Positions 1 to 64,000 of a stretch of DNA of 64,000 nt are shown piece after piece. Source of the stretch: Candidatus Woesearchaeota archaeon (GTDB lineage Archaea; Nanobdellota; Nanobdellia; Woesearchaeales; JACPJR01); assembly GCA_016187565.1 (NCBI GenBank), contig JACPJR010000015.1:1-64000 (forward strand), in the 5' to 3' direction. A program made the position numbers and the translations under genes. The notes under the pieces were generated by a model. The model worked only from the letters and a program-made list of their open reading frames with translations. It had not been told where the DNA came from and made no database searches. Within the stretch, counting starts at the first letter, position 1, and each line of letters starts with the position of its first letter.

Positions 1-2
1 CC

Positions 3-137
3 TGTTGGAAAGTCACAAAAAACAACGTCATAAAATCACAATACTTCCCAACAATCGACGACATGCAAGAAGCATTAGAAAACTTCTGGCAAGAACACAA
101 TTTTATGCAAAACTTCATGCGTTACTTATGTCGCTAA
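3..137 (+). CDS. C-terminal end of an IS630-type transposase (cut by window edge)
   Basis: An open frame enters from the left edge and stops at 135-137, giving 44 residues. The segment has WK near its start and the run YFPTIDDMQEALENFW. This matches the usual tail of IS630/DDE_3-type transposases (W-K-x-x-K-x2-V, then Y-F/Y-x-T/S-x-x-x, then an amphipathic helix with FW/FF). A competing frame at 5-193 gives only low-complexity basic sequence. The catalytic DDE domain would lie outside the window, so an intact element cannot be told from a remnant. It sits about 50 bp upstream of the SRP RNA. The family call rests on the tail motif alone. Confidence 0.5.
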   Translation, partial: CWKVTKNNVIKSQYFPTIDDMQEALENFWQEHNFMQNFMRYLCR

Positions 138-188
138 CTAAAAATCGGAAACATTTAAAAGAAGAGAAACTTTCCTTAAGTGGGGTAA

Positions 189-430
189 GCTAGACCGGTG
201 CGCTAGCCCTGCACTGTTACCATCAACGGGCTCTACGATGGGGTCGAAGCCTTAGATGAGGCTATAGCAAGCTATACTAGTCTTGATTGTGCCGATGAAA
301 TTCTGTCCCTTAGGATTGGTTCTTTTGGGAACCGGGTCAGACCTTGACGGGAGCAGCCCTCACCACTTGGACTGGTGCTTAAGGGGAAGCGGAATGAAGA
401 ATCAGTCAGGAACAACTAGCGTGGTCTTCT
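189..430 (+). ncRNA. ffs: Archaeal SRP RNA (7S RNA)
   Basis: This is the RNA scaffold of the signal recognition particle. The S-domain core is visible: GTCAG at 336-340 faces AGCAGCCC at 352-359, which is the asymmetric internal loop of helix 8 that binds SRP54. Helix 6 is the hairpin GGTTC (318-322)/GAACC (329-333). Helix 5 is supported by GTCCCTTAG pairing with CTTAAGGGG. In the Alu domain, CTGTTACC near 213-220 matches the conserved UGUAA-type loop. Terminal helix 1 closes with AGACC (192-196)/GGTCT (423-427) and CGCTAG (201-206)/CTAGCG (416-421). The ends are set from this helix and may be off by a few bases. The helix 8 apical loop is not the usual GGAA. Confidence 0.85.
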
Positions 431-494
431 GTTGTCCAGTCTGAGGTGTGCTTACCTCTTTCTCTCTCTCGTATCTTTCCTCCAACATTTCGGT

Positions 495-1199
495 TTAGAG
501 TATTTTCCACATCAATTCGAACTGGTTTTTATAGGCTTGTGCAGCATCCATGTTTTTGATGAGAACAACAACTGGAGGGTCAATAAACCACATAAAAAGA
601 GCGACTTTATCACCATAGATCAGCGTCGTAGCAGGACCTGCGTATTGTCGGGGAATTGCCTTAAATGTGGAATATGGCGAAGGTAATATTTTTTCTCCTT
701 CAGGATAAAACTGCCGAGCAGAGATCCTTAACCGTTTTCGTGCTTGCAGATATCGCCGGGTAAATTCAGGTAATAATTGATACGCTCGATCAGTTGCTCC
801 AAACCCCACAAAATCTTTTTTCTCTTTCAGGATATCGCTGAAAACAGTCTTAATTCCTTCTTTTCCTTCGTAGACTTCAATAACCGGCTTTGGTTTATAG
901 GATTTATAGATCCCATTGAGGTACGGTAAGGTTTCTTCGAGGATTTTTTCTTTTTCATCGATCAGGTCCTTTAATTTTTCAGGTGGTGCTACTCGATAGA
1001 CGGTTTTATTGTTTTTGATAACATAATTGACTAATCCTTTTTTTATGAGGCTTTTTAGCGAATCATAAACATTTGTCCGGTCTTCTTTTGTCTGTTCAGC
1101 GATCTCTCCTGCCTTTGCTTCTTCTAACTTAAGGAGTGCGAGGTATGCCTGTGCTTCCCGTTTGGTGAGTCCTAATACGATTAATTGGTCAGTGTCCAT
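495..1199 (-). CDS. TrmB-family transcriptional regulator
   Basis: The 234-residue protein has the TrmB layout. Residues 1-70 form a winged helix-turn-helix: the start LIVLGLTKREAQAYLALL is followed by a recognition helix with DRTNVYDSLKSLIKKGLV. A short coiled linker follows, then a C-terminal sensor-like region (about 105-234) that ends FELMWKIL. In archaea TrmB proteins usually control sugar uptake and central metabolism by binding a sugar, but no ligand can be read here. The ATG follows a GAGGAGAG ribosome site. The gene diverges from the 1320 gene across a shared AT-rich region with TATATAAA near 1246-1253, so it may regulate itself and the downstream amino-acid lyase locus. Confidence 0.85.
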   Translation of the reverse strand: MDTDQLIVLGLTKREAQAYLALLKLEEAKAGEIAEQTKEDRTNVYDSLKSLIKKGLVNYVIKNNKTVYRVAPPEKLKDLIDEKEKILEETLPYLNGIYKSYKPKPVIEVYEGKEGIKTVFSDILKEKKDFVGFGATDRAYQLLPEFTRRYLQARKRLRISARQFYPEGEKILPSPYSTFKAIPRQYAGPATTLIYGDKVALFMWFIDPPVVVLIKNMDAAQAYKNQFELMWKIL

Positions 1200-1319
1200 T
1201 CTCTCCTCAGTCTACTAAGATATACGTTGTAGATACAGTCCTGCGGTATATAAATGTGTGTTTATTTGTGTATCTTTATACAACATAAGCTTATCAATAA
1301 GGTAGAATACCTCTGCATC

Positions 1320-2078
1320 ATGACAACGCTCGAGGACTATGTCCATGCATTACGGCTTGCAACAACTATCTCCACTACCTTACGAGCAACAAGATTTTCA
1401 CGAAACGAACCAACTCATTCTTTGCAGATAGAAGCAAGGATACGAGAGGCCATTCTTGAGCATCACCCTATCAGGTTTTTAGGACTTTGGGGAGGTTCTA
1501 AGGAAGGTGTGTATGGGGATCATTATGAGATGCAGAGTCTTGAATTCATTAGCCAGATCAAAGCAGAAGTCGTGCGCTATTCTCCTGCAACCTTTTCTTT
1601 GCTCTTCGGTGATATGCATCATGTTTTGGTGAATGGGAGTAGTTATGCAGAAACTGAAGAGTATTATACTCAGCTCGTACCATTAGTTCATCAACAAGGG
1701 TTGGACATGGTAAAACTCAGCGATTGGTATGGGAATAGAGACATAGATTGCTACACACATAGGTGTGCAAGGATACAGGCCAGCAGGGTTATAGCAAACC
1801 AAGAAGCACTCCGGCGTCTGAAAAGAGCTGCGCAACGTCATTCACGTTTGCTTCAGACAAACCAAAACGACTTTACTGCTGAGGAAATAGCACGGATTTA
1901 CGTAGAGGTTGAGATCTATTTCTTGCAACGAATTGCTGAAGAACACAAGAGTCTATTTTTTTCTCTGAGTGATCCAGTAATCCAGTGTCCAATCGCAGAG
2001 GCAGCACAGATTCCTATGTTTTACTTTCATGCTGCTGGCAAAGGACACCATGACTGTCCATGGTATAGCAAAGTTTGA
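1320..2078 (+). CDS. Unrecognised protein upstream of the tryptophanase/TPL-like gene
   Basis: The product has 252 residues if it starts at the ATG at 1320. The open frame extends 66 bp upstream, but the extension overlaps the TATA region and looks non-coding. Visible motifs are GLWGGSKEG (about residue 55), FGDMHHVLVNG (about 100), KLSDWYGNRD (about 135) and the tail HAAGKGHHDCPWYSKV. It has no signal peptide or membrane segment. The central block (acidic residues, then a hydrophobic strand ending in D-x-H) and the late PW motif are loosely reminiscent of Dit1/PvcA isocyanide synthases, but this is too weak to name it. It lies 76 bp before a tryptophanase/tyrosine phenol-lyase homologue on the same strand. 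Joint action on an aromatic amino acid is an inference from position. Confidence 0.7.
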   Translation: MTTLEDYVHALRLATTISTTLRATRFSRNEPTHSLQIEARIREAILEHHPIRFLGLWGGSKEGVYGDHYEMQSLEFISQIKAEVVRYSPATFSLLFGDMHHVLVNGSSYAETEEYYTQLVPLVHQQGLDMVKLSDWYGNRDIDCYTHRCARIQASRVIANQEALRRLKRAAQRHSRLLQTNQNDFTAEEIARIYVEVEIYFLQRIAEEHKSLFFSLSDPVIQCPIAEAAQIPMFYFHAAGKGHHDCPWYSKV

Positions 2079-2121
2079 TTTACGTGTACTTTACCATTAC
2101 TGAAAGCTTTTGCAAGAAAGA

Positions 2122-2146
2122 AAGTTTTTTAAGTAGTAAAAAACTT
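2122..2146 (+). promoter_or_regulatory. Perfect hairpin just upstream of the tryptophanase-like start
   Basis: Arms AAGTTTTTTA (2122-2131) and TAAAAAACTT (2137-2146) are exactly complementary around the loop AGTAG. The hairpin ends 8 bases before the ATG at 2155, where no Shine-Dalgarno sequence is visible. It could terminate the preceding transcript, modulate translation of the lyase or act as an operator. Confidence 0.45.
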
Positions 2147-2154
2147 CCTTATTC

Positions 2155-3660
2155 ATGCATCTTTCCTCTCTTCTTCACCAGTTTACGCCAGAAGTATTGA
2201 TAACAAAATCAAGGCCTTATGTCAATCATTCAGTTGCATTCAAAAAACCCTTTACAGCCCAAGAGCGAGCAGCAATGCTGGATGCTGTTGGCCTGAATGT
2301 CTTTTATTTTCCAGCAGAGATGATTACTGGTTGTGATCTCCTTTCTGATTCTGGTACAACAACCATGACCAATGAACAGTGGGCATCCCTCCATCTCGGA
2401 GATGAAGCATATGGATCAAATAAAGGGTATTTTGTGCTGAGGGAACAGATACAGAAGGTTTTCGGCGATGTATTTTTTTCCTTACCCCAAGAAGGAAAGC
2501 CAAATGCCTTCCTCTTCCATCAGGCAAGGTCTGCAGAATCCGCCTTATTCTCGCAACTAGCGGCGCTTGGGAGGAAACTTGGTAAGTCGTTCATCATTCC
2601 GAGTAATGGTCATTTTGATACCACACGCGCAAATATAGAGATAAATCAGCTTACGGCACTTGATTTTTTTTCCCAAACCTTAAAAGATGGCAATGCAGAC
2701 GACCATTTTAAGGGGAATATGGATAGTGAACGTTTACGTGCCCTGTTGCAAGAAAAGCGTGATGAGGTTCCGCTGATTTATATCACGGTTACGAATAACA
2801 CTGGTGGTGGGCAGCCTGTTTCTATGCAGAACATCCATGAAATTGCAAGCATTGCCCATGCTGCAGCTATCCCTTTCTTCCTCGATGCCTGTCGTTTTGC
2901 AGAGAATGCGTGGTTTATCCAGCGGTATGAAGAGGGATATCACGAAACGTCCATTGCTGCCATTGTTCGTGAGATGTTTTCCTGTGTTGATGGATTCACG
3001 ATCAGTTTCAAAAAAGATGGATTGGTTAACATGGGCGGAGGCTTATTTTTGCGATCGGATGGATTATTCGTCAAAAAATATCCTCAACTTCCTGACGCTC
3101 TGATGAATGAACAGATAACGAAAGAAGGGCATCCAACCTATGGGGGTATGTCGGGCAGGGATATTATGGCCTTGGCCACTGGCTTACAAATAGTCTTACA
3201 TGAAGAGTACTTGACGTACCGTATTCAACAGGTACATGAGCTTGGAACTATGATGCTCCAGCAGGGCATTCCTGTCCTCACTCCTTTTGGTGGTCATGCA
3301 GTCTACCTTGATATGAACAGATTCTTTGTAGGTACCTCTCCACAGCCAGATGAATTTAGAGGAATAGGATTTACTGCTCTTTTGTTAGCTGCGTATGGCC
3401 ATCGTGCCTGTGAGCTCGGCCATTTTGCGTTTGGTGTTTATGACCCTGTCGCAGGAAAAGAGACCATTCCTGAAGTAAACTTTGTCCGCTTTGCTGTTCC
3501 TCGCTTGCGGTATGAACATCAAGACCTTCAAGCTGTTGCTGAATCTGTTCATTGTTTATATCAGGCAAGAGACAAGATTCCAGGTGTTGTTGTTACCTAT
3601 GGTAAAGATCTTCCGCTACGCCATTTTAAGGCACGTTTTCGCTTCAAAGAGAACCATTAA
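2155..3660 (+). CDS. Tryptophanase / tyrosine phenol-lyase family enzyme (PLP-dependent beta-eliminating lyase)
   Basis: The family is aspartate-aminotransferase-fold PLP enzymes that split tryptophan to indole, or tyrosine to phenol, plus pyruvate and ammonia. The 501 residues match the family length of about 455-475 plus a short extension. Family signatures appear in order: LLSDSGTTTMTNEQW with LGDEAYGSN (about 62-88), ITVTNNTGGGQPVS (about 210), FFLDACRFAENAWF with REEGY-like YEEGY (about 240-262), and the PLP-lysine block SFKKDGLVNMGGG (about 283). The tail RHFKARFRF resembles the end of tyrosine phenol-lyase. Tryptophan versus tyrosine specificity cannot be decided from sequence alone. 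The enzyme is unusual in a DPANN-like archaeon and suggests amino-acid fermentation or indole/phenol release, possibly acquired by transfer. Confidence 0.88.
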   Translation: MHLSSLLHQFTPEVLITKSRPYVNHSVAFKKPFTAQERAAMLDAVGLNVFYFPAEMITGCDLLSDSGTTTMTNEQWASLHLGDEAYGSNKGYFVLREQIQKVFGDVFFSLPQEGKPNAFLFHQARSAESALFSQLAALGRKLGKSFIIPSNGHFDTTRANIEINQLTALDFFSQTLKDGNADDHFKGNMDSERLRALLQEKRDEVPLIYITVTNNTGGGQPVSMQNIHEIASIAHAAAIPFFLDACRFAENAWFIQRYEEGYHETSIAAIVREMFSCVDGFTISFKKDGLVNMGGGLFLRSDGLFVKKYPQLPDALMNEQITKEGHPTYGGMSGRDIMALATGLQIVLHEEYLTYRIQQVHELGTMMLQQGIPVLTPFGGHAVYLDMNRFFVGTSPQPDEFRGIGFTALLLAAYGHRACELGHFAFGVYDPVAGKETIPEVNFVRFAVPRLRYEHQDLQAVAESVHCLYQARDKIPGVVVTYGKDLPLRHFKARFRFKENH

Positions 3661-3678
3661 TTTTCTGAGCTCTCAAAT

Positions 3679-5352
3679 TCAGTCCTCTTTTTCGTAGAGC
3701 AATGTATAAAGCTCAGTGAGGTTTATCTCAACACTGGCAACAGGTACAGGAATGCTCCAGTTTTCAAGAACAAGCGGATGGATCTCTCCGATATATGCTA
3801 TTTTTTTACTCTGTTTTTCTTTCATGACCTTAACACGTCCAACACGTCCTGGAATGAAACTTGGATGATCTTCTGGTTCAATTTCATACGTGAGATCAAG
3901 GGTGTGCATCAGTGCATTCAAGATCTGTTTGATTTCAGTGAAATCTGCTTTGGCATGACAGGTCGTCATACATAATCGCGTTACTTCTTTTATCCCCGTC
4001 TCGGTATGCTTGTCCTTAAGGAACACCGTACCTATATCAAAAATCTTTTGTGGGTAATCATTATGAAGGTTTTGGTTGAGCACGTGGAGACTATTCGGCA
4101 GCAACCACGATCTCAACACATTATACTCTTCTGTTGTTGCATTTGCTAGCGGAACAACATCCATTGCCATATTCATCTTTTTGCATTGCTGTTCTTCACT
4201 GGTTATATGGTAGGTTTTTATTTCAATACAACCAAATCCTATGAGAAGGTTCGCAATCATACTGGTACATCGCTCACTATGCGCTTCTTTTCCAATAGTT
4301 GCAACTTTAGGAATTTCCTCGTTGAGATTCTCATAGCCATAGGCAATAGCAATATCTTCGACCAGATCCATATGATGGAGGATATCATCACGATAAGCAG
4401 GAACAAGAACATGACCATGAGTATCATAGCCAAATCCCATACGGGCGAGGAGTGTTTTGATGTCGTTTTCTTTTAAGGAAATACCAAGAAACTTATTAAC
4501 CTCGGCAACCTCGACGCTGACTTTTCGAGCTGATAACTCCGGAGTGTGAAATTTCTCTGTTCCCTGATTGATCTGCATGGCATAAATTTTTCCACCCATA
4601 TCTGCCAATGCAGTTACTAAGATGTTCAACGCTACCTTCAGTGTCTTCAGATCAGTCCCTGTTGCTTCAATAAAGACATCGTTGGTCTGTTCAGTTATTT
4701 TTCCTACATCATGGGAATTGATGATGGGTGGCATGGACATGATGACTCCTGAAGCGTCAATAAAGAGAGGAAATTTCGGCCAGTCACGACATAAGTGGGC
4801 ATATTCTCTTCCTGTTGGGTGCTTCTCAAGAATTTCTCTTCCCGAAATAACCCGTGGATATTCAAGTGGTCGGTAGCGTATTTTCTCGGGGACTTCTGAG
4901 GTAAAGGTTATGGGCAGGGTAATCTTGTCAAGGGGGTATAATCCTAAACCACCTTTTTTCCTTCTTCTCAGCAACGTTACCCCAAGCTTTTCCTGAAGTT
5001 GAATTACCTGCCTTATTTTTTCATCATCAAAGGAAAGTCCTTTCACCATAGCAGTGACAACATAAGGCCAATAGGGAAGTGGAGTTGTATTGGTTGTTGA
5101 AAAGCCTGATTTTTCGACAGTATATTCCTTTAATCCAGGTTTTGTTCCAACAAATGCAGCAAGTGCACGGCCAAATCCCTGTTCAGACAGTAAATCCGGA
5201 CGATTGGGAAAAACCTCAACAATAACTTCAGTATCGTTTACTTCTTCAAGATCTGTACCGAGCATACTGATACGGTCTTTGAGCTCATCCTCAGAAAGTT
5301 TCTTTCCGATGAGTTTTTCGAGGTATTTTCTGTTGAGGGTTACGGTTGGCAT
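3679..5352 (-). CDS. pheT: Phenylalanyl-tRNA synthetase beta subunit (archaeal type)
   Basis: The 557-residue beta subunit pairs with PheS in the (alpha-beta)2 enzyme that charges tRNA-Phe. The length fits the archaeal/eukaryotic form, which lacks the N-terminal EMAP domain of bacterial PheT. An N-terminal B1-like region (MPTVTLNRKYLEKLIGKKLS) is followed by a B3/B4 editing-type region. A B5 domain (about 270-345) contains VEVAEVNKFLGISL and VPAYRDDILHHMDLVEDIAIAYGYENL, and a class II-like catalytic fold closes the protein. It is downstream of pheS with a 67-bp gap on the same strand, so the two are probably co-transcribed. Its end converges on the lyase gene 18 bp away. Confidence 0.95.
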   Translation of the reverse strand: MPTVTLNRKYLEKLIGKKLSEDELKDRISMLGTDLEEVNDTEVIVEVFPNRPDLLSEQGFGRALAAFVGTKPGLKEYTVEKSGFSTTNTTPLPYWPYVVTAMVKGLSFDDEKIRQVIQLQEKLGVTLLRRRKKGGLGLYPLDKITLPITFTSEVPEKIRYRPLEYPRVISGREILEKHPTGREYAHLCRDWPKFPLFIDASGVIMSMPPIINSHDVGKITEQTNDVFIEATGTDLKTLKVALNILVTALADMGGKIYAMQINQGTEKFHTPELSARKVSVEVAEVNKFLGISLKENDIKTLLARMGFGYDTHGHVLVPAYRDDILHHMDLVEDIAIAYGYENLNEEIPKVATIGKEAHSERCTSMIANLLIGFGCIEIKTYHITSEEQQCKKMNMAMDVVPLANATTEEYNVLRSWLLPNSLHVLNQNLHNDYPQKIFDIGTVFLKDKHTETGIKEVTRLCMTTCHAKADFTEIKQILNALMHTLDLTYEIEPEDHPSFIPGRVGRVKVMKEKQSKKIAYIGEIHPLVLENWSIPVPVASVEINLTELYTLLYEKED

Positions 5353-5419
5353 TGTTGAGTTATTTTTTTAGTTATTTTAGTGCACTATTTAAGTTATTTT
5401 CTATGTTCTTACCGAGCGT

Positions 5420-7015
5420 TTATTTCGTCCATGCTCTTAGTTCACGCAATTGCTTGAGGTCATTCTTATAGATCTCTCGCAAGTCAGTAATTTTATAGTA
5501 ATCAACAAGGATACGCTCAAGCCCAAGTCCCCAGGCAAGCACAGGAACAAATTTTCCCAAAAGCGGTGTTACTACCTCTGGTCTAAAAATCCCAGCACCG
5601 CCAAGCTCGATCCATTTTTTTTTACTTGGATCATACACATCAACCTCGGCAGATGGTTCGGTATAAGGAAAGTATGCAGGCCGTATCCGTGCATCAGTAA
5701 ATCCCATTTTTTTGAAAAATTCTTTCAGGTAGCCGATGAGATTCCTGAAATTGGCGTCAGGATCAACCACAATTCCCTCTACTTGAGTAAATTCAAAGAG
5801 ATGGGTTGCATCAAGTGTTTCATTTCGGAATACTCTGCCAACAGCAAAAAATTTTGCTGGTAGCTCTGCCTCTTTGAGCTGGGCAATAGTCCGGACACTT
5901 AAGCAGGTTGTGTGTGTTCTCAATACATTTTTTTTTGCTTCTTCCTTGTTCCAGGTATACTGCCATCCGGTACTTCCTGTTTTCCATCCATCTTCATGCG
6001 TCTTTTGAACATGGAGCGTTAGCTGCGGACGTGCATGAACAGGTTGTCCTGTTGTTGGTGTTCGTGTTGGGGACTCTTCAGGAAGCTTTCCATGACTTGG
6101 ATCTTGAATAAAATAGGTGTCCTGTAATTCTCGAACTGGATGGTCTTGGGCGGTGAATAAGGCATCAAAATTCCAAAATGAGGTCTGGACCAGAGGACCC
6201 TCCATCTCAACAAATCCCATATCCAACCAAATTCTTTTGACATAGGCGCTTGCCTCAGGAACAAGATGACGACGTCCAAAGGGTATATGAGCAACCTTAG
6301 CTTTCAGATCATATCTCCGAAATTCTTTTTTTCTCCATGATCCTTCACGTAAAATCTGAGGTGTTACTCGTTCCATGCTATCACTTGAGCCAAGGCCATG
6401 AGTAAGGATGGCTTTACCAAGGGTTGTTAATGTTATGGATTTTTCTTTTTCTTCTTCGACGCTTACGATTTCTTTTCTTTTTCTGAGTTCATCTAATGCA
6501 AAGCGTTCCTCTGGCTTTAAGTCATCAAGTGCTCTGGGAAAAGATGCACTCAAAAATTGCTCTTCTAAACTTTTTGATTCCAAGAATCGTAGTCCTGGTT
6601 CCAAGAGCTTGACAAAAAGATCCTTTCCCTCTCGTTTGAGCTCAATGGCCGATTTTTTCCGTAAAATGCCGAGGCAGATATCTTTCTCCTGTTCTTTGAC
6701 CCCAGCTTCTCTCAGCACGTCACTCATCGATTTCCATTGTGGTGTTACTGCCTGCAGAAACCTGCGCTCAGGCAACCCCTGTTCACGATAAAGTGCGCCA
6801 TTTCTCTGGAGCTTTACGACCTCTTTCTTTGTCTCTGATGTTTCAATAATCTCTTTATTCTGAAGCCATTGCAGGGCTCTCATAACCTCGACTTCTTGTA
6901 GTCCAGTCTTATTGATCAGATTAAGGAAATTTTCATAGCGAGAAAGATGAGGAAGGACTTTCCTTTCTAAAGGATGAAGGCTTGCAATACATTTGATTAA
7001 TTCCTGTGTGTGCAT
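5420..7015 (-). CDS. pheS: Phenylalanyl-tRNA synthetase alpha subunit
   Basis: This is the catalytic class II subunit of PheRS, 531 residues long. Winged-helix domains that bind tRNA fill the first ~200 residues, as in archaeal and eukaryotic PheS. The catalytic core follows. Its landmarks are HLVPEASAYVKRIWLDMGF (motif 1 region), FRNETLDATHLFEFTQVEG (motif 2, with the arginine that contacts ATP) and AWGLGLERILV (motif 3). The ATG is followed by TQELIKCIASLHPLERKVL, typical of the archaeal N terminus. The divergent spacer to the 7176 gene is AT-rich with TTATATAT near 7105. Confidence 0.95.
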   Translation of the reverse strand: MHTQELIKCIASLHPLERKVLPHLSRYENFLNLINKTGLQEVEVMRALQWLQNKEIIETSETKKEVVKLQRNGALYREQGLPERRFLQAVTPQWKSMSDVLREAGVKEQEKDICLGILRKKSAIELKREGKDLFVKLLEPGLRFLESKSLEEQFLSASFPRALDDLKPEERFALDELRKRKEIVSVEEEKEKSITLTTLGKAILTHGLGSSDSMERVTPQILREGSWRKKEFRRYDLKAKVAHIPFGRRHLVPEASAYVKRIWLDMGFVEMEGPLVQTSFWNFDALFTAQDHPVRELQDTYFIQDPSHGKLPEESPTRTPTTGQPVHARPQLTLHVQKTHEDGWKTGSTGWQYTWNKEEAKKNVLRTHTTCLSVRTIAQLKEAELPAKFFAVGRVFRNETLDATHLFEFTQVEGIVVDPDANFRNLIGYLKEFFKKMGFTDARIRPAYFPYTEPSAEVDVYDPSKKKWIELGGAGIFRPEVVTPLLGKFVPVLAWGLGLERILVDYYKITDLREIYKNDLKQLRELRAWTK

Positions 7016-7175
7016 TGGATACCAAAATTACATTGACTATAAAAAGATTACTTCAATTCAGTTGATTAGATGGTGAAATCGTTTTACGCTACAATTTCAC
7101 AACAATTATATATTACCAAAAATTACCTATCATTAATAATCTTCTTAGATATTTTTGTCGGATAGGGGTGGTACT

Positions 7176-8495
7176 ATGCACAAGAAAGAAATGCTCAGAA
7201 AACAGATGGTTAGTTGTATCATTCCTGCGTACAATGAAGAGGTCACGATAAGAAAGGTTTTGGAGAATGTCAAAAAGGTAAGTACTATTGACGAGATTAT
7301 TGTTGTTGACGATGGGTCACATGATCGTACTATCAAAGAGGCTTCACTTCCTGGTATAACAATAGTACGCCATAGCGTCAATCGAGGAAAGGGGGCTGCA
7401 ATTAAAACAGGATTAGAATATGCGAAAGGAGATATTATCCTCTTTTTAGACGCTGATCTGTACAATATTTCACCACATAAAATTGCGTCGATTGTCCGCC
7501 CTATTCGAGAGAACAATGCTGATTTTGTGAAGGCATCATTTATACGAGCCAGAGGAAGGGTTACTGAACTGGTTGTCAAGCCACTCTTCAAAGTGATCCT
7601 TCCGTTTCTTACCTTCCACCAGCCGCTCAGTGGACAGTTCGCTATTCGAAAACAATTAATTCGGAATATTCAAATAAACGATCAATGGGGAGTTGATATT
7701 CAAATTCTATTGCAGATGGTCAAAAAAGGAGTAAGGATTGCTGAAGTTGATATCGGCGAATTAATTCACAAAAAACAACCTATTGAAAACTTAACGATTA
7801 TGTCAGAACAGGTCATTAAAACCATTCTTTCAGAATTAGGAATCATTGCCAATAAGCACAAATTAATTATTTTTGATTTTGATAAAACACTCATTCAGGA
7901 ATCAAGTATTGAATTACTCGCTCAGCACTTTCAATTTGAGAAGCAACTCGAAAAACTTCGGAAGCTCCGTCGTATGCATCGTATTAAGGATTTTCAGCTT
8001 TCTCTGTTACTGGCGCAATTCCTTGTCGGCAAACAAAGGAAAGATCTTAGAGTAGTTGCGGAACAATTAACCTTGGCTAAGAATCTTCGAAAAGTCATTC
8101 AGCAATTGAAAAGACGACAGTATAACGTAGGTATTGTTTCTCTTGCATTCTCGCCCATTGTCGATGTTATTGCTCAGCGAATTGGTGTTCCCAAACAGAA
8201 TATTATCTGCCCAATCTTAGTTGCTGATCCAAATGGGAAATATACCGGAGAAGTACTTGCAACAACAAAGCATAATGCCATGTGCTGTGATAAGATTATC
8301 TGTAAGGCAGAGGCAGCAAAAGAACTCATGCGGAGAATGAATGTACAGCGTGAAGAGTGTGTTGCTGTTGGCGATGGCCAATCTGACGAATGTTTATTCA
8401 ACGCATGCGGATTTTCAATTGCTTATCAACCAGTGATACCTATAGGGGATATTACTATTATGAATCTCGCAGAGATATTAGTCAATGTAGAGTAA
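7176..8495 (+). CDS. GT2-fold glycosyltransferase fused to a HAD (SerB-like) phosphatase
   Basis: The 439-residue protein has two enzymes in one chain. Residues ~9-215 form a GT-A glycosyltransferase with IIPAYNEE, VVDDGS and the metal-binding DADL (about 92). The block FVKASF plus RGRVTELVVKPLF and QPLSGQFAIR closely matches glucosyl-3-phosphoglycerate synthase-type enzymes. Residues ~228-439 form a haloacid dehalogenase phosphatase: FDFDKTLI (motif I nucleophile), GIVSLAFSP (motif II), and VGDGQSDE (motif IV). A synthase-phosphatase fusion making a glycosylglycerate-type solute would resemble known bifunctional mannosylglycerate enzymes, but the HAD half is closer to phosphoserine phosphatase. 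The start is the ATG at 7176 after GGGGTGGT, not the TTG 21 bp upstream. Confidence 0.85.
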   Translation: MHKKEMLRKQMVSCIIPAYNEEVTIRKVLENVKKVSTIDEIIVVDDGSHDRTIKEASLPGITIVRHSVNRGKGAAIKTGLEYAKGDIILFLDADLYNISPHKIASIVRPIRENNADFVKASFIRARGRVTELVVKPLFKVILPFLTFHQPLSGQFAIRKQLIRNIQINDQWGVDIQILLQMVKKGVRIAEVDIGELIHKKQPIENLTIMSEQVIKTILSELGIIANKHKLIIFDFDKTLIQESSIELLAQHFQFEKQLEKLRKLRRMHRIKDFQLSLLLAQFLVGKQRKDLRVVAEQLTLAKNLRKVIQQLKRRQYNVGIVSLAFSPIVDVIAQRIGVPKQNIICPILVADPNGKYTGEVLATTKHNAMCCDKIICKAEAAKELMRRMNVQREECVAVGDGQSDECLFNACGFSIAYQPVIPIGDITIMNLAEILVNVE

Positions 8496-8519
8496 AGACA
8501 AGATTGGTATTGGCTTATC

Positions 8520-8855
8520 TCAAAGTATTCTTATGATCTCTTGTTTAATTTTTTCAAATGTTATCAGATTAAGAACTCCAATTTTCATAGTGATTAAATT
8601 TTTTTCAACAGCGAAAATCTTATCTACTCTTATTCTGCTTGGCTTCAGAAGTCTTCCTGAACTCAAATCTTGTTGATCTATCTCTATGGAGTAAGGTTCG
8701 TCTTTTATGACGGTTGTTAACGGTACCATAATGCAATCAGCAGACTTCTTATTAAACGCGTCATTTGAAACAATAACAGCGGGTCTTACTTTTTTTCCTG
8801 TTAAATCTGAGAAAGGATAAGGTAATAAAACAATCTCTTTCTGTTTTACTTCCAT
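8520..8855 (-). CDS. MazF/PemK-like toxin
   Basis: The 111-residue protein has the PemK/MazF SH3-like fold signature. It starts with a strand and PYPFSDLTGKKVRPAVIVSN (about 12-31), where the R-P-A/V-V-V pattern carries the catalytic arginine of the RNase family. MVPLTT follows near 43, and LLKPSRIRVDKIFAV near 68 matches the conserved S/K-x-x-x-(V/I)-D block. These toxins are usually ribosome-independent mRNA endonucleases. The gene lies 2 bp after its probable antitoxin, so they should be co-transcribed. No truncation is seen. Confidence 0.88.
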   Translation of the reverse strand: MEVKQKEIVLLPYPFSDLTGKKVRPAVIVSNDAFNKKSADCIMVPLTTVIKDEPYSIEIDQQDLSSGRLLKPSRIRVDKIFAVEKNLITMKIGVLNLITFEKIKQEIIRIL

Positions 8856-8857
8856 TT

Positions 8858-9115
8858 TTACCTCTTCAAGTACTCATTCCAAATATCATCACTTTTATTG
8901 GCCCAAACTTCTTTTAAGGATTTCTCGCTAAACTTTAAAATGTCCTTAAAATCTTCTTGTAATCTTTGCTCTGTTCGTTCTGCCTTTTCAATAACGATTT
9001 TATTATTCAGTTGTATAATGATCAACTCATCTCCTCGTTCAATTCCTAGCGTCTCTCTTATTGATTGTGGAATGGCAATTTGTCCTTTTTCTGATACCTT
9101 TATTGTTTTCATCAT
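8858..9115 (-). CDS. AbrB/MazE-type antitoxin
   Basis: The 85-residue protein opens with a swapped-hairpin DNA-binding domain: KVSEKGQIAIPQSIRETLGI then GDELIII (residues 5-36). A charged C-terminal tail (about 45-85) would bind the toxin. It is the first gene of the pair and has GAGGTCA seven bases before the ATG. An imperfect palindrome directly downstream of its TATA box is a plausible autoregulatory site, as is usual for this family. Confidence 0.88.
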   Translation of the reverse strand: MMKTIKVSEKGQIAIPQSIRETLGIERGDELIIIQLNNKIVIEKAERTEQRLQEDFKDILKFSEKSLKEVWANKSDDIWNEYLKR

Positions 9116-9134
9116 TTTGCTGACCTCATGATTA

Positions 9135-9158
9135 GTAAGAATTTCCTTACATTTAAAT
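9135..9158 (-). promoter_or_regulatory. Promoter and operator-like palindrome of the MazEF-like pair
   Basis: On the minus strand a TATA-like ATTTAAAT (9151-9158) is followed directly by GTAAG-N6-CTTAC (arms 9146-9150 and 9135-9139), about 20 bp before the antitoxin ATG. The position fits repression by the antitoxin-toxin complex. Confidence 0.5.
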
Positions 9159-9197
9159 CTTTCGGTGATCTATTCTTGTTTTATCTCCCCAAAAATA

Positions 9198-12107
9198 CTA
9201 CATAAGAATAACCGCAACCTTACCTGGCATGGCTTGCTTTGCCTTGGGATTCGTACTCTCTTCTTCTTTTACTAAAGTAATCTTACAGGAAAACTCTTTG
9301 GTAAGCTCAGGAAGCGCTTGCTGAAGTCCCTGTATCTCTTCTTTTCTGTTCAACACTACTTTAGGAATTTTGCTTGTGTCTTTGAGAAGTTTTGGCACGA
9401 GCATTGCGATATTTTTCCCGTGGAGCTTAAGTCCGGGCTGCTGCATCAATCGTTTGATAATTTCACCAGGATTAAAGGTACTTTCCATCTGTTTCTTGAG
9501 TTCCTTGATGAAAGCATATTTCCATTCTTCAGCAATAACCAGCGTAATCTCTTTTGGTTGTTCAATGGTAGAAAGTTTTTGGATATGGCGAATATCCGCA
9601 ATCAATGCTTCTATTGTTTCAGCAATGGCTTCAGATTCTGTATCAACCAGGTTCTGACTAAATGAAGGCCATGGTTGGAGGGATACAAAGTCATCATGCT
9701 TGCTATTTCCTGCTAATTCCCACAATTCTTCGGCAAGATGGGGCACGAGTGGCATGAGGGAAATGATCCATTTTTTAGTGACGTGTTTGTTGACAACCTT
9801 GAGTTCTTTCTCTGATACCCGTTTTTGCATTTTTTTGTAGAGGTTCGGAAGGTGATAGATAACAATGGTTGCATAATCGCGGAGTTTCATCTGCTCCAGT
9901 TCTCGTGATGCTTGATAAAGAAGGGATTCAAACTGCGAGAGAAATGCCTTTGCAAAGGGTGAGGAAACTGTTCCATCTTGTTGTTGGAGGATGGATTCCT
10001 CGAGGAGTAAGGAAAGATTGATCAATGTTTTCTTAACGGTGTTGGCATCATCACTCTTAAAATCAAACGTCCCTTCTAAATTTGCTGCGGTTGCAATATA
10101 GGCTCTGAAGGCATCTGCGCCATACTTCTCATTGACCTCTAATAAACTAATCACATTCCCCTTTGATTTACTCATCTTCTGACCTTCGCTGATGATAAAT
10201 CCGTGAAGGGAAATCTTCTTTGGCCAGTTTTTTTTTGGGAATAATCCTGCATGGGCAAAGATAAAAAAAGAGAGATGATTCGAGAGGTGAGCAAGATAGG
10301 TATGTCGATGATCATTGGGATACCAGTACTCAAAACTTTCCCGTAGTTCCTGGAGCACTTTCGTACTTATCTTTGTCTCCTTACTCACTGCCTTGATATC
10401 GCCTTCGTTGAGATAAACATAATCAAAAAAGCTTAAACTCATTTGCTCAGGTTTGACACCATGCTTTGCAATAATATTTTTGATGGTGTAAAAGGACATA
10501 TAGATTGTTGAATCTGAAAGTGATTCAATGATCCAGTCTTTGGCAAAAGGTAATGGCGTTCCAATGCCTCTCCGTCGTGCAGCTGGTCTCTTGTCCAGCC
10601 AGGCAAAGGTATCTTCAAAGAGCTTTCGTGCAGACTCAGGGAGGAGTTCCATTTCATCCAAGCACGATTGTGCCTTCTCTTTCCAGCCTTTGGCATTGAA
10701 GTCAAGGAACCATTGATCGTGCAGCACAGAAACAATGACCTTTTCACCGCATCTACAGTAGGCTTCTCTCGAAACTTCATAGAACATAACCGCATCATTA
10801 CTTTCGGTGAGCTTTTTTTTAAGGTAGACTTGTGCTTCAGGAATCCGCATTCCGAAACAGGAACCACAATTGGCTTTCATAATTCCTTTTCGAAATACCC
10901 GCTTGTTCAGTTCATCCTTTGCCAGTTTTATCTTTTCCTTGTCATTATAAGAAATGACGCCCATTTCCTTTCCAATCTCAGCCCCGAGGTTTTCGCTCAT
11001 ACCGGGAATCTGTATTATCGATATTGGCTTGAGCTTGCCAACAACCTCTTCATCGAGATGATACTTTCGGATGAGATCCATGTTGTCATGGATTTTTGCA
11101 AGTTCAAAAAGGTCAACAGGATCTTCGAGTGCAGAATAGACTATCCCTGATCCTACATTCTCGTCGATGAATTGTGCCGGGACAATGTAAAGATCATAAT
11201 CAACTAACGGTCCTCGTGCCCATTTTCCCATGAGCTCTGTTGCTTTTACCTCGCCGATAATATTTGGCTTTACATATTGTTGTTCGATTTTTTTAACCGC
11301 TGCATGACCAACAACCCATTTTTCCTTATTGACCTGAACGATAACGTACGTAGCATCAGGATCAATCCATAAGTGAGTCTGCCCATACAGGGCATCAGGT
11401 CGTGTTGTTCCTGCCATTAAGACAAGGTCAGAATTTTTGAGGCGAAACTTTACCCAGAGGAAGTCCTGTTTTGCTACAGGATTGGTATCAGCATCCTGAA
11501 TATCATCCTCGCCTACCGCATTTTCATCGTGCGGGCAGTAGAGTACCGGATAGGATCCCCTGATAAGGTAATCATTGTCTTTATACTTATTGAACTGCCA
11601 GGTAATGAACTGCTGGTAATCAGCATCTCCGGTCGTAAACCTTCGTGTCCAATCAACGCTCAAGCCAAGACTATTGTACTCGTCCATCATCTTTGGAATG
11701 AAGAATTTGACAATGTTCCACGGGTCTTTGAAGGATTCCACCACTTCATTGACTTCTTCTTCGTCAGAAACATATCTTTTCACGTATGATTTATAGAGTT
11801 CGATCTTTTTTTGGTCACCCTTTGCAATGGCAGCAGAAATACCAAGAACAGGAGTTCCGGTGATGTGAAAGGCAAGGGGATAAAGAACATTCAGACCCTT
11901 CATCCGCTGATACCTCACATAGATATCACTTTCCGTAACTGCCCGTCCATGACCAATGTGGAGACTTCCTGAAATATACGGATAGGGCGTTGTGAAAAAG
12001 AATTTTGGCTGGGCATGGTTTACCAGTGGTTCAAAGATTTTTGCCTCACGCCAGCGATTCTGCCATTTTTCCTGAGTCTGCATAAGATTTATCATGTCAA
12101 ATAACAT
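9198..12107 (-). CDS. leuS: Leucyl-tRNA synthetase (archaeal type)
   Basis: The class I synthetase charges tRNA-Leu. The 969-residue length fits the archaeal/eukaryotic subtype. PYPYISGSLHIGHGR (about 40) carries the HIGH signature, and KMSKSKGN (about 645) is the ATP-loop motif. An inserted editing domain lies between them, with the region around LVLMAGTTRPDALYGQTH matching the CP1 threonine-rich motif. An anticodon-binding helical domain and a small C-terminal domain follow. In-frame ATGs also exist at 12095 and 12083. GAGGGGAG directly abuts the first ATG, so 12095 may be the real start. The 5' leader would include the structured repeat at 12161-12279 if transcription starts at the palindromic promoter. 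Confidence 0.95.
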   Translation of the reverse strand: MLFDMINLMQTQEKWQNRWREAKIFEPLVNHAQPKFFFTTPYPYISGSLHIGHGRAVTESDIYVRYQRMKGLNVLYPLAFHITGTPVLGISAAIAKGDQKKIELYKSYVKRYVSDEEEVNEVVESFKDPWNIVKFFIPKMMDEYNSLGLSVDWTRRFTTGDADYQQFITWQFNKYKDNDYLIRGSYPVLYCPHDENAVGEDDIQDADTNPVAKQDFLWVKFRLKNSDLVLMAGTTRPDALYGQTHLWIDPDATYVIVQVNKEKWVVGHAAVKKIEQQYVKPNIIGEVKATELMGKWARGPLVDYDLYIVPAQFIDENVGSGIVYSALEDPVDLFELAKIHDNMDLIRKYHLDEEVVGKLKPISIIQIPGMSENLGAEIGKEMGVISYNDKEKIKLAKDELNKRVFRKGIMKANCGSCFGMRIPEAQVYLKKKLTESNDAVMFYEVSREAYCRCGEKVIVSVLHDQWFLDFNAKGWKEKAQSCLDEMELLPESARKLFEDTFAWLDKRPAARRRGIGTPLPFAKDWIIESLSDSTIYMSFYTIKNIIAKHGVKPEQMSLSFFDYVYLNEGDIKAVSKETKISTKVLQELRESFEYWYPNDHRHTYLAHLSNHLSFFIFAHAGLFPKKNWPKKISLHGFIISEGQKMSKSKGNVISLLEVNEKYGADAFRAYIATAANLEGTFDFKSDDANTVKKTLINLSLLLEESILQQQDGTVSSPFAKAFLSQFESLLYQASRELEQMKLRDYATIVIYHLPNLYKKMQKRVSEKELKVVNKHVTKKWIISLMPLVPHLAEELWELAGNSKHDDFVSLQPWPSFSQNLVDTESEAIAETIEALIADIRHIQKLSTIEQPKEITLVIAEEWKYAFIKELKKQMESTFNPGEIIKRLMQQPGLKLHGKNIAMLVPKLLKDTSKIPKVVLNRKEEIQGLQQALPELTKEFSCKITLVKEEESTNPKAKQAMPGKVAVILM

Positions 12108-12160
12108 CTCCCCTCACTTTCGCTACGGTTAGGGTTTGATTTCCAAGATATGTTTCGTTT

Positions 12161-12279
12161 TCATTTGTTTGCTGGGTTAATACCCTGCCCCTTGGGGCGA
12201 CGTCCTTGTTTAATGTCTGCCGTTCCCAGCAAACATTAAAAATACCCCACCGCTTGCGGTGATTGGGATTTTTATTTTC
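12161..12279 (-). repeat. Three-hairpin dispersed repeat, copy 1
   Basis: About 118 bp that reappear, inverted, at 52070-52186. Read on the minus strand it contains three successive hairpins. Hairpin I has stem CACCGC-AA-GCGGTG inside flanking AAAAAT/ATTTTT arms. Hairpin II is ATGTTTGCTG-GGAA-CGGCAGACAT with a GNRA-type loop. Hairpin III is GCCCC-AA-GGGGC. GTTTGCTGGG and CCCAGCAAAC could also pair as an alternative outer helix. Compared with copy 2, hairpin I shows an A-T to G-C double change that keeps pairing. It lies 54 bp upstream of the leuS reading frame. The rest of the 12108-12481 spacer holds the palindromic promoter and no gene that I can see. Confidence 0.75.
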
Positions 12280-12318
12280 CCTTACTTTTCTTGTTCATGT
12301 TTCAGAATCTTCGAGGTT

Positions 12319-12356
12319 TATATAAAGGTTTTGACATAAACCAAAACCTTTATATA
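12319..12356. promoter_or_regulatory. Bidirectional palindromic promoter (two TATA boxes in 15-bp inverted repeats)
   Basis: Arms TATATAAAGGTTTTG (12319-12333) and CAAAACCTTTATATA (12342-12356) are exact reverse complements around an 8-bp spacer. Each arm contains a TATA box preceded by a BRE-like run, and the boxes point away from each other: one toward leuS and one toward the secreted-protein gene at 12482. Archaeal TATA/BRE logic makes this a divergent promoter, and the symmetry could also be a repressor site. Confidence 0.65.
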
Positions 12357-12481
12357 GGAGTTGCTACTCCGCAATGGTACTCTTTGGGGGAATGTATGGT
12401 AGATAGTTGGTCTGTAGCTAGTAATTATGATGGTTATATCGACTCAATAAAGCTTAATAAATACTGATGTAGGTGACCCAT

Positions 12482-14059
12482 ATGAATGAAGAAAGCAGTT
12501 CTTTGACTTCCCTCGTAAATAATAACGGATATTCTCCTTTGCAGGCAAGGGCAGGAAGACGAGCAACATGGCTCACCGCAGGAGCTGCTGCACTCGCATC
12601 CTTAGCAGGAAGTGTGCTGCCATCAAGCGCAGAAGAAGCAAAAAAACCCGAGCCAGTTTCTTACTACAGTGGTGGTAACCGTCTTGAACTTCATTCTCCA
12701 AACGTTGTTTTTGATATGAATGGCAATGGAAATACTACCGATGATCCTGTTTTCAATCGCTATGCTCTTGTCCAGACTCCTGGAACACCTACGGAAAAAG
12801 CAGGAATTTCGACAACCTATGCAAGTGCATTTAACACCTATGGTGTAAGGAATTTTAAAACTCTCGAAGAGTTTCTCCGTGCAAATCTTGCCTTTGAGCG
12901 TGGACATCCTGAAGTTATGGGTAACCTTGCGCTTGCCTTTGAACCCTCTGCTGGTGATACCTCAACAGTATTTCTCAACTCTTTTTATAACCCAGAAGAT
13001 CCAATGACTGGTAGTGGTACGGTTACAAATCCAGCTACTTACAAAAGTATTAATGATCTTGTTGAAGGAGGAAGGCTCGTCGATGTTCTTACTGCTGATC
13101 CAAAGTCATTCGGTGAACCTAACTGGGATTATGTTGCAGGAAATCATCCAAATCGAGCATTCCATATTCTTCGTTACCGTGTAGGTTCGGATGGAGAAAA
13201 GCTTCCCTTTAATTCCGACGAAGGAACGCCAGTCTATCATCTTCTCGTACAGCCTGAAGCAAAGGGAGATAGACCAGCACACACTGTTCTTATGAATCCT
13301 GCGCATATGCGAAGAGAACCTGAACCTGTTCAACCAGATACGGTTACGGTTACTAACACAGACACCCTTACCGTTGATCGCTATATTTTGCCTACTGATC
13401 GTGATTTCCTTGTTGGAGGTTATGGACGTAGTAATCCAACAACCTATGGGATTCAGGGTGGACTTGCCTGGGAACGCATGAACGTTGAAAATCCAAGCGC
13501 TGCTCACCCAGACACCAGCAGAACAACGCTTTATGTCCTTGGATTCTTGGGCGTGGGAAATGGATCCAATCGCGAAGAACAAACGGTACGAATGCTTGAC
13601 ACTCCTGAAATGATAAGTGATTACCGCCAAAAAGGAAATGTTGATCTCTCAACGAGAGAAGCAGGAGTAAGGGTTGGCCTGGGTAATAAAGGCTTGATTG
13701 GACTCGAAGGCTCATTGCTTCATCAAAATATTGATGGAATTGTTGATCCATGGTGGGAGCATAGCACTCCTGACGGATCATTTACTGATGTTGAATATGA
13801 GCCAACAGTTGATGTTCATAGTAGCCGTTTTGGATGGCGGGCTGGAGCAGATATTGCGCTTCAGTTGTTCCCTGATAGAGTAATGGTTGGTTTGAATGCT
13901 GGCTATAGCCGCATTCCTGACGTCAATGTAAATCATGATAAATATACGGTACAAGGTACGAGCGGCATTTATGTAGGAGGAAGTCTTGTGGTCAATATTG
14001 ACAATCTTGTAGGGGGCAAACGAAACGTAGAAGTATCCTCAGGAAGTCCAGGACGATAA
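12482..14059 (+). CDS. Secreted beta-rich protein with Tat-like signal peptide
   Basis: The 525-residue protein is not recognised as a named family. The N terminus has GRR followed by a hydrophobic alanine-rich stretch ending SSAEEA (about residues 20-50), a twin-arginine-like signal although the full Tat consensus is not met. The central part (about 60-300) is acidic and asparagine-rich. The last ~200 residues alternate polar and hydrophobic residues with many glycines, for example RVMVGLNAGYSRIPDV and GIYVGGSLVVNI. This resembles antiparallel strands of a bacterial outer-membrane barrel. There is no C-terminal membrane anchor. The ATG follows GTAGGTGA. It is the first gene of a same-strand surface-protein run up to 24098. 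Confidence 0.75.
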   Translation: MNEESSSLTSLVNNNGYSPLQARAGRRATWLTAGAAALASLAGSVLPSSAEEAKKPEPVSYYSGGNRLELHSPNVVFDMNGNGNTTDDPVFNRYALVQTPGTPTEKAGISTTYASAFNTYGVRNFKTLEEFLRANLAFERGHPEVMGNLALAFEPSAGDTSTVFLNSFYNPEDPMTGSGTVTNPATYKSINDLVEGGRLVDVLTADPKSFGEPNWDYVAGNHPNRAFHILRYRVGSDGEKLPFNSDEGTPVYHLLVQPEAKGDRPAHTVLMNPAHMRREPEPVQPDTVTVTNTDTLTVDRYILPTDRDFLVGGYGRSNPTTYGIQGGLAWERMNVENPSAAHPDTSRTTLYVLGFLGVGNGSNREEQTVRMLDTPEMISDYRQKGNVDLSTREAGVRVGLGNKGLIGLEGSLLHQNIDGIVDPWWEHSTPDGSFTDVEYEPTVDVHSSRFGWRAGADIALQLFPDRVMVGLNAGYSRIPDVNVNHDKYTVQGTSGIYVGGSLVVNIDNLVGGKRNVEVSSGSPGR

Positions 14060-14176
14060 ACCTCTCTACGAAGCTCTCTCTCAATGACGGAGAGTATAAC
14101 TTACTGCTCACAAAGTACTACAAAAAATAAACAAAGAAATAAAACAATGGCAAAAAACAAACAGGGGGTTTCCACT

Positions 14177-17100
14177 ATGGCTCAGGGTACGCATTCTCTC
14201 CATACGCTATTCACTTTTGGCAGTCGTGTAATGCTTTTTTGTATGATCATCCTTTCCTTAGCAATGAGTGCTGAGGCAATTACCACAACAGGATATTGGG
14301 ATGTAGCAGGAAAACCCCAATCATTAGATGTTGATTTTGGAGAAGATGCTCGTTTTTATTACAATGTCTGTAGTGTCAAAGGCCAATTTGAATATCGTGT
14401 CAGGTTCCTCTATGAAGATGATGTGTTAAAAGAAATACTGGTACCTGAGCAGAATTATGTAGGCAGTTGTAAATCAGACTTTGTTACGATAACTGATGAT
14501 ACCTATCAAGATGAAGAAGAAGACTTTATTGTTGAAATCTGGGGAGATGACGGTGCTAAAAGTACCAAAAAATTGTATTTAACGGTTAATGATAACCGAC
14601 TTCCTAACGAGCCTCCTGAACTGGACAGGTCATTACCTGATGTCAGCTTTAATGAAGATGAACGCCTTACTGACGAATTTGATCTTGATGATTACTTTTC
14701 TGATGAAGATCCTTTAAGCTACAGCGCTAGGGGGAACACTCATGTCAAAGTTTCTATTGACGGAGGAAATAAAGTAGACTTCTGGGCAGACCCCAACTGG
14801 TCTGGATCAGAGGATGTTACCTTTACGGCAAGTGACGGTGAGTTAAGTGTCTCAGATACTATAAGAGTAACGGTTCTCCCAGTCAATGATCCTCCTTTCC
14901 TCACGCAACCGATCACCGATGTCAGCTTTAATGAAGATCAACAGGTTAATGATCAATTTGATCTTGACAATCATTTTGATGATATAGATAGTGCTGTTCT
15001 CTCTTACTCAGTTGAAAATACCAATCATGTCCATGTTTTAATTGATGCAGATAATAACGTAAGCTTCTCGGCGGATGCAGATTGGTCTGGCTCAGAGGAC
15101 ATTACCTTTAGAGCAAGTGATGGCCAGTACAGTGTCTCAGATACTATGAAAGTAACGGTTCGTCCAGTAAATGATCCTCCGGTAAAAACCAGATCATTAC
15201 CTGACGTAACCTTTAACGAAGATGAACGGGTTAATGACGTGTTTGACTTAGATGACTATTTCAGAGATACTGATAGCACATTACACTACTATGCTGAAGA
15301 TACCATCTATGTCCATCTCCTGATTGATGCACAGAATAAAGTAGATTTCTGGGCAGATGCCAATTGGAATGGCAACGAAAAGGTTGTCTTTGTTGCTTAT
15401 GATGAATACTCTGAAGTGAGTGACGAAATTCTCGTGACTGTTCGTCCAGTGAATGATCCTCCTCTTAAACCAAGTAATCCTGATCCCTTTGTTGGTGAAA
15501 CAAATGTCATTATTAATCATGATTTGAGTTGGCAAAGTGGTGACATTGATGGAGATACTATAACGTATGACATTTACTTTGGTACAACTCCTTATCCACC
15601 AAAGGTACGAAGCAATCATCCAAGCAAGAGTTATGATCCTGGAACAATGTTGTATGAAACGCAATACTATTGGAAGATTGTTGCTCGTGACAGTAACTCT
15701 GCTGAAACTGCTGGAGATCTCTGGTACTTCACCACAGAGGAACAGGTTATTACTAATCAACCTCCGGTAGTTACTGACATTGGTGGTTATACTAATCCTG
15801 ATAGCGGGTTGATTAACTTCACTGCTCAAGCAGCAGATCCAGATCTTGGCGATCGTGTTGAACAGGTCGAGTTCCAGGTGAAGGTCGATGAAGGGCTTTC
15901 CATGATGAAGATCGGTCAGGGAGATTGGGTAACGAAGTGTGTTGATACTCGAGAACCATGGAACTGTGCATGGGACAGTACCCAAGAGGTACCGACAAAG
16001 ACTGAAGTCGAAGTACGAGCTCGAGCCTACGACGGAGAACTCTGGGGAAATTACAGAACAGAGGGACCTTTTACGGTTGATAATGACCGTGAAGCACCAG
16101 TTATTACCTTAATCACTCCTCAAAACAATGCGCGGGTTTCAGGCGTAGACGTTGACTTTACCTATAAAGCAGAGGATACAATAAATGCTCTTTCGAGTTG
16201 TACTTTATATGTTGATGGTAGTAGTAAAGGCAGGCATAGCAATCCTCAAGAAAGTACGCCATTGACCTTTTCAGATGTTGATCTCGTCGATGGAACACAT
16301 CAGTGGTGGGTCAATTGTACTGATACTGCACCTAATCCTAATGAAGGTAAGAGTCAGGTATGGAACTTGTACGTTAACCACAGTTTAAGCGATAGAAGCC
16401 CTCCTGTTGTTCAATTACTTTCGCCTCCGAATAATGAAATAGTTGAGGGTGTTGATGTTCAGTTTATGTATAATGTCACCGATCTTGATTCAGGTATTGC
16501 CTCATGTAATCTTTACTTGAATGGCGTGCTTGATCAAACTGACAGCAGCATCAGAGAAGCCATTCCCCAAACCTTTGTCAAGAGATACTTAGCTGACGGA
16601 ACGTACAAATGGAATGTTTCCTGTACTGACGATTCTCTTAATAGGAATGTTGGATATAGTACTACGTGGACGCTCCATGTCGATCATTCCTTGGGAAACC
16701 TACCTCCGGTAGTTACAGACATCGGTGGTTATACTGATCCTGATAGCGGGTTGATTAACTTCACTGCTCAAGCAGCAGATCCAGATCTTGGCGATCGTGT
16801 TGAACAGGTCGAATTCCAGGTGAAGGTCGATGATGGGTTTTCCATGATGAAGATCGGTCAGGGAGATTGGGTAACGAAGTGTGTTGATACGCGAGAACCA
16901 TGGAACTGTGCATGGGACAGTACCCAAGAGGTACCGACAAAGGCTGAAGTCGAGGTACGAGCTCGAGCCTACGACGGAGAACTCTGGGGAAATTACAGAA
17001 CAGAGGGACCTTTTACGGTTGATAATGACCGTGAAGCACCAGTTATTACCTTGATTACTCCTCAAAACAATGCACGGGTTTCAGGCGTAGACGTTGACTT

Positions 17101-20074
17101 TACGTATGAAGCAGAAGATACAATAAATGCTCTTTCCAGTTGTACTTTGTATGTTGATGGTACCAGTAAAGGCACGCACCGCAATCCTCAAGAAAGTACG
17201 CCATTGACCTTTTCAGATGTTGATCTTGTTGATGGAACTCATCAATGGTGGGTCAATTGTACTGATACTGCACCTAATCCTAATGAGGGCAAGAGCGAGG
17301 TATGGAACTTGTACGTTAACCACAGCTTAGGAGATCATAATGCTCCTGTTGTTCAGTTACTTGCGCCTCCAAATAATAAGATGGTTGAGGGAGTGAATGT
17401 CAGATTTGTCTACAATGTCACCGATCTTGATTCAGGTATTGCCTCATGTAATCTTTACTTGAATGGCGTGCTTGACCAAACTGACACAAGCATTACTGAA
17501 AACCTTCCACAGACCTTTGTCAAGGGATACTTAGCTGATGGAACCTACAAATGGAATGTTTCCTGTACTGACGATTCCCTTCGTCGTAATGTTGGCTACA
17601 GTGAAACAAGAACGCTTCATGTTAACCATTCCTTAGAAAACCATGCCCCTGTTGTTACTGATATTGCAAATTATACTGATCCTGACAGTGGCTTTATCAA
17701 TTTCAGCATTGAAGCTTATGACCCCGATCTGTGGGATCATGTCGAGCAGGTAAAATTAGACATCTATTTTAATGGTAGTTATCACAATGAAATCTGTGTT
17801 GATACAGTTGAGCCATGGAATTGTGAGTGGAATAGCACTGAAGATATTCCTACGAAAGACGAACGCGTTAAGTTACGTGCATGGGCATTTGATGGAGAGC
17901 TCTGGAGTGAGCCGTACAAGGAATACTGGATTACCATTGATAATGATTTCCAAGCACCTCTTATCACGTTAATTGCTCCTGAAAACAATGCCGAACTTAC
18001 TAATACATCCGTGGATTTTACGTACAGTGTCTTTGATGAGATCAGTAACATCAGTTCCTGTTCTCTTGTCGTTGACAATAGTGTGACACGAACAACCGTA
18101 AACCCACCTGAGCAGACAGCCTTAACCTTTGCTGATGTTGCATTAACTCCAGGAACACATACCTGGTATGTTAACTGTACTGATGGGTCTTTTAATGTAA
18201 ACACGGGAAAGAGTGAGGTTCGATCGTTAACCATGAGTGGTGTCAGTGGAAACCTACCTCCGGTTGCTTCCTTTATGTACGATCCAGCACAGCCATTTGT
18301 TGATGATCTGGTGACCTTTAATGGATCCTTAAGTAGCGATCCTGACAATGATACCTTAACCTACAGTTGGGACTTTACCAATGATGGTATTGAGGATGCC
18401 AACACCGTGGTTGCTACCTATACGTTTAGAACTGCTGGTATTTATCCGGTTGCGCTTACGGTTTCAGACGGAGCATTGTCTGACATTGAACGTCAGGATG
18501 TTGTTGTCTCGGATAAAGAACCCGGCCAATTGAATATCACCGAACTTTCGTGCTTTGAACGGGTGGTTGTTAACCATAATCAGAGCTGTAGCGTCTTTGT
18601 TGAAGCAGAGGGAGTTCCTACGGGCAATGCACAGGTTAGCCTCTTTTATAATGATGGGACTTTTATTGACTCTTGTCAAACGAACAATATTAGTGGCGCA
18701 TGTGCAGTACTTTATCCGGTAACTGAAGAGGGAAACTATACGGTTTATGCAGAGGCATCAAAAGTAGGATATCTACCAGATAAGGATACAGAACCTGACT
18801 TTACCTATCGGGTCTTTGCAGAACGATACGATATCCAGAATCTTGCTACGTATAATGATACTGCCTTTACCCAGTATGATGATGACTTTTTTAGAGGACA
18901 AAATCTCTATACGAAATTCCGGATCTATGACCTTGTCGAAGAACAGTATGTCAGTGATGCCGTTAGTAGCTCTACCTTAGTAAGCAATGACGGGGGCGGA
19001 AGAGCTGATCTATCTGTCTATCAAACCTTGAATGACACCTGGTATTACTACACCTTACTCATTCCCCTGACGCACGATTTCATTGGTGATAGTAATGTCT
19101 TTGCCTTTACCTTTAATGACCTTAACCAGAGTGGTGGTCAAGAACAAACGCCACTGTTTATCAGAAATAATCCTCCGTTGATTACACCGCCGGTTGGACC
19201 AATAACCACTGATCTTGAAGAGGCTGTCACCATAGATCTCACACAGCATGAGTTTGACCTTGAGGATAGTGGGAATGACTTGAGTTGGGACGTGGAAGGT
19301 GTTAATGAAACCATTGCATCCGTACATATTAATGAGCAAAAGGTGTTAACCATTACTCCACGGGCAGTTGGTGTGGATTCCTTTACGCTCATGTTACGAG
19401 ACCTTGATGGCGATGCTGCTAGTGAGGAAATCTTCCTTACTATTGGAGAACCAAACCCAACCTTTGATCCTATTGCAATTCCCGGTGGGCCTTATGTCGC
19501 CACGGCGGGAGCAACTCTTGTTGTTGATGGAAGTAAGAGTTATGATCCTGATGGTGGTAACATTACCCGCTATGATTGGAACTGGGGTGACAGTAGTTCC
19601 CATTCGGGAAGCGCTACCCCAAGCCACGTCTATAAAGAAGAAGGAACGTATACCATAACACTCAGGGTTTGGGATGATGAGGACGAGCAAGGGATTGCGA
19701 CAACCAAGGTTGTTGTCAATGCAGGGGATACGGTAAGCGATCGTGATAAATATCCGCAACGAAAGTTACATATCAGTGAAGTTCGCATCTTGCCAGAGGT
19801 TACAAAGCCCGGAAGTGAGGTTGTTGTCCTGGTTACGGTAAAAAATGACGGCCTTCGTGATGAAGATTCCATCAAAATCGAAGCCGTTATGCCTGAATGG
19901 GGTGAATGGCAGTCACGAATACAAGAAGATGTCGATGACGGGGACTCTATCACCGAGCGTTTTGTATTTACGGTTCCACCGTCACAACGAAGAGGGACAT
20001 ACACCCTGCGAGTAGCTGTTGTCACTGAAGATTTAGTGAAGCGTGTTCTCTACCGCGATATTATCGTGCATTGA
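14177..20074 (+). CDS. Giant multidomain secreted surface protein (cadherin-like, Ig-like, PKD, CARDB repeats)
   Basis: The 1965-residue protein starts at the ATG after GGGGGT, a spacing shared with the next two surface genes. The frame is open 93 bp further upstream. A signal peptide (MLFCMIILSLAMSAEA) ends near residue 36. Three ~95-residue cadherin-like repeats (about 147-430) share DVSFNEDE and NDPP motifs. A FnIII-like domain follows (about 430-523). Two nearly identical 314-residue modules and a shorter diverged third fill about 528-1355. Two PKD domains are near 1358-1445 and 1761-1850; the second has YDWNWGDSS. A CARDB-like domain closes the protein. No C-terminal membrane segment is seen, so it may bind the S-layer or its membrane-anchored neighbours. 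An adhesion role is inferred from domain types. Confidence 0.85.
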   Translation: MAQGTHSLHTLFTFGSRVMLFCMIILSLAMSAEAITTTGYWDVAGKPQSLDVDFGEDARFYYNVCSVKGQFEYRVRFLYEDDVLKEILVPEQNYVGSCKSDFVTITDDTYQDEEEDFIVEIWGDDGAKSTKKLYLTVNDNRLPNEPPELDRSLPDVSFNEDERLTDEFDLDDYFSDEDPLSYSARGNTHVKVSIDGGNKVDFWADPNWSGSEDVTFTASDGELSVSDTIRVTVLPVNDPPFLTQPITDVSFNEDQQVNDQFDLDNHFDDIDSAVLSYSVENTNHVHVLIDADNNVSFSADADWSGSEDITFRASDGQYSVSDTMKVTVRPVNDPPVKTRSLPDVTFNEDERVNDVFDLDDYFRDTDSTLHYYAEDTIYVHLLIDAQNKVDFWADANWNGNEKVVFVAYDEYSEVSDEILVTVRPVNDPPLKPSNPDPFVGETNVIINHDLSWQSGDIDGDTITYDIYFGTTPYPPKVRSNHPSKSYDPGTMLYETQYYWKIVARDSNSAETAGDLWYFTTEEQVITNQPPVVTDIGGYTNPDSGLINFTAQAADPDLGDRVEQVEFQVKVDEGLSMMKIGQGDWVTKCVDTREPWNCAWDSTQEVPTKTEVEVRARAYDGELWGNYRTEGPFTVDNDREAPVITLITPQNNARVSGVDVDFTYKAEDTINALSSCTLYVDGSSKGRHSNPQESTPLTFSDVDLVDGTHQWWVNCTDTAPNPNEGKSQVWNLYVNHSLSDRSPPVVQLLSPPNNEIVEGVDVQFMYNVTDLDSGIASCNLYLNGVLDQTDSSIREAIPQTFVKRYLADGTYKWNVSCTDDSLNRNVGYSTTWTLHVDHSLGNLPPVVTDIGGYTDPDSGLINFTAQAADPDLGDRVEQVEFQVKVDDGFSMMKIGQGDWVTKCVDTREPWNCAWDSTQEVPTKAEVEVRARAYDGELWGNYRTEGPFTVDNDREAPVITLITPQNNARVSGVDVDFTYEAEDTINALSSCTLYVDGTSKGTHRNPQESTPLTFSDVDLVDGTHQWWVNCTDTAPNPNEGKSEVWNLYVNHSLGDHNAPVVQLLAPPNNKMVEGVNVRFVYNVTDLDSGIASCNLYLNGVLDQTDTSITENLPQTFVKGYLADGTYKWNVSCTDDSLRRNVGYSETRTLHVNHSLENHAPVVTDIANYTDPDSGFINFSIEAYDPDLWDHVEQVKLDIYFNGSYHNEICVDTVEPWNCEWNSTEDIPTKDERVKLRAWAFDGELWSEPYKEYWITIDNDFQAPLITLIAPENNAELTNTSVDFTYSVFDEISNISSCSLVVDNSVTRTTVNPPEQTALTFADVALTPGTHTWYVNCTDGSFNVNTGKSEVRSLTMSGVSGNLPPVASFMYDPAQPFVDDLVTFNGSLSSDPDNDTLTYSWDFTNDGIEDANTVVATYTFRTAGIYPVALTVSDGALSDIERQDVVVSDKEPGQLNITELSCFERVVVNHNQSCSVFVEAEGVPTGNAQVSLFYNDGTFIDSCQTNNISGACAVLYPVTEEGNYTVYAEASKVGYLPDKDTEPDFTYRVFAERYDIQNLATYNDTAFTQYDDDFFRGQNLYTKFRIYDLVEEQYVSDAVSSSTLVSNDGGGRADLSVYQTLNDTWYYYTLLIPLTHDFIGDSNVFAFTFNDLNQSGGQEQTPLFIRNNPPLITPPVGPITTDLEEAVTIDLTQHEFDLEDSGNDLSWDVEGVNETIASVHINEQKVLTITPRAVGVDSFTLMLRDLDGDAASEEIFLTIGEPNPTFDPIAIPGGPYVATAGATLVVDGSKSYDPDGGNITRYDWNWGDSSSHSGSATPSHVYKEEGTYTITLRVWDDEDEQGIATTKVVVNAGDTVSDRDKYPQRKLHISEVRILPEVTKPGSEVVVLVTVKNDGLRDEDSIKIEAVMPEWGEWQSRIQEDVDDGDSITERFVFTVPPSQRRGTYTLRVAVVTEDLVKRVLYRDIIVH
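15761..16702 (+). repeat. 942-bp tandem repeat, unit 1, inside the giant surface gene
   Basis: It begins at CCTCCGGTAGTTAC and encodes a 314-residue module with two Ig-like parts. By eye it is about 90-95% identical to the next unit over its first 600 bp, with most differences silent or single residues. The repeat length is a multiple of three, so unit gain or loss keeps the frame. Confidence 0.85.
16703..17644 (+). repeat. 942-bp tandem repeat, unit 2
   Basis: It directly follows unit 1 with the same boundaries. A third, diverged and shorter unit continues from 17645 to about 18243. The gradient of similarity (1 and 2 close, 3 distant) implies a recent duplication of the first unit. Confidence 0.85.
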
Positions 20075-20145
20075 GGCTGCAAAAATCTCTTCAGAGGGCT
20101 CTCTCTAACGTATATATACTTCACTACCGCAAAGTTTAAATATAA

Positions 20146-20166
20146 GTTATTGTTACACGATAACAA
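20146..20166. promoter_or_regulatory. Inverted repeat downstream of a TATA box, before the 20249 surface gene
   Basis: TTTAAATATA near 20135-20144 is a good archaeal TATA box. Immediately after it, TTGTTA (20150-20155) and TAACAA (20161-20166) form a perfect inverted repeat around CACGA, about 85 bp before the ATG. It may be an operator for the 20249-24098 surface genes. Confidence 0.4.
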
Positions 20167-20248
20167 CACCATGTAACTACGTTTCAGGAGATAACAAAAA
20201 CATATTCAACCTTAACCGAGCAAAAGAGTCGGGTACGGGGGTACAACC

Positions 20249-21556
20249 ATGAAAATAAACAGTCTATTTGGATTATTGACGCTTTTGATGGCAAGCCTTT
20301 TTGTGTTACCAATGGTAGCAGCATTGCCAGTGACTATTACTGAAGTTGAAGTTGACGATACCGAACTTGTTACCAACCAAATCAATGTACTTGATGTTGA
20401 ACGAACTCAAGAGCTTGATGTAAAGGTCGTCTTTGAATCCACAGCAGACCTTTCTGATGTTCAGGTTGAGGCAAATTTACGAGGATATGATCATAATGAT
20501 CTTATCGAGGATATTACCGATGTTTTTGATGTAAAAGCTAATGTAACCTATTCAAAAACCCTTAATCTTAAGCTTCCAGTAAGAATGGAACAGGATAGAT
20601 ATACCTTACGAATCTATATCACTGACCGTTCTGGACAGGCAACTGTTGAGGAGAGTTATCAGCTTGAAGTTGACACTCCACGCCATTTTGTTGAGATTAA
20701 GGAAGTTATGCTAAGCCCAGAAAATGAGGTTATGGCAGGACGATCGTTGCTCGTTACCGTCCGCGTTGAGAACTTTGGTGAAACCGACGAGGAAGGAATC
20801 AGGATTAAGGCGTCTATTCCAGAATTAGGTGTTTCTGCGACTGATTATATTGATGAAATTGAGGCTGAAGACAGTACGACTTCAGAAGAATTATACCTCA
20901 GAATCCCTGCATGTGCTGAAGAAGGCGATTATGACGTTCTTGTCGATGTGACCTATGACGATGGTGACGAGAAAGTATACAGTGAGCAGTCTATTGGCGT
21001 TGTAGCTGACGAAGACCTCTGTGCAGGAGAATCTCCTGAAGATGAAGAGGACGAGGAAGAACAACCGGGAAGAACCATTGTCAGTGTTCCCGAACGACAA
21101 CAGGTAGAACAGGGGAAAGGGGTTGTCTATCCTATTGTTATTACGAACACTGGAAATAACGCAGAAACGTATGCGTTGACGGTTAGTGGTGTTGAGTCCT
21201 TTGGAACCTATTCCTTAGACCCAAGCAATGTAGTTGTTGTCCAAGGTGGTGCAACTGAATCTGTTTACCTGTACCTTACGGCAAACGACGATGCAACTAT
21301 CGGAGATCATGTCTTTAATGTAAAGATCGCTTATGATGATGCTTCCGAAACTGTTGGTTTGACTGCAACGGTTCTTGCAGGCGCACCGGTTGCAACTGAT
21401 GGTAACTGGGAGAAGATTAAGCGAGGCCTTGAAATTGCATTGATCATCCTTGTTGTCCTCCTTGTGATCATTGGTTTGATCATTGGCTTTAACAAGCTCC
21501 GTGGAGAAGACGAAGACGAGGAAGAACGAGAGGGGTCAGAAAAAACCTACTATTAG
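20249..21556 (+). CDS. Membrane-anchored extracellular protein with CARDB/NEW3-like domains
   Basis: The 435-residue protein has a signal peptide (about 1-25, MASLFVLPMVAALP). Two or three Ig-fold domains follow, of the type found in archaeal S-layer-associated proteins: a CARDB-like block near HFVEIKEVMLSPENEVMAG (about 145) and an NEW3-like block near VYPIVITNTGNNAETYALTV (about 290). An acidic linker (DEEDEEEQ, about 268) separates them. A single transmembrane helix at about 392-415 is followed by an acidic cytoplasmic tail. It has its own TATA box and the same GGGGGT ribosome site as the giant gene. Its CARDB-like domain resembles the C terminus of the giant protein, suggesting a shared surface assembly. 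Confidence 0.82.
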   Translation: MKINSLFGLLTLLMASLFVLPMVAALPVTITEVEVDDTELVTNQINVLDVERTQELDVKVVFESTADLSDVQVEANLRGYDHNDLIEDITDVFDVKANVTYSKTLNLKLPVRMEQDRYTLRIYITDRSGQATVEESYQLEVDTPRHFVEIKEVMLSPENEVMAGRSLLVTVRVENFGETDEEGIRIKASIPELGVSATDYIDEIEAEDSTTSEELYLRIPACAEEGDYDVLVDVTYDDGDEKVYSEQSIGVVADEDLCAGESPEDEEDEEEQPGRTIVSVPERQQVEQGKGVVYPIVITNTGNNAETYALTVSGVESFGTYSLDPSNVVVVQGGATESVYLYLTANDDATIGDHVFNVKIAYDDASETVGLTATVLAGAPVATDGNWEKIKRGLEIALIILVVLLVIIGLIIGFNKLRGEDEDEEEREGSEKTYY

Positions 21557-21674
21557 GTTTTTTAGTGTCGCCCTTTAGTTTTATCTGTCTATTTTCTTTT
21601 TTTACCTATTCTTCTCCCACCGGGATGGAGGGAGAAAGCAGCGGAAATCAGTGTCCTATTCAGGGTGTTCCACC

Positions 21675-24098
21675 ATGAACAAACGAGCAGTGATGTGGGG
21701 TATTACCCTGATGGTGTTCTTTGCATTCTTTTTTCCTTTCGTTGTTGCAGAGGAAACGACAACAGACAACTTCACGATTATTACCTACAGTACCAATGAG
21801 GACTTTAGCGTAACCTCATCACCAAAGATTTTCTCTGCTTGTTCTTGTACAACACTCAAAGACCTTGTTGTCCTTACGAATACCGGCAATGTTAAAAGTA
21901 CCTATACGATAAGCTATACCGGCTCTGCTGCAACATGGGCAGTACCAGCACAACCTTCGATTGCTCTTGCTCCGGGAGAACAGACAACCGTTATCACCTA
22001 TATTACTGTTCCTTGTAAGGTTAGCGGAACTTTTTCCTTAGATACCCTTGTGCAAACAACTACCGAAAAACAAAAGATACTTTCCCAGACCATTGTTGTA
22101 CAAAACTGTCTCAATCTTCAGTTGACGAGTCCTGCATTTTCCTCTGCAAATTGCCCTTGTCAGCCAACGCGTTATAATCTGACTATTACTAATACCGGAA
22201 GCTTTCGTGAATATTACTCCTTTAGCGTTGATCAGTATGCTGCTTTTACGACACTAAGCCATAGTGCGTTTTGGCTTGACCCAGGAGCATCTAAGGATAT
22301 GTATGTTTACCTTACCTTTCCCTGCGAATCCTTCGGCATAACCAATGTCAGTTTCATCACTCAAACAAAAAAAAGTGGGTTAGAGGTACGAACACCTTTA
22401 AGCCTAGCCGTACTTCCCTGTTATAACTACAGTGCGTGGGCTCCGCTGAATTCTACGCTTTGCGAGCTGACCAATGAGTTAATGCCAATACGCTTTTTTA
22501 ATGATGCTTCCTTCACGAACACGTATGAGTTAACGCTCGATGGCCCTGATTGGGTTACGTTAAGCAATGCATCACTTTCAGTTCAGGGAAACAGATCAGA
22601 GAATACAACCCTTATGCTTGCCCCTCCACTGGGATCGCATGGAAATTACACTGCCATGTTGACTAGCCTCAGTACCTTAGGGGCATGGAAGCTTGAGAAG
22701 GAGATTCCTCTTACGGTTGCCTCATGTTATCTCCCTGCGCTTGATGTTAGTAAAGACGTTGATAAGCGTTGTTGTGGTTCTGCTACGTACGATGTTCTTG
22801 TCAGTAATGAGGGAAGTTTACCCGCAACAATCAACCTTACTGTTGTTGGCCAACCCGAATGGGCTATACTTTCTTCTGACGTCGTGGACTTAGAACCAGG
22901 AAGTGAGCAGCTTGTTACGCTATCGGTTAATCCACCATGTACAGAAACACAAACCCTTACTCTTACAATCCTTGCTACTATTGTAGGACATGAAGAGTTA
23001 AGCGCTCTTGAAGAACTGTCCTTAGAGATTCTCTCTGATAATGATTGTTATCGGCTTAATCTTACGAAAACTTCACCGATTGCCATTCCCTATGAACCTA
23101 GTGAGCATATCCTTACTGTTTATCATACCGGAGGACATGGAGCAGTCTATCAACTCTCTCTAGAGCCTGAATGGATGACGCTTGAACCTACGGCCATTAC
23201 GCTTAATCCAGGAGAAGCAGCTGATGTTCTTGTTTCCTTTTATCCAAACGAGAATGCTAGCTCAGAGGATTATGAAGCAACCCTTCTCGCGACTACAACC
23301 GTTGAAGACGAGGAGCTGTACTATTCTTTTACTCTCCCTGTGGTTTTAGAAAAGAGTTCATCACTTGCAGACTTTTTTGTCAATTATTGGTTTATCCTCC
23401 TTCTCCTGTTTATCCTTTTATTATTTATCATTGCACTTATTTTCCTTTTCAGTAAACGACGAAAAAAGACAGATGAAGAAGTGACCGCTGTGCAAAAGCA
23501 AAAAGGTAAGCAAAATCCCTGGAGAATTCCTCGAATAGTTGCTTTGGGGTTACTTATACTTGTCTTCCTGTTTATCGTTCTGATGAGTATGGGAAGTTAT
23601 TATATCATGGATCATGAATACATCATGAACCAAAGTCAGTCAGCGTTTGCTCTTCAATCGTGGCCAGTGAACACGGTCAGGGTAATTGCCTTACATGAAC
23701 ATTTTGATGATCCTGATAATGATCCATTGACTTATACCAGCACAACACCAGTGTACGTAACGGTAAGCATTGATAACCGTTTAGGACTTGCAACCCTTAC
23801 TCCTCCTTTAAATTGGTCAGGAACAGATCAGGTGATGTTTATTGCTCATGATCAGCAGAACGCTACTGAAAGTCCGCTTATTTCCTTAGAGGTTTATCCT
23901 ACTAATCAGACAACAAGCACATTTAATGTCGTTATGTCTAAGGTAAACCAACGGTTTGGTACTCATGTGTTGGGACTCTTACTCTTCTTATTTTTCCTTG
24001 TTCTGGCTTTTCGTTGCCTTGAGATTGCCTGGCAAGAAAAGCAGGACAATACCAAGCTTATTGTTAAAAAACCTCTCAAAAAGAGAAGCAAACGATAA
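21675..24098 (+). CDS. Large membrane-anchored surface protein with NEW3-like repeats
   Basis: The 807-residue protein starts at the ATG after CAGGGTGTTCC. A signal peptide covers about 1-25. Five or so Ig-like domains of ~95 residues span about 30-560, each built around a cysteine pair and LTNTGN or LVSNEGS turns typical of NPCBM-associated NEW3 domains. Transmembrane helices lie near 571-592 and 618-643. A short cadherin-like domain (FDDPDNDPLTYTST) follows, then a final helix near 762-787 and a basic tail. Three membrane spans place the middle cadherin-like part on one side of the membrane. It is the last gene of the surface cluster. Confidence 0.82.
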   Translation: MNKRAVMWGITLMVFFAFFFPFVVAEETTTDNFTIITYSTNEDFSVTSSPKIFSACSCTTLKDLVVLTNTGNVKSTYTISYTGSAATWAVPAQPSIALAPGEQTTVITYITVPCKVSGTFSLDTLVQTTTEKQKILSQTIVVQNCLNLQLTSPAFSSANCPCQPTRYNLTITNTGSFREYYSFSVDQYAAFTTLSHSAFWLDPGASKDMYVYLTFPCESFGITNVSFITQTKKSGLEVRTPLSLAVLPCYNYSAWAPLNSTLCELTNELMPIRFFNDASFTNTYELTLDGPDWVTLSNASLSVQGNRSENTTLMLAPPLGSHGNYTAMLTSLSTLGAWKLEKEIPLTVASCYLPALDVSKDVDKRCCGSATYDVLVSNEGSLPATINLTVVGQPEWAILSSDVVDLEPGSEQLVTLSVNPPCTETQTLTLTILATIVGHEELSALEELSLEILSDNDCYRLNLTKTSPIAIPYEPSEHILTVYHTGGHGAVYQLSLEPEWMTLEPTAITLNPGEAADVLVSFYPNENASSEDYEATLLATTTVEDEELYYSFTLPVVLEKSSSLADFFVNYWFILLLLFILLLFIIALIFLFSKRRKKTDEEVTAVQKQKGKQNPWRIPRIVALGLLILVFLFIVLMSMGSYYIMDHEYIMNQSQSAFALQSWPVNTVRVIALHEHFDDPDNDPLTYTSTTPVYVTVSIDNRLGLATLTPPLNWSGTDQVMFIAHDQQNATESPLISLEVYPTNQTTSTFNVVMSKVNQRFGTHVLGLLLFLFFLVLAFRCLEIAWQEKQDNTKLIVKKPLKKRSKR

Positions 24099-24165
24099 GC
24101 GTGGAAATGAGCATATTTCTATTCTGAGACTGCAAACATTCGGCTTTCGGCTACAAAAGATTTAA

Positions 24166-24190
24166 ATAATAGTCCATAATAATCTATTAT
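24166..24190. promoter_or_regulatory. TATA-adjacent inverted repeat upstream of the DUF2683 toxin-antitoxin pair
   Basis: ATAATAG (24166-24172) and CTATTAT (24184-24190) are exact inverted repeats overlapping a TATA-like ATTTAAATAA. The area is very AT-rich, so chance symmetry is possible. A second TATA-like site (TTTATAA) lies closer to the ATG. Confidence 0.3.
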
Positions 24191-24302
24191 ACATTATTAT
24201 AAATCATAACATATCATTATTAGGAGAACACCCTATAACCAGTTTATAATCAATTATTTAATTTATAACCATAAACAAAAATCTAAAGCAGAGGAATACA
24301 AA

Positions 24303-24548
24303 ATGGTACAAGCAATAGTCAATCTTGGCGAGCATCAAGATCGGCTTTTAACCATTGTTAAAGGAAAGTTTGGCCTTAAGAATAAGTCTGATGCTGTTAA
24401 TTTCATCATCAGTAAGTATGAAGAAGAACTTCTTGAACCAGAGCTTCGACCTGAATATGCAACTAAAATAATGAATCTGGATAAAAAAGGTAAGTTCAGT
24501 AATTATAGCGACTTATCTGCTCTGCGAGATGAAATAGACCATGCGTGA
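24303..24548 (+). CDS. DUF2683-type antitoxin
   Basis: The 81-residue protein matches the archaeal DUF2683 pattern: MVQAIVNLGEHQDRLLTIVKG, KNKSDAVNFII (ribbon-helix-helix-like DNA-binding region, about 1-45) and YEEELLEPELRPEYATKI. Members typically sit beside a RelE-like toxin, and the next frame here is one, overlapping by 8 bp. It probably binds the toxin with its C-terminal half and represses its own promoter. GAGGAATACAAA precedes the ATG. Confidence 0.85.
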   Translation: MVQAIVNLGEHQDRLLTIVKGKFGLKNKSDAVNFIISKYEEELLEPELRPEYATKIMNLDKKGKFSNYSDLSALRDEIDHA

Positions 24549-24813
24549 ATTCTCGATAGAAGAAGGCTTAAAGAAGAAAATGATCAAAACTTCCAAAAAA
24601 GATAAGGTGATGTACGAAGCACTGATGAGCAAGATGGATGAGATTTTGACCTGCGATGATGTTAACCATTATAAAAACCTGAAAAAACCACTACAGGATT
24701 TCAAGCGAGTTCATATCAAGGGCCCTTTTGTTTTACTTTTCAAATATATCCCTTCCGACGACAGAATAATTTTTTATGATCTTGATCATCATGATGTCGT
24801 CTATAGCGTTTAG
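24541..24813 (+). CDS. RelE/ParE-superfamily toxin
   Basis: The 90-residue protein starts inside the antitoxin frame, as is usual for translationally coupled pairs. The arrangement is two N-terminal helices, then YKNLKKPLQDFKRVHIKGPFVLLFKYI and IIFYDLDHHDVVYSV. This is the RelE fold: basic K/R strand residues, then a final strand with D-x-x-H-H-D-x-x-Y. RelE relatives cut mRNA in the ribosome A site. The H-x-D-x-x-Y end is consistent with activity but does not prove it. Confidence 0.82.
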   Translation: MREFSIEEGLKKKMIKTSKKDKVMYEALMSKMDEILTCDDVNHYKNLKKPLQDFKRVHIKGPFVLLFKYIPSDDRIIFYDLDHHDVVYSV

Positions 24814-24864
24814 TTCTGACTTCTCATTTTACCTTTGTTCTGTACGTTTTTGATAATGCCAGAC

Positions 24865-25155
24865 TCAATAAACTACTCCTACAGGAAAGAAATAAGCTAA
24901 TAACACAAATGATACAAGAGCAGCACTTAGTGAAACGATGATAATCAGATAGAGCGGTAATGTTATCCTCTCTGTTTTCTTTAGTAAGAATAACACGCCA
25001 AAAAACACTAATCCAATGAGTGTGGCCATAACAACATGTGGTAGTAAGAATCGTAATTCTGTTCTAAACAGCGTGTAATATTCTCCTGATGGACCAAAAC
25101 ATCCTCCTTTGGTTGCGGGATCAGGACAACCTTGGTTTCTTTCAAGAAAGCTCAT
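24865..25155 (-). CDS. Small two-helix membrane protein, unrecognised
   Basis: The 96-residue protein has a cysteine- and glycine-rich N terminus (GCPDPATKGGCFGPSGEYY) followed by two transmembrane helices (about 38-58 and 68-90). DPANN archaea carry many such short membrane proteins, but I cannot name the family. The ATG is at 25155. It lies downstream of the tRNA-Trp gene on the same strand. Confidence 0.65.
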   Translation of the reverse strand: MSFLERNQGCPDPATKGGCFGPSGEYYTLFRTELRFLLPHVVMATLIGLVFFGVLFLLKKTERITLPLYLIIIVSLSAALVSFVLLAYFFPVGVVY

Positions 25156-25222
25156 GGTGATAGAAAAAGAAGCAACCCTATAAAAACATTTTCATAGCTT
25201 TAAGAGATGCTGGGGAATAAAT

Positions 25223-25397
25223 GGGGACGCTGGGATTTGAACCCAGATCAGATGGTATCTTCCTCAGAGCTGATGTCTGACATACCATAGTGTTGTAATC
25301 ATCGGCATTTTGCCTCATCGCTCCATGACTGGAGCCACCTATTCTAGCCAGATTGTACCCATATTAGCTTCGGCTAAATGGCTTATACTACGTCCCC
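25223..25397 (-). tRNA. tRNA-Trp (CCA) with a 72-nt anticodon-loop intron and an extra insertion in the D arm
   Basis: Acceptor GGGGACG (25391-25397) pairs with CGTCCCC (25223-25229). T arm is CTGGG-TTCAAAT-CCCAG. Anticodon stem GGTGG pairs with CCATC, giving loop CTCCAGA with anticodon CCA. The intron (25257-25328) lies at the canonical 37/38 site. A bulge-helix-bulge is supported: 5' bulge AG|T, 3' bulge AT|A, inner helix TGGAGC/GCTCTG, with one C-A mismatch in the central helix. CGATGA occurs twice and CTGA once, like box C/D motifs of archaeal tRNA-Trp introns. The D arm has about 29 extra bases with hairpin TTAGC-CGAA-GCTAA, probably a second intron. After removal a D loop with GG remains, with one A-A mismatch in its stem. 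CCA is not encoded. Confidence 0.85.
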
Positions 25398-25442
25398 TGT
25401 AGAGTAAAGAAAACATGGGCTTATTTATATACCTTTGTGCAC

Positions 25443-26297
25443 TCAAGCTTCGGCTTTCTGAGGGAATTGTTGCTGTTCAATTCTCAGGTATAAGAAGAAA
25501 ATAAGGACAAGATAGGTAGCATAGGAAAGCACCTCTAATAGGCTTGGGTTTCCGTTATAGCCGAACAAGCCCTTGAAGAAACTGCCGATAGCACCTTTTT
25601 CATGGAGGAGCGGATACTGGCCTTCTCCCACTACTTGAGGATTAATGTCCCATACTGGTGTTATGATTCCTGACAAAACACCTGCTTCTTCGAACTCATG
25701 AACACCATGAGCAACTAATCCTGCAGCAAAGAGGATCAGAAGAACACTACTTATGGTAAAAAGCTTCTTGAGATTGATCTTTGTAGTGCTCATGAAGAAA
25801 AGGTAACCCACAAGGACGGCAATGCCTATACCTAAAAGTCCTCCAATAAAGCTAATACCTGAGGCATAATTGATAGCATTCAGGAAGATAACGGTTTCAA
25901 CCCCTTCTCTGATAACTGCAATAGCAATGAGCAGGAAGATACCGACATGAGAGAATAAAGGCGTTGGATGGGCAATATGCTTCGTAACCTTTGCCTCAAT
26001 CTGCTGCGCAACATGACGTTGCTTCATCATCCATAAGATCATGGTCGTCAGAAGAAAAGCTCCGATAAGCATGGTGATACCTTCAAAGAGCTCTTCAGTT
26101 CTTCCCTCAAATCCTCCGGCAATAACCATAAAAAAATATGCTGAAAGAAGACTGATAAGAATTCCAAAAATAATCCCATAATACACGCTCTTTTTGAATT
26201 GTTGGTTGTTTGTCCGGTTCAAATACGCCATGACAATACCCACCACAAGGCTTGCTTCGAGTGTTTCCCTCGACGTAATTAAAAAAGACTCTATCAT
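25443..26297 (-). CDS. FTR1-family iron permease
   Basis: The 284-residue protein has seven or so transmembrane helices. The two R-E-x-x-E motifs that define the FTR1/EfeU family are both present: SRETLEASL (about residue 8) and IREGVETVIF (about 155). In characterised members these glutamates bind ferric iron. The ATG at 26297 follows AAAAGGC; an upstream TTG adds seven residues and is less likely. No multicopper oxidase or EfeO/EfeB partner is in the window, so energy coupling is unknown. A DUF475/TerC-like gene lies 2 kb away but in another transcription unit. Confidence 0.88.
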   Translation of the reverse strand: MIESFLITSRETLEASLVVGIVMAYLNRTNNQQFKKSVYYGIIFGILISLLSAYFFMVIAGGFEGRTEELFEGITMLIGAFLLTTMILWMMKQRHVAQQIEAKVTKHIAHPTPLFSHVGIFLLIAIAVIREGVETVIFLNAINYASGISFIGGLLGIGIAVLVGYLFFMSTTKINLKKLFTISSVLLILFAAGLVAHGVHEFEEAGVLSGIITPVWDINPQVVGEGQYPLLHEKGAIGSFFKGLFGYNGNPSLLEVLSYATYLVLIFFLYLRIEQQQFPQKAEA

Positions 26298-26490
26298 TTT
26301 TTGCCTTTTATCGTACAATATTACTTCTTATCCAAAGTTAACAATTGTGAATTTGAAGGTATTTTTAAACCTTTCCCCTAGAGGTACGAATCTCGTGTTT
26401 ATTCTTACGAAAAACGTACTCGCTGACAAGAAATCCAAGCAAACAATGCATAATTATCAGTCACTTATCTCGTTATGATTACAATATACC

Positions 26491-26922
26491 TTACAATGTT
26501 CCTTTCAGAGTCTCTTTGATGATTGCAGGACAGATACGGGTGACACCATCAAGCCGCTTAATCTGCTCACAGATATCACACAGTTGATCTGTATTTTTTG
26601 TCATTATTTTGAGCATGAACATATGATCTCCAGTGGAGGATGCAACAGAAGCAATTTCTTTAACGTTTTTGAGTTGATGCGCAATTGCCAGAAAGCGTTC
26701 AGACTGTACATCAACACCAACAAAGGCTATGTTCTGATAGCCCAGCTTTTCATGATCGATTTGGAGAGAGTATCCTTTGATGATCCCTTTATTTTCGAGC
26801 AGTTCAACCCGTTTTCTAATCGTAGATTCAGAAACCTGTAACCGTTTTGCAATCTGCAAGATTGGCGTTCGTGCGTTCTCAGACAATGCATCGATGATCC
26901 CAAGACTAATATTATCAAGCAT
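26491..26922 (-). CDS. Lrp/AsnC-family transcriptional regulator
   Basis: The 143-residue protein is the standard family length. Residues 1-60 form the helix-turn-helix (ALSENARTPILQIAKRLQVS and STIRKRVELLENKGII). Residues ~65-140 form the RAM ligand-binding/oligomerisation domain (FVGVDVQSE, SSTGDHMFMLKI). Members respond to amino acids and often regulate themselves. The target is not evident. A TATA-like TTTTATATAAAG lies just upstream near 26940-26950, close enough for a leaderless or short-leader transcript. Confidence 0.92.
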   Translation of the reverse strand: MLDNISLGIIDALSENARTPILQIAKRLQVSESTIRKRVELLENKGIIKGYSLQIDHEKLGYQNIAFVGVDVQSERFLAIAHQLKNVKEIASVASSTGDHMFMLKIMTKNTDQLCDICEQIKRLDGVTRICPAIIKETLKGTL

Positions 26923-26980
26923 AGGAGAGGAGAAGACACTATTTTATATAAAGTTATTGATAACTTAAGGCTCGTTTAGT

Positions 26981-27784
26981 TTATGTTTTTACGATCTGGC
27001 ATCCACCAGGAGGGATCACTTTAACAATATCATCCAGATTTCCATCAATCTTTTTTTTGATAAGTTTAGCAGCATCACTTGCCTTTTCCCTTCCAGGCAC
27101 AAGGGTTATGATCTTCTTGCACTGTTTTTGGACAGCACTAACTGGACCTCCGATGATCTGGCTGTTCTGATCAAGTCCAATGGCAATTTTCACACTACCA
27201 TGAAGGTAGGTTGTCTTTCCATAGATCATAAAGGCACCCTTTCCCATGTATTCTCCTGCTTTGGTTTGCTTGGAGACCTGATCTGGTGCAACATAAAACA
27301 CATTGAGGCTTGCCAATCCCTGACGCCATGCCCGTGAGTAAGTGGCAGTAGCATCTGCAACCTCTTGAAGCGTTATTTCTGTTGGCTTTTCGTCCTTTAC
27401 TTTAATCACAAAAAAGGGGCTTCCTGCCATATCTGTATGAAAGACAATATCATTTTTTTCCGTGTGTTTTTTAATGACAATCTCGTTGGTGGTTGCATCC
27501 CGCCCTCCGATACAAAGGAATCCTTCTGAGCTGTAAAACCATCGAAATTTTTCATACCATTCCTGTTTCTTCAGCACATTTCCTTGCTTTTGTTGTTCAA
27601 GTGTTTTTGCAAAGGATTGTGTCTTTACCTCTTTTTCTTCCTGAATCTTCTTTAATTTCTCCTGGGTAATAGCCAGTGCTTTGAGCGCACCCTCTCGCTT
27701 TTTCCTTGCTTTCTTTGCTTTTTCAAAATATGCTGCAGCATTTTCTTCTACTGATTTCCTAATATCTAAGGTAATGGTTAACAT
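26981..27784 (-). CDS. Stand-alone NFACT-R (DUF814) domain protein
   Basis: The 267-residue protein has a basic coiled-coil (about 18-75, KARKKREGALKAL to KQEWYEKFRWF). An NFACT-R domain follows with GFLCIGGRDATTNEIVIKK, DIVFHTDMAGSPFFVIK, ATYSRAWRQGLASLNVFYV and GEYMGKGAFMIYG. In full-length Rqc2/RqcH proteins this domain follows NFACT-N and HhH domains and helps recruit tRNA on stalled 60S/50S subunits. Here NFACT-N is absent and nothing nearby supplies it. The start overlaps the 3' end of the pilin-like gene by 7 bp. Confidence 0.85.
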   Translation of the reverse strand: MLTITLDIRKSVEENAAAYFEKAKKARKKREGALKALAITQEKLKKIQEEKEVKTQSFAKTLEQQKQGNVLKKQEWYEKFRWFYSSEGFLCIGGRDATTNEIVIKKHTEKNDIVFHTDMAGSPFFVIKVKDEKPTEITLQEVADATATYSRAWRQGLASLNVFYVAPDQVSKQTKAGEYMGKGAFMIYGKTTYLHGSVKIAIGLDQNSQIIGGPVSAVQKQCKKIITLVPGREKASDAAKLIKKKIDGNLDDIVKVIPPGGCQIVKT

Positions 27785-28287
27785 GGTTCAATGAGTGGCT
27801 CTTCCCATTTTTTAGGGGTGCACACCAGAAGTCGGTTAAGGACGTCGCTTTTAATGATGGGAATGATCTCAACTTTTTGAGGAGCTCCTAAATCAGGAGG
27901 GATGAGGACTTCTTTTTTCAGTCCATCACCAGGCTCAATGCTTGAATCCTTAATGACCTTACTAAATGGTTCATCATGCTGGCCAAGTATATAGAGCTTG
28001 AGCCCATGAATTTTGACAACCCCATCATTTTTGAGAACAAATTGAAGTCGAGTATCAACATCAGTGAAGTAGCAAATCTTAACATCATCAGAGCTTTCTT
28101 CAACCGTAAGCTGAACTCCCTCACAGAGATCGCTCGGAATTGCGGTAAAGGGACTTTCAGTGTCATCTGAAGGCATTTTTGGAGCCCAGTTAATAACCGT
28201 TGCTCCGAGCACAATGGCAAAGAAGATAAGCAAGATCGTAGCAATTAATGGGCTCACCCCTCTCTTGTAAAAGAAAATTGCAGGCAT
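27778..28287 (-). CDS. Archaeal type IV pilin-like protein
   Basis: The 169-residue protein carries a class III signal. KRGVSPLIATILLIFF (about 8-23) has the K/R-R-G motif cut by archaeal prepilin peptidase, followed by the hydrophobic assembly helix. The remaining ~135 residues form a beta-rich acidic head with two cysteines near the start (LCEG, KICY) and one or two near the end. It could be a minor pilin or a membrane-held secreted protein, and no pilus motor is in the window. A TATA box (ATTTTATAAAG) lies about 25 bp upstream of the ATG. Confidence 0.8.
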   Translation of the reverse strand: MPAIFFYKRGVSPLIATILLIFFAIVLGATVINWAPKMPSDDTESPFTAIPSDLCEGVQLTVEESSDDVKICYFTDVDTRLQFVLKNDGVVKIHGLKLYILGQHDEPFSKVIKDSSIEPGDGLKKEVLIPPDLGAPQKVEIIPIIKSDVLNRLLVCTPKKWEEPLIEPC

Positions 28288-28387
28288 ATTTCTTTGATCA
28301 GAGAGTATCTTTATAAAATTTTCTACAGTGGCCCTGAGCGTAAAGTTGCGGAATCTTTTTATAGATCGGTTACTTTATTCTTTTGTC

Positions 28388-29311
28388 ATGGACATTGTCT
28401 CCCTAATCCTGGTGGTCATAGGACTTTGTTTATTTGAGACCATTAGTAGTATTGATAATGCTATTATCAATGCAGAAGTTGTTGCAACCATGCAAGAAAA
28501 AGCACGGCGATGGTTCTTGTTATGGGGTCTTCTTATAGCAGTGTTTGCTGTTCGTGGACTACTACCCTGGCTGATTATATGGGTAACCACGCCTTCATTA
28601 GGCCCTTTGGGAGCATTAACTGCTACCTTCAGCAATGATCCAAGTGTAGCAGCAGCTATAGAACGATCTGCGCCCGTCCTTTTAATTGGGGGTGGTGTTT
28701 TTCTTATCTTCCTCTTCTTCCATTGGCTTTTCCTTGAACCAAAGCATTTTGGATTACCTGGAGAAAAGTTTTTTTCCCGTTATAGCCTCTGGTTCTATGC
28801 TATTGTCTCTATTCTCTTGATGGTTATTGTCTGGTTTGCTGCTCAGAAAAACGCTTTAATGGCATTTTCTGCAGTTGTCGGGTCAACCGCATTTTTCATT
28901 ACCCATGGCTTTAAACAGAACGCAGAACAGGCAGAAACAAAACTCATGCAAAAAGGAAGTTTATCAGACGCCAGCAAAATCCTCTACCTTGAAGTAATTG
29001 ATGCCACATTCTCGATTGATGGGGTTCTGGGAGCTTTTGCCTTCACGCTGTCTGTGCCCCTTATTTTAATCGGTAATGGCCTTGGTGCTGTTGTGGTACG
29101 ACAGATTACCGTAGGCAATGTCGAACGGGTAAAGAAGTACAAATACCTGAAGAATGGAGCTATGTACTCTATCCTTTTTTTGGGTCTTATCATGCTCTCT
29201 GACAGCTTTGGCTTTCATATCCCAGCTTGGCTCACTCCGGTAATCACCTTTATCGTCATTGGATACTTTTTCTGGAAATCAAAGCAGGAAATAAAGACGC
29301 AAAAGCTTTAA
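28388..29311 (+). CDS. DUF475/TerC-superfamily membrane protein
   Basis: The 307-residue integral membrane protein has about eight helices. The two internal acidic repeats typical of the superfamily are present: LFETISSIDNAIINAEV (about 14-30) and LEVIDATFSIDGVLGAFAFT (about 219-238). The D-N-A and D-x-x-x-S-x-D motifs sit inside helices and probably bind metal ions. TerC relatives are linked to tellurite resistance and Mn/metal export. The ATG at 28388 lies about 26 bp after a TATA box (TTTTTATAG), consistent with leaderless translation. The longer frame from 28328 would overlap that promoter. Confidence 0.85.
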   Translation: MDIVSLILVVIGLCLFETISSIDNAIINAEVVATMQEKARRWFLLWGLLIAVFAVRGLLPWLIIWVTTPSLGPLGALTATFSNDPSVAAAIERSAPVLLIGGGVFLIFLFFHWLFLEPKHFGLPGEKFFSRYSLWFYAIVSILLMVIVWFAAQKNALMAFSAVVGSTAFFITHGFKQNAEQAETKLMQKGSLSDASKILYLEVIDATFSIDGVLGAFAFTLSVPLILIGNGLGAVVVRQITVGNVERVKKYKYLKNGAMYSILFLGLIMLSDSFGFHIPAWLTPVITFIVIGYFFWKSKQEIKTQKL

Positions 29312-29337
29312 TAGTACCTTACTTTTAAGGAGATAGC

Positions 29338-30015
29338 ATGGAAATGACGCAAGAACAACTCCAACAGATGAGTCCTGAACAGATCAAGGAGTATCAGAAG
29401 CAAAATTGTATTTTCTGTCATATCATTGCAGGAAAAGTGAACTCTAAAAAAGTCTATGAGGATGAGATGAGTATTGCTATTATGGATATTAACCCTGCAA
29501 ATCCCGGTCATGTTCTTATCATTCCTAAAGAGCACTATGTCATCATGCCTCAGGTTCCAGAATATGAGCTACGTCATTTGGCCATGGTGACCAAGGCTAT
29601 GTCAAATGCATTACTCCGTGCCCTTAAAGCCCAAGGAACCAATGTCTTTATTGCCAATGGTATGGCTGCAGGTCAAAAAGCGCAGCATTTCATGGTTCAT
29701 CTTGTCCCTCGTAAGGACAATGATGGACTAACAAATTTTACTATTCCTGAAAAAAGGATGAGCCCAGAACAGATTGCTGATGTTCTTAAACGCCTTAAGC
29801 CCAAGATCAATGAAGTCTTCGGACTTGAAAAAACTGGAGAAGAGGAGGTTTCCTTACAAGCTCCGGTTGTGGATGCAGAGTTTGAAGAAGAGCCTGAAGA
29901 GGAAGCGCGTCAAGAGGAATCATCACCTCAGCAGTCACCAAAACAATCCACCAAGGTTAGCGAAAAGGATGTTGATCTTGACAAGATTAGTAATCTTTTC
30001 CTTGGAAGACAATAA
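29338..30015 (+). CDS. HIT-family protein 1, catalytic histidine replaced by methionine
   Basis: The 225-residue protein follows AAGGAGAT. A HIT domain spans about 20-140, with NCIFCHIIAGK (zinc-type C-x-x-C start), YEDEMSIAIMDINPANPGHVLIIPKEH and a histidine motif. Canonical HIT enzymes have H-x-H-x-H-x-x, the middle His being the nucleophile that attacks the nucleotide alpha-phosphate. Here the motif reads QHFMVHLVPR, so the middle His is Met. A long acidic and glutamine-rich tail (about 165-225) follows. The paralogue downstream, 18 bp away, has the same change. The protein may bind nucleotides without hydrolysing them, or act differently. Confidence 0.88.
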   Translation: MEMTQEQLQQMSPEQIKEYQKQNCIFCHIIAGKVNSKKVYEDEMSIAIMDINPANPGHVLIIPKEHYVIMPQVPEYELRHLAMVTKAMSNALLRALKAQGTNVFIANGMAAGQKAQHFMVHLVPRKDNDGLTNFTIPEKRMSPEQIADVLKRLKPKINEVFGLEKTGEEEVSLQAPVVDAEFEEEPEEEARQEESSPQQSPKQSTKVSEKDVDLDKISNLFLGRQ

Positions 30016-30033
30016 AAAACGATCACAACGACC

Positions 30034-30642
30034 ATGGCAAATGACACATGCACCTTCTGTAGTATGGTAGCAGGACATTTTCCTGCTCAAAAAGTTTTTG
30101 AGAACGACACGGTCATGGCTGTCCTTGCACCAGCGCCAGCAGCTTATGGACATCTGTTAGTCATGCCCAAACAGCATTTTCCCATCATTGAACAAGTACC
30201 CGATTTTGTTATGGGAGAGATGCTTTTAGTTTGTAATAAACTCTCGACTGCTGTTTTCGAGACTCTGGGATCAACAGGTACAAATATTATCGTACAGAAT
30301 GGTATTGCTGCTGGACAAACTGCTGCCCATTGCATGGCTCATATCCTTCCGAGGCGTGAAAATGACAACCTTAACTTCCAATGGCAGCCACGCCAGCTTT
30401 CTGAAGAACAGCTCTCAACTGTTGAATTACAGATCACTGAATTTACCCAAGGCATAGGTCATTTTGACAAGAAAGAGCCAGAAAAAGAGCCTGAAGCAAC
30501 GAGTTCTCCACCGTCATCTCCACAGCCAACCAGAGGAGAAGAACATGGACACGATCATGGTCATAAGCACGACGAAGAAAGCCTGCACGAAGACGAAGAA
30601 GAGGAAAACTATATTCTCAAACAGCTCCAACGCATTCCGTAG
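30034..30642 (+). CDS. HIT-family protein 2 with histidine-rich tail
   Basis: The 202-residue paralogue of the preceding gene begins TCTFCSMVAG. The HIT domain spans about 3-120 and the histidine motif reads AAHCMAHILPR, again with Met at the nucleophile position. The C terminus (about 150-190) is acidic with HGHDHGHKHDEE, a likely metal-binding segment absent from the paralogue. The gene is co-directional with and 18 bp after HIT 1, so the pair probably forms one transcript and perhaps a heterodimer, since HIT proteins are usually dimers. Confidence 0.88.
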   Translation: MANDTCTFCSMVAGHFPAQKVFENDTVMAVLAPAPAAYGHLLVMPKQHFPIIEQVPDFVMGEMLLVCNKLSTAVFETLGSTGTNIIVQNGIAAGQTAAHCMAHILPRRENDNLNFQWQPRQLSEEQLSTVELQITEFTQGIGHFDKKEPEKEPEATSSPPSSPQPTRGEEHGHDHGHKHDEESLHEDEEEENYILKQLQRIP

Positions 30643-30676
30643 CAGATATTAGTAAGAGTGAGATTCGGCTGGATAT

Positions 30677-30799
30677 CTACTCAACCGGTTTTCCTTCTAT
30701 CTTCATAGTTCCATAGACCAATTGTGCTTTCTTGGGGATCTTGATGGTAACTCTCTGCACTTGGCCTGCCTCAGTAAATAATAACATGCTTTTTTTCAT
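30677..30799 (-). CDS. Small 40-residue protein, unrecognised
   Basis: The reading frame from ATG at 30799 to TAG at 30677 encodes MKKSMLLFTEAGQVQRV and ends with KAQLVYGTMKIEGKPVE. It shows alternating strand-like hydrophobic residues and positive charges. An archaeal promoter fits: on the minus strand ATATAAAC sits at about 30838-30846, with an A/G-rich BRE before it. I cannot assign a family. It is supported by the well-placed TATA box and protein-like composition, not by homology. Confidence 0.45.
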   Translation of the reverse strand: MKKSMLLFTEAGQVQRVTIKIPKKAQLVYGTMKIEGKPVE

Positions 30800-30928
30800 G
30801 CTACAAACCCCAAAGAGGGTGGTAAATTCGATAAAGTTTATATGCCTTTCTGAAAAATAACCGGAAATATTTCAGAGAGTAAGTATTATTACTACAAAAA
30901 TGAAGAAATAGGCCCTCAAAAAAAGGAT

Positions 30929-31033
30929 GGGCCCGCTGAGACATTCACGATAGAAGACAGTTCTTCCATTGCTTTGAACTCAGGACCACTCGATTATCAG
31001 TCGAGCGCACCAGCCAGACTATGCTACGGGCCC
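30929..31033 (-). tRNA. tRNA-Ile (GAT) with an intron in the T loop
   Basis: Every stem is visible. Acceptor is GGGCCCG/CGGGCCC (31027-31033 and 30929-30935). The D stem is GCAT/GTGC with loop AGTCTGGCTG. The anticodon arm is CTCGA-CTGATAA-TCGAG (anticodon GAT). The variable loop is TGGTC. T stem is CTGAG/CTCAG. The T loop should be 7 bases (TTCAAxx) but is 38, so about 31 bases are inserted. The insert contains the hairpin GGAAGA-ACTG-TCTTCT. Intron removal gives a normal 74-nt tRNA. Archaeal splicing endonucleases can remove introns at such positions. The exact splice sites cannot be fixed by eye. CCA is not encoded. Confidence 0.9.
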
Positions 31034-31188
31034 AAGAAGGAAGGGGGAAACCAAAGCCATTTTATAAAGATTATGCTTTTTCCAAAAACTTTATAAATGA
31101 TAACCCATTTGCATGTGTACAGAGAGAGAAAAGACGAAAAGGCATATTCTTTTTTCTCGGCCCTTGGAGGGCGTGCCTTGCATTTACC

Positions 31189-31548
31189 ATGAAGATTAAG
31201 CCATTATTACCTACGCTACGCGAACGTAAACGGTATTTGGTCTTTCAAATCCATTCTTCATCCCCACTTAAGGATGTAGGAGCGATACAACAGGCACTCA
31301 TAGAGGCCCTTCTGCGATACCTTGGCGAGAAGCAGCTTGCAAAAGCAGGTGTTTCTTTTTTAGATGACCATTATCATCTAGGGAATCAAGAGGGAATCAT
31401 TCGCGTGAACCACACGTCGGTTGATGAAGTCAGAGCAGGTTTGTGCTTTGCTCAGCAGATAGGAACGGTTCCTGTTATATTCCACATCAAAGGAGTAAGC
31501 GGCATTTTAGCAAAGGCTCAACACAAATATTTAAAAACTCGCTCATAA
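31189..31548 (+). CDS. rnp2: Ribonuclease P protein component 2 (Pop5/Rnp2)
   Basis: The 119-residue protein is an RNase P protein that helps process tRNA 5' ends. KPLLPTLRERKRYLVFQIHS is the family start. VNHTSVDEVRAGLCFA and the SGI-x-x-KA end fit the conserved RNA-binding fold. The ATG at 31189 is chosen because the open frame upstream runs into the tRNA-Ile gene and reads as non-protein. It begins the conserved archaeal cluster with the proteasome and exosome genes. Confidence 0.9.
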   Translation: MKIKPLLPTLRERKRYLVFQIHSSSPLKDVGAIQQALIEALLRYLGEKQLAKAGVSFLDDHYHLGNQEGIIRVNHTSVDEVRAGLCFAQQIGTVPVIFHIKGVSGILAKAQHKYLKTRS

Positions 31549-31611
31549 CATTCACCAAGTTTACCAAAAGAAGATAAAAATGATTGAGGATAAAAACGGA
31601 GGTCCTTTACT

Positions 31612-32355
31612 ATGCAACCAATGACACATCAGGTAATGGGATATGATCGGGCCATTACCATGTTCAGTCCAGACGGAAGACTCTTACAAGTTGAATACGC
31701 CAAGAAAACCGTCAAACAGGGAAGTACGGCAATTGGTCTTACCTGTAGCGATGGTATCGTTCTTGTTACGGATAAACGTATTGTTGATACCTTGGTTGTC
31801 CCTGAATCTGTTGAGAAAATTTTTAAGATTGACGATCATATTGCAGCAACTGCCTCGGGTATACTTTCAGATGCCAGAATTCTCGTCGAACGTGCACAAA
31901 TAAAAGCACAGCAACACCAAGTAACCTTTGACAGTCCTACTGACACCTTGAGTATTGTTAAGGATATCTGTAATGTCAAGCAGTTCTGTACACAAACCGG
32001 TGGCTTACGACCTTTTGGTGTTTCGTTAATCATTGCTGGTGTTGATCAAGGAAAGCCGCATCTCTTTGAGACCGATCCTACAGGGATCTTCTTCGAGTAC
32101 AAAGCAACGGTTATTGGCGAAGGAGAAGTAGAGATAGAAGACATTCTCCATAAGGAATACCGAGAAAACATGACCTTAGATGAAGGAATGAAACTTGCAG
32201 TAAAAGCACTGGTAAAGACTCTCGATAATAAATTTGGTGTTGAACGATTGGATTGTGCCTATATCACGGCAAAAGAGGGTATGTTTAAACGACTGAGCAG
32301 GCAAGAACTTGATAATGTCTTAAAACAGATGAGAAAGAAGGATCAAATAAAATGA
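31612..32355 (+). CDS. psmA: Proteasome subunit alpha
   Basis: The 247-residue subunit forms the outer rings of the archaeal 20S proteasome. The N terminus YDRAITMFSPDGRLLQVEYA is the diagnostic alpha-type H0 helix signature. GSTAIGLTCSDGIVL and GGLRPFGVSLIIAGVD match the core fold. It has no N-terminal catalytic threonine, as expected for alpha. It overlaps the SBDS gene start by 4 bp, indicating translational coupling. GGAGGTCC lies about 10 bp before the ATG. Confidence 0.97.
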   Translation: MQPMTHQVMGYDRAITMFSPDGRLLQVEYAKKTVKQGSTAIGLTCSDGIVLVTDKRIVDTLVVPESVEKIFKIDDHIAATASGILSDARILVERAQIKAQQHQVTFDSPTDTLSIVKDICNVKQFCTQTGGLRPFGVSLIIAGVDQGKPHLFETDPTGIFFEYKATVIGEGEVEIEDILHKEYRENMTLDEGMKLAVKALVKTLDNKFGVERLDCAYITAKEGMFKRLSRQELDNVLKQMRKKDQIK

Positions 32356-33068
32356 GAGAAGTATTTGACCACGAAAAAGTTTCCCTGAATGTCGCACGAC
32401 TAAAAAAACAGGGACACATTTTTGAAATTGTTATTGATCCAGACAAAGCAGTTGAGTTTAAGGAAGGCAAAAGTGTTACGCTTCCTGAAGTGCTGAAGGC
32501 AGAGAAGGTTTATACAGATGCTCGGAAAGGGTTGCTTGCGTCTGAACATCAGATGCAGGAACTTTTTGAAAGCACTGATCCAATGGTTGTGGCTCAGAAG
32601 ATTCTTAAAGAAGGGGAGATTCAGTTTACCGTTGAACATAGAGCTAAAGTCCGCGAGGATAAATTAAAACGGATTATTGCCCTCATCAGTAGAAATGGTG
32701 TGGATCCTAAAACCCATTTGCCTCATCCACCACAACGGATTGCAAATGCCTTGGAGGAAGCAAAGGTTCATGTGCAGGAATTGAAATCAGTCGAGGAACA
32801 AATCCCGGAAATCGTCAAAAAGATTAGGGTAGTACTTCCTATCCGATTTGAAATGAAACAACTTGCACTGAAGATCCCAGCACAATACGCGCCAAAGACC
32901 TATGGGTCTATCAAGCAGTTTGGAACTTTACTTAGAGAGGAATGGGAATCAGATGGTTCTTTTGTATGTACGGTTGAAATCCCTGGAGGTATGGAATCAG
33001 AGTTCTTTGATAAACTCAACAGCCTTACCCATGGAACCGTTGAAAGTAGACTGTTACAGACACGATAA
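32352..33068 (+). CDS. SBDS-family ribosome maturation protein
   Basis: The 238-residue protein has the three-domain SBDS layout. An N-terminal FYSH domain (about 1-90) includes NVARLKKQGHIFEIVIDPDKA and GEIQFTVEHR. A three-helix central domain follows (about 95-160) with RNGVDPKTHLPHPPQRI. The C-terminal domain (about 165-238) is ferredoxin-like. It promotes removal of aIF6 from the large ribosomal subunit. Its position between psmA and rrp4 is the standard archaeal arrangement. Confidence 0.95.
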   Translation: MREVFDHEKVSLNVARLKKQGHIFEIVIDPDKAVEFKEGKSVTLPEVLKAEKVYTDARKGLLASEHQMQELFESTDPMVVAQKILKEGEIQFTVEHRAKVREDKLKRIIALISRNGVDPKTHLPHPPQRIANALEEAKVHVQELKSVEEQIPEIVKKIRVVLPIRFEMKQLALKIPAQYAPKTYGSIKQFGTLLREEWESDGSFVCTVEIPGGMESEFFDKLNSLTHGTVESRLLQTR

Positions 33069-33138
33069 TGACATACGAAAAAAGATGATAACAAAAGATG
33101 ATAACAAAAGACAGTAAGAAGCTAGTGATGGAGTTGAT

Positions 33139-33870
33139 GTGAGTATGGGAGAATTACTCGTTGAAAATAAACAGGTTGTTGTACCTGGTGAAAAATTAGC
33201 AGAGGGAATGGATTATGTTCCTGGCGAGGGTACGTATCGCTTGGGTGAGTCTGTTCTGGCACATAAACTTGGTTTGGTAAGCGTTCTTGGAAGAACCATT
33301 AAACTTATTCCGCTTGCTGGCCGTTATTTGCCAAAGCGTGGCGACACTATTATTGGAAGAGTGATTGATGTAACGATTAGTGGATGGAGAGTTGATACCA
33401 ATTCAGCGTATTCTGCACTTTTGAACATGAAAGATGCGACTTCGAATTTTATTCAACGAGGAACAGATCTTACCAAATTTTATGATGTTGGAGATTACCT
33501 TGTTGCAAAGATCGTTGGCGTTACCTCACAAAACTTAGTTGACCTTACGACCAAAGGACCAGGATTACGAAGACTTCAGGGTGGAAGAATTATCATTGTC
33601 AACCCATACAAGGTTCCTCGTATTATTGGCAAACAAGGGTCAATGGTAAGCATGTTGAAGGAAGAAACAGGCTGTAGAATTGTGGTTGGGCAGAATGGTG
33701 TTGTCTGGGTTGATGGCGAGCCAAGCCAGGAGAATCTTGCGGTTGCAACCATTAAAAAGATTACCCAAGAGAGTCATCTCACTGGACTTACTGACCGAAT
33801 TAAGGCATTCCTGAGTGAGAAAAAGGGTGGTTTGGTTGGGGGAAGTGGAGAACAAAGCGTTTCTCTGTAA
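33139..33870 (+). CDS. rrp4: Exosome cap subunit Rrp4
   Basis: The RNA-binding cap protein of the archaeal exosome, 243 residues. An N-terminal beta domain (VPGEKLAEGMDYVPGEGTYR) is followed by an S1 domain (about 65-140, PKRGDTIIGRVIDVTISGWRV). A KH domain (about 150-220) contains PRIIGKQGSMVSMLKEETGCRI, with a G-K-x-G loop. A GTG start at 33139 has GGAG six bases upstream; an ATG two codons later is also possible. It is followed by the two ring subunits in the order rrp41-rrp42. Confidence 0.95.
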   Translation: MSMGELLVENKQVVVPGEKLAEGMDYVPGEGTYRLGESVLAHKLGLVSVLGRTIKLIPLAGRYLPKRGDTIIGRVIDVTISGWRVDTNSAYSALLNMKDATSNFIQRGTDLTKFYDVGDYLVAKIVGVTSQNLVDLTTKGPGLRRLQGGRIIIVNPYKVPRIIGKQGSMVSMLKEETGCRIVVGQNGVVWVDGEPSQENLAVATIKKITQESHLTGLTDRIKAFLSEKKGGLVGGSGEQSVSL

Positions 33871-33928
33871 TCATCCCAGAGACTAACAATAATGATAACT
33901 ATGAACAGACGATGAAAAGGTGTTCCTT

Positions 33929-34636
33929 ATGAGCTATGAAGAAAGAACAGATAATAGAGGTTTTGAAGAACTACGACCAATTGAGGCAAAGGCAGGTATT
34001 ATTAAAAGAGCTGAGGGCTCGGCAATGTTTAAAATAGGAAAAACCGTTGCTTATGCTGCGGTGTATGGTCCTCGGGATCTGTACCCTAAATTCTTGCAGG
34101 ATCCAGCAAAAGGTGTGCTTCGATGTAACTATAACATGATGCCTTTTTCTGGTGCAGGTGAACGAGTACGTCCTGGACAGAATAGAAGAGCAAGAGAGAT
34201 CTCACTCGTTACCGAGAAAGCACTTCTGCCCGTCATTAACCTTGAAGAGTTTCCTAATGCAGTGGTTGATGTCTTTATCGAATTTCCCTCAACCGATGCA
34301 GGATCGAGATGTGCAGGAATCTGTGCAGCCTCTATTGCATTAGCGGACGCGGGTATTCCTATGAAGGATTTAGTGACAGCAATCAGCGTGGGAAAAGTGG
34401 ATGATAAGCTTGTGGTTGATTTGGATTACGATGAAGAAGCGTATCAGGATGGAGAGGTTGCTGACGTTCCTGTTGCGATGATTCCTTCAACCGGCGAAAT
34501 TAGCCTCTTACAGATGGATGGCGTTATCACCAAAGAAGAGCTCAGCAAATGCCTTGGTTTGGTGAAGGATGCCTGCCAGAAAATTACTGAAATTCAGCGA
34601 GCAGCATTAAAAGAGAAATTTAGAAATGGTGAGTAA
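33929..34636 (+). CDS. rrp41: Exosome catalytic subunit Rrp41
   Basis: The 235-residue RNase PH-fold subunit forms the phosphorolytic ring with Rrp42. RGFEELRPIEAKAGIIKRAEGSAM is the family start. RPGQNRRAREISL holds the arginines that bind phosphate and RNA. DLDYDEEAYQDGEVADVPVA carries the active-site acidic residues near 180. Arginines and acids are intact, so it should be active when paired with Rrp42. The ATG at 33929 follows AAAGGTGTT. The gene lies 3 bp from rrp42. Confidence 0.96.
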   Translation: MSYEERTDNRGFEELRPIEAKAGIIKRAEGSAMFKIGKTVAYAAVYGPRDLYPKFLQDPAKGVLRCNYNMMPFSGAGERVRPGQNRRAREISLVTEKALLPVINLEEFPNAVVDVFIEFPSTDAGSRCAGICAASIALADAGIPMKDLVTAISVGKVDDKLVVDLDYDEEAYQDGEVADVPVAMIPSTGEISLLQMDGVITKEELSKCLGLVKDACQKITEIQRAALKEKFRNGE

Positions 34637-34638
34637 CT

Positions 34639-35442
34639 ATGGCACAGAAATTAACTATAGATCAAAAATCACATCTTTTGGCATGCCTTCGTAAAGGCAT
34701 TCGCTATGATGGAAGATCATTGGAAGAGTACAGACCCGTACAGATAGAGGTTGGCGTTGTCAAAACTGCTGAGGGATCTGCTCGGGTAAAAATAGGAGAC
34801 ACTGAATTACTCGCAGGAGTGAAGTTAGCAATTGAGAAGCCTTATCCAGACATTCCTGATGAAGGAACATTAATGGTGGGTGCAGAATTCTTACCATTAT
34901 CAAATCCTGATTTTGAAATGGGCCCTCCAAGCACTGAAGCAATTGAGCTTGCTCGTGTTGTCGATCGTGGTATTAGGGAGTCAAAGGCAATTGATACCAA
35001 AAAGCTCTGTCTTATTGTCGGCGAGAAGGTATGGATTGTTCAGGTTGATATCTGCATCGTCAATGATAGCGGCAATCTTTTTGATGCCTCAAGTTTAGCG
35101 GTTTTAGCAGCGCTGATGAATACCCGTTTCCCAACCAATGAAAACGGAAAGATTGACTATAAAACCCTAACGAATGAGCACCTTCCCCTCTTGAAGTATC
35201 CCATTGAAGTAACGGTCTATAAACTTGGCGATCAATTGTTTGTCGATCCGACGATTGAAGAGCAGGGTGCGTATGATGCACGCTTGACGGTTGCTTCTCT
35301 GGAAAATGGAAAATTATGTGCACTCCAAAAAGGAGGAGATAATCCTCTTCAACCTGAAGAAATTATTGCAATGGTTGAATTGGCAATGAAGAAAGCAAAA
35401 GAACTACGCCCCTTAATCAAGGATCTTGAGGCACGGGCTTGA
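34639..35442 (+). CDS. rrp42: Exosome subunit Rrp42
   Basis: The 267-residue RNase PH-fold partner of Rrp41. [41 protein letters not shown] and [32 protein letters not shown] match the family. It lacks catalytic residues of its own, as is normal for Rrp42, but completes the RNA channel. It ends 19 bp beyond the GTG-like region preceding rpoK and is part of the same run. Confidence 0.95.
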
Positions 35443-35461
35443 ACAAATGTTGGTGATCTCT

Positions 35462-35701
35462 ATGACAAAAACAGAACAAAACGAACCAATGGAATATACC
35501 AAATATGAAATTGCACGAATGCTTGGCAGTAGAGCACTGCAGATCTCACAAGGTGCACCCTTCTTGGTCAAAATCAGCGACAAAGAGCTCGAAGAAATAA
35601 AATATAGTCCTTTAGAGATCGCAAAGCGTGAGTTTGCAGCTGGTGTTCTTCCCATAACCGTTAAACGACCATACCCACTCCCAGGTCAGAAGAAACGCTA
35701 A
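35462..35701 (+). CDS. rpoK: DNA-directed RNA polymerase subunit K (Rpb6 homologue)
   Basis: The 79-residue protein has the Rpb6/omega fold: [44 protein letters not shown]. It stabilises the largest polymerase subunits. The ATG at 35462 follows TTGGTGATCT. It sits directly after rrp42 on the same strand, where many archaea have rpl37ae or pcc1, so the polymerase subunit may share the exosome transcript. Confidence 0.93.
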
Positions 35702-35740
35702 TTCTTTTTTGTAGTTTTTATAACGTTGCTTACGTGTAAA

Positions 35741-35837
35741 TTATAATAGAAAACCTACATTTTTAATATTATTTGTTAGGTTTTCTAGTATATAATAGAG
35801 GAAAAAACATATTAAATACTATTGTCCTCTATTATAA
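35741..35837 (+). repeat. Double-hairpin element, copy A
   Basis: The 97-bp element is bounded by TTATAATAGA (35741-35750) and its reverse complement TCTATTATAA (35828-35837). Inside, AGAAAACCTA pairs with TAGGTTTTCT around an AT-rich ~19-nt loop, then ATAATAGAGGA pairs with TCCTCTATTAT around a ~22-nt loop. Copy B at 38697-38791 is the same sequence inverted, with about ten differences. It lies between the convergent ends of rpoK and the small gene at 35896, so it could work as a two-way terminator or be a MITE. Confidence 0.8.
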
Positions 35838-35895
35838 ATACTTGACTTATAGAACTCTTAGAAATAAGAAACAAAAGAAAAAGAATAAGCTTTGT

Positions 35896-36030
35896 TTATT
35901 TGCGCTTTTTTCCTTTTCTCTTCTGACCACCGCGGGCCATTTTTGCTCGTGAGACATCTCCTTGTTTATCAACAAAGTAGAGCCATCCAGATTCTTTTTT
36001 TACGCCTACTTTTGCAACTTTTTGTGCCAT
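35896..36030 (-). CDS. Small 44-residue basic protein
   Basis: ATG at 36030 to TAA at 35896 encodes a lysine-rich protein: MAQKVAKVGVKKESGWLYFV, then DKQGDVSRAKMARGGQKR and a KGKKRK tail. GAGGTA sits about 8 bases before the ATG. Charge and size suggest an RNA- or ribosome-associated protein. The pattern resembles a short basic hypothetical protein seen in DPANN genomes, by memory only. The next gene upstream on this strand begins beyond 36143, so it has its own promoter or follows that gene by 113 bp. Confidence 0.7.
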   Translation of the reverse strand: MAQKVAKVGVKKESGWLYFVDKQGDVSRAKMARGGQKRKGKKRK

Positions 36031-36142
36031 TTTGTTAGTACCTCATTTTTCACCTCGCTGCGCGAGGCATTTTACTTACTTAAAAGCGTGTTTGTTTAAA
36101 TAGTTTTCGAATTTTATCGTTGAGATTCAATGGTTTGATGAA

Positions 36143-37621
36143 TCATTGAAAATCATTTGCTTTTTTTCTTCCCTTTCTCCACTTACCTGTAGGCTTTAAT
36201 CCATGAGTGCTCCATTGCCTAACAATAGTATCACGGTGAAAGCCAAGTTCTCGTGCAGTGCGAGAAGCATTACCTTGGTAGGTAGTATAAGCATCTATAA
36301 TTCTTGTCGTTTCTTCAGGGAGAATTGCTCCACCCTTTCCTCTCAGGATGTAACCAGCATTTTCCCAACAATTCTTTACTGTTCCCCATCTATAACCAGA
36401 TCTTCGTGCAACTGCTGCAATATTTGGGTTTGCTGGGTCATATAATGCAAGAACTTCCCTAACCTCTAATGGATGCAGCGATGCTCCTTCTTTGCGCTCA
36501 TCTAAGTGAGCTTCACTCCAGTACTTGTCCACGGTATCCCATGAATGACCTGATCTTCGAGCAGCTTCAGTAACATTTCCTTTACACGGTTCGTACAGAG
36601 CAACGATCCTCTTTTTTTCTTTTTCTGGTATTTCATGCGTGGGCATCATGTCTTCAAGACCTGCCCTGCTTCCGTATTTCCGTACGGTTACCCTCGTATG
36701 CCCTGTTTCTTGACTAACCAGTTTCAGGCTTCTCTTTCCTGGTTCAAGAGCATGGACAATCTTGTCAATCTCAGCCTGAGTGAGTCCATTTGGTCCACTG
36801 TTTACAATTGTAGGGATTGCTTGAGCAAGTTGATCAGCCTTCCAGAGCGCTTTATAGAGTCCGTTATCAAATTGAAAAAGACCTGTGCGTGATAGCCCAT
36901 CATACGTTTCCCGATAATGTTCATAGAACTCAAGAGGATTTCCATGATAGTATCGTCTGCCGAATGTCACCACCAAAGGATCAAATGAGACTGTTCGAAT
37001 AGGACGTCGCGGAAGCACTATTTTGCCATCTCTTCCAAACTCGTCTGCCACTAACATTAATCTTTCTCTGATTCCATCTATTCTTTTTTCAAGCTCATCT
37101 TGCGTAAGCCTCGTTGGAGAGGTGGATAAATGAGAGCGGTCAATGAAATTACTCAAGAGGCTACGGTACGGTTCTTCAAAATGTGCCTCAACTATTTCAT
37201 AAACCTGTTCTATACCAAGTGCTCGAGCAGGGGTATCTTCTTCATCAAGGCCCTGTTGATTTCCATAGACGATGTCATAATATCTTTTACGAGAATTTAT
37301 AAAAGCCTCATCAGTGCGAGAGCTGTCAAATCTATCAGTGTAAGCAAAGGTAACGCTCTCTGCGAGTCCAGCAATATAACTATATTGATCACTAAAAGTG
37401 ACTATAGGGGATAATGGATCTCTTAACACACCAAGAGCAACTCGAGTAACGAATTCTCTTTTAGCATCAGGAAGTTCAAATGTACTCACCATTGCTAGAA
37501 CACGATCCTCAAGTCTATATCTTCCTTCGTGACTGCTCTTTTCCAGTACATGAAATGCTTCAATGGATGAAATAGTTAGTGTATAATGATCACTCACTGG
37601 TTGCGCATTATCTCTTTTCAA
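36143..37621 (-). CDS. Protein with four tandem helix-turn-helix-like repeats
   Basis: The 492-residue product uses a TTG start at 37621 after GGGATGGT; no early in-frame ATG exists. The N-terminal ~275 residues are not recognised. From residue 280 four units of about 51 residues follow, starting near 280, 331, 382 and 434. Each reads L/I-x-x-x-E-x-x-x-I-V-x-x-Y/L, then N/S-x-x-x-x-A-R/Q-x-x-G, then W/R-x-T-V-x-x-x-W, the look of homeodomain-like HTH units. A basic tail (KWRKGRKK) ends the protein. The repeats suggest sequence-specific DNA binding at an extended site. No target is visible. Confidence 0.75.
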   Translation of the reverse strand: MKRDNAQPVSDHYTLTISSIEAFHVLEKSSHEGRYRLEDRVLAMVSTFELPDAKREFVTRVALGVLRDPLSPIVTFSDQYSYIAGLAESVTFAYTDRFDSSRTDEAFINSRKRYYDIVYGNQQGLDEEDTPARALGIEQVYEIVEAHFEEPYRSLLSNFIDRSHLSTSPTRLTQDELEKRIDGIRERLMLVADEFGRDGKIVLPRRPIRTVSFDPLVVTFGRRYYHGNPLEFYEHYRETYDGLSRTGLFQFDNGLYKALWKADQLAQAIPTIVNSGPNGLTQAEIDKIVHALEPGKRSLKLVSQETGHTRVTVRKYGSRAGLEDMMPTHEIPEKEKKRIVALYEPCKGNVTEAARRSGHSWDTVDKYWSEAHLDERKEGASLHPLEVREVLALYDPANPNIAAVARRSGYRWGTVKNCWENAGYILRGKGGAILPEETTRIIDAYTTYQGNASRTARELGFHRDTIVRQWSTHGLKPTGKWRKGRKKANDFQ

Positions 37622-37738
37622 GATACCATCCCATTAATAAAAGCAAGAGTAATCAATACTCTTTAAAATAGTTTTGATAGACAAAACATAAAAGCAAAAA
37701 CAGTAAACCATAAATAGTGCTGGTCTCTTTTCTGAGCT

Positions 37739-38026
37739 ATGAAGGAAATAACTGAAGTGAAAATCAAAAAATACCTTCGTGTTACCGCAAAAGCTCTAAA
37801 GAAAATAAAAATAAGCGCTCCTGAAAAAACACATCTTTACCGTCAAGCAGAGGATGTTTTGGATATGGCAACACGCTATTACCATGACGCTGAACACTTC
37901 ATGCAGAAGGGTGATTATGTCAATGCCTTTGCAGCCATAAATTATGCTCATGGGTGGCTTGATGCTGGTGCACGACTAGGTTTATTTGATGTAGGGCACG
38001 ACAGTAAACTCTTTACCGTGGATTAA
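37739..38026 (+). CDS. DUF357 family protein
   Basis: The 95-residue helical protein matches archaeal DUF357: YRQAEDVLDMATRYYHDAEHF, GDYVNAFAAINYAHGWLDAGARLGLFDV. The A-Y-G-H-x-W-L-D-A-G-x-x-x-G motif is diagnostic. Its function is unknown. It is 6 bp upstream of rsmI, so the two are probably co-transcribed. Confidence 0.9.
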   Translation: MKEITEVKIKKYLRVTAKALKKIKISAPEKTHLYRQAEDVLDMATRYYHDAEHFMQKGDYVNAFAAINYAHGWLDAGARLGLFDVGHDSKLFTVD

Positions 38027-38032
38027 AACAAA

Positions 38033-38701
38033 ATGCCATTATACCTTGTTTCTACACCGATTGGTAATCTCCAGGATATCACGCTGAGAGCAATGCGTAT
38101 CCTTCAGGAATGTGACCTTATTCTTGCAGAAGATACACGACGTACAGGAATATTGTTCAAGGCTCTCCATCTTCAACGAAAAGCCCAGTTTGTTGCTTAC
38201 CATGAACATAGCGAAAAGCAGAAAATACCTTGGATTCTCGAGCAACTTCACCAAGGTAAAGAAATTTGTTTGGTCAGTGATAACGGAACTCCTTGTATCA
38301 GTGATCCAGGATTTTTACTGGTTCGTGCCTGCACTGAAGCAGGAATCAAGGTAATTCCTTTGCCTGGCCCAAGTGCTGCTCTTTCTGCGCTTGTTTGCTC
38401 TGGTTTTCCAGTGGATGCATTTTTGTTTTTAGGATTTCTGCCAAAAAAAGAAAAGGCAAAGCAGGAGTTATTTAAGCACCTCTCTCCTGAGCATACCGTT
38501 GTTTTTTATGAAAGTCCGTATCGACTGAAAAAAACCCTTGCTCTGATTGCAGCAATCATACCTGACCGAAAGCTTTGTGTTGCACGAGAGATGACGAAGA
38601 AATTCGAAGAATTTATACGAGGAACTGCAACAGAAGTCTTTACTCAAATGAAAGAAAAAGAAATAAAAGGAGAGATCGTGTTGGTTGTTTCTAAAATATA
38701 A
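38033..38701 (+). CDS. rsmI: 16S rRNA 2'-O-methyltransferase RsmI (bacterial-type)
   Basis: The 222-residue tetrapyrrole-methylase-fold enzyme matches RsmI, which methylates C1402 of bacterial 16S rRNA using SAM. VSTPIGNLQDITLRA starts the fold. AEDTRRTGILF, VSDNGTPCISDPGFLLV (SAM site) and PLPGPSAALSALVCSGF follow, and FYESPYRLKKTL is also diagnostic. The bacterial C-terminal extension is absent. RsmI is typical of bacteria and patchy in archaea, so horizontal acquisition is likely. The stop codon TAA (38699-38701) lies inside the end of a double-hairpin element. Confidence 0.9.
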   Translation: MPLYLVSTPIGNLQDITLRAMRILQECDLILAEDTRRTGILFKALHLQRKAQFVAYHEHSEKQKIPWILEQLHQGKEICLVSDNGTPCISDPGFLLVRACTEAGIKVIPLPGPSAALSALVCSGFPVDAFLFLGFLPKKEKAKQELFKHLSPEHTVVFYESPYRLKKTLALIAAIIPDRKLCVAREMTKKFEEFIRGTATEVFTQMKEKEIKGEIVLVVSKI

Positions 38702-38791
38702 TAGAGGACAATAGTTTTTAATATATTTTTCCTCGATTATATACTCGAAAACCTAACAAATAATATTAAACATTTAGGTTTTCTATTATAA
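38697..38791 (-). repeat. Double-hairpin element, copy B
   Basis: The inverted copy of 35741-35837. Its outer repeat TATAATAGA supplies the rsmI stop codon. Arms ATAGAGGA/TCCTCGAT (imperfect here) and GAAAACCTAA/TTAGGTTTTC remain complementary. It lies between the convergent ends of rsmI and the 38807 gene, matching the context of copy A. Confidence 0.8.
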
Positions 38792-38806
38792 GCAGATAAC
38801 AAGACT

Positions 38807-39235
38807 CTAGCGATTACCTTCTTGTCGAGCTTCTCTTAACATCGCTTCTACTCTCTGATATCCTTGGGGAAATCTCTCTCTTTCTAACTGATGACTTAGA
38901 AGGTTGTTAAGATATCCAATGATGCGACGCTGTCCGAGCACAAGATCGCTTTCTGCGGCTCTTCTTTCATCGCTATCAACGACGGGAAGCAAGCCAGCAC
39001 TTTGAAGATCAGTTGGTGGGTCAGCAGCACCTTGGCGCATAGATTCCAAATAATTTACCCATTGAGCATTACCTAAGTTACTCTTTAACCCTTGATATCC
39101 CCCCCATTCACGGCGAACATTGCTTCCAAGATTATACGCTTCAATTCTCGCCTCATTTGCGCCCTTGTCAGGCAAATTTCCATTATCTAATCCTAGACAG
39201 AAATAGGTGTCTACAGTATTGCTTATATCTGACAT
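38807..39235 (-). CDS. Unrecognised 142-residue protein
   Basis: It starts at ATG 39235 (MSDISNTVDTYFCLG) after GGGGGGATAAAT; the frame is open ten codons further. The protein is soluble and rich in N, G, R and E, with a helical C terminus from about residue 90 (VLGQRRIIGYLNNLLSHQLE). No domain is recognised. Its 3' end abuts the double-hairpin element. Confidence 0.6.
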   Translation of the reverse strand: MSDISNTVDTYFCLGLDNGNLPDKGANEARIEAYNLGSNVRREWGGYQGLKSNLGNAQWVNYLESMRQGAADPPTDLQSAGLLPVVDSDERRAAESDLVLGQRRIIGYLNNLLSHQLERERFPQGYQRVEAMLREARQEGNR

Positions 39236-39355
39236 ATTTATCCCCCCATCATGTAAATACCTCAATGATTTAAGGAAGAGAAATGAAGTTTCTTATTTAA
39301 ATCTTTCCGTGATCGCTGCTGAATAATAAAGAGATAACACACACTTTTCTTACGA

Positions 39356-40270
39356 TCATTTGTGTGTATCCTCCTCACGCAAAAATGCATAATTTAACTT
39401 GAGAATTTTGATAAGGAAATCAATAATGAGTTCATACTTTTCATCATTTGCTTGTCTAACCGAATGGAGATAATTATTGCGCTGTTTCATATAAACGTTG
39501 ATCTCAGGATATTGGTGTTTTTTGAGTAAAAAGTTCATGATCAGTCGTGAGACTCTTCCATTACCGTCAACGAACGGATGAATGCTAACAAACTTCATGG
39601 AGGTTATTGCTGCAAGTTCAAGGGGATGAAGCGTACTTTTGTTTTCTTTGTACCATTTGATAAGACCTTTCATCAGTTTAGGAACAGCTTGAGATGAGGG
39701 AAAGATAACATCTTCTCCGGTGACAAAGACTTTAATTTCTCTATATTTCCCTGCATTTTTGTTATCAATATCTGTAAGAATATATCTATGTATTTTTTTA
39801 ATTAACTCTTCATTAAGATCACCATTGCAACGTTCGAGAAGTTCAATTGCTTGCTGGTGATTCTTCGTTTCATATACCTCTCTTAGATCTGAGTCTTTTG
39901 GAATGATTTTTTCATTAAGAATCAATGCGGTTTCTCGAAGAGTTAGGGAGTTTCCTTCTATCGCATTGCTGTTATAGGTTAGTTCAGTAAAATACCATTT
40001 TTTAAACTGTTCCTGGCCGGATTTCCCCCCCTTCTCCAAATACGTATTAAATCGATGCTTTATTTCTTCAATAGCAACACAGTCTTCTTTCTCGAGATAG
40101 TGATATCCTTCTACAATAAACTCCTCTTTCTTCTGCTGGAGTTCTGCCTGACTAATCTTTCCTTTCCCAATATATTTACTGAATTTCTTCGATCTATTAC
40201 CAATACGTCTATTTTTAACGAGGTAATGATAGGATTCTCCATTCTGTTTTCTTACTTCATGATAGACCAT
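39356..40270 (-). CDS. Fic-domain protein (AMP/nucleotide transferase family)
   Basis: The 304-residue protein carries the Fic active-site motif HPFVDGNGRVSR (about residue 208) intact, including the catalytic His and the anion-binding GNGR. Before it, SNAIEGN (about 105) is the S/T-x-x-x-E-G inhibitory motif that blocks ATP in autoinhibited class II Fic proteins. A basic N-terminal region (about 1-60, including KKFSKYIGKG) precedes the domain. Fic proteins usually transfer AMP from ATP to target proteins. The ATG at 40270 follows a TATA box by about 24 bp, consistent with a leaderless transcript. It lies just downstream of the PEP-mobile gene block. Confidence 0.9.
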   Translation of the reverse strand: MVYHEVRKQNGESYHYLVKNRRIGNRSKKFSKYIGKGKISQAELQQKKEEFIVEGYHYLEKEDCVAIEEIKHRFNTYLEKGGKSGQEQFKKWYFTELTYNSNAIEGNSLTLRETALILNEKIIPKDSDLREVYETKNHQQAIELLERCNGDLNEELIKKIHRYILTDIDNKNAGKYREIKVFVTGEDVIFPSSQAVPKLMKGLIKWYKENKSTLHPLELAAITSMKFVSIHPFVDGNGRVSRLIMNFLLKKHQYPEINVYMKQRNNYLHSVRQANDEKYELIIDFLIKILKLNYAFLREEDTHK

Positions 40271-40280
40271 AACGATCCTA

Positions 40281-40320
40281 TGTGGGCACATATTTATATA
40301 CCTTTCTATTTGTGCCCACA
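40281..40320 (-). promoter_or_regulatory. Fic promoter enclosed in a perfect 10-bp inverted repeat
   Basis: TGTGGGCACA (40281-40290) and TGTGCCCACA (40311-40320) are exact inverted repeats 20 bp apart. Between them on the minus strand lie AGAAAGG (BRE) and TATATAAATA (TATA). One arm covers the region just before the start codon and the other lies upstream of the BRE. A repressor bound here would block TBP/TFB. Confidence 0.7.
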
Positions 40321-40334
40321 AACTAATCTTTACG

Positions 40335-41696
40335 TCAAGAAATCCTTCTAACCACTCCCCGCTCTGCATCTACTTCGACTGCATCACCGTCATGAAGAAT
40401 TTTTGTTGCAATTTTCGTGCCCACAATGCAGGGGATGTGCATTTCTCTTGCAATGACTGCAGCATGTGATGTCAGACCACCCTCGTCAGTAACAATAGCA
40501 GCACATTTTGCCATGGTTGGTGTAAAGGTTGGAAAGGTGTATGTTGCAACAAAAATATCCCCATTATTTACTTTGGCAAGGTCATCAGAATGACTGATGA
40601 TTTTCACTGGTCCTTGTGCCTTTCCTCGACAGGCAACAATACCTGTAATTTGTTTGATTGATTTCCATGGTTTTTCGAGTAAAGTAATCGTTTTCTTGAC
40701 GACGCGTTGGTCGTAAGTAATAAAAATCCTTCCCTTCAAGAAGTGATAGATCGCCGAGCTTTCTGTACGCTGGTTAAGTTTTTCCGGGATTGTTCCCTTA
40801 GTTAAGAACTCTTTAATTTCTTTACTACAGCAATTTGCAGCCAGAGCTAATGAAATGTTTGCCTTTGTAGCAAGATATTGATAAAATGGTTGGAGGAGGA
40901 ACATAGCTTCCTTCCACGTGTCAATACGATCAGTCTTGAGAAAGCTATAAGTATGGACAATTTCAACCTTTTGTTTGAGTGTTATGTCCAAGGTATTGAG
41001 GAATTGACGGTATCGTTGTTCTGCTTGAGAAAAAGCTTTCTGCTGTGGCATTTCTTGTTTGTTGGTTTGCTGACGAAGTTTGACATAATCCTTCATCGTA
41101 TAGGGGTGGTCATAGACACTGTACATGTTAAGCCACTGATACTTTGCTAGCCAGGCTTCTCCGGTAAATCTAAACAGATCATTGAGCATATTTTGGTAAA
41201 CAATAGGTTGTGTTAAGGCAGTTATTGTTTCTGCATGATCTCCTAACTGTTGTAATACTTCTGGTTCTATAAAATAAATAACCGCCCATGCACCAAAAAT
41301 GTACTCACAGAACTCATAGGCTTTTTTGTTGTAATCGTCGAATGCCTTAAGAATGGTTGTAACATTTCTCTTTTTAAAACTGCATGATTGGGATACTGCC
41401 TTAGCAGCCTGAAAAACAGCATTCTTTTTTTTTGGATATTCGTGGAGATGACGCTTCCATTCAGCCTGCAGTTGTATGCTTAATGCTTTGAGTGTTGCAA
41501 GAAACGAATCTTCATGGGCATAAGCCTCAAAAACGTTATGACGAGAAACATCACAGTAACTTTCTGTTCCGTGGTTTAGAATCCACCAAATGTATACTTC
41601 TTCACGACTGATGCATGATTCTCGTGTAACGAATTTTATATGATTTCCTTTTACGAGGATTTTTTTTGGATATTGAATCACATATGGTTGTATCAT
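40335..41696 (-). CDS. PEP-mobile-domain protein, paralogue 1
   Basis: The 453-residue protein ends with a PEP-utilising-enzyme mobile domain (about 345-453): VACRGKAQGPVKII, ATYTFPTFTPTMAKCAAIV, then TDEGGLTSHAAVIAR with the phosphorylatable His411. The N-terminal ~340 residues are helical and divergent, sharing with its paralogues the AKYQWLNMYSVYD-type motif (about 210). PEP synthase, PPDK and rifampin phosphotransferase have this swivel domain next to an ATP-grasp domain, but no ATP-grasp or PEP-binding barrel is seen here. It is the last PEP gene of the block, 25 bp after paralogue 2. Substrate and phosphate donor are unknown. Confidence 0.85.
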   Translation of the reverse strand: MIQPYVIQYPKKILVKGNHIKFVTRESCISREEVYIWWILNHGTESYCDVSRHNVFEAYAHEDSFLATLKALSIQLQAEWKRHLHEYPKKKNAVFQAAKAVSQSCSFKKRNVTTILKAFDDYNKKAYEFCEYIFGAWAVIYFIEPEVLQQLGDHAETITALTQPIVYQNMLNDLFRFTGEAWLAKYQWLNMYSVYDHPYTMKDYVKLRQQTNKQEMPQQKAFSQAEQRYRQFLNTLDITLKQKVEIVHTYSFLKTDRIDTWKEAMFLLQPFYQYLATKANISLALAANCCSKEIKEFLTKGTIPEKLNQRTESSAIYHFLKGRIFITYDQRVVKKTITLLEKPWKSIKQITGIVACRGKAQGPVKIISHSDDLAKVNNGDIFVATYTFPTFTPTMAKCAAIVTDEGGLTSHAAVIAREMHIPCIVGTKIATKILHDGDAVEVDAERGVVRRIS

Positions 41697-41721
41697 GGTA
41701 TTTCTTTCTTATGACAAGGTG

Positions 41722-43134
41722 TCACACCAATTTTTTCACCACACCATTGGTTGCATCAACCTCAACCAGGTCATTGTCCTTTAAGCGCTGTGTTACTGCC
41801 TTGACTCCAACAATACAAGGAACTCCCAATTCTCTGGAAACTACGGCTGCATGACAGGTTATGCCGCCTTCTTCAGTAACAATAGCTCCTGCCTTTTTCA
41901 TGATGGGTACAAATTCTGGTCTCGTGTTGTATGTTACCAGTATCTCTCCTTGTTTCATCCTTGAAAAATCTTTAATACTAATAATAACTCTAACTCTTCC
42001 CCTGGCTTTTCCGTTACAGGCAGGCATGCCCTTGATCTCCGTACCTTCCATACAAATAGCGGCATCATAGACTGCTTTGATTTCTTCTGCATCCTTTCCA
42101 TACCACACAAATGATCCTTGCTTATAATCGTAAAGGCCACAGCTTTTGTTCCCAATAGCTTTTAACTCTTTTTCTTTTTTTGAGAAAAGATCAGTAACAA
42201 TAGTATGGGCAGAGAGTTGTTCGAAAAGGTGATAATCAATGGATCTTCTTCTCCCAATCTCCTGCAAAAATCTTTTTAAGAGAACATTTCCTTTTGCCTG
42301 GCATCGTTTCCTCATATCTCTTCGCTTTGCTAAGAGTGCCATAAATTGAAGAAAGAGCAGAGTCTTAGGAGGTAAGTTATATTTTTTTAAGATCATTTGC
42401 TTTGCTTTTCGTGTCTCTTCAATTCTTTTATTTATTTCAGTAAGTCTTTCTTTAGCGTTAGATAAATGTTGTAATCGTTCCAAAAAGTGAGAAACAGGTT
42501 CTATCTCGATATATCCGTAGTTATTGGTATACCAAAAAAATTCCTGCTGATGCTGTTCAATTGTTTTTTTTGAGAGGCAAAGTTTTATTTTCAGAAGGCT
42601 AACTTCCTCTTCCTGAGTATATGACATCTCATCCGGCAACAATAATGTCTTAATCTCTTCCTTCGATAATTTCATGGTATGCTCTTCTTCCATAATCTCT
42701 TGTAGCTGCTCTTCCCAACACAAATCAAAGGAATCAATAAAGATAAATGGTTTCCATACCGATGAATATAATTGATTAACATTGGCAAGCGACAGTCTCA
42801 ATTCCTCATCTGAATGCTTTTCAAGAAGCACATATCGCTGGAGAGCTTTGTCTAATTCTTCTTCCCTTGTATCATGTTCTTTTACTAATCGTTTGCTATA
42901 ATCCTTTTCAGAAAAAAGATTTTGGAGTATACTTACTGAGAGCCGTTCTAATCCATCTATATATAGTCCCCAGTTTCCATGGCCGTTAAAGCAAAAGGCC
43001 ATCATCGTTTCATAGCCATGATCACTATCAAAAATAGCTGGGTTGATTGGTGCAGTCATATAGAAAAATTTAGTCTCCCCTCCCTGATTATACCACGTTG
43101 TTTTTCGAATAAAGTCAATATGTCTCTGTCTCAT
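41722..43134 (-). CDS. PEP-mobile-domain protein, paralogue 2
   Basis: 470 residues. The N terminus has the TTWYNQGG variant of the family WY motif (about 12). The helical middle has QEFFWYTNNYGYIEIEPV (about 220) and an R-R-D-M-R-K block (about 275). The C-terminal swivel domain (about 365-470) has GTEIKGMPACNGKARGRVR, VTYNTRPEFVPIMKKAGAIV and TEEGGITCHAAVVSR with His428. All hallmark residues of the phosphohistidine loop are present. No ATP-binding domain is visible. It is 31 bp after paralogue 3 on the same strand, probably one transcript. Confidence 0.86.
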   Translation of the reverse strand: MRQRHIDFIRKTTWYNQGGETKFFYMTAPINPAIFDSDHGYETMMAFCFNGHGNWGLYIDGLERLSVSILQNLFSEKDYSKRLVKEHDTREEELDKALQRYVLLEKHSDEELRLSLANVNQLYSSVWKPFIFIDSFDLCWEEQLQEIMEEEHTMKLSKEEIKTLLLPDEMSYTQEEEVSLLKIKLCLSKKTIEQHQQEFFWYTNNYGYIEIEPVSHFLERLQHLSNAKERLTEINKRIEETRKAKQMILKKYNLPPKTLLFLQFMALLAKRRDMRKRCQAKGNVLLKRFLQEIGRRRSIDYHLFEQLSAHTIVTDLFSKKEKELKAIGNKSCGLYDYKQGSFVWYGKDAEEIKAVYDAAICMEGTEIKGMPACNGKARGRVRVIISIKDFSRMKQGEILVTYNTRPEFVPIMKKAGAIVTEEGGITCHAAVVSRELGVPCIVGVKAVTQRLKDNDLVEVDATNGVVKKLV

Positions 43135-43165
43135 TCAATCGCCTTTTTTACTTTTTTTGACGTCA

Positions 43166-44629
43166 TCATTGTTCGGTGATCTTTATAATTCCTTTGTCTG
43201 CATCAACGCTAACAACCATACCGTCTTTTAACACCTTTGTTGCAATCTGCGTTCCAATAATGCAAGGCACGTTTAATTCTCTTGCGATAACCGCTGCATG
43301 GCAGGTAATGCCGCCCTCATCAGTAATAATAGCTGCTGCTTTTTTCATAAGAGGAACGTATTCTGGCCTTGTCATATGGGCAACGAGAATATCCTTTTCA
43401 TTAAATTTCCCAAAGTGTGATTCACCAAGCACAACTCTAATAATGCCCGTTGCTTTTCCACGACACGCTGTTGTCCCTTTAATATTTTTTCCAATATTTT
43501 CAAATGATTTTGAAAGAAGCTGATAATACTCTTTTGCTTCTTCTTCAAGCACTCGAATAATTTGGTTTTTTGAATAGATGCTCATGATAATTTCCTGGCG
43601 TTTTGCAATGATCTGTTGGTATTCTTTTTTTGTTCTTCCTTTTGCAATGTCTTCTGCTCGGCAAACCCGCCATTCCTTGTACGGTATGTCAGTAATCTCT
43701 TCCATGCGCCTGATGCACTGATCATAATAGTGATTCAACAAAAGCACGGCTTTCTTTCGATGATCACGGAGGTAGGTTAACTCCTGAAAAAAATAGAAGA
43801 TGTTATCAAGATCGTCGCTCCAAGTATACTTTTCTCGAATTTTTTGATGCTTTTTTGTCCAATCTGTTGTGAGATCAATAATCTGCTCCTCAATAACCTC
43901 TTTTTTCTCCAGAATTAACTCTTGTAATCTTTTTTCAAAATCCTCTGTGGTTAAGATTTTAGTTGACTCCCAGCTGTTGTCAATGAAAAAGTATTTTTTC
44001 GCGTGATTTTGCAGAAATGCTTTCGCACTGGTGACTCCTGAAATGCTTTTTTTCTTTCCAAGGCATTCCTTAGCAAATGTAAGCATGCTGAACCTTTCTT
44101 CCTGTACATAGTTATGCTGTGGATAACGAAGCATTGTTGACCTCTCTTTTTGGCTCAGTTTGCAACCTTCTTTCTTGCAATACTCGTCGAAGAGATCATC
44201 TCCGTTAGGATCAAAGAATTCACAGACAAAGGCTAATTTCCAAAAAGCAAAATTGTGTTCATCAAGAGTAGTAAGTGTTTCTTTAACTGTTTTAAAATCA
44301 GCCGTTGGAAAATCAATAACCAAAAGTTTCTCATGGAGTGCTTCGATTTGTGCAATCTTCTGGTGAACTGGCTGAACAACACTATCAACATATGCACGGT
44401 TTTTCTCTTGCCTCTTAAGCATCTCCCTTGCTTTACTGTTCAATTCGTCAAGTAAGAAAAAGCCTTCACAATGGTGCCTGTTTTTCAAAAGAAAAAATCC
44501 AAGTTCTGTGCCAATACATTCCAATGCTCCATCACCACCTGTCAAAATATAATATGCCCTTGAATTCGCCGCCATGTGGTACCATTTCTTTCTCTGAATG
44601 ACATTGATGATATCTTTTCTAAGATTCAT
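43166..44629 (-). CDS. PEP-mobile-domain protein, paralogue 3
   Basis: 487 residues, the closest relative of paralogue 4, with which it shares most of the C-terminal 110 residues. Features in order: RKKWYHMAANSRAYYIL near the start, AKKYFFIDNSWESTKILT (about 215), YLRDHRKKAVLLLNHYYD (about 290), then the swivel domain with VAHMTRPEYVPLMKKAAAI and TDEGGITCHAAVIAR, His444. Its start codon overlaps the stop of paralogue 4 by 4 bp, implying coupled translation. Function unknown beyond likely phosphohistidine formation. Confidence 0.87.
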   Translation of the reverse strand: MNLRKDIINVIQRKKWYHMAANSRAYYILTGGDGALECIGTELGFFLLKNRHHCEGFFLLDELNSKAREMLKRQEKNRAYVDSVVQPVHQKIAQIEALHEKLLVIDFPTADFKTVKETLTTLDEHNFAFWKLAFVCEFFDPNGDDLFDEYCKKEGCKLSQKERSTMLRYPQHNYVQEERFSMLTFAKECLGKKKSISGVTSAKAFLQNHAKKYFFIDNSWESTKILTTEDFEKRLQELILEKKEVIEEQIIDLTTDWTKKHQKIREKYTWSDDLDNIFYFFQELTYLRDHRKKAVLLLNHYYDQCIRRMEEITDIPYKEWRVCRAEDIAKGRTKKEYQQIIAKRQEIIMSIYSKNQIIRVLEEEAKEYYQLLSKSFENIGKNIKGTTACRGKATGIIRVVLGESHFGKFNEKDILVAHMTRPEYVPLMKKAAAIITDEGGITCHAAVIARELNVPCIIGTQIATKVLKDGMVVSVDADKGIIKITEQ

Positions 44630-46092
44630 TGAATCACCGTTATAATTCCCTTTGTTGCATCAACTTCTACTTGCATGCCATCCTTTAATACCTTTGTTGC
44701 CACCTGCGTCCCAATAATGCAGGGTACGTTTAATTCTCTTGCGATAACCGCTGCATGGCAGGTAATGCCGCCTTCATCGGTGATAATAGCAGCAGCTTTT
44801 TTCATGAGTGGAACGTATTCTGGCCGAGTCATTGGTGCAACGAGAATGTTTCCGTCTTCAAACTTACCAAAATGGGTTTCTCCCATCACGATTTTTACAA
44901 TTCCTTGTGCAATCCCTTGGCACGCTGGTGTTCCTGTAATGCTTTCACCTTTATGTATAAATTCTTTTGAGAGAAGGTCATAAAATAATTTCCCATGTTG
45001 AGGATCAACTGTCCAAATCTCTTGACCAGAGGAAAGCTTCATAATAATCTCTTTCCTACTCGCAAAAATTTTTTCATATTCCTCAGCGGTTCTGCCTTCT
45101 TTCAGATCACTTACTTTAGCAAGACTCCATTCTTCAAATGACACTCCAGTAATCTCCGAAATCCGTTGATACAGTACATCATACCAATGATTGTTCAGCA
45201 GGACATATTTTTTTCGCTCATCACGAAGGAACATTAATTGCTGAAAAAGATAGATTACACGTTGCAATCGAGTGTTTATATTACGTTGTTTGATTATTTC
45301 TTTTTGTTTCGCATGCCAATCGGTTGTTAATTCCTCAATCTGTTTCTTTATCTCTTTTTCAGGTAATGTCATCAACTCTTTCAATCGCTGCTTAAAATCC
45401 TCAGATGTCAAGATTTTTGTCTGAGCCCAGCTATTCTCAATGAAGAAATATTGAGCAGCATGATCTTTAAGAAAGGTACGGACTACTGGATTTTTCAGGA
45501 TCAGTTTTTTTGTTTTACAAGCAAGAGCCATCTCGAGGATTGCAAGACGTTCTTTTTGCCCATAGTGGGGTATTAAAGGGCGAAGTAAAAGATTAAGTTC
45601 TTCTCTGTCTAGGGATACTTTTGCATCTGCTATTTCCTTATGCAACAGTGCTTCACCGTGTGGATCAAAGATATCACAGATAAAAACTTCTTTCCACAAG
45701 TCAACGCTGTTTTGCTCTAATTCCCTGAGAAGTTGGAGGATTTTCTGAAATGATGCGGCATCGAGAGTATTATTTCTCTGGTTATCATAAAAAGATTCGC
45801 ACTGTCGCATTTTTTCCAAACATCGTTTTATAACATGATCAATACATGATTCTGAGGATCGGTTTTCTATTTGATCTTTGAGAATAGTGGTTGTTTTTAC
45901 TAGAAATTCTTGATCAGGAAAAAAACCTTCAAACATTTTTCGTTCCCGAATAAGAACAAAGGCTAAATCTACATCCATACACGTAAGTCCTCCATCACTT
46001 GCTCCCCAGATATAGCAAAGTTTTCCATGCGCTCCCTGGTAATACCATTTCCTCTTAGTTATTGCATCAATGATCTGTGGTTTAGTTTTCAT
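44626..46092 (-). CDS. PEP-mobile-domain protein, paralogue 4
   Basis: 488 residues. KRKWYYQGAHGKLCYIW lies near the start, AQYFFIENSWAQTKILTSED about 220, FLRDERKKYVLLNNHWYD about 295. The swivel domain (about 380-488) has VAPMTRPEYVPLMKKAAAI and TDEGGITCHAAVIAR, His446. The pairing with paralogue 3 in sequence and order indicates a tandem duplication. The double-hairpin sequence at 46125-46213 lies directly upstream, in what would be its leader. Confidence 0.87.
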   Translation of the reverse strand: MKTKPQIIDAITKRKWYYQGAHGKLCYIWGASDGGLTCMDVDLAFVLIRERKMFEGFFPDQEFLVKTTTILKDQIENRSSESCIDHVIKRCLEKMRQCESFYDNQRNNTLDAASFQKILQLLRELEQNSVDLWKEVFICDIFDPHGEALLHKEIADAKVSLDREELNLLLRPLIPHYGQKERLAILEMALACKTKKLILKNPVVRTFLKDHAAQYFFIENSWAQTKILTSEDFKQRLKELMTLPEKEIKKQIEELTTDWHAKQKEIIKQRNINTRLQRVIYLFQQLMFLRDERKKYVLLNNHWYDVLYQRISEITGVSFEEWSLAKVSDLKEGRTAEEYEKIFASRKEIIMKLSSGQEIWTVDPQHGKLFYDLLSKEFIHKGESITGTPACQGIAQGIVKIVMGETHFGKFEDGNILVAPMTRPEYVPLMKKAAAIITDEGGITCHAAVIARELNVPCIIGTQVATKVLKDGMQVEVDATKGIITVIQ

Positions 46093-46124
46093 GTTCGTTG
46101 TTCTTTATCTTTTTACTACAACTA

Positions 46125-46213
46125 TAGGAAAAGACATTAATTTTCGTAATAATTTGTATGTCTTTTCCTAATAAGCAAAGGACATAAAGTTACGGTTATT
46201 AGTGTCCTTTGCT
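46125..46213. repeat. Tandem double hairpin between PEP paralogues 5 and 4
   Basis: Hairpin 1: TAGGAAAAGACAT (46125-46137) with ATGTCTTTTCCTA (46158-46170), 20-nt AT-rich loop. Hairpin 2: AGCAAAGGACA (46174-46184) with TGTCCTTTGCT (46203-46213), 18-nt loop. Both stems are perfect. The layout copies that of the 35741 and 38697 elements, with different arm sequences. It begins 4 bp after the stop codon of the 46217 gene in the direction of transcription. Confidence 0.7.
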
Positions 46214-46216
46214 ACA

Positions 46217-47683
46217 CTAGTCAGTATGAGTGATGATGGTTATTTTCCCGATTTTCAAATCAAGCTCAATATCATTACCATCCTTGAGCACTTTGGTACC
46301 AACTTTTGTGCCGATGATACACGGAATATGTAATTCCCGACAAATAACGGCTGCGTGACAGGTAATGCCACCTTCATTAGTTATGATTGCCCTTGCCTTC
46401 TTCATTAAGGGAACCATATCTGGTCGTGTCATTGAGGTTACTAAAATATCTCCATCTTGCATGTGTTTTGCTCGGTCAATAGTAAGGATAATTCGTGCTT
46501 TTCCTCTTATTGTTGTATCCTCACCTCGAGAGGCGACTGTTCCTTGTAAAGTCGTCGTTTGTGTTGGGGAAGGTAGTACGAGCTCTGTCAGCAATGCTGC
46601 TTCTTTATTAGTATATAGATGAAGTTTTTGGTCAGTAGTCATAAAGATGACTGCATGTTGCCATCGCTCTTGAAGCATTTTTCGATCAATTTTTCCGTTT
46701 AATAGATATGGAATCTCTGTATAGATTGTTGCGGCAACTTCCTCTAGAGGAAGTGATGTTCTTTTTACAATTTCCTTTAAAAATTCATGCTGATAATAAA
46801 GTGCTTCCAAGCATGCTGCTTTTCGGTCATCCTGCCAATGAATAAAGAAGTCAATAAATTCAACGAGCAATTGAAGCTCGTGTGAAGCGTGTAGCGTATC
46901 AAGGATTTCTTTCTTCCTTTCGTTACCTGTTTCATAGTTTTGGGTAATCTTTGTCTGCTCTCCCTTTGCTTTCTCAAAACGTTTTTTAACTTCATGTTCA
47001 ACATGCTCTTTTCCAAGAAAAAGTGCACGTTCATAATTATTTTCTACCCAGTGAAATTGTTTGACGTGTAAGGTAATCATCTGCTGAACAGCCTTACTCT
47101 TAAGGCCTTGTTTTTTTGCTCCTTCTGTAATAGTCAGCAAAGAAGATTCACAACGACTACTGAACGATGGTTTTGATGGGTGGGTGAGCTCAATAAAATA
47201 TTGCTCAGCGTGTTTTCCCAATAATTCTTTCAGATGATTTTCAGCAAAAAAAGCAAAACTATTGGTAATAACAGGCATTGCATATTCCTGCAGATATAAT
47301 TCATTAAATCTCATGAAATAATTGAGAAATTCTTCCTCAGAACATCGTGAAAGATCAGCAGCGTTAAGGATTGTATAGTATTCCTGTAGTTCTTTTCGAT
47401 AGTGCTGCCATTGACGGTAATACGGGGTAAGAAACTGATGGTCCTTCATAAGAGCAGTAAATATATTTTTCCCGATACGTTTACAATCGTTCATTTCCCA
47501 TATCCAGACTGCTTTATTTTCATTGAAAAGAGTAATAGTTACCTTATGATACAAAGGGAATTGTTTCGGTAGCAAAACCATATTTGCATAAAAGGGACTA
47601 AAAAACGTATGTATATACCCAGACATTTCCTCAACATACCACTCAGGATGTTCAAATCCAAAAAGTTCTTTTGTGTTGTTCAT
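46217..47683 (-). CDS. PEP-mobile-domain protein, paralogue 5
   Basis: 488 residues. It begins with FGFEHPEWYVEEMSGYIHTF. The middle motif is KQFHWVENNYERALFLGKEH (about 225), then FIHWQDDRKAACLEALYYQ (about 280). The swivel domain is GTVASRGEDTTIRGKARI, VTSMTRPDMVPLMKKARAI and TNEGGITCHAAVICR, His443. A short lead-in insertion (GEDTT) before the GKA motif sets it apart. Its ATG overlaps the stop of the Schlafen-AlbA-type gene by 4 bp, tying that regulator to the block. Confidence 0.86.
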   Translation of the reverse strand: MNNTKELFGFEHPEWYVEEMSGYIHTFFSPFYANMVLLPKQFPLYHKVTITLFNENKAVWIWEMNDCKRIGKNIFTALMKDHQFLTPYYRQWQHYRKELQEYYTILNAADLSRCSEEEFLNYFMRFNELYLQEYAMPVITNSFAFFAENHLKELLGKHAEQYFIELTHPSKPSFSSRCESSLLTITEGAKKQGLKSKAVQQMITLHVKQFHWVENNYERALFLGKEHVEHEVKKRFEKAKGEQTKITQNYETGNERKKEILDTLHASHELQLLVEFIDFFIHWQDDRKAACLEALYYQHEFLKEIVKRTSLPLEEVAATIYTEIPYLLNGKIDRKMLQERWQHAVIFMTTDQKLHLYTNKEAALLTELVLPSPTQTTTLQGTVASRGEDTTIRGKARIILTIDRAKHMQDGDILVTSMTRPDMVPLMKKARAIITNEGGITCHAAVICRELHIPCIIGTKVGTKVLKDGNDIELDLKIGKITIITHTD

Positions 47684-49011
47684 GTATGTTTCTCTGTTAA
47701 AGATTTATTAATTTCCCAGTACCCTCCTTTTGCAGAACCTAGTCTTTTCAATAGCCCTTTTTTCTTTAACGCCTCTATATTTTTATCAATAGCCGTCGTG
47801 CTTATGCCTATCGTCTTAGACATTTCCCTCTTAGAGATTCGTGGATTCTTAGCTATCAGATTGAGTATTCTCTTTTGGTTTTCTACCAACCCTTCTACCA
47901 ACCCATCTACTAACCCTTCCGTCTGCTCTATTTTCCTCTTAAATAGAGTAATAAAGATCCCAGCCACTATCTTGAAATCGGTGGTGGGCTCTTTGGATAA
48001 AATTAGTTTAATACCACGCCCCCATTTTTCACCAAAATGGATACGATGAAACATCTCTGCAATAAGCTCGTTTCTTCGTCTCGAAACTTCCTCTTTCTTG
48101 ATTTTCTCAATCGTAAGGCCACCATACAAACCACCAGGATTCCTTATCTCTAATCTGCCTTTAAAGATAGCAATGTTTACAGAATCAAATTCATGATAAT
48201 CACGGTGACAAAAAGCGTTGATTATAGCTTCACGGAATGCTGCACGATCTATTTCAGGCACGTCGATCCGATACAACCCCTCTACTCGCATGCCAATGTG
48301 GATATTCTCTAAAATATACTTTTCCGCTTTTTCAATCAATGTAAAGACATCTCCCACAAAATCCTGCATATCAATGGTGGTTGCAGTAGTTTCACCAAAG
48401 ACGGCACAACGTAATCTAGCATTAGGAAAGAAATCTTCGGGATGCTTTCCAAAAAAAAGAACAGCAGTATTCAACAGTTTCTCTTCTTTCATTAAGCCTA
48501 ATTTTTCTAGTGAACTTTTAACAGAACCGTGTTTTAAACCTGCTAATTTGACAAACGCTTTTATCTTTTTTTCATCAATATCCTTCAATTTCGCCTTAAG
48601 GCAGAATTCAATATCCCACTGAAGTTTATCTTTATTTTTTCTTATGATGATATGTTCTATTTCTTGAGGACTTATTTTCTTATCTTCATCCCCAACACGG
48701 ACATAAGCACGACCATATGCGTAATAAGGAATGTCATTCCCACCAAATTCAACGCGAACACACTTCTTTGCTTCCAAAACTACTTCGTTAATTGTTGGGA
48801 ATATTTTCGGCTCAATGTGCTGAGCGATAGTTTGAGATATTTCCCGAATAGTATTTTCGGTAACTGTTTGCCCAACGATTTCCCCGTTATTTTTAATCCC
48901 AAAATAGAGTTCACCTTTCTGATGCTTATTCAGAATAGAGACTATTGAAATCATAGCTTCTTTTATTTCAGAGGTGGATTTTTTGAGTTCGAGGTGTTCA
49001 GATTCTTTCAT
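47680..49011 (-). CDS. Schlafen AlbA_2 / AAA_4-type ATP-binding protein with C-terminal HTH
   Basis: The 443-residue protein has an N-terminal AlbA_2 domain (about 1-115): EHLELKKSTSEIKEAMISIV, GELYFGIKNNGEIVGQ and YVRVGDEDKKISPQEIE. A RecG-C-like GHKL ATP-binding half follows (about 240-370): REAIINAFCHRDYHEFDSV, RLEIRNPGGLYGG and GEKWGRGIKLI. A winged helix closes it (about 390-435, NPRISKREMSKTIGISTTAID). Such proteins are usually called transcriptional regulators, and some are tied to mobile or defence regions. It lies between paralogues 6 and 5 with a 3-bp gap and a 4-bp overlap, so it is part of the same transcript. Confidence 0.88.
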   Translation of the reverse strand: MKESEHLELKKSTSEIKEAMISIVSILNKHQKGELYFGIKNNGEIVGQTVTENTIREISQTIAQHIEPKIFPTINEVVLEAKKCVRVEFGGNDIPYYAYGRAYVRVGDEDKKISPQEIEHIIIRKNKDKLQWDIEFCLKAKLKDIDEKKIKAFVKLAGLKHGSVKSSLEKLGLMKEEKLLNTAVLFFGKHPEDFFPNARLRCAVFGETTATTIDMQDFVGDVFTLIEKAEKYILENIHIGMRVEGLYRIDVPEIDRAAFREAIINAFCHRDYHEFDSVNIAIFKGRLEIRNPGGLYGGLTIEKIKKEEVSRRRNELIAEMFHRIHFGEKWGRGIKLILSKEPTTDFKIVAGIFITLFKRKIEQTEGLVDGLVEGLVENQKRILNLIAKNPRISKREMSKTIGISTTAIDKNIEALKKKGLLKRLGSAKGGYWEINKSLTEKHT

Positions 49012-49014
49012 TTT

Positions 49015-50583
49015 TTATCCCAATTTCCTGACTAGTCCTTTGGTTGCATCAACCAAGACAACATCGCCATCCTTGAGTACTTTTGTTGCAATTTTAGTCC
49101 CCACAATACAGGGAATACCAAATTCCCGAGAAATAATAGCAGCATGCGTTGTGATGCCTCCCTGTTCAGTAATTACTGCTTTTGCTTTCTTCAGAGCTGG
49201 AACAAATTCAGGCGTGGTGTTGTTCGTTACAAGTATTTCTCCTTCCTTAAATGCAATAATCCCTTCATGGTTGTGGACAACCCTTACTATTCCGGTTACT
49301 TCCCCAATACATGCTCCTGTTCCTCTGATCTCATTAACGATTCCATAGTCATCATAAAATAGTTCAGAAGGTATCTGCTCAGCCTTTTTACCTGCAATAA
49401 TCTTATAACCCCTTTTATCGAAATAAATAAAGCATTTCTGTAACCTTTCTTGAAGTGTTACGCGATTCACTTTTTTTTTAAGGAGGATATCCTTAATCTC
49501 GGGTTGGACCGTGTAAAGTGCTTCTTCTCTTGAGATCTGGCATCTACGTGCGAGTTCATCGCAAAAAAGAAACAGGAAATGATTGAGGCGCAGGACCCCT
49601 TGTTTTCGTATGTCTTGTACATACGTAAAAAGATCTGCAGTATAGATGAGATTTCTCAGGTAAGCAGAGGCGTTATATCTCCTCAAGAGTGCCTTTTTTC
49701 TTTCCAGATTATAAGCATATTGCTGTCGTTGTTGTTTCAATGCTCTTGTTAATTGTCTCTTCAACTGATTATTCTGTTTCGCTATCTTGATAAATTCTTC
49801 AATAAAATGCTCTGGTCTCAGTACAAAGGAGAGATAATAATTATTCCTCATCCAGTAATATCGTTGAGCATGTTGGATCAGTTTCTTCATCATTAAAGGA
49901 TGTGCTTGGAGCGTATGCATGACCTTGTTTACCCTCCCTTCTTGAATACTCTCTCGTAAACCTTTATCATTGAATAAGAGTATACCCAAACTCAGAAGTT
50001 CTTCATGCTCTTTTTTGATAAAGGTAGGATACGTTGGACGAGTCAATAGTTCAATGTCCCGAGCCAATTTTTCTGGTTGTGTCTTAAGTTCTTGACTGAT
50101 AATTTCAGCAAGCCAGTCATTTGCTCCACTACCGAGGAACGAATCAGTGATGTATCCCCATGAAGCTGTGCTTACTTCACTCCAAAAAAGCTTTTGATAC
50201 CAGCGATACAGTTTTTCATCAGTAAGACGAGTTATATTTTGTTTTTCTGCTTCCGTTGTAATCCGCACAAAAATTTTCCAATCATTAAAAAAATGAGTTG
50301 CTACTCTGTCTGCAAATGCAGGAGACGTATGGATTTCTTTAAGGACTCTTTTCCTCACTCGTTCAAGCTCGCTCTGGTCAGAGAACCAATCAGCCTTTTC
50401 TCCAGCAAACGAAGCACCCCATTTATACATAAAATCGAATCGGCGATGGCCGAGGCATGCAAAGCTTAATCCCTGTGGGAAAAGCGTGTGTAAATACCAA
50501 GAAAACCGTTTTACATACCATTCTCTCTTTTGCCAAAACACTGGTGGAACCTCTTTAAGCTCTTTGATTAAAAACGGTTTCAT
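49015..50583 (-). CDS. PEP-mobile-domain protein, paralogue 6
   Basis: The longest paralogue, 522 residues. It starts with a short lysine-rich segment, then QKREWYVKRFSWYLHTLFP (about 19). The middle motif is QRYYWMRNNYYLSFVLRPEH (about 245), followed by a basic coiled-coil (QLKRQLTRALKQQRQQYAYN) and an R-x-x-G/R-x-L-R-L-N-H block. The swivel domain is GTGACIGEVTGIVRVV, VTNNTTPEFVPALKKAKAVI and TEQGGITTHAAIISR, His480. The motif has Q in place of the usual E before GG, which may change the loop chemistry. It starts at the last base of paralogue 7's stop. Confidence 0.86.
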   Translation of the reverse strand: MKPFLIKELKEVPPVFWQKREWYVKRFSWYLHTLFPQGLSFACLGHRRFDFMYKWGASFAGEKADWFSDQSELERVRKRVLKEIHTSPAFADRVATHFFNDWKIFVRITTEAEKQNITRLTDEKLYRWYQKLFWSEVSTASWGYITDSFLGSGANDWLAEIISQELKTQPEKLARDIELLTRPTYPTFIKKEHEELLSLGILLFNDKGLRESIQEGRVNKVMHTLQAHPLMMKKLIQHAQRYYWMRNNYYLSFVLRPEHFIEEFIKIAKQNNQLKRQLTRALKQQRQQYAYNLERKKALLRRYNASAYLRNLIYTADLFTYVQDIRKQGVLRLNHFLFLFCDELARRCQISREEALYTVQPEIKDILLKKKVNRVTLQERLQKCFIYFDKRGYKIIAGKKAEQIPSELFYDDYGIVNEIRGTGACIGEVTGIVRVVHNHEGIIAFKEGEILVTNNTTPEFVPALKKAKAVITEQGGITTHAAIISREFGIPCIVGTKIATKVLKDGDVVLVDATKGLVRKLG

Positions 50584-52025
50584 CAGGGTTTCCTCTCTTT
50601 TGTTCGTTCGAGTATTCTTATTACTCCAGATTCAGCATCAACCTCAACAATGTCTCCATCATAGAGAATTTTTGTGGCGATCCTTGTTCCCACAATACAG
50701 GGTACTTTTAATTCTCTGCTCACAATGGCTGCATGTGAGGTCATACCACCCTCATCAGTAATAATGGCTACTGCCTTGCGCATGGCAACGATATAATCTG
50801 GACTGGTCATGGGTGCAACCAGAATATTTCCTTTTTTCATCTTTTCAAGACTTTTGGGAGTGTGGAGGATTTTTACCATGCCCTTAGCCTTTCCCCTACT
50901 TACTGGCAATCCCTGAAATTGAGTTATAGTTTTGTCAATATCGGTGGTGAAGTAAGGCCTTGTTAATTGTTCTGCTTCTTCTCCGGTGTAATAACGGATT
51001 CCCTCTCCTTCGATAAAATGTTCGAGGAAAACAGAAAACCGTTCGTGAACATCATGCTTTTTCCCTTTATTCATGACATCGAAAAACTCTTGACAGGTGT
51101 AGTAGCACAATTCTTCAAATGGAATACCATGAACCTTTCCTGCATATCGCATAAAGACATCAATATAATGATGGCCTAACAAGTTGTACTTCTTCCTGAG
51201 ATCCTGCCACCAGATTGAAAAACTGAGCTGTTTACCTATCTCTTGGATTTCTTTACTTACCTTATATGCGTTGATGATTTCCTGTTTTCTCTGATTAATT
51301 TCATGAGTATATCTATCGATTTCAGTAATTTTTTCTTTTGCTTTTTTTGAGGTAATTTTATTTAGTTCTTTTCTGAAGAAAGAAACAGGCAGGATTTGTG
51401 AACCGTGATAGCTATTGTGAAGCCAAAAATACTGTTGTTGGTATCTCTGTAATGCTTTTTCCTGTTCTGATTTGGAAAGAATACCCTTTATCATGAACAA
51501 CTCACACTCGGCAACCTGAAAGAAAGACAATGCCTCAGGTGCGGTTATTGCTTCAAAAATTTCAAAAAATTGATCTTTATGTTGTGAGAGGATCTTTCGC
51601 TTAAGGAGCGCTTCACCACCCCAATTTGCCATCTCGGGAAGGAATCCATAAATCCAGAACTTCAGATATAGTTCATGCCATTGATTAAAGAGTGAGACTG
51701 CATTCTTTTGCTGTAATCCTTCTTTGGTTATCCTTGCCTGTACGTTATCCATATCTTTAATAATGGTTCCCCAATATGCGTACCATTTCTCTCGTTCTTT
51801 TTTAGGTAATATGTGGGTCACAAACAGTTTTTCACCATGATCCCGAAGCTTTTCATAATCACAAATAGCAATGACCTTTTCCTCTTTCATCAGGGCGAGG
51901 ACATCTGGCCAGGGAGCAACAAATACACCCGTAAAACGAACTATTGGCTCCATAAAATAATCAACATAGATTGGCTTTGCATCAATCGGACCCCACTTAA
52001 AGAGCTCTTTTTTTGGATCAATCAT
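50583..52025 (-). CDS. PEP-mobile-domain protein, paralogue 7 (first gene of the block)
   Basis: 480 residues from the ATG at 52025, which follows GGTGAGGAAG. The frame is open 66 bp more, but that part overlaps the structured repeat edge. Features: IYVDYFMEPIVRFTGVF near the start, QYFWLHNSYHGSQILPVSF (about 220), WWQDLRKKYNLLGHHYIDVF (about 275). The swivel domain is GLPVSRGKAKGMVKIL, VAPMTSPDYIVAMRKAVAII and TDEGGMTSHAAIVSR, His431. It is the promoter-proximal gene and diverges from the GT2 synthase. No clear TATA box is seen upstream other than AT-rich sequence within the repeat. Confidence 0.86.
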   Translation of the reverse strand: MIDPKKELFKWGPIDAKPIYVDYFMEPIVRFTGVFVAPWPDVLALMKEEKVIAICDYEKLRDHGEKLFVTHILPKKEREKWYAYWGTIIKDMDNVQARITKEGLQQKNAVSLFNQWHELYLKFWIYGFLPEMANWGGEALLKRKILSQHKDQFFEIFEAITAPEALSFFQVAECELFMIKGILSKSEQEKALQRYQQQYFWLHNSYHGSQILPVSFFRKELNKITSKKAKEKITEIDRYTHEINQRKQEIINAYKVSKEIQEIGKQLSFSIWWQDLRKKYNLLGHHYIDVFMRYAGKVHGIPFEELCYYTCQEFFDVMNKGKKHDVHERFSVFLEHFIEGEGIRYYTGEEAEQLTRPYFTTDIDKTITQFQGLPVSRGKAKGMVKILHTPKSLEKMKKGNILVAPMTSPDYIVAMRKAVAIITDEGGMTSHAAIVSRELKVPCIVGTRIATKILYDGDIVEVDAESGVIRILERTKERKP

Positions 52026-52069
52026 GGCATCTTCCTCACCAGCGAATATTCTCGCTTCCACTGGAAAAC

Positions 52070-52186
52070 AAATAAAAATCCCAACCGCCACAAGCGGCGG
52101 GGTATTTTTAATGTTTGCTGGGAACAGCAGACATCAAACAATAAGGCCGCCCCAAGGGGCGGGGTATCAACCCAGCAAACAAATGA
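52070..52186 (+). repeat. Three-hairpin dispersed repeat, copy 2
   Basis: About 117 bp, the inverted copy of 12161-12279. Hairpins on the plus strand: CCGCC/GGCGG within AAAAAT/ATTTTT arms, ATGTTTGCTG-GGAA-CAGCAGACAT, and CCGCCCC-AA-GGGGCGG. It fills the divergent spacer between PEP paralogue 7 and the GT2 gene. The rest of that 341-bp spacer holds only the GT2 promoter (CTTAAATAG near 52280) and ribosome site (AGAGGTATT). Confidence 0.75.
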
Positions 52187-52366
52187 ATTGTTTCCCATTC
52201 TCCAAGAAAGAGCGCATTTCTTTTTAAACGTTTTTATGAACCACGATTTGTCCTCATGGTAATTCTTATGAAAAGTCTTAAATAGAGACCAGAACACCTG
52301 TTTGGACTTTTGATCAAAAAGCCATTAACAACTCTTATAGGACTTACGTAAAAAAGAGGTATTGGT

Positions 52367-53629
52367 ATGGAACATCATAGTTATCGTCGTTTAGTACTCT
52401 TCTCACTGCTGTTTGCGCTTTGTATCTTTGGTATCCTCTGGATTAAGTCCTTGCATTATACTGGTTTAGGGTTAGTGTACATCTACACGATAGGCATTAC
52501 GACCTTTATGTTCAGCAGAGTTATTGGATCACTGTTTTATGAATCACCAGCAAAGAATATTAGCCTATCGAAGCTTCCTTCAGTAACTTTTATTATTCCC
52601 TGTAAAAATGAAGAGGAAAGCATTTACCAAACCATTATCAAGTGCTTTACTGCCGATTATCCTGAAAAAAAAGTTGAGATCATTGCTATTGATGATGGAT
52701 CTACTGATAATACCCTTAAGCAGATGCAACGTGCAAAAGAAGATTATCCACGCAGAAAGCTTCAGATTGTTCATTGGGAGCAGAATCGTGGAAAACGCCA
52801 GGGTATGGCTGAGGGGTTCCGGAGGGCTAAGGGTGAGATTGTTATCCAACTCGATAGTGATAGTTTTGTTGATAAAGATGCTGTTAAGGTTATTGTTCGT
52901 CCCTTTCTCCATAAGGATATAGGAGCAGTGGTTGGTCATACCTTACCATCTAATAGCGACCGGAATCTAATGACCCGAATGCAAACGGCGTATTATTTCA
53001 TGTCCTTTCGGGCATTGAAGGCAACCGAGAGCATCTTCCACATGGTCTTCTGCTGTTCAGGCTGCTTCTCTGCATACCGACGCGCCTATGTCCTTCCGAT
53101 TCTTGATGAATGGCTCCATGAAACGTTTTTAGGAAAAACCGTGAGTTTTGGAGATGATCGTGCGCTTACCAATCAAATGTTGAAAAATGGTTACAAGGCT
53201 GTGTACTGTGATGACGCTCTTGCCTACACCAAAGTTCCTGAGAAATTCCGAACTTTTTTTAAGCAACAGGTACGATGGAAAAAAGGATGGTTTATCAACT
53301 CGATAAAGGCGCTCCGTTTTGTTCTTAAGAAAGACTTTTTTGTTGCGGTGACTTATTTTATTCCACTGATCATCTTCACCCTACTCACCCCATTCATTGC
53401 CTTCAGAGCACTCATTCTTACTCCGGTCCTCCAGCAGGAGTTTCCCCTTCTCTATATTGTTGGTATTCTTCTCGTTTCTCTGTTATTGTACGCCCACTAT
53501 GAACTTCATACCGAAGAGAAATATGGCGCCTATATGCTTCTTTGGAGTATATTAAACATGACGCTTTTTTCCTACATTCTGATCTATGCATTATTTGATC
53601 TTCGGAATATGCAGTGGGGAACACGATGA
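52367..53629 (+). CDS. Membrane GT2 polysaccharide synthase (PgaC/hyaluronan-synthase-like)
   Basis: The 420-residue processive family-2 glycosyltransferase has two N-terminal helices (about 8-30 and 36-55). The catalytic domain contains FIIPCKNEEES, IDDGSTDNT, the metal site LDSDSF (about 163), GDDRALTNQ (acceptor/base region, about 262) and QQVRWKKGW, the Q-x-x-R-W motif (about 300). Two or three C-terminal helices probably form the export channel. Homologues polymerise N-acetylglucosamine or similar sugars at the membrane. Its stop overlaps the ATG of a NodB-like deacetylase by 4 bp, matching PNAG-type synthase-deacetylase pairing. Confidence 0.88.
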   Translation: MEHHSYRRLVLFSLLFALCIFGILWIKSLHYTGLGLVYIYTIGITTFMFSRVIGSLFYESPAKNISLSKLPSVTFIIPCKNEEESIYQTIIKCFTADYPEKKVEIIAIDDGSTDNTLKQMQRAKEDYPRRKLQIVHWEQNRGKRQGMAEGFRRAKGEIVIQLDSDSFVDKDAVKVIVRPFLHKDIGAVVGHTLPSNSDRNLMTRMQTAYYFMSFRALKATESIFHMVFCCSGCFSAYRRAYVLPILDEWLHETFLGKTVSFGDDRALTNQMLKNGYKAVYCDDALAYTKVPEKFRTFFKQQVRWKKGWFINSIKALRFVLKKDFFVAVTYFIPLIIFTLLTPFIAFRALILTPVLQQEFPLLYIVGILLVSLLLYAHYELHTEEKYGAYMLLWSILNMTLFSYILIYALFDLRNMQWGTR

Positions 53630-54510
53630 CGAGGAAGAAAATCTTCTTCAGCTTGCTCATGGTGTTTTTCCTGGCTCTTTTGTTTGTGTCACCGAATATT
53701 TTCACGACCTTTTTTGTCCGCACGCCAACAGGAATGTACCTAATAACGAACGACAGCGACCAAGGAGTTGATTGTGCCCCTCGCTACCCTTCGATCCCTA
53801 CCATTATCCTCAGGATGGATGATATCGGCGCAAATAGGTACAGTGACACACGTTTTGTTCTTGTAGATGAGATCATTGCAAAAAATATTTCATTGGTCCT
53901 TGGTGTTATTCCTGATAATCTTGAGCAGGACATTCCTTTAGTAAAGGCTTTACAAACGTATGCTGCTCATCCAAAGATTGAAATTGCCCAACACGGTTAT
54001 GAGCATGCTTCCAATGAATTTGAAAATATGTCTGAAGAGGATGCTGCAGAGGCTATTGATAAAGGCCGTGCGATATTGATGAAAGATATTGGTGTTGTAC
54101 CCTTTACCTTTATTCCACCGTCGAATAGTTATTCGAAGGGAACCATCAATGCACTCAAGCAAAAAGGATTTCACGTCATTTCAGCGAAAGAAGACGAGTA
54201 CCGCTTTGATGGGACTCTTTTTTTTGTAGGAAAAAACGTAGAGACCTATGACTTTTATCACCAGCGCTTTATTCCTGCTGAAGAGATACTCCAGACCTGT
54301 ACTGACCATTTACTTTTAACCCACCTTTGCGTTGTCACTATTCATCCGCAGGACTTCCTTAATGAGCAATTTGAACTCGAAACGCAGCAGTTTACTGAAT
54401 TCCTCAATATGCTTGATAGAGTTTCTGTTATTGGCGTTCAATTTAACAGTTTTAAGGATCTCATGAGTTGTGAAACCACCAAGAGAAGTAGCGTAAAGAT
54501 CGTTAGTTAA
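53626..54510 (+). CDS. NodB-like polysaccharide deacetylase, membrane-anchored or secreted
   Basis: The 294-residue protein begins at ATG 53626 (overlap ATGA) with an N-terminal signal/anchor helix (about 4-30). The deacetylase core has TIILRMDDIG (metal-binding DD, about 63), QHGYEHAS (H-x-x-x-H metal site, about 122), FIPPSNSYSKGTINAL (about 162) and VVTIHPQDF (about 240). Together these are the catalytic motifs of the CE4/DUF2334-type fold. It would de-N-acetylate the polymer made by the upstream synthase outside the cell. The order of motifs is complete and there is no truncation. Confidence 0.83.
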   Translation: MTRKKIFFSLLMVFFLALLFVSPNIFTTFFVRTPTGMYLITNDSDQGVDCAPRYPSIPTIILRMDDIGANRYSDTRFVLVDEIIAKNISLVLGVIPDNLEQDIPLVKALQTYAAHPKIEIAQHGYEHASNEFENMSEEDAAEAIDKGRAILMKDIGVVPFTFIPPSNSYSKGTINALKQKGFHVISAKEDEYRFDGTLFFVGKNVETYDFYHQRFIPAEEILQTCTDHLLLTHLCVVTIHPQDFLNEQFELETQQFTEFLNMLDRVSVIGVQFNSFKDLMSCETTKRSSVKIVS

Positions 54511-54623
54511 AGAGTATATAAACCGTAGTTTCGTTTGGGGATAACTATACAAAGATAGAAAAATATATAAGGGGGTATATCGTAAAGAATGATGGGAGTG
54601 TGAATCTGTGTGAGGTGATAATG

Positions 54624-55022
54624 ATGAAGAAAATAGTAGGGCTATTTGCCATGCTCGTGCTCTTCAGCAGCCTTGCAGAAGCAGCGCTGTGGCAAACAGA
54701 TAACGGATCTATATGTGTAAGTGGAGAAGGTAATTTTTGGTTTAAGGGTGTAGGCTCTATTATCCTTGATGGTGCAGGAGTAGCAAAGGTGCCAAGTCTC
54801 TCTCAGTTAGTTGTTGCAAATGGCACGTTTAACATCATGGAGCGAAATGGTTATACCTATTACTCGGGAGCTGGTCGTCTGGTGAGCGACCATTTTGAGG
54901 GAGAATTACAAACATCAATGGGTGGAGGAAGTGGTTATTTAGAAACTCATGCCCATGGCCCAAGCTGGCTGCGCTTAGACGGCGTTGCTCGTGAACGTAA
55001 TGTAGGCTGCATCTGGCCATAG
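54624..55022 (+). CDS. Small secreted protein, unrecognised
   Basis: 132 residues from the second ATG of the pair, with GGTGAT just upstream. A signal peptide (MKKIVGLFAMLVLFSSLAEA) is cut near residue 20. The mature part is glycine- and beta-rich with two cysteines (ICVSG and GCIWP) that could form one disulfide joining the ends. A strong TATA box (AAATATATAAG) lies about 55 bp upstream, so it is transcribed separately from the deacetylase. The composition suggests a small extracellular beta-sandwich. Confidence 0.7.
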   Translation: MKKIVGLFAMLVLFSSLAEAALWQTDNGSICVSGEGNFWFKGVGSIILDGAGVAKVPSLSQLVVANGTFNIMERNGYTYYSGAGRLVSDHFEGELQTSMGGGSGYLETHAHGPSWLRLDGVARERNVGCIWP

Positions 55023-55092
55023 ATCTTTTCATTTTTTTTCTTGTTTTTTCTTCTCTTTCTTTTTGGTATAATTTATCCTCTTGACAGTTGTA

Positions 55093-55773
55093 TTACAACG
55101 TCAATAGTGCTTTCTTATGCTTCTCAAAGACTCTTGGATCAACCCGCCCATAGATGCCAGAGAGACCATCCTTGAATTGTTTTGCAGTTACTTTTTCTAT
55201 AATATTTGAGAGTCTATCTTTCAAATCGTATCGCTGTTTTATTTCTGAGGCTACCCACTCCTTATCTTGTGCATAGGGCATCATCATGAAAACATCCCTG
55301 ATATCAGTCGATCTACATGCAATGATTTTCATGACAAGGAGTGCATCGATAGTAATGATCCTTAACTTAAGCATCTCGGTAATGGTTTTTCCCTTCAGGA
55401 TTCTCATTGCAGAGTTTTCAAAGATCCATTCTACAGTAAAGGTTACTCCAGTCATTCTGTCGGTTACCTGGCGAATGAGAATGTCTATACTTACCCTAAA
55501 GTTATTCTCAACTTTTTTTTCATATCGAGAAAAGTACCCTGAATATTGTGCTTCCTCAGGCATGTGCTCTTTTATATAACCCTGTTTGAGGAGGATCTTT
55601 TCTATATTTTTCAATTCGTTCTGGTCTTTAATAACAATATCGCAGTCTACTGAAAATCTTGGTAACGTATATGCATTAACTGCATAACCACCAATGATGA
55701 CAAAATCGCAGTCTTCTAACTCTCTAAGGGTCTTAAAAATTTCTTCTTCTCTTACTGTAAAAAGGTCTTTCAT
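55093..55773 (-). CDS. AbiEii-like nucleotidyltransferase toxin
   Basis: The 226-residue protein has a minimal nucleotidyltransferase fold. FVIIGGYAVNAYTLPRFSVDCDIVI (about 24-48) holds the GG-x-A and D-x-D metal site, with R and D spacing as in AbiEii/AbiGii toxins. VSIDILI (about 93) is the third acidic strand. Substrate-binding helices with LLVMKIIACRSTDIRD follow (about 143-158). AbiEii-type toxins transfer nucleotides to tRNA or other targets. It follows its probable antitoxin by 4 bp. Confidence 0.78.
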   Translation of the reverse strand: MKDLFTVREEEIFKTLRELEDCDFVIIGGYAVNAYTLPRFSVDCDIVIKDQNELKNIEKILLKQGYIKEHMPEEAQYSGYFSRYEKKVENNFRVSIDILIRQVTDRMTGVTFTVEWIFENSAMRILKGKTITEMLKLRIITIDALLVMKIIACRSTDIRDVFMMMPYAQDKEWVASEIKQRYDLKDRLSNIIEKVTAKQFKDGLSGIYGRVDPRVFEKHKKALLTL

Positions 55774-55777
55774 CAGG

Positions 55778-56383
55778 TTATACTCTCTCTTTTGCTTTAT
55801 ATTTCCTTCTTATATAGGCTGCTGCATATGCATACATTTCATTTGCGTTTGCAAAGCGTGTTGTTTCTTTTAATGAATCAACCTTGAATCCATCTTTCTC
55901 TTCAAAGGATAAGGTGCTTACCGGAAATAAGATAACAAACTCACCGATAGTAGTACCCGATTGCACATAATTTGGAATTTCATTGTTGTTGAAAAATTTC
56001 TTCCAGTAGCGTAAGTCTTTTCGCAAGACTTTTATGAAGTAGGGTGATTTTTCCATTCCTCGTTGTACATAGGAATAGTCAGACCAGATCTCGACTGCTG
56101 ATAACTGAGTAAAGGCATAATTTTTTTTTGCATAGGTTATTATTTTTGGGACTCTGAATTCTAATAAGGCTCGTATAGCATCTGCAGGATTTGTACAAAA
56201 ATATGTTTGATCTGGATTTTTCTTTAACCATCCCGCCCTCAATAACAACGAGAAAATCTTTTTTTTCATGCTGGATGACACTATCCAGTCTAATTCGGAC
56301 TGTCTGAATACTTGGTTTACGCCATGCTTTGAAAACAATAAAGCGTATGCCTTTAATCCATACGGCGGTATTTCAATGGTCAT
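55778..56383 (-). CDS. AbiEi-like antitoxin / transcriptional regulator
   Basis: 201 residues from ATG 56383. The longer frame from 56551 runs through the promoter and the next gene's start and is rejected. The N-terminal ~60 residues form a winged helix (FRQSELDWIVSSSMKKKIFS, LLLRAGWLKK). The rest is an AbiEi-like domain with no catalytic motifs. AbiEi antitoxins neutralise an NTase and repress their own promoter through inverted repeats. The NTase downstream and the palindrome upstream both fit that model. Confidence 0.68.
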   Translation of the reverse strand: MTIEIPPYGLKAYALLFSKHGVNQVFRQSELDWIVSSSMKKKIFSLLLRAGWLKKNPDQTYFCTNPADAIRALLEFRVPKIITYAKKNYAFTQLSAVEIWSDYSYVQRGMEKSPYFIKVLRKDLRYWKKFFNNNEIPNYVQSGTTIGEFVILFPVSTLSFEEKDGFKVDSLKETTRFANANEMYAYAAAYIRRKYKAKERV

Positions 56384-56389
56384 GATACG

Positions 56390-56419
56390 GTTACCTAATA
56401 GGTAACCACTATTTAAATC
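56390..56419 (-). promoter_or_regulatory. Palindromic operator and TATA box of the AbiE-like pair
   Basis: GGTTACC (56390-56396) and GGTAACC (56402-56408) form a perfect inverted repeat around a 5-bp spacer. It sits between the minus-strand TATA-like ATTTAAATA (56411-56419) and the ATG at 56383. The position predicts steric repression. Confidence 0.6.
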
Positions 56420-56510
56420 TTTCTTTTCATAATTTAAATGTTTTAATAATGTAGTTATTCTTATTGCTACAGTAGAAATCTTTAAATAGAATCCTTTGTT
56501 CGTGCGTTGT

Positions 56511-57230
56511 ATGGATACAGGCATTCTACAGGATGTTGGGCTTACCACCAATGAAGCAAAGGTTTACTGTGCATTACTGAAACTAGGCTCTGCATCAGTT
56601 AATGAAATTACCCGTAAATCTGGTGTTCATCGCGTAAATGTCTATGATGTCCTTGAGCGATTACTGTTGAAGGGACTTATCGGCTCTATTATTGTTGCAA
56701 ATAAGCGACACTATGAAGCAGCAAACCCTTCAGAGTTGCTCAAGCTCCTTGAGGCAAAAGAGCAGCGGTTGCGTACATCCTTGCCATCACTACATGAATT
56801 GTACAACTCACGAAGAGAAAAAGAAGAAGTCCATTGTTTTAAAGGTCCTAATGGTGTTATGACAGCCTATTTCATGATGCTTGATCAAGGCAAGACTATC
56901 TATGCCATTGGAGCATCTGGGCTTAACCGGAAGTATCTCAAGCACCGCCATATCCAGTGGGATAAAGAGCGGATCACGCGAGGGATCCATGTTAAGGCTC
57001 TTTATTATGAATCAGCGCGCAAGGAGAAAAAAGAAGCTCAAGAGCAGCTCTGGCAAAACCGCTTCTTGCCAGATACGTTTAAAAGTCCTGCTATGGTTGA
57101 TGTTTCTGGTGATATTGTGGTTATCCTTCTTGCCACTGAAACCATTTTAGCAATTGTCATAGAGAACAAGCACATTGCAGACACCTATCGCACGTACTTT
57201 GACTTTATGTGGCAATTTGCTAAGGATTAA
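56511..57230 (+). CDS. TrmB-family transcriptional regulator 2
   Basis: 239 residues from ATG 56511. The winged helix (1-70, GILQDVGLTTNEAKVYCALL, GVHRVNVYDVLERLLLKGLI) and a TrmB-like effector domain (about 105-239, ending YFDFMWQFAKD) mirror the first TrmB gene at 495-1199. TTTAAATAG lies about 25 bp before the ATG, so the message may be leaderless. The divergent AbiE-like pair shares this spacer. A natural role cannot be read from the neighbours. Confidence 0.87.
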   Translation: MDTGILQDVGLTTNEAKVYCALLKLGSASVNEITRKSGVHRVNVYDVLERLLLKGLIGSIIVANKRHYEAANPSELLKLLEAKEQRLRTSLPSLHELYNSRREKEEVHCFKGPNGVMTAYFMMLDQGKTIYAIGASGLNRKYLKHRHIQWDKERITRGIHVKALYYESARKEKKEAQEQLWQNRFLPDTFKSPAMVDVSGDIVVILLATETILAIVIENKHIADTYRTYFDFMWQFAKD

Positions 57231-57316
57231 TCTACATAATCATGGGTATATCTTTTTAAAGAGCATCTTCTTTCTTAATGATACACCGCCTACCTTGAAT
57301 AGGGTTGTGATAAATT

Positions 57317-58186
57317 ATGGCTCCAAACCTTAACACTGTCTGTTTATCTGAGCAAGAACGAGCAGAACGCTTTTTTGATCTACAGCGGCTTCTCCTCATA
57401 CCTCTTGTTGGTGAAGAACGTGCACGAGATGCACAGGATTATTATACTGCTGGTGGACCAACCGGAGTTCTGGAAGGATTAACGGCAAAACCCTTTGCCG
57501 AAGCTTATTTTGTTGCTCATGCCCTTTTAGGACTACTTGCAGAACGGTTGGAGAGCTATTATGTGCCTGTTCCTTCTCGCGAAAAAAAGAATACTGAAGA
57601 GAATCCTGGTCATGTAGCAGGTAGGCAGGCACTTCTTGATCTCCATCATTACTTTAATCCTGAGGTTCTCTATTCTGCCATTACGTATCCTCTCTACATA
57701 GAAGATCTCATGAGATTACCTCCTCCGAATACTTGTCCTCATATTTCTTCAGATACTCTTGACACTAAAGCAAATCTGTTTGTGCTTCGAAGAAACGTTG
57801 TTGCTCCGGAGGAAGCTCGTGCATTACTTGAGCGTACACAAGCTGTACAACACGTTCTATCGTACTCAAGAGAATTCTATGTCCCTAAGAAAGGCACACA
57901 CCCTTGGAAAGGTCTTCTCGCAACTGTCGAGGAACTCATGCTTAAGCTTGATCCTGAACTTGCTGTTGATTTTGCCCAGAGAGGAAGCATAGAGAGATAC
58001 ACAAATGCTGATCCTGAGGGTTATCATCCCCGAGGATTGTATGTCACAGGGCCAGAAGGAACTTGTATTGTTCTTTCAAACATACGATCACCAGATCCTT
58101 CTTCACCGTTGATTGGTAGGCCTGTCGTATACCGTATCGATGAAGACAGTTTGGGACTCACGGGAAAACTGATTGCTGTTCAATAA
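57317..58186 (+). CDS. Unrecognised 289-residue soluble protein
   Basis: No signal peptide, membrane segment or named motif is seen. Helical N-terminal two thirds (ERAERFFDLQRLLLIPLVGEE, AEAYFVAHALLGLLAERLES) precede a strand-rich C terminus (GLYVTGPEGTCIVLSNI, GRPVVYRIDEDSLGL). GGGTTGTGATAAAT precedes the ATG. It converges with the P-type ATPase, 20 bp apart. Confidence 0.65.
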   Translation: MAPNLNTVCLSEQERAERFFDLQRLLLIPLVGEERARDAQDYYTAGGPTGVLEGLTAKPFAEAYFVAHALLGLLAERLESYYVPVPSREKKNTEENPGHVAGRQALLDLHHYFNPEVLYSAITYPLYIEDLMRLPPPNTCPHISSDTLDTKANLFVLRRNVVAPEEARALLERTQAVQHVLSYSREFYVPKKGTHPWKGLLATVEELMLKLDPELAVDFAQRGSIERYTNADPEGYHPRGLYVTGPEGTCIVLSNIRSPDPSSPLIGRPVVYRIDEDSLGLTGKLIAVQ

Positions 58187-58206
58187 TTCAGGTAAGACTC
58201 TTCTGA

Positions 58207-60927
58207 CTATGTATTGTTCCTGTTGTATTGTTTTGCCAGCGAAATCTTCATAAGTACCTTACTTATTTCCATCAAGACAAAACCAGAAAAAGACACACTG
58301 AGGATTTTGAGCCAATCAAGAGGGGATAGGGCAACGGTATCAAATATTGCTTGCAATGGTTCCCAATAGATGACGCTAACTTGCAATAGCACTGCTAAGC
58401 AAACCGCGCTCAGTAACCACCTATTTGAAAAAGGATTAAGATGCTTCAGCGAAGGGTACAGTGTTCTACTGCTCATCACTGCGAACATTTGAAACATCAC
58501 CAGGGTTGTAAAGGCAACGGTTTGCGCCTTACTCAGATTGGCATCCTTATAAGTGACAAAGAGCAAGAGGGTACCTATGCCCATGATGAAACCAAAAATG
58601 ATTATCATGAGCATTATATTTTTAGTGAGTGGACTCTCTTTTGGATCTCTGGGAGGCCTTTTCATAATTCCCTTTTCGCTCGATTCAAACCCCAAACCTA
58701 ATGCAGGAAAATTATCAGTAAGCATGTTCATCAACAACAACTGGAGAGGGAGTATGGGAAGGGGAAATCCGAGAAGAATGGCTATGAAAACCGAGGTTAT
58801 TTCACCAAGGTTGCAGGATAAAAAAAACTTTGTTGATTTAATGAGTTTATCATAAATATTTCTTCCTTCCTCAATGGCATTAACGATAGTAGCAAAGTTA
58901 TCATCGACAAGGGTGGCTTTCGAAACTTCTTTGGCAACATCGGTTCCAGTTATCCCCATAGAGATTCCTATATCCGCTTTTTTTAATGCAGGCGCATCAT
59001 TTACTCCGTCACCGGTCATGGCAACGATATGACCGTTTTTTTGAAGCGCATCCACAATCCTCATTTTTTGTAGAGGCAATGCTCTCGCAATAATCGTTAC
59101 GTTATCTATTTTTTTTGCAAGTTCACTCTCACTTATTGTTTCAAGATCTTCACCCGTCAATATGATATCTCCTTCGCTAAATAACCCAATTTGCTGAGCA
59201 ATTGCTTTTGTTGTCAAGGCATGATCTCCGGTTATAATCATTACCTTTATTCCAGCTTCCTTGCATCTTTCAATAGCAGGCTTAACTTCATCACGTGGAG
59301 GATCAATCATACCTACAAGCCCCACAAAGATCAGATCTTTTTCAACGGCCTGTAGTTCATACTTTTCAGAATTTTTTTTAGGTTCCGGCATCTCTTTGTA
59401 AGCAAGTCCAAGCACTCTCAGGGCATTTTTTGCAAAAGAATTATTTATTTGAAGGATCTGCTCCTTTTCTTTTTCAGTAAACTTTTTTATCTTGTTATTT
59501 TCAATTACCTTATCACAAACCCTGAGCAGAAGATCTGGAGCGCCTTTGACATATGCTTCTCTTTTTTTTGATTGTTTGTTGGTGACAATCACTGACATCC
59601 TTTTCCTTTCTGAATCAAAGGGCAATTCTTCAATAACAGCAAAGTTCTTTTTCAATTGATTATCCTTAACATTGGCTTTCCTGGCAAGAACGATTAACGA
59701 GCCTTCGGTAGGATCTCCATGAATCTCGAATCTTCCCTTATGTTCCTCATGTTCAATCAGTTTTGCATTATTACAAATAGAACCGATTCTACATAGAAGT
59801 TCAAGTGTTGCAGGATTTATTTTTTTTCCATCAACGAGAAAATCTCCGGTTGGATCATAACCTGAACCCGTTACTGTGATCCTTTTATGATCGTACCAGA
59901 GATTTGTTACGGTCATTTGATTTTTGGTAATTGTTCCTGTTTTATCTGAACAAATAATTGTTGCAGATCCGAGTCCTTCGGCAGCAGGAAGTTTTTTGAT
60001 AAGCATATTTTTTTTAGCAAGTTCTTTTGTTCCCATGGTTAGCCCAACCGTTACCACGAGTGGTAGGGAATTAGGAATGGTAGAAACCGTTAATGCGAGA
60101 GAGAGTAAGACCAGTTCAGCAATGGGTATTTCTCTGAATATCCCGCTTATCATAACTATTATTACCAGAGCAACACAGATGATTCCTATTTGTTTGGTTA
60201 AGCGGGTAAATTTAATCTGTAAGGGAGTTTCAATCTCTTTTGTTGTTTCTAAACTAGCAGCAATTTTACCAAATTCTGTTTGCATACCTGTGTTCGTAAC
60301 AATACTCTTTCCTTTTCCATAGGTAACAATAGTTCCCATGAAGGCCATATTCTCTTGGTCAGCAACTGAAGTGCCTTCTTTGAATGGCTCGGTTATCTTT
60401 TTTGAAGGAACTGACTCTCCGGTAAGTGATGCTTCATCGATCTGGAGGCTTGATATTTCAATGAGCCGAGAATCCGCTGCAACAATATCTCCTGCCTCAA
60501 GGAGAAGAATATCTCCGGGAACAAGCTCTCGTGTGGGAATCTTTTGTTCTTTTCCATTGCGTAAGACTCGAGCTGTTGGTGCAGAAATCTTCTTTAATGC
60601 TTCAAGGGCTTTTTCTGTCCTATATTCTTGGATAAATCCAAGAATAACATTAATCATAACTATGGTGAATATTGCTATTGATTCAACGATCTCCTGGAGG
60701 AATAACGACAAAAGACCGGCAAACAATAAGAGTAAAATAAGGGGATCTTTAAACTGATTTATGAACATCTTGAGAGCAATAAACTTCTTTTCTCTCGGCA
60801 GTTCATTATAGCCAACCTCTTGCAATCGTTCTTCAGTCTCTTTTTTCGTTAAACCATTCTCAGAGCTTTTTAGTGACGCAATTACTTCCTGTGTAGGTAT
60901 GGCATAATAACTTTTCATCGGAAACAT
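58207..60927 (-). CDS. P-type cation-transporting ATPase (P2/calcium-type)
   Basis: The 906-residue pump has the complete P-type layout. The actuator motif ASLTGESVP (about 172) and the phosphorylation site CSDKTGT (about 333) are present, as are KGAPDLLLRVC in the N domain, ITGDHALT, and GDGVNDAPALKKADIGISMG (about 655). The N-terminal cation_ATPase_N region (GLTKKETEERLQEVGYNELP) and ten membrane helices place it with Ca2+/Mn2+ or Na+/K+-type P2 ATPases. Ion choice cannot be set by eye. The N-terminal tail MFPMKSYYAIPTQE has a GGAG site upstream. Confidence 0.93.
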   Translation of the reverse strand: MFPMKSYYAIPTQEVIASLKSSENGLTKKETEERLQEVGYNELPREKKFIALKMFINQFKDPLILLLLFAGLLSLFLQEIVESIAIFTIVMINVILGFIQEYRTEKALEALKKISAPTARVLRNGKEQKIPTRELVPGDILLLEAGDIVAADSRLIEISSLQIDEASLTGESVPSKKITEPFKEGTSVADQENMAFMGTIVTYGKGKSIVTNTGMQTEFGKIAASLETTKEIETPLQIKFTRLTKQIGIICVALVIIVMISGIFREIPIAELVLLSLALTVSTIPNSLPLVVTVGLTMGTKELAKKNMLIKKLPAAEGLGSATIICSDKTGTITKNQMTVTNLWYDHKRITVTGSGYDPTGDFLVDGKKINPATLELLCRIGSICNNAKLIEHEEHKGRFEIHGDPTEGSLIVLARKANVKDNQLKKNFAVIEELPFDSERKRMSVIVTNKQSKKREAYVKGAPDLLLRVCDKVIENNKIKKFTEKEKEQILQINNSFAKNALRVLGLAYKEMPEPKKNSEKYELQAVEKDLIFVGLVGMIDPPRDEVKPAIERCKEAGIKVMIITGDHALTTKAIAQQIGLFSEGDIILTGEDLETISESELAKKIDNVTIIARALPLQKMRIVDALQKNGHIVAMTGDGVNDAPALKKADIGISMGITGTDVAKEVSKATLVDDNFATIVNAIEEGRNIYDKLIKSTKFFLSCNLGEITSVFIAILLGFPLPILPLQLLLMNMLTDNFPALGLGFESSEKGIMKRPPRDPKESPLTKNIMLMIIIFGFIMGIGTLLLFVTYKDANLSKAQTVAFTTLVMFQMFAVMSSRTLYPSLKHLNPFSNRWLLSAVCLAVLLQVSVIYWEPLQAIFDTVALSPLDWLKILSVSFSGFVLMEISKVLMKISLAKQYNRNNT

Positions 60928-60992
60928 GACACTACTCCAGAAAAGGCAAGTTAATAAAGCTTACGTTACCGCGCCCTAACAGAAATTATTCA

Positions 60993-61817
60993 TTATCTTT
61001 TCACAAAAACATCAAAGGTTGGATAGACAATGCCGTCCATTTCATGGCTATGACTCGTTCTCACCATATGAGTAAGGGTCAGAGGAATTTCATCCCTATG
61101 TTCTGCATAGGTATTCAGCAATAATCTTGCTCCTGGTTTTCCCTTACCATACATGAGCGTGGCAACCTTATCAACATTGGTGTCATCATAATTAAAAAAA
61201 CAGTCAACAAGCCCTACTCTTGTTCTCAGACCTCGGATACCATCGGTTGTGGTATAATCTCCATTCGTTATATGAACTGCCCGTTCTAACCCCGGGATAA
61301 TGTTCTCTACTATTCGCACAATACCCAAACACTCTCGATATCCTTCACCATCGATTTCAATACCTTCTGCTCGGTAACCCAAAAGATGAGCAAGCACAAC
61401 CACCCGTCCGTCAAAGCAGCCAAGGTCCAGCAAGGAAGGTGATCTATTACCTCCAAAATCAGTTGCAAAATATTTTCTGAAGCGTAATAATGCTTCTGCC
61501 ACATCATCAATGTGACTAGAGGTAACGCCCCTCACGCCATCTGAGGTTCTCACCGGACGAGTTTGCAATCCCATAGTTCTTCTCCTTTGATCAACAAGGC
61601 GATAAAAGTCAATGACATCCGTCCATGTATCATGATCGTAATTGACGACAACACGGTCTACGCTCTCATCGATTATGGGAATAGGTGGCTCTAACTGACC
61701 TCTCCTCTGTCTTTCTGCCAGCAATTCATGAATAGGAGTTGCTGCATAGGTTCTGACTCTCCTTAACCTCTCCTCAGCACGAGCCTGTGCCGTCAAATTA
61801 TAAAGATTCTGGGTCAT
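60993..61817 (-). CDS. Class I SAM-dependent methyltransferase-like protein
   Basis: The 274-residue protein has a Rossmann-fold SAM site: SLLDLGCFDGRVV (motif I, about 128), GIEIDGEGYREC (motif II, acidic residue for ribose, about 148), ITNGDYT (motif III) and VDCFFNYDDTN (motif IV, about 198). A basic helical N terminus with no known domain precedes it (about 1-110). The target is unknown. It is 54 bp downstream of the phosphorylase-like gene on the same strand, so the two may be co-transcribed. Confidence 0.75.
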   Translation of the reverse strand: MTQNLYNLTAQARAEERLRRVRTYAATPIHELLAERQRRGQLEPPIPIIDESVDRVVVNYDHDTWTDVIDFYRLVDQRRRTMGLQTRPVRTSDGVRGVTSSHIDDVAEALLRFRKYFATDFGGNRSPSLLDLGCFDGRVVVLAHLLGYRAEGIEIDGEGYRECLGIVRIVENIIPGLERAVHITNGDYTTTDGIRGLRTRVGLVDCFFNYDDTNVDKVATLMYGKGKPGARLLLNTYAEHRDEIPLTLTHMVRTSHSHEMDGIVYPTFDVFVKR

Positions 61818-61871
61818 TTTTTTGAAACCTTTGTTTTCCTATCAAAGATCATAGTCTGTTGGTTGTATTCA

Positions 61872-62801
61872 TTAAGTCTGCTGTTGTTGATAGAGTTCTC
61901 GCATTGCCTTAAGTCCTGTGCTAATTGCTCGATCTACTGCAGGACCATAATCCTCTAAGAATGTTCCTCGAGGTCTATTGGCAATGACCGGACAGATTGT
62001 TCCGACTCTATACCCCATTTGTGCTGCCAAATGAAAGAGTAAACTAGATTCCATTTCAAAATTAACCACTCGTTGTCCATCAACATGAAGGGTTGCTACA
62101 TGCTCTTGAAGTCGTGGTATGGTGATGGTAAGACCAGGAATCTCTCTTCCTTGTGGAGCAAAAAATCCAGAGGCAGAGGCGGTTATCCCAACAACATAGT
62201 CTCCCTCAGCGTTTCTTATTAAGGCCTCTACCACGTCTGGCGTGGCTTTTGCAGCATAGGGATGAATTTTTCCCCTGAACCTTCTTCCATCAGGGGTAGC
62301 ATCGGTAATTATGCGGTAGGCTTCTTCCTCAATCCTACGACTGATTTCATCAGGGATTCCTTGCTCATAAAACAGTCCGGTGTTATCAAGACCGAGGGCA
62401 TACCTGCCAATCGCTAGTGTACCTACCGTAATATCTGGCTGCGGTCCTCCTGATGTTCCCAATCGGATGATTGTTAATGGTTGAGCACCCTCTTTTCTGA
62501 CACGGGTTTCAAGATCAAATTCATTTAACCCGAAAGCCTCAACAAGTGCAATTTCGTTGTTGTCAGTGCCAATACCTGTAGCAATAACGGTTACCGGCAT
62601 ATCATGATACGTTCCTGTTCTGGTAACATACTCACGATTGTTTGCTTGATGTTTAACGGCATCAAAATAGTGAGCGACTTTGTCAGCTCTGGCAGGATCA
62701 CCTACCACAAAGATATTTCGTGCCAGTTGATCTGGTCGTAATCCTAGATGGTAAATCTTGCCATTGACAACAATTAACTCTGAATCTTTCACTGGTTCCA
62801 T
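61872..62801 (-). CDS. Uridine phosphorylase / PNP family nucleoside phosphorylase
   Basis: The 309-residue enzyme splits nucleosides to base and ribose-1-phosphate. Motifs: FVVGDPARADKVAHYFD (phosphate-binding, about 31), TVIATGIGTDNNEIALVEAF (about 71), IRLGTSGGPQPDI (about 112), and VVNFEMESSLLFHLAAQMGY (about 244), with the E-M-E ribose site. The NFEMESS block favours uridine phosphorylase or a broad-specificity member. Its role would be nucleoside salvage or ribose use from nucleotides, which suits a lineage with reduced biosynthesis. Confidence 0.9.
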   Translation of the reverse strand: MEPVKDSELIVVNGKIYHLGLRPDQLARNIFVVGDPARADKVAHYFDAVKHQANNREYVTRTGTYHDMPVTVIATGIGTDNNEIALVEAFGLNEFDLETRVRKEGAQPLTIIRLGTSGGPQPDITVGTLAIGRYALGLDNTGLFYEQGIPDEISRRIEEEAYRIITDATPDGRRFRGKIHPYAAKATPDVVEALIRNAEGDYVVGITASASGFFAPQGREIPGLTITIPRLQEHVATLHVDGQRVVNFEMESSLLFHLAAQMGYRVGTICPVIANRPRGTFLEDYGPAVDRAISTGLKAMRELYQQQQT

Positions 62802-63046
62802 TGTTTCTACCCCCCTTCCCGTACCTTCGTCAGTTGAGAATAGTTTCTTGAGTTATAAATCTTGGTTTATATTCCTTATTTTCAATGTATTTTCATCAGA
62901 AAGTATTTGTAGAATGATGCCTCCCCTTCTAGTGTTGTTAAGGGGGGAATCGAGTGGTTAGTAAATCAATACAATGTATATATTTTAGTGTACAGTGTAC
63001 CGAATTAACGAAAAACATATAATAAAGCCTATTTTCTAGTCTTAAC

Positions 63047-63292
63047 ATGGCTAAGATAATCATCTCAACACTTTATGATAAAGAACCAACACTTGTAGCA
63101 ACAACAAAACTAGGGACTTTTCTTCAATGTAAGCAGAAGTACAAATTTCAGTATGTTGATAAAATAAAATCTGATATAGAGACTATTAAGATTTTCTTAG
63201 GGAAACGTGTTCACGAAACGCTTGAAAGATGGTATAAAGATTTACAGTTTGAAAAAGTAAACACGAAAGAGGTTCTTGCACAATTGACTTGA
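63047..63292 (+). pseudogene. Truncated PD-(D/E)XK (RecB/Cas4-like) nuclease
   Basis: 81 residues match only the N-terminal part of a RecB-family exonuclease: ATTKLGTFLQCKQKYKFQYV (about 18-37) and FLGKRVHETLERWYKDLQFE. In full proteins several hundred residues follow, with the catalytic D-E-x-K far downstream. Here TGA ends the frame (63290-63292), and nothing after it continues the domain in any frame before the next gene at 63318. It is therefore a remnant. The region starts after a promoter-like AT-rich spacer from 62802. Confidence 0.65.
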
Positions 63293-63317
63293 TATCACAA
63301 TGATACGAGATTAAACC

Positions 63318-63962
63318 ATGAAAATAACCAAAAAATATGAGTATAAATTAAGTGAAAAAACGTTGGAGAAAGATATTGATACTTTTATCCGAGATACCCA
63401 AAAAGGCGCGTATCAGATGGATCACCGATACGGTCAGGAAGGACTCAAACAAATTAAAGCGTATTTTCGTATGATTGAGGAAGAGCTTAAAAAAGAAAAT
63501 ATTCAGATAGCACGCGCGTGTTACAAAAAGCTCATGTTTTTGCTTCTTCAAAGCAAAGAGAATTATTTTGATTATGAAGACATCGTTGGTAAATTAAACT
63601 TTGAGAGGTTCATTTCCAATTATTTTACCTGTTTGGTTAAGATTTGTGCAATTGAAGAACTATTTCGAGAGTATTTGGAATATCTAAATGTGAAAGAAGA
63701 CTATTATTTTGAGGCAGCTGAAAAGACGATTATAGAAGAATTAAGCGATAAAGATTTTGTTCAACTTAAAGAATTATTACTGGTGGAAGCTGATAAAGTC
63801 AAAAAGGATAATTATGCGATGCATGATATTCTTACTTTTTTATTAGACATTACCAAAAAGAAGGACAAAGATGAAGAGAAGTTTATGAGATTGGCAGAGA
63901 AATTTTCGCCGGTTTTAGGGTATAATAACATTAAAGAATTTTTAGAGGATTATAAAGAATGA
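63318..63962 (+). CDS. Unrecognised helical protein
   Basis: The 214-residue lysine- and glutamate-rich protein is predicted mostly helical (QIKAYFRMIEEELKKE, AIEELFREYLEYLNVKEDYY). It has no membrane segment or catalytic motif. It lies 25 bp after the nuclease remnant and 28 bp before the next start codon, so it may belong to an operon that continues beyond the window. Confidence 0.6.
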   Translation: MKITKKYEYKLSEKTLEKDIDTFIRDTQKGAYQMDHRYGQEGLKQIKAYFRMIEEELKKENIQIARACYKKLMFLLLQSKENYFDYEDIVGKLNFERFISNYFTCLVKICAIEELFREYLEYLNVKEDYYFEAAEKTIIEELSDKDFVQLKELLLVEADKVKKDNYAMHDILTFLLDITKKKDKDEEKFMRLAEKFSPVLGYNNIKEFLEDYKE

Positions 63963-63990
63963 AATGCAGAAATAAAACGGAGGTTGCAAC

Positions 63991-64000
63991 ATGGCTTTAA
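63991..64000 (+). CDS. Start of a gene running off the right edge
   Basis: ATG GCT TTA follows GGAGGTTG at a normal ribosome-site distance. Only three codons are inside the window, so nothing can be said about the product. Confidence 0.3.

Follow-up and report, generated by a model that had tools for sequence, protein, structure and literature searches.

The window that we analysed (a stretch of 64,000 nucleotides from a Candidatus Woesearchaeota archaeon) contains two copies of a short, strongly folded element, and each is almost certainly a miniature, transposase-free element (MITE) of the IS200/IS605 class, of the PATE kind, in which a left end (LE) and a right end (RE) are joined directly. 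This reading rests on ends that are common with elements carrying tnpA, on covariation between guide and target and within the stems, on the dispersal of the element, and on its precise insertion sites; the sequences further suggest mobilisation in trans by a single-strand route. Copies A (12166–12276, plus strand) and B (52071–52181, minus strand) lie inverted to each other, 40 kb apart, as an earlier note on this DNA had claimed, and are 90% identical over 118 bp. Fixed against relatives, the element limits give 111 bp for either copy. The whole genome (1.94 Mb in 35 contigs, 96.7% complete) was searched at the DNA level and yielded no third copy. Both ends carry subterminal imperfect palindromes, and terminal inverted repeats are absent. 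Read from LE to RE, which is the plus strand for copy A and the minus strand for copy B, the layout is a target TTNATT, an arm of about 10 nt ending in GGG, a guide N'ATA and a C-rich hairpin, followed by the complementary arm, AAAAATA with the guide AATA, a second hairpin and TTGGGATTTTTATT. The individual features are as follows.

12160–12165, plus strand: target and left cleavage site TTCATT of copy A, which stays in the left flank (CL = TCAT); TTNATT lies 5' of the readable left ends in relatives.
12166–12276, plus strand: whole of copy A, 111 bp, delimited by many-copy comparison, autonomous IS copies and restored ORFs.
12166–12176, plus strand: left arm TGTTTGCTGGG of copy A, forming the left-end outer stem; pairs with 12225–12235, with covariation over 21 distinct sequences.
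12179–12182, plus strand: left guide AATA of copy A (GATA in copy B); covaries with the target, and its first base is unpaired with TTCATT.
12187–12198, plus strand: left-end hairpin GCCCC-TT-GGGGC of copy A, from folding and from the homologous hairpin in relatives and IS elements.
12214–12235, plus strand: local palindrome of copy A (the middle hairpin of the earlier note), including the partner arm CCCAGCAAACA at 12225–12235; own-type subfamily only.
12238–12276, plus strand: right end of copy A, AAAAATACC-hairpin-GATTGGGATTTTTATT, with guide AATA at 12241–12244 and cleavage site TTAT at 12272–12275; from covariance model R1, with right-end covariation equalled in 0 of 500 shuffles.
52182–52187, minus strand: target and left cleavage site TTCATT of copy B.
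52071–52181, minus strand: whole of copy B, 111 bp.
52171–52181, minus strand: left arm of copy B, forming the left-end outer stem with the partner arm at 52112–52122; from folding and stem covariation.
52165–52168, minus strand: left guide GATA of copy B, its first base complementary to the N of TTCATT; from guide/target covariation.
52071–52109, minus strand: right end of copy B, with guide AATA at 52103–52106 and cleavage site TTAT at 52072–52075; from covariance model R1.

The folding that had been described for these copies is confirmed on both strands of both, where every fold beats all 200 dinucleotide-shuffled sequences (z −3.8 to −5.6). The three hairpins of the earlier note are those of the left end, of the partner arm (a local palindrome) and of the right end. 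Also seen in the sequences of both copies is the reported double change from A-T to G-C in hairpin I (cACCGC-TT-GCGGTg in copy A, cGCCGC-TT-GTGGCg in copy B), and the competing pairings exist, as CCCAGCAAACA can pair with TGTTTGCTGGG in the left arm or with TGTCTGC[CT]G in the local hairpin. The GGAA loop of the middle hairpin, noted earlier as a GNRA loop in both copies, lies on the strand opposite the relevant one. The local palindrome with this loop is restricted to the own-type subfamily and missing from most relatives, which makes it a feature of a subtype rather than a conserved GNRA loop or RNA motif.

Stable folds on both strands and compensatory changes, in two copies near gene starts, would also suit a structured ncRNA or a riboswitch-like regulatory leader that acts from a divergent spacer, which were two of the options of the earlier note. 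We consider this exceedingly improbable. Rfam at gathering thresholds identified only an archaeal SRP RNA (183–457, plus strand) and nothing at the site, and the genes that flank the element differ between the window copies and between genomes. Moreover, the conserved letters are cleavage sites and guides, that is, the features of a transposon end; some genomes have copies within coding genes, and the same ends flank transposase genes. The remaining option, a non-autonomous element of the IS200/IS605 type, is the one strongly supported by ends shared with Y1-transposase elements, by guide/target covariation and by exact empty sites. A position in a divergent spacer was correctly noted for both window copies, but it does not extend to the family: among 103 copies across genomes, 37 lie between co-directional genes, 15 between convergent genes, 9 between clearly divergent genes and 4 inside ORFs, with 38 left unassigned. 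As only 9 of the 103 are clearly divergent, the divergent position of the window's two copies is a coincidence.

The surroundings of the two copies hold several further features. To the right of copy A, an inverted repeat TTATATAAAGGTTTTG...CAAAACCTTTATATA at 12315–12360 is TATA-like in both directions. A PemK/MazF-like toxin gene (PF02452; 8520–8855, minus strand) has a small ORF just upstream (8858–9115, minus strand), and the two are a probable toxin–antitoxin pair. A 1996-aa protein encoded at 14084–20074 on the plus strand has domains of the bacterial Ig and PKD types and is likely to be a surface protein. Finally, the region 40335–52091 (minus strand) is an array of seven ORFs (450–520 aa), all with a PEP-utilising-enzyme mobile domain (PF00391) at the C-terminal end; a Schlafen/AlbA_2 gene lies within the array, and a Fic gene follows it. 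The array is an unusual tandem expansion, and the N-terminal parts of its ORFs gave no Pfam match except one weak DUF445.

Relatives of the element are widespread in the order. A first DNA search found them in 13 of 60 genomes. We then built a covariance model (R1) from 18 right ends, using the right end alone because whole-element MAFFT alignment misplaced the variable left arms. Its 15 pairs contain 13 double-change cells against 4.3 in shuffles (0 of 500 as good). R1 matched 101 of 353 genomes of the order, from 78 of 220 genera, with up to at least 18 copies per genome. The possibility that only two copies exist and do not covary thus describes the own genome as far as the number goes, and clearly fails across related genomes. 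Named genomes with relatives in a public scan were mostly Candidatus Woesearchaeota. In a phylum draw of 371 genomes, extra R1 matches were found only in six genomes of the same class and another order, and two copies from these other-order genomes share the same layout. An exact-pattern scan of viral contigs gave no match. Matches in bacteria (Flavobacterium, Chryseobacterium and others) were discarded, having a poor hairpin or none in the gap and a number near a rough chance estimate. The identity of the own-type copy is 93% to a copy in G221, 89% to one in G199, 87% to one in G168 and 84% to one in G226, and these genomes belong to two other families. Copy B is nearer to the G221 copy than to copy A, which suggests horizontal spread of the own-type element, with the caveat that the G221 copy lies at the end of a contig and that its bin is 5% contaminated.

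The same ends are found around a transposase gene. In one genome (G024), a 538-bp element with several near-identical occurrences consists, in order, of TTTATT, CCTTTCTGGGTTTAATACCCCGGGGCTCTGCCCCG, a 142-codon tnpA and GATACCCCGGGGCTCTGCCCCGATTGGGAGCTTTATT; its boundary is marked by at least six right-end junctions with differing flanks, and four of the contigs end inside the repeat. Elements of the form LE-tnpA-RE with the common right-end layout are present in six genomes (G024, G016, G343, G180, G123 and G214), of which G343 carries two. The left guide and target are common as well in five of the six, the left end in G214 being atypical. TnpA of these autonomous elements matches Pfam Y1_Tnp (PF01797) and has HUH (DHLH) and Y-x-x-x-Q motifs (e.g., YIKNQ). 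Both motifs characterise IS200-type TnpA, and Y-x-x-x-Q marks IS200 subclass 1.1, the sole subclass seen in Archaea (PMC6006769).

R1 matches occur in 11 of the 12 genomes with a cognate TnpA and in 90 of the 341 others (Fisher p = 6e-6), an association that is partly circular because the right ends of the IS elements themselves match R1. Only 12 of the 353 genomes yielded a cognate TnpA, against 101 with R1 matches, so most populations of the element are orphaned, depend on a more distant TnpA or come from incompletely assembled genomes. Five Y1 genes are present in the own genome, all of them without matching ends, and the best full-length one is 30% identical; with no matching TnpA there, the two window copies are probably stranded relics. 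In another genome, the right end of a MITE directly adjoins a truncated cognate tnpA where a contig ends (G018, contig C72, locus L036, about 1560–1695). This looks like an insertion into tnpA, but the sequence on the left side is not tnpA, and the contig stops at this point; aberrant transposition or an assembly break is possible.

Short palindromic multicopy repeats, mostly outside genes and involving a Y1 transposase, also call to mind domesticated REP/RAYT-like repeats, whose hairpins would be amplified by a host-fixed, non-mobile Y1 transposase and not as a self-mobile IS, and the lack of a mobile partner in many genomes fits such an origin. Three observations make it very improbable. The guide is N'ATA and not the GTAG/GTGG (or CGTC) tag of REPs, TnpA carries Y-x-x-x-Q, the motif of IS200 subclass 1.1, and is not a class-2 TnpA_REP, and the partner gene, which is multicopy in G024, lies between the same pair of ends.

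The MITE reading makes a specific prediction about how targets are chosen. In IS608, the target is not read by the protein; instead, the cleavage site is recognised by base pairing with a tetranucleotide guide that lies 5' of each hairpin, as AAAG/TTAC at the left and GAAT/TCAA at the right (PMC5934647). In our own reading of these strings, the canonical pairs are guide 1 with site 2, guide 2 with site 1, and guide 4 with site 4. For a guide N'ATA and a site TNAT, the first of these predicts that N' pairs with N. Elements with a readable left end sit 3' of TTNATT and have the left guide in the context N'ATACC, and we extracted left ends by a pattern in which N and N' were free, choosing between candidates by arm complementarity only. 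Across 68 copies, N' and N formed 48 Watson-Crick and 3 G-T pairs, where 17.4 Watson-Crick pairs were expected and none of 20,000 permutations was as good as 48. When repeats of the same arm, N and guide were collapsed, 29 of 44 were Watson-Crick against 10.9 expected, and shuffling only inside groups that share the arm start gave p = 0.00035. A single arm, TCTTAACTGGG, was found with TTTATT/AATA, TTCATT/GATA and TTGATT/CATA. These changes indicate that the guide/target pair has been re-set naturally many times across the family. Some co-variation of guide and cleavage site has already been discussed in reviews of IS200/IS605 elements, and the rule is therefore not claimed as new here.

Right ends obey comparable pairings. 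In MITEs, AATA occurs with TTAT (79 copies) and AATG with TTAC (5 cleanly parsed copies), which is the guide 4/site 4 pair; in IS elements, GATA with TTCAT (6) and CATA with TTGAT (1) represent the guide 1/site 2 pair, and GATA with TTTAT in G024 forms a G-T pair. The rule is not absolute: at the left end it is broken in 17 of the 68 copies even with G-T allowed. Copy A is among them, with AATA beside TTCATT, one point change away from the matching GATA of copy B. Some subtypes do not obey it either, such as those with AATTCC in G155 and G168 or with GATA beside TTGATT or TTAATT in G071.

The right end could have a further use. Since AAAAATCCC..GGGATTTTT is a hairpin followed by T in both directions, the element may have been exapted as a bidirectional terminator or insulator, which would be compatible with its being a MITE. 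One terminator-like match does lie inside the right end (minus strand), and 15 of the 103 copies are between convergent genes. Still, we think this improbable, as both window copies precede divergently oriented genes, a place that needs no terminator, the T-tract is accounted for by the guide/cleavage pairing of AATA with TTAT, and the position relative to genes is non-uniform.

The MITEs also have a stem of their own at the left end. The first 10 or so nucleotides of the element form it with a segment roughly 50 nt farther downstream; comparing 29 distinct arms with their own partner regions gave 232 of 290 matches, and the best of 20,000 swaps gave 200. In 21 distinct stem sequences, 93.8% of cells are paired, 61 cells have double changes against 17.6 in shuffles (0 of 500), and the covariation score is 0.80 against 0.21. 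This set was preselected for partner match, so the swap test on the 29 arms is the fairer test of pairing, and the stem set illustrates the extent of change. The stem is missing in six of seven autonomous left ends, where the arm has 5–6 of 10 matches (swapped mean 6.0); the G024 element has 8. As the match is near random in these six, the 10-bp left-end stem looks specific to the MITEs. It might juxtapose the two cleavage sites, or hide the arm and, in the short types, the guide.

Most copies of the family are located outside genes, and those that interrupt genes reveal how precisely they inserted. When the element was excised in silico, by joining the left flank through TTNATT to the right flank after the final ATT, interrupted genes were restored and no target duplication was left. 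In G294 (L156), joining yields a 359-aa product, a glycosyltransferase that continues into a Bac_transf stretch, for which there is no open frame with the element present. Other long ORFs after joining measure 378 aa (G018, L028), 191 aa (G018, L323) and 192 aa (G031, L312); the product of the last is ROK-like, and a LAGLIDADG-like gene is also rejoined (both named by eye). Pfam domains AMP-binding (in a ligase) and ATP-grasp_2 (in a synthetase) span the junction after joining.

Four copies lie in frame within protein genes and add 33–37 residues each. The hosts in G031 (L008 and L021) are an AMP-binding acyl-CoA ligase and the beta chain of a succinyl-CoA synthetase; the other two are ORFs in G097 (L105) and G220 (L314). 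Three of the four inserts start with NKNPNR, and the peptide in the G031 genes is NKNPNR.K.RGIFN. In an alignment of the synthetase to PDB 3ufx_B, query residues 1–30 fall on chain residues 1–30 and 69–388 on 38–363, which means that the extra residues fall at the element. In copies A and B, too, the length is a multiple of three and the minus strand holds an open frame, although at that length chance often gives such frames.

The following course of events is the most likely one. An IS200-like element would have lost tnpA, leaving its two ends. A Y1 HUH TnpA supplied in trans would bind the hairpin of each end on the LE-to-RE strand, where the N'ATA guide at the hairpin foot would pair with the cleavage site TNAT (1-2, 2-1, 4-4). 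TnpA would cut at the guide-paired site, and the element would exit as a single-stranded circle ('peel and paste') and re-insert 3' of a TTNAT(T) that can pair with the left guide. Copies would be amplified in trans by rounds of such excision and guide-directed insertion. The cut presumably falls after TTNAT or after TTNATT, which are not separable because both ends carry the final T. A more speculative idea, which we hold only tentatively and think rather doubtful, is that the MITEs are more than passive deletions of IS elements, having evolved a left-end stem, re-programming of the target through the guide base, and in-frame spread into protein genes. The stem may then juxtapose the ends, or lock and unlock the guide, and in several lineages a length that is a multiple of three, together with an open frame, would produce in-frame peptide inserts like those of Rickettsia palindromic elements (RPEs) but with an identifiable HUH transposase.

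This family of miniature transposons is widespread in uncultured DPANN archaea. It offers natural evidence, over dozens of element types, for a guide-target rule that came from the structures and engineering of IS608, so that target re-programming of HUH transposons becomes readable from sequence and testable. It also suggests a route, with a known type of enzyme, by which short palindromes may enter protein genes in frame, which bears on the RPE puzzle, and it warns that conserved folded spacers in such genomes need not be regulatory RNAs. The kind of element is already known; what is new, as far as our checks went, is the family, together with its natural re-targeting series, its stem peculiar to the MITEs and its in-frame insertions. 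Our search of the open-access literature, to which it was confined, found no report of the family from Woesearchaeota, and neither IS200 nor IS605 is mentioned in a review of prokaryotic MITEs from 2024, whose list of archaeal MITEs has no DPANN members.

The closest counterparts in layout are the PATEs (palindrome-associated transposable elements) of Haloquadratum walsbyi, which likewise have no terminal inverted repeats, no target duplication and no transposase gene, carry subterminal palindromes related to IS605-type ends and are multicopy in an archaeon (PMC3119063). In contrast to PATEs, the present family belongs to DPANN/Woesearchaeota, is typically about 99–125 bp long and has a 10-bp covarying left-end outer stem, and its autonomous relatives carry a tnpA of about 142 codons with no tnpB seen between the ends. 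Other archaeal MITEs with IS200/IS605 ends and no transposase, from Haloquadratum, Methanosarcina and Natronomonas, measure 341–570 bp (PMC3852290), whereas the elements described here are about 111 bp with ends that nearly abut. IS608 and ISDra2 resemble the family in having a hairpin at each end, a tetranucleotide guide 5' of the hairpin, a guide-paired cleavage and target site, and insertion 3' of a short T-rich target (TTAC, TTGAT; here TTNAT) (PMC5934647). Unlike them, the present element has neither tnpA nor tnpB, and guide and target letters that were changed together by engineering in IS608 (PMC5934647) have changed together in nature here. REP/RAYT systems share hairpins, a tetranucleotide guide and a Y1 HUH enzyme (PMC6006769, PMC2817692), but the guide sequence, enzyme subclass and layout of the present family differ from those of TnpA_REP. 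Finally, Rickettsia RPEs, by their description, are similarly short palindromes of 100–150 bp that can add a peptide in frame (PMC10969869); in the family described here, in-frame copies are a minority and the likely transposase is known.

Follow-up and report, generated by a model that had tools for sequence, protein, structure and literature searches.

How can a protein that carries a phosphohistidine swivel domain act as a phosphotransferase when the domain expected to charge it is missing from the same polypeptide? This question is raised by seven genes in a stretch of 64,000 nucleotides from a Candidatus Woesearchaeota archaeon (GCA_016187565.1, contig JACPJR010000015.1, positions 1 to 64,000; hereafter the window). 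An initial annotation of these genes suggested that their products either rely on an ATP-grasp partner encoded elsewhere or act on diverse targets through variable N-terminal domains. Here we propose that the seven genes probably encode the large subunits of a split two-component dikinase, in which an ATP-grasp partner is shared by swivel modules of many specificities.

The array and the fold of its proteins

The array runs on the minus strand with intergenic gaps of −4 to 124 bases (Table 1). The coordinates and lengths of its seven same-strand coding sequences (453–522 residues) agree with the initial annotation, and the catalytic His of the GGxTxHAA motif stands in every protein at exactly the residue first given. 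The array is not unbroken, however, as an eighth gene, which probably encodes a regulator, is interposed. Nor is the locus an isolated one: it belongs to a genome-wide swivel set. The 1.94 Mb genome contains 23 PF00391 domains, of which 14 lie on the same contig as the window and at least one is in a full-length PEP synthase (L033), and a second run of swivel genes begins 14 kb beyond the array (C15:66–86 kb). The Fic/DOC gene at the end of the array is probably co-transcribed with it and is a putative member of the system. Just upstream of the array, at window positions ~52070–52165, the minus strand has two GC-rich stretches that resemble each other and look like hairpins, ccccgccccttggggcgg and ccccgccgcttgtggcgg. 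The start of protein 1 at 52025 is consistent with the MIDPKKELFKWGPID of its orthologues.

Table 1. Genes of the swivel array and its flank in the window.
Feature	Position	Strand	Remarks
RD-HD swivel protein 1, 480 aa	50583..52025	-	PF00391; His431; orthologous group A (DPANN and CPR genomes; orthologues, tree)
RD-HD swivel protein 2, 522 aa	49015..50583	-	PF00391; His480; AlphaFold model
AlbA_2/Schlafen + HATPase_c_4 + winged-helix protein	47680..49011	-	Pfam; 4-base overlap with next gene
RD-HD swivel protein 3, 488 aa	46217..47683	-	PF00391; His443
RD-HD swivel protein 4, 488 aa	44626..46092	-	PF00391; His446; 46% identity to protein 5
RD-HD swivel protein 5, 487 aa	43166..44629	-	PF00391; His444
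RD-HD swivel protein 6, 470 aa	41722..43134	-	PF00391; His428
RD-HD swivel protein 7, 453 aa, most divergent	40335..41696	-	PF00391; His411; AlphaFold model
Fic/DOC protein	39356..40369	-	PF02661 E 3e-22; start overlaps array end by 35 bases

A Pfam search matched PEP-utilizers in all seven array proteins (E 4e-23 to 2e-27) and, in keeping with what had been read from the sequence, found neither an ATP-grasp domain nor a PEP barrel in any of them. The seven gave no other Pfam match above the curated cut-off, and each chain terminates after the swivel domain. The initial annotation had proposed comparing the N-terminal halves with the rifampin-binding domain of rifampin phosphotransferase (RPH), and AlphaFold models of two array proteins, built from alignments of 75 modules (49015–50583) and 65 modules (40335–41696), both match RPH. 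The first model (pLDDT 90.3, pTM 0.89) has RPH as its best PDB match (5fbu, E 2e-14, TMq 0.54), and the top PDB matches of the second (pLDDT 82.5) are all RPH entries (5hv2 and 5fbu, E 6e-13 to ~1e-12, TMq up to 0.49). For both models, the confident matches that reach through the N-terminal half are RPH entries only; structural matches confined to the swivel have TMq values of ~0.2. Because the two models match RPH alone over their length, each array protein is predicted to consist of an RPH-type substrate-binding domain and a His swivel domain (RD-HD) and to lack an ATP-grasp domain (AD). Identity to RPH in the structural alignments is 14–18%, and the N-terminal halves by themselves gave no significant match in a sequence search of the PDB, RPH included, so the homology of this half to RPH rests on the models and on the full-length profile, which aligns to RPH residues 445–866. 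Pfam together with the structure matches of the two models rules out that the N-terminal half hides an ATP-grasp domain or a PEP barrel. A viral origin was also considered and rejected, as BFVD yields swivel-only matches.

The profile alignment further suggests how the substrate side is built. It places a [RKQ]-D-x-R-K block, present in most modules, over RPH R666-E667-Y-P-K670, with Asp in place of Glu and a second Arg gained; several modules deviate. In RPH, Arg666, Glu667 and Lys670 are catalytic, and this block holds the product phosphate (PMC4844700). Based on this placement, D-x-R-K most likely serves in catalysis on the substrate side. Only 61 of 133 modules have Asp where RPH has Glu667, and the Lys position varies as well, so that other chemistry may operate in some modules. 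Among the motifs thought to be common to the seven N-terminal halves, D-x-R-K is present in six, whereas the WY motif is found in only five. On the swivel side, the His is kept in all 132 modules that have a residue in that column. Within their own genome, substrate domains share a mean identity of 15% and swivel domains 47%, which bears out the strong divergence of the N-terminal halves and makes action on diverse targets plausible, although these variable halves belong to one known fold, that of the RPH rifampin-binding domain.

The ATP-grasp partner and the fused forms

Searching the window's genome for an unfused PPDK_N gene, as a source of the missing AD, returned one. It encodes a stand-alone AD of 315 residues (L032:5744–6691, corresponding to C14:125744–126691; PF01326 E 5e-107) and does not adjoin the window's array. 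The same genome encodes an RD-HD-AD protein of 871 residues with the swivel motif GGVSQHAS (L031:4288–8820), directly followed by another RD-HD and then by a short HAD-like gene, as well as a further PPDK_N protein of 912 residues and one full PEP synthase.

In relatives, the AD lies much closer to the swivel modules. It is adjacent to or overlaps RD-HD genes in L125, L098, L084, L080, L134, L136 and L139, and is found inside the array in L087. It also occurs fused to them, as AD-(RD-HD)4 in L074 and L075, AD-(RD-HD)3 in L082, (RD-HD)2-AD in L076 and RD-HD-AD in L116. One genome, G041, has an open frame of 4,201 residues (L071:15314 to L072:10918; C37 ~70.3–82.9 kb) with 7 or 8 RD-HD modules, containing at least seven swivel domains, and a C-terminal AD, and a 2,815-residue chain of at least five modules in L073 has no AD. 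As far as we know, such giant fusions would be without precedent as multi-module kinases of their class. An RD-only protein with no swivel domain is present inside an array of G043 (L083:4898–6160).

The AD and the arrays also occur together across genomes. Among 60 genomes of the same order, each from a different family, 18 have at least four PF00391 domains and were counted as array genomes. A high-scoring AD outside PEP synthase, classified by hand from two tables, is present in 16 of these 18 but in just one of the remaining 42 (Fisher p 1.7e-11, not corrected for phylogeny). In G012, a genome 90% complete, nine swivels and no AD were detected. This co-occurrence, the stand-alone PPDK_N gene of the window's own genome and the ADs that relatives have within their arrays, overlapping them or fused to them all support the suggestion that the partner is encoded elsewhere.

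A catalytic cycle can be proposed by analogy with RPH, HpeHI and PpsAB. In HpeHI and PpsAB, the swivel His on the large subunit receives the β-phosphate from the ATP-grasp subunit and passes it on to the substrate, which the large subunit also binds. HpeH can exchange phosphate between substrates on its own, HpeI being needed for ATP, and the two form no stable complex (PMC12167813). In the archaeon, each RD-HD gene product would have a helical substrate-binding domain of the RPH type and, after it, the phosphohistidine swivel domain. The separate 315-residue ATP-grasp protein would bind ATP and place the β-phosphate on the swivel His, whereupon the charged swivel would turn to its own substrate-binding domain and phosphorylate the substrate of that module, with net formation of AMP and Pi. 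We propose that this one ATP-grasp protein would charge many modules and thus sustain a bank of ~20 kinases with differing specificities. In some relatives, the entire kinase bank would be one giant polypeptide.

Neighbouring genes and candidate substrates

Genes next to the arrays offer some indication of what such kinases could act on. We compared 71 same-strand genes lying no more than 150 bases from a swivel gene with a background of 90 genes further off in the same loci. Phosphatase families account for at least 17 of the 71 neighbours versus 2 of the 90 background genes (p 3e-5, uncorrected for relatedness), where 17 is the sum of the family counts: HAD (at least eight, from one family only), histidine phosphatase (three), metallophosphatase (two), HD (two) and LMW-PTP (two). 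Outside this set of 71, a DPANN neighbour consists of a HAD fused to a His_Phos domain (L079:14582–15676), and CPR loci have neighbours of similar kinds. The adjacent phosphatases would probably either take the phosphorylated products of the kinases as substrates or discharge the carriers. TrmB-like regulators occur within three genes of arrays as well, with 20 in 19 loci (L040, L077, L078, L081, L084, L098, L125 and others); they are also present in the background sample (2 of 90).

Many of the neighbouring HADs have D-x-S/N/W/Y/L/M instead of D-x-D. As the second Asp is missing from these, and as Asn replaces the nucleophile Asp in the HAD-like protein at L029:12158–12853, some of them may be inactive. 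The corresponding sites in the HAD-like neighbours at L029:5605–6273, 11505–12161 and 12158–12853 and at L030:6621–7319 read DFSG, DLNN, NLDG and DLWG.

Several of the phosphatase folds found beside the swivel genes (LMW-PTP, histidine phosphatase, HAD, metallophosphatase and HD) include protein phosphatases. The enrichment of these unrelated folds, the similar neighbours in CPR loci and the HAD-His_Phos fusion would also fit a kinase–phosphatase signalling network, in which the modules modify proteins or RNAs through their variable N-terminal domains and the phosphatases reverse the mark. We regard this as unlikely, both because many neighbouring HADs may be inactive and because the characterised relatives of the substrate domain, RPH, HpeHI, PpsAB and CreHI, are all small-molecule enzymes (PMC4844700, PMC12167813). 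Given these relatives, the targets of the split dikinase that we favour would be small molecules too.

Some neighbours, read by eye, resemble genes of nucleotide or cofactor pathways. In Moranbacteria, RD-HD genes lie among riboflavin kinase/FAD synthetase-, riboflavin synthase- and lumazine synthase-like genes (L142:3851–19763), and stand-alone ADs are located near PurN/PurH (L087, L032), NadE and an NMN-adenylyltransferase-like gene (L139), and CoaD (L115). It is possible that these riboflavin, purine, NAD and CoA neighbours hint at nucleotide or cofactor substrates.

Pta is encoded within the arrays of G000, G009, G043, G047, G052, G053 and G057 (Pta-like genes at L029:17262–18251 and in L080, L081, L083, L087, L089 and L122). 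Genes for a hexapeptide transferase, an uncharacterised protein and a HAD-like protein often accompany it in a conserved order. Only one of these seven genomes encodes acetate kinase, compared with 17 of 20 Pta genomes that have no Pta in an array (p 0.002), which speaks for a role of RD-HD and AD as carbon- or acid-activation kinases that make acyl phosphates, or ATP from them, and replace acetate kinase beside Pta. This reading is nonetheless quite improbable: an acetate-kinase-family gene is present in G000 (C11), the Pta-adjacent module is not one fixed orthologous group, and at most a few of the ~20 modules would be covered.

Age, spread and relation to known systems

Many clades in a tree built from 133 modules span several families with a single module from each genome. 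For 120 of 131 modules, the most similar counterpart belongs to a different genome. The repertoire is accordingly an ancient and differentiated one. Recent tandem amplification was considered and rejected; only the genes at 43166 and 44626 look like a recent pair (46% identity), and the others are old. Copy number ranges from 0 to 46 PF00391 domains per genome, with 46 in a Nanoarchaeia genome of ~1.5 Mb (L148, G074). Taken by itself, this wide range might indicate lineage-specific amplification without specialised function, that is, gene-family noise. We consider this extremely unlikely in view of the closest relatives in other genomes, the invariant His and the clades with one member per genome across families and domains of life.

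The modules are also shared between domains. When named genomes were scanned with a four-row RD-only profile of group A, the group of the window's protein 1, orthologues turned up among archaea in Woesearchaeota, Nanoarchaeota and a 'Candidatus ainarchaeum' record and among bacteria in Berkel-, Kuenen-, Parcu-, Moran-, Falkow- and Nealsonbacteria and CPR2. In the group A tree, archaea and bacteria interleave, and well-supported branches force at least three changes. A survey of three phyla used the RD-only profile and scored about nine candidates per genome, so that its counts are lower bounds: the profile matches at least 41 of 193 genomes in the phylum to which the window belongs, at least 30 of 192 of the Moranbacteria genome's phylum and 0 of 148 in the Bacteroidota control (phylum of the Flavobacteriaceae record). 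Orthologues are present in both DPANN archaea and Patescibacteria, and their scatter over both domains points to gene exchange between these two groups of small symbionts.

Tentatively, the picture could be taken further. DPANN and CPR symbionts might share a cell-wide modular phosphorelay, in which one AD feeds 10–45 interchangeable swivel modules, free or chained, each with its own target and phosphatase, and which is passed between the two groups. If true, such a network, whether it served regulation or scavenging, would differ from the single-substrate dikinases. Dozens of module versions are found in DPANN archaea and CPR bacteria, often with phosphatase genes next to them, which points to a large unstudied phosphorylation system, and some DPANN/CPR cells, with genomes of 0.7–2 Mb, spend a sizeable share of their genes on one enzyme family. 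Its architecture, with a single ATP-grasp protein alongside many swivel modules and with phosphatases close by, provides a direct biochemical entry, and the substrates could reveal what these cells take from their hosts.

The same enzyme family has been read as phenol degradation, with phenylphosphate synthase genes reported in hydrothermal-vent DPANN MAGs in which phenylphosphate carboxylase was not found (PMC8091004). The architecture is indeed that of PpsA plus PpsB. That the array proteins are ordinary phenylphosphate synthases for phenol degradation is very unlikely, however, given the lack of the carboxylase and a set of ~20 modules whose substrate domains have a mean identity of 15%, unlike one phenol enzyme.

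Other known enzymes resemble the array proteins in part. PEP synthase and PPDK have the GGxTxHAA motif along with ATP-grasp and swivel domains, but their PEP/pyruvate barrel is missing here and the homology is confined to the swivel. NCBIfam profiles of the same swivel family, those of the PigC/RedH prodigiosin ligases and of PRK08296-type proteins, also match; neither identity was accepted, as the scores are far below the curated cut-offs and there is no sign of ligase chemistry. RPH is the sole full-length structural match, alike in the fold of the N-terminal half and swivel and possibly in the active-site block near Arg666-Glu667-x-x-Lys670, but it has its own AD in the order AD-RD-HD, whereas here the AD is absent or lies on either side of several modules.

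The closest likeness is to HpeHI, PpsAB and CreHI, where a large subunit combines a substrate-binding and a His swivel domain and the ATP-grasp subunit is separate. The swivel-without-ATP-grasp layout has thus been described already for HpeH, PpsA and CreH (PMC12167813), and the array proteins have three features of an HpeH/PpsA subunit: an RPH-type domain directly before the swivel, the His in GGxxxH and a separate PPDK_N in the genome, here not adjacent. Each of these systems pairs a single RD-HD with its AD in a catabolic operon, in contrast to the 4–46 swivels per genome found here, which would largely share few ADs; giant chains in places, adjoining phosphatases and occurrence in DPANN/CPR set the present proteins further apart. 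We did not find the arrays, giant fusions, phosphatase pairing or DPANN/CPR sharing described in the open-access literature, and the multi-module fusions, phosphatase neighbours and DPANN/CPR distribution had also been missed by the initial annotation. The kind of enzyme is known; the strongly expanded form seen here appears to be new.
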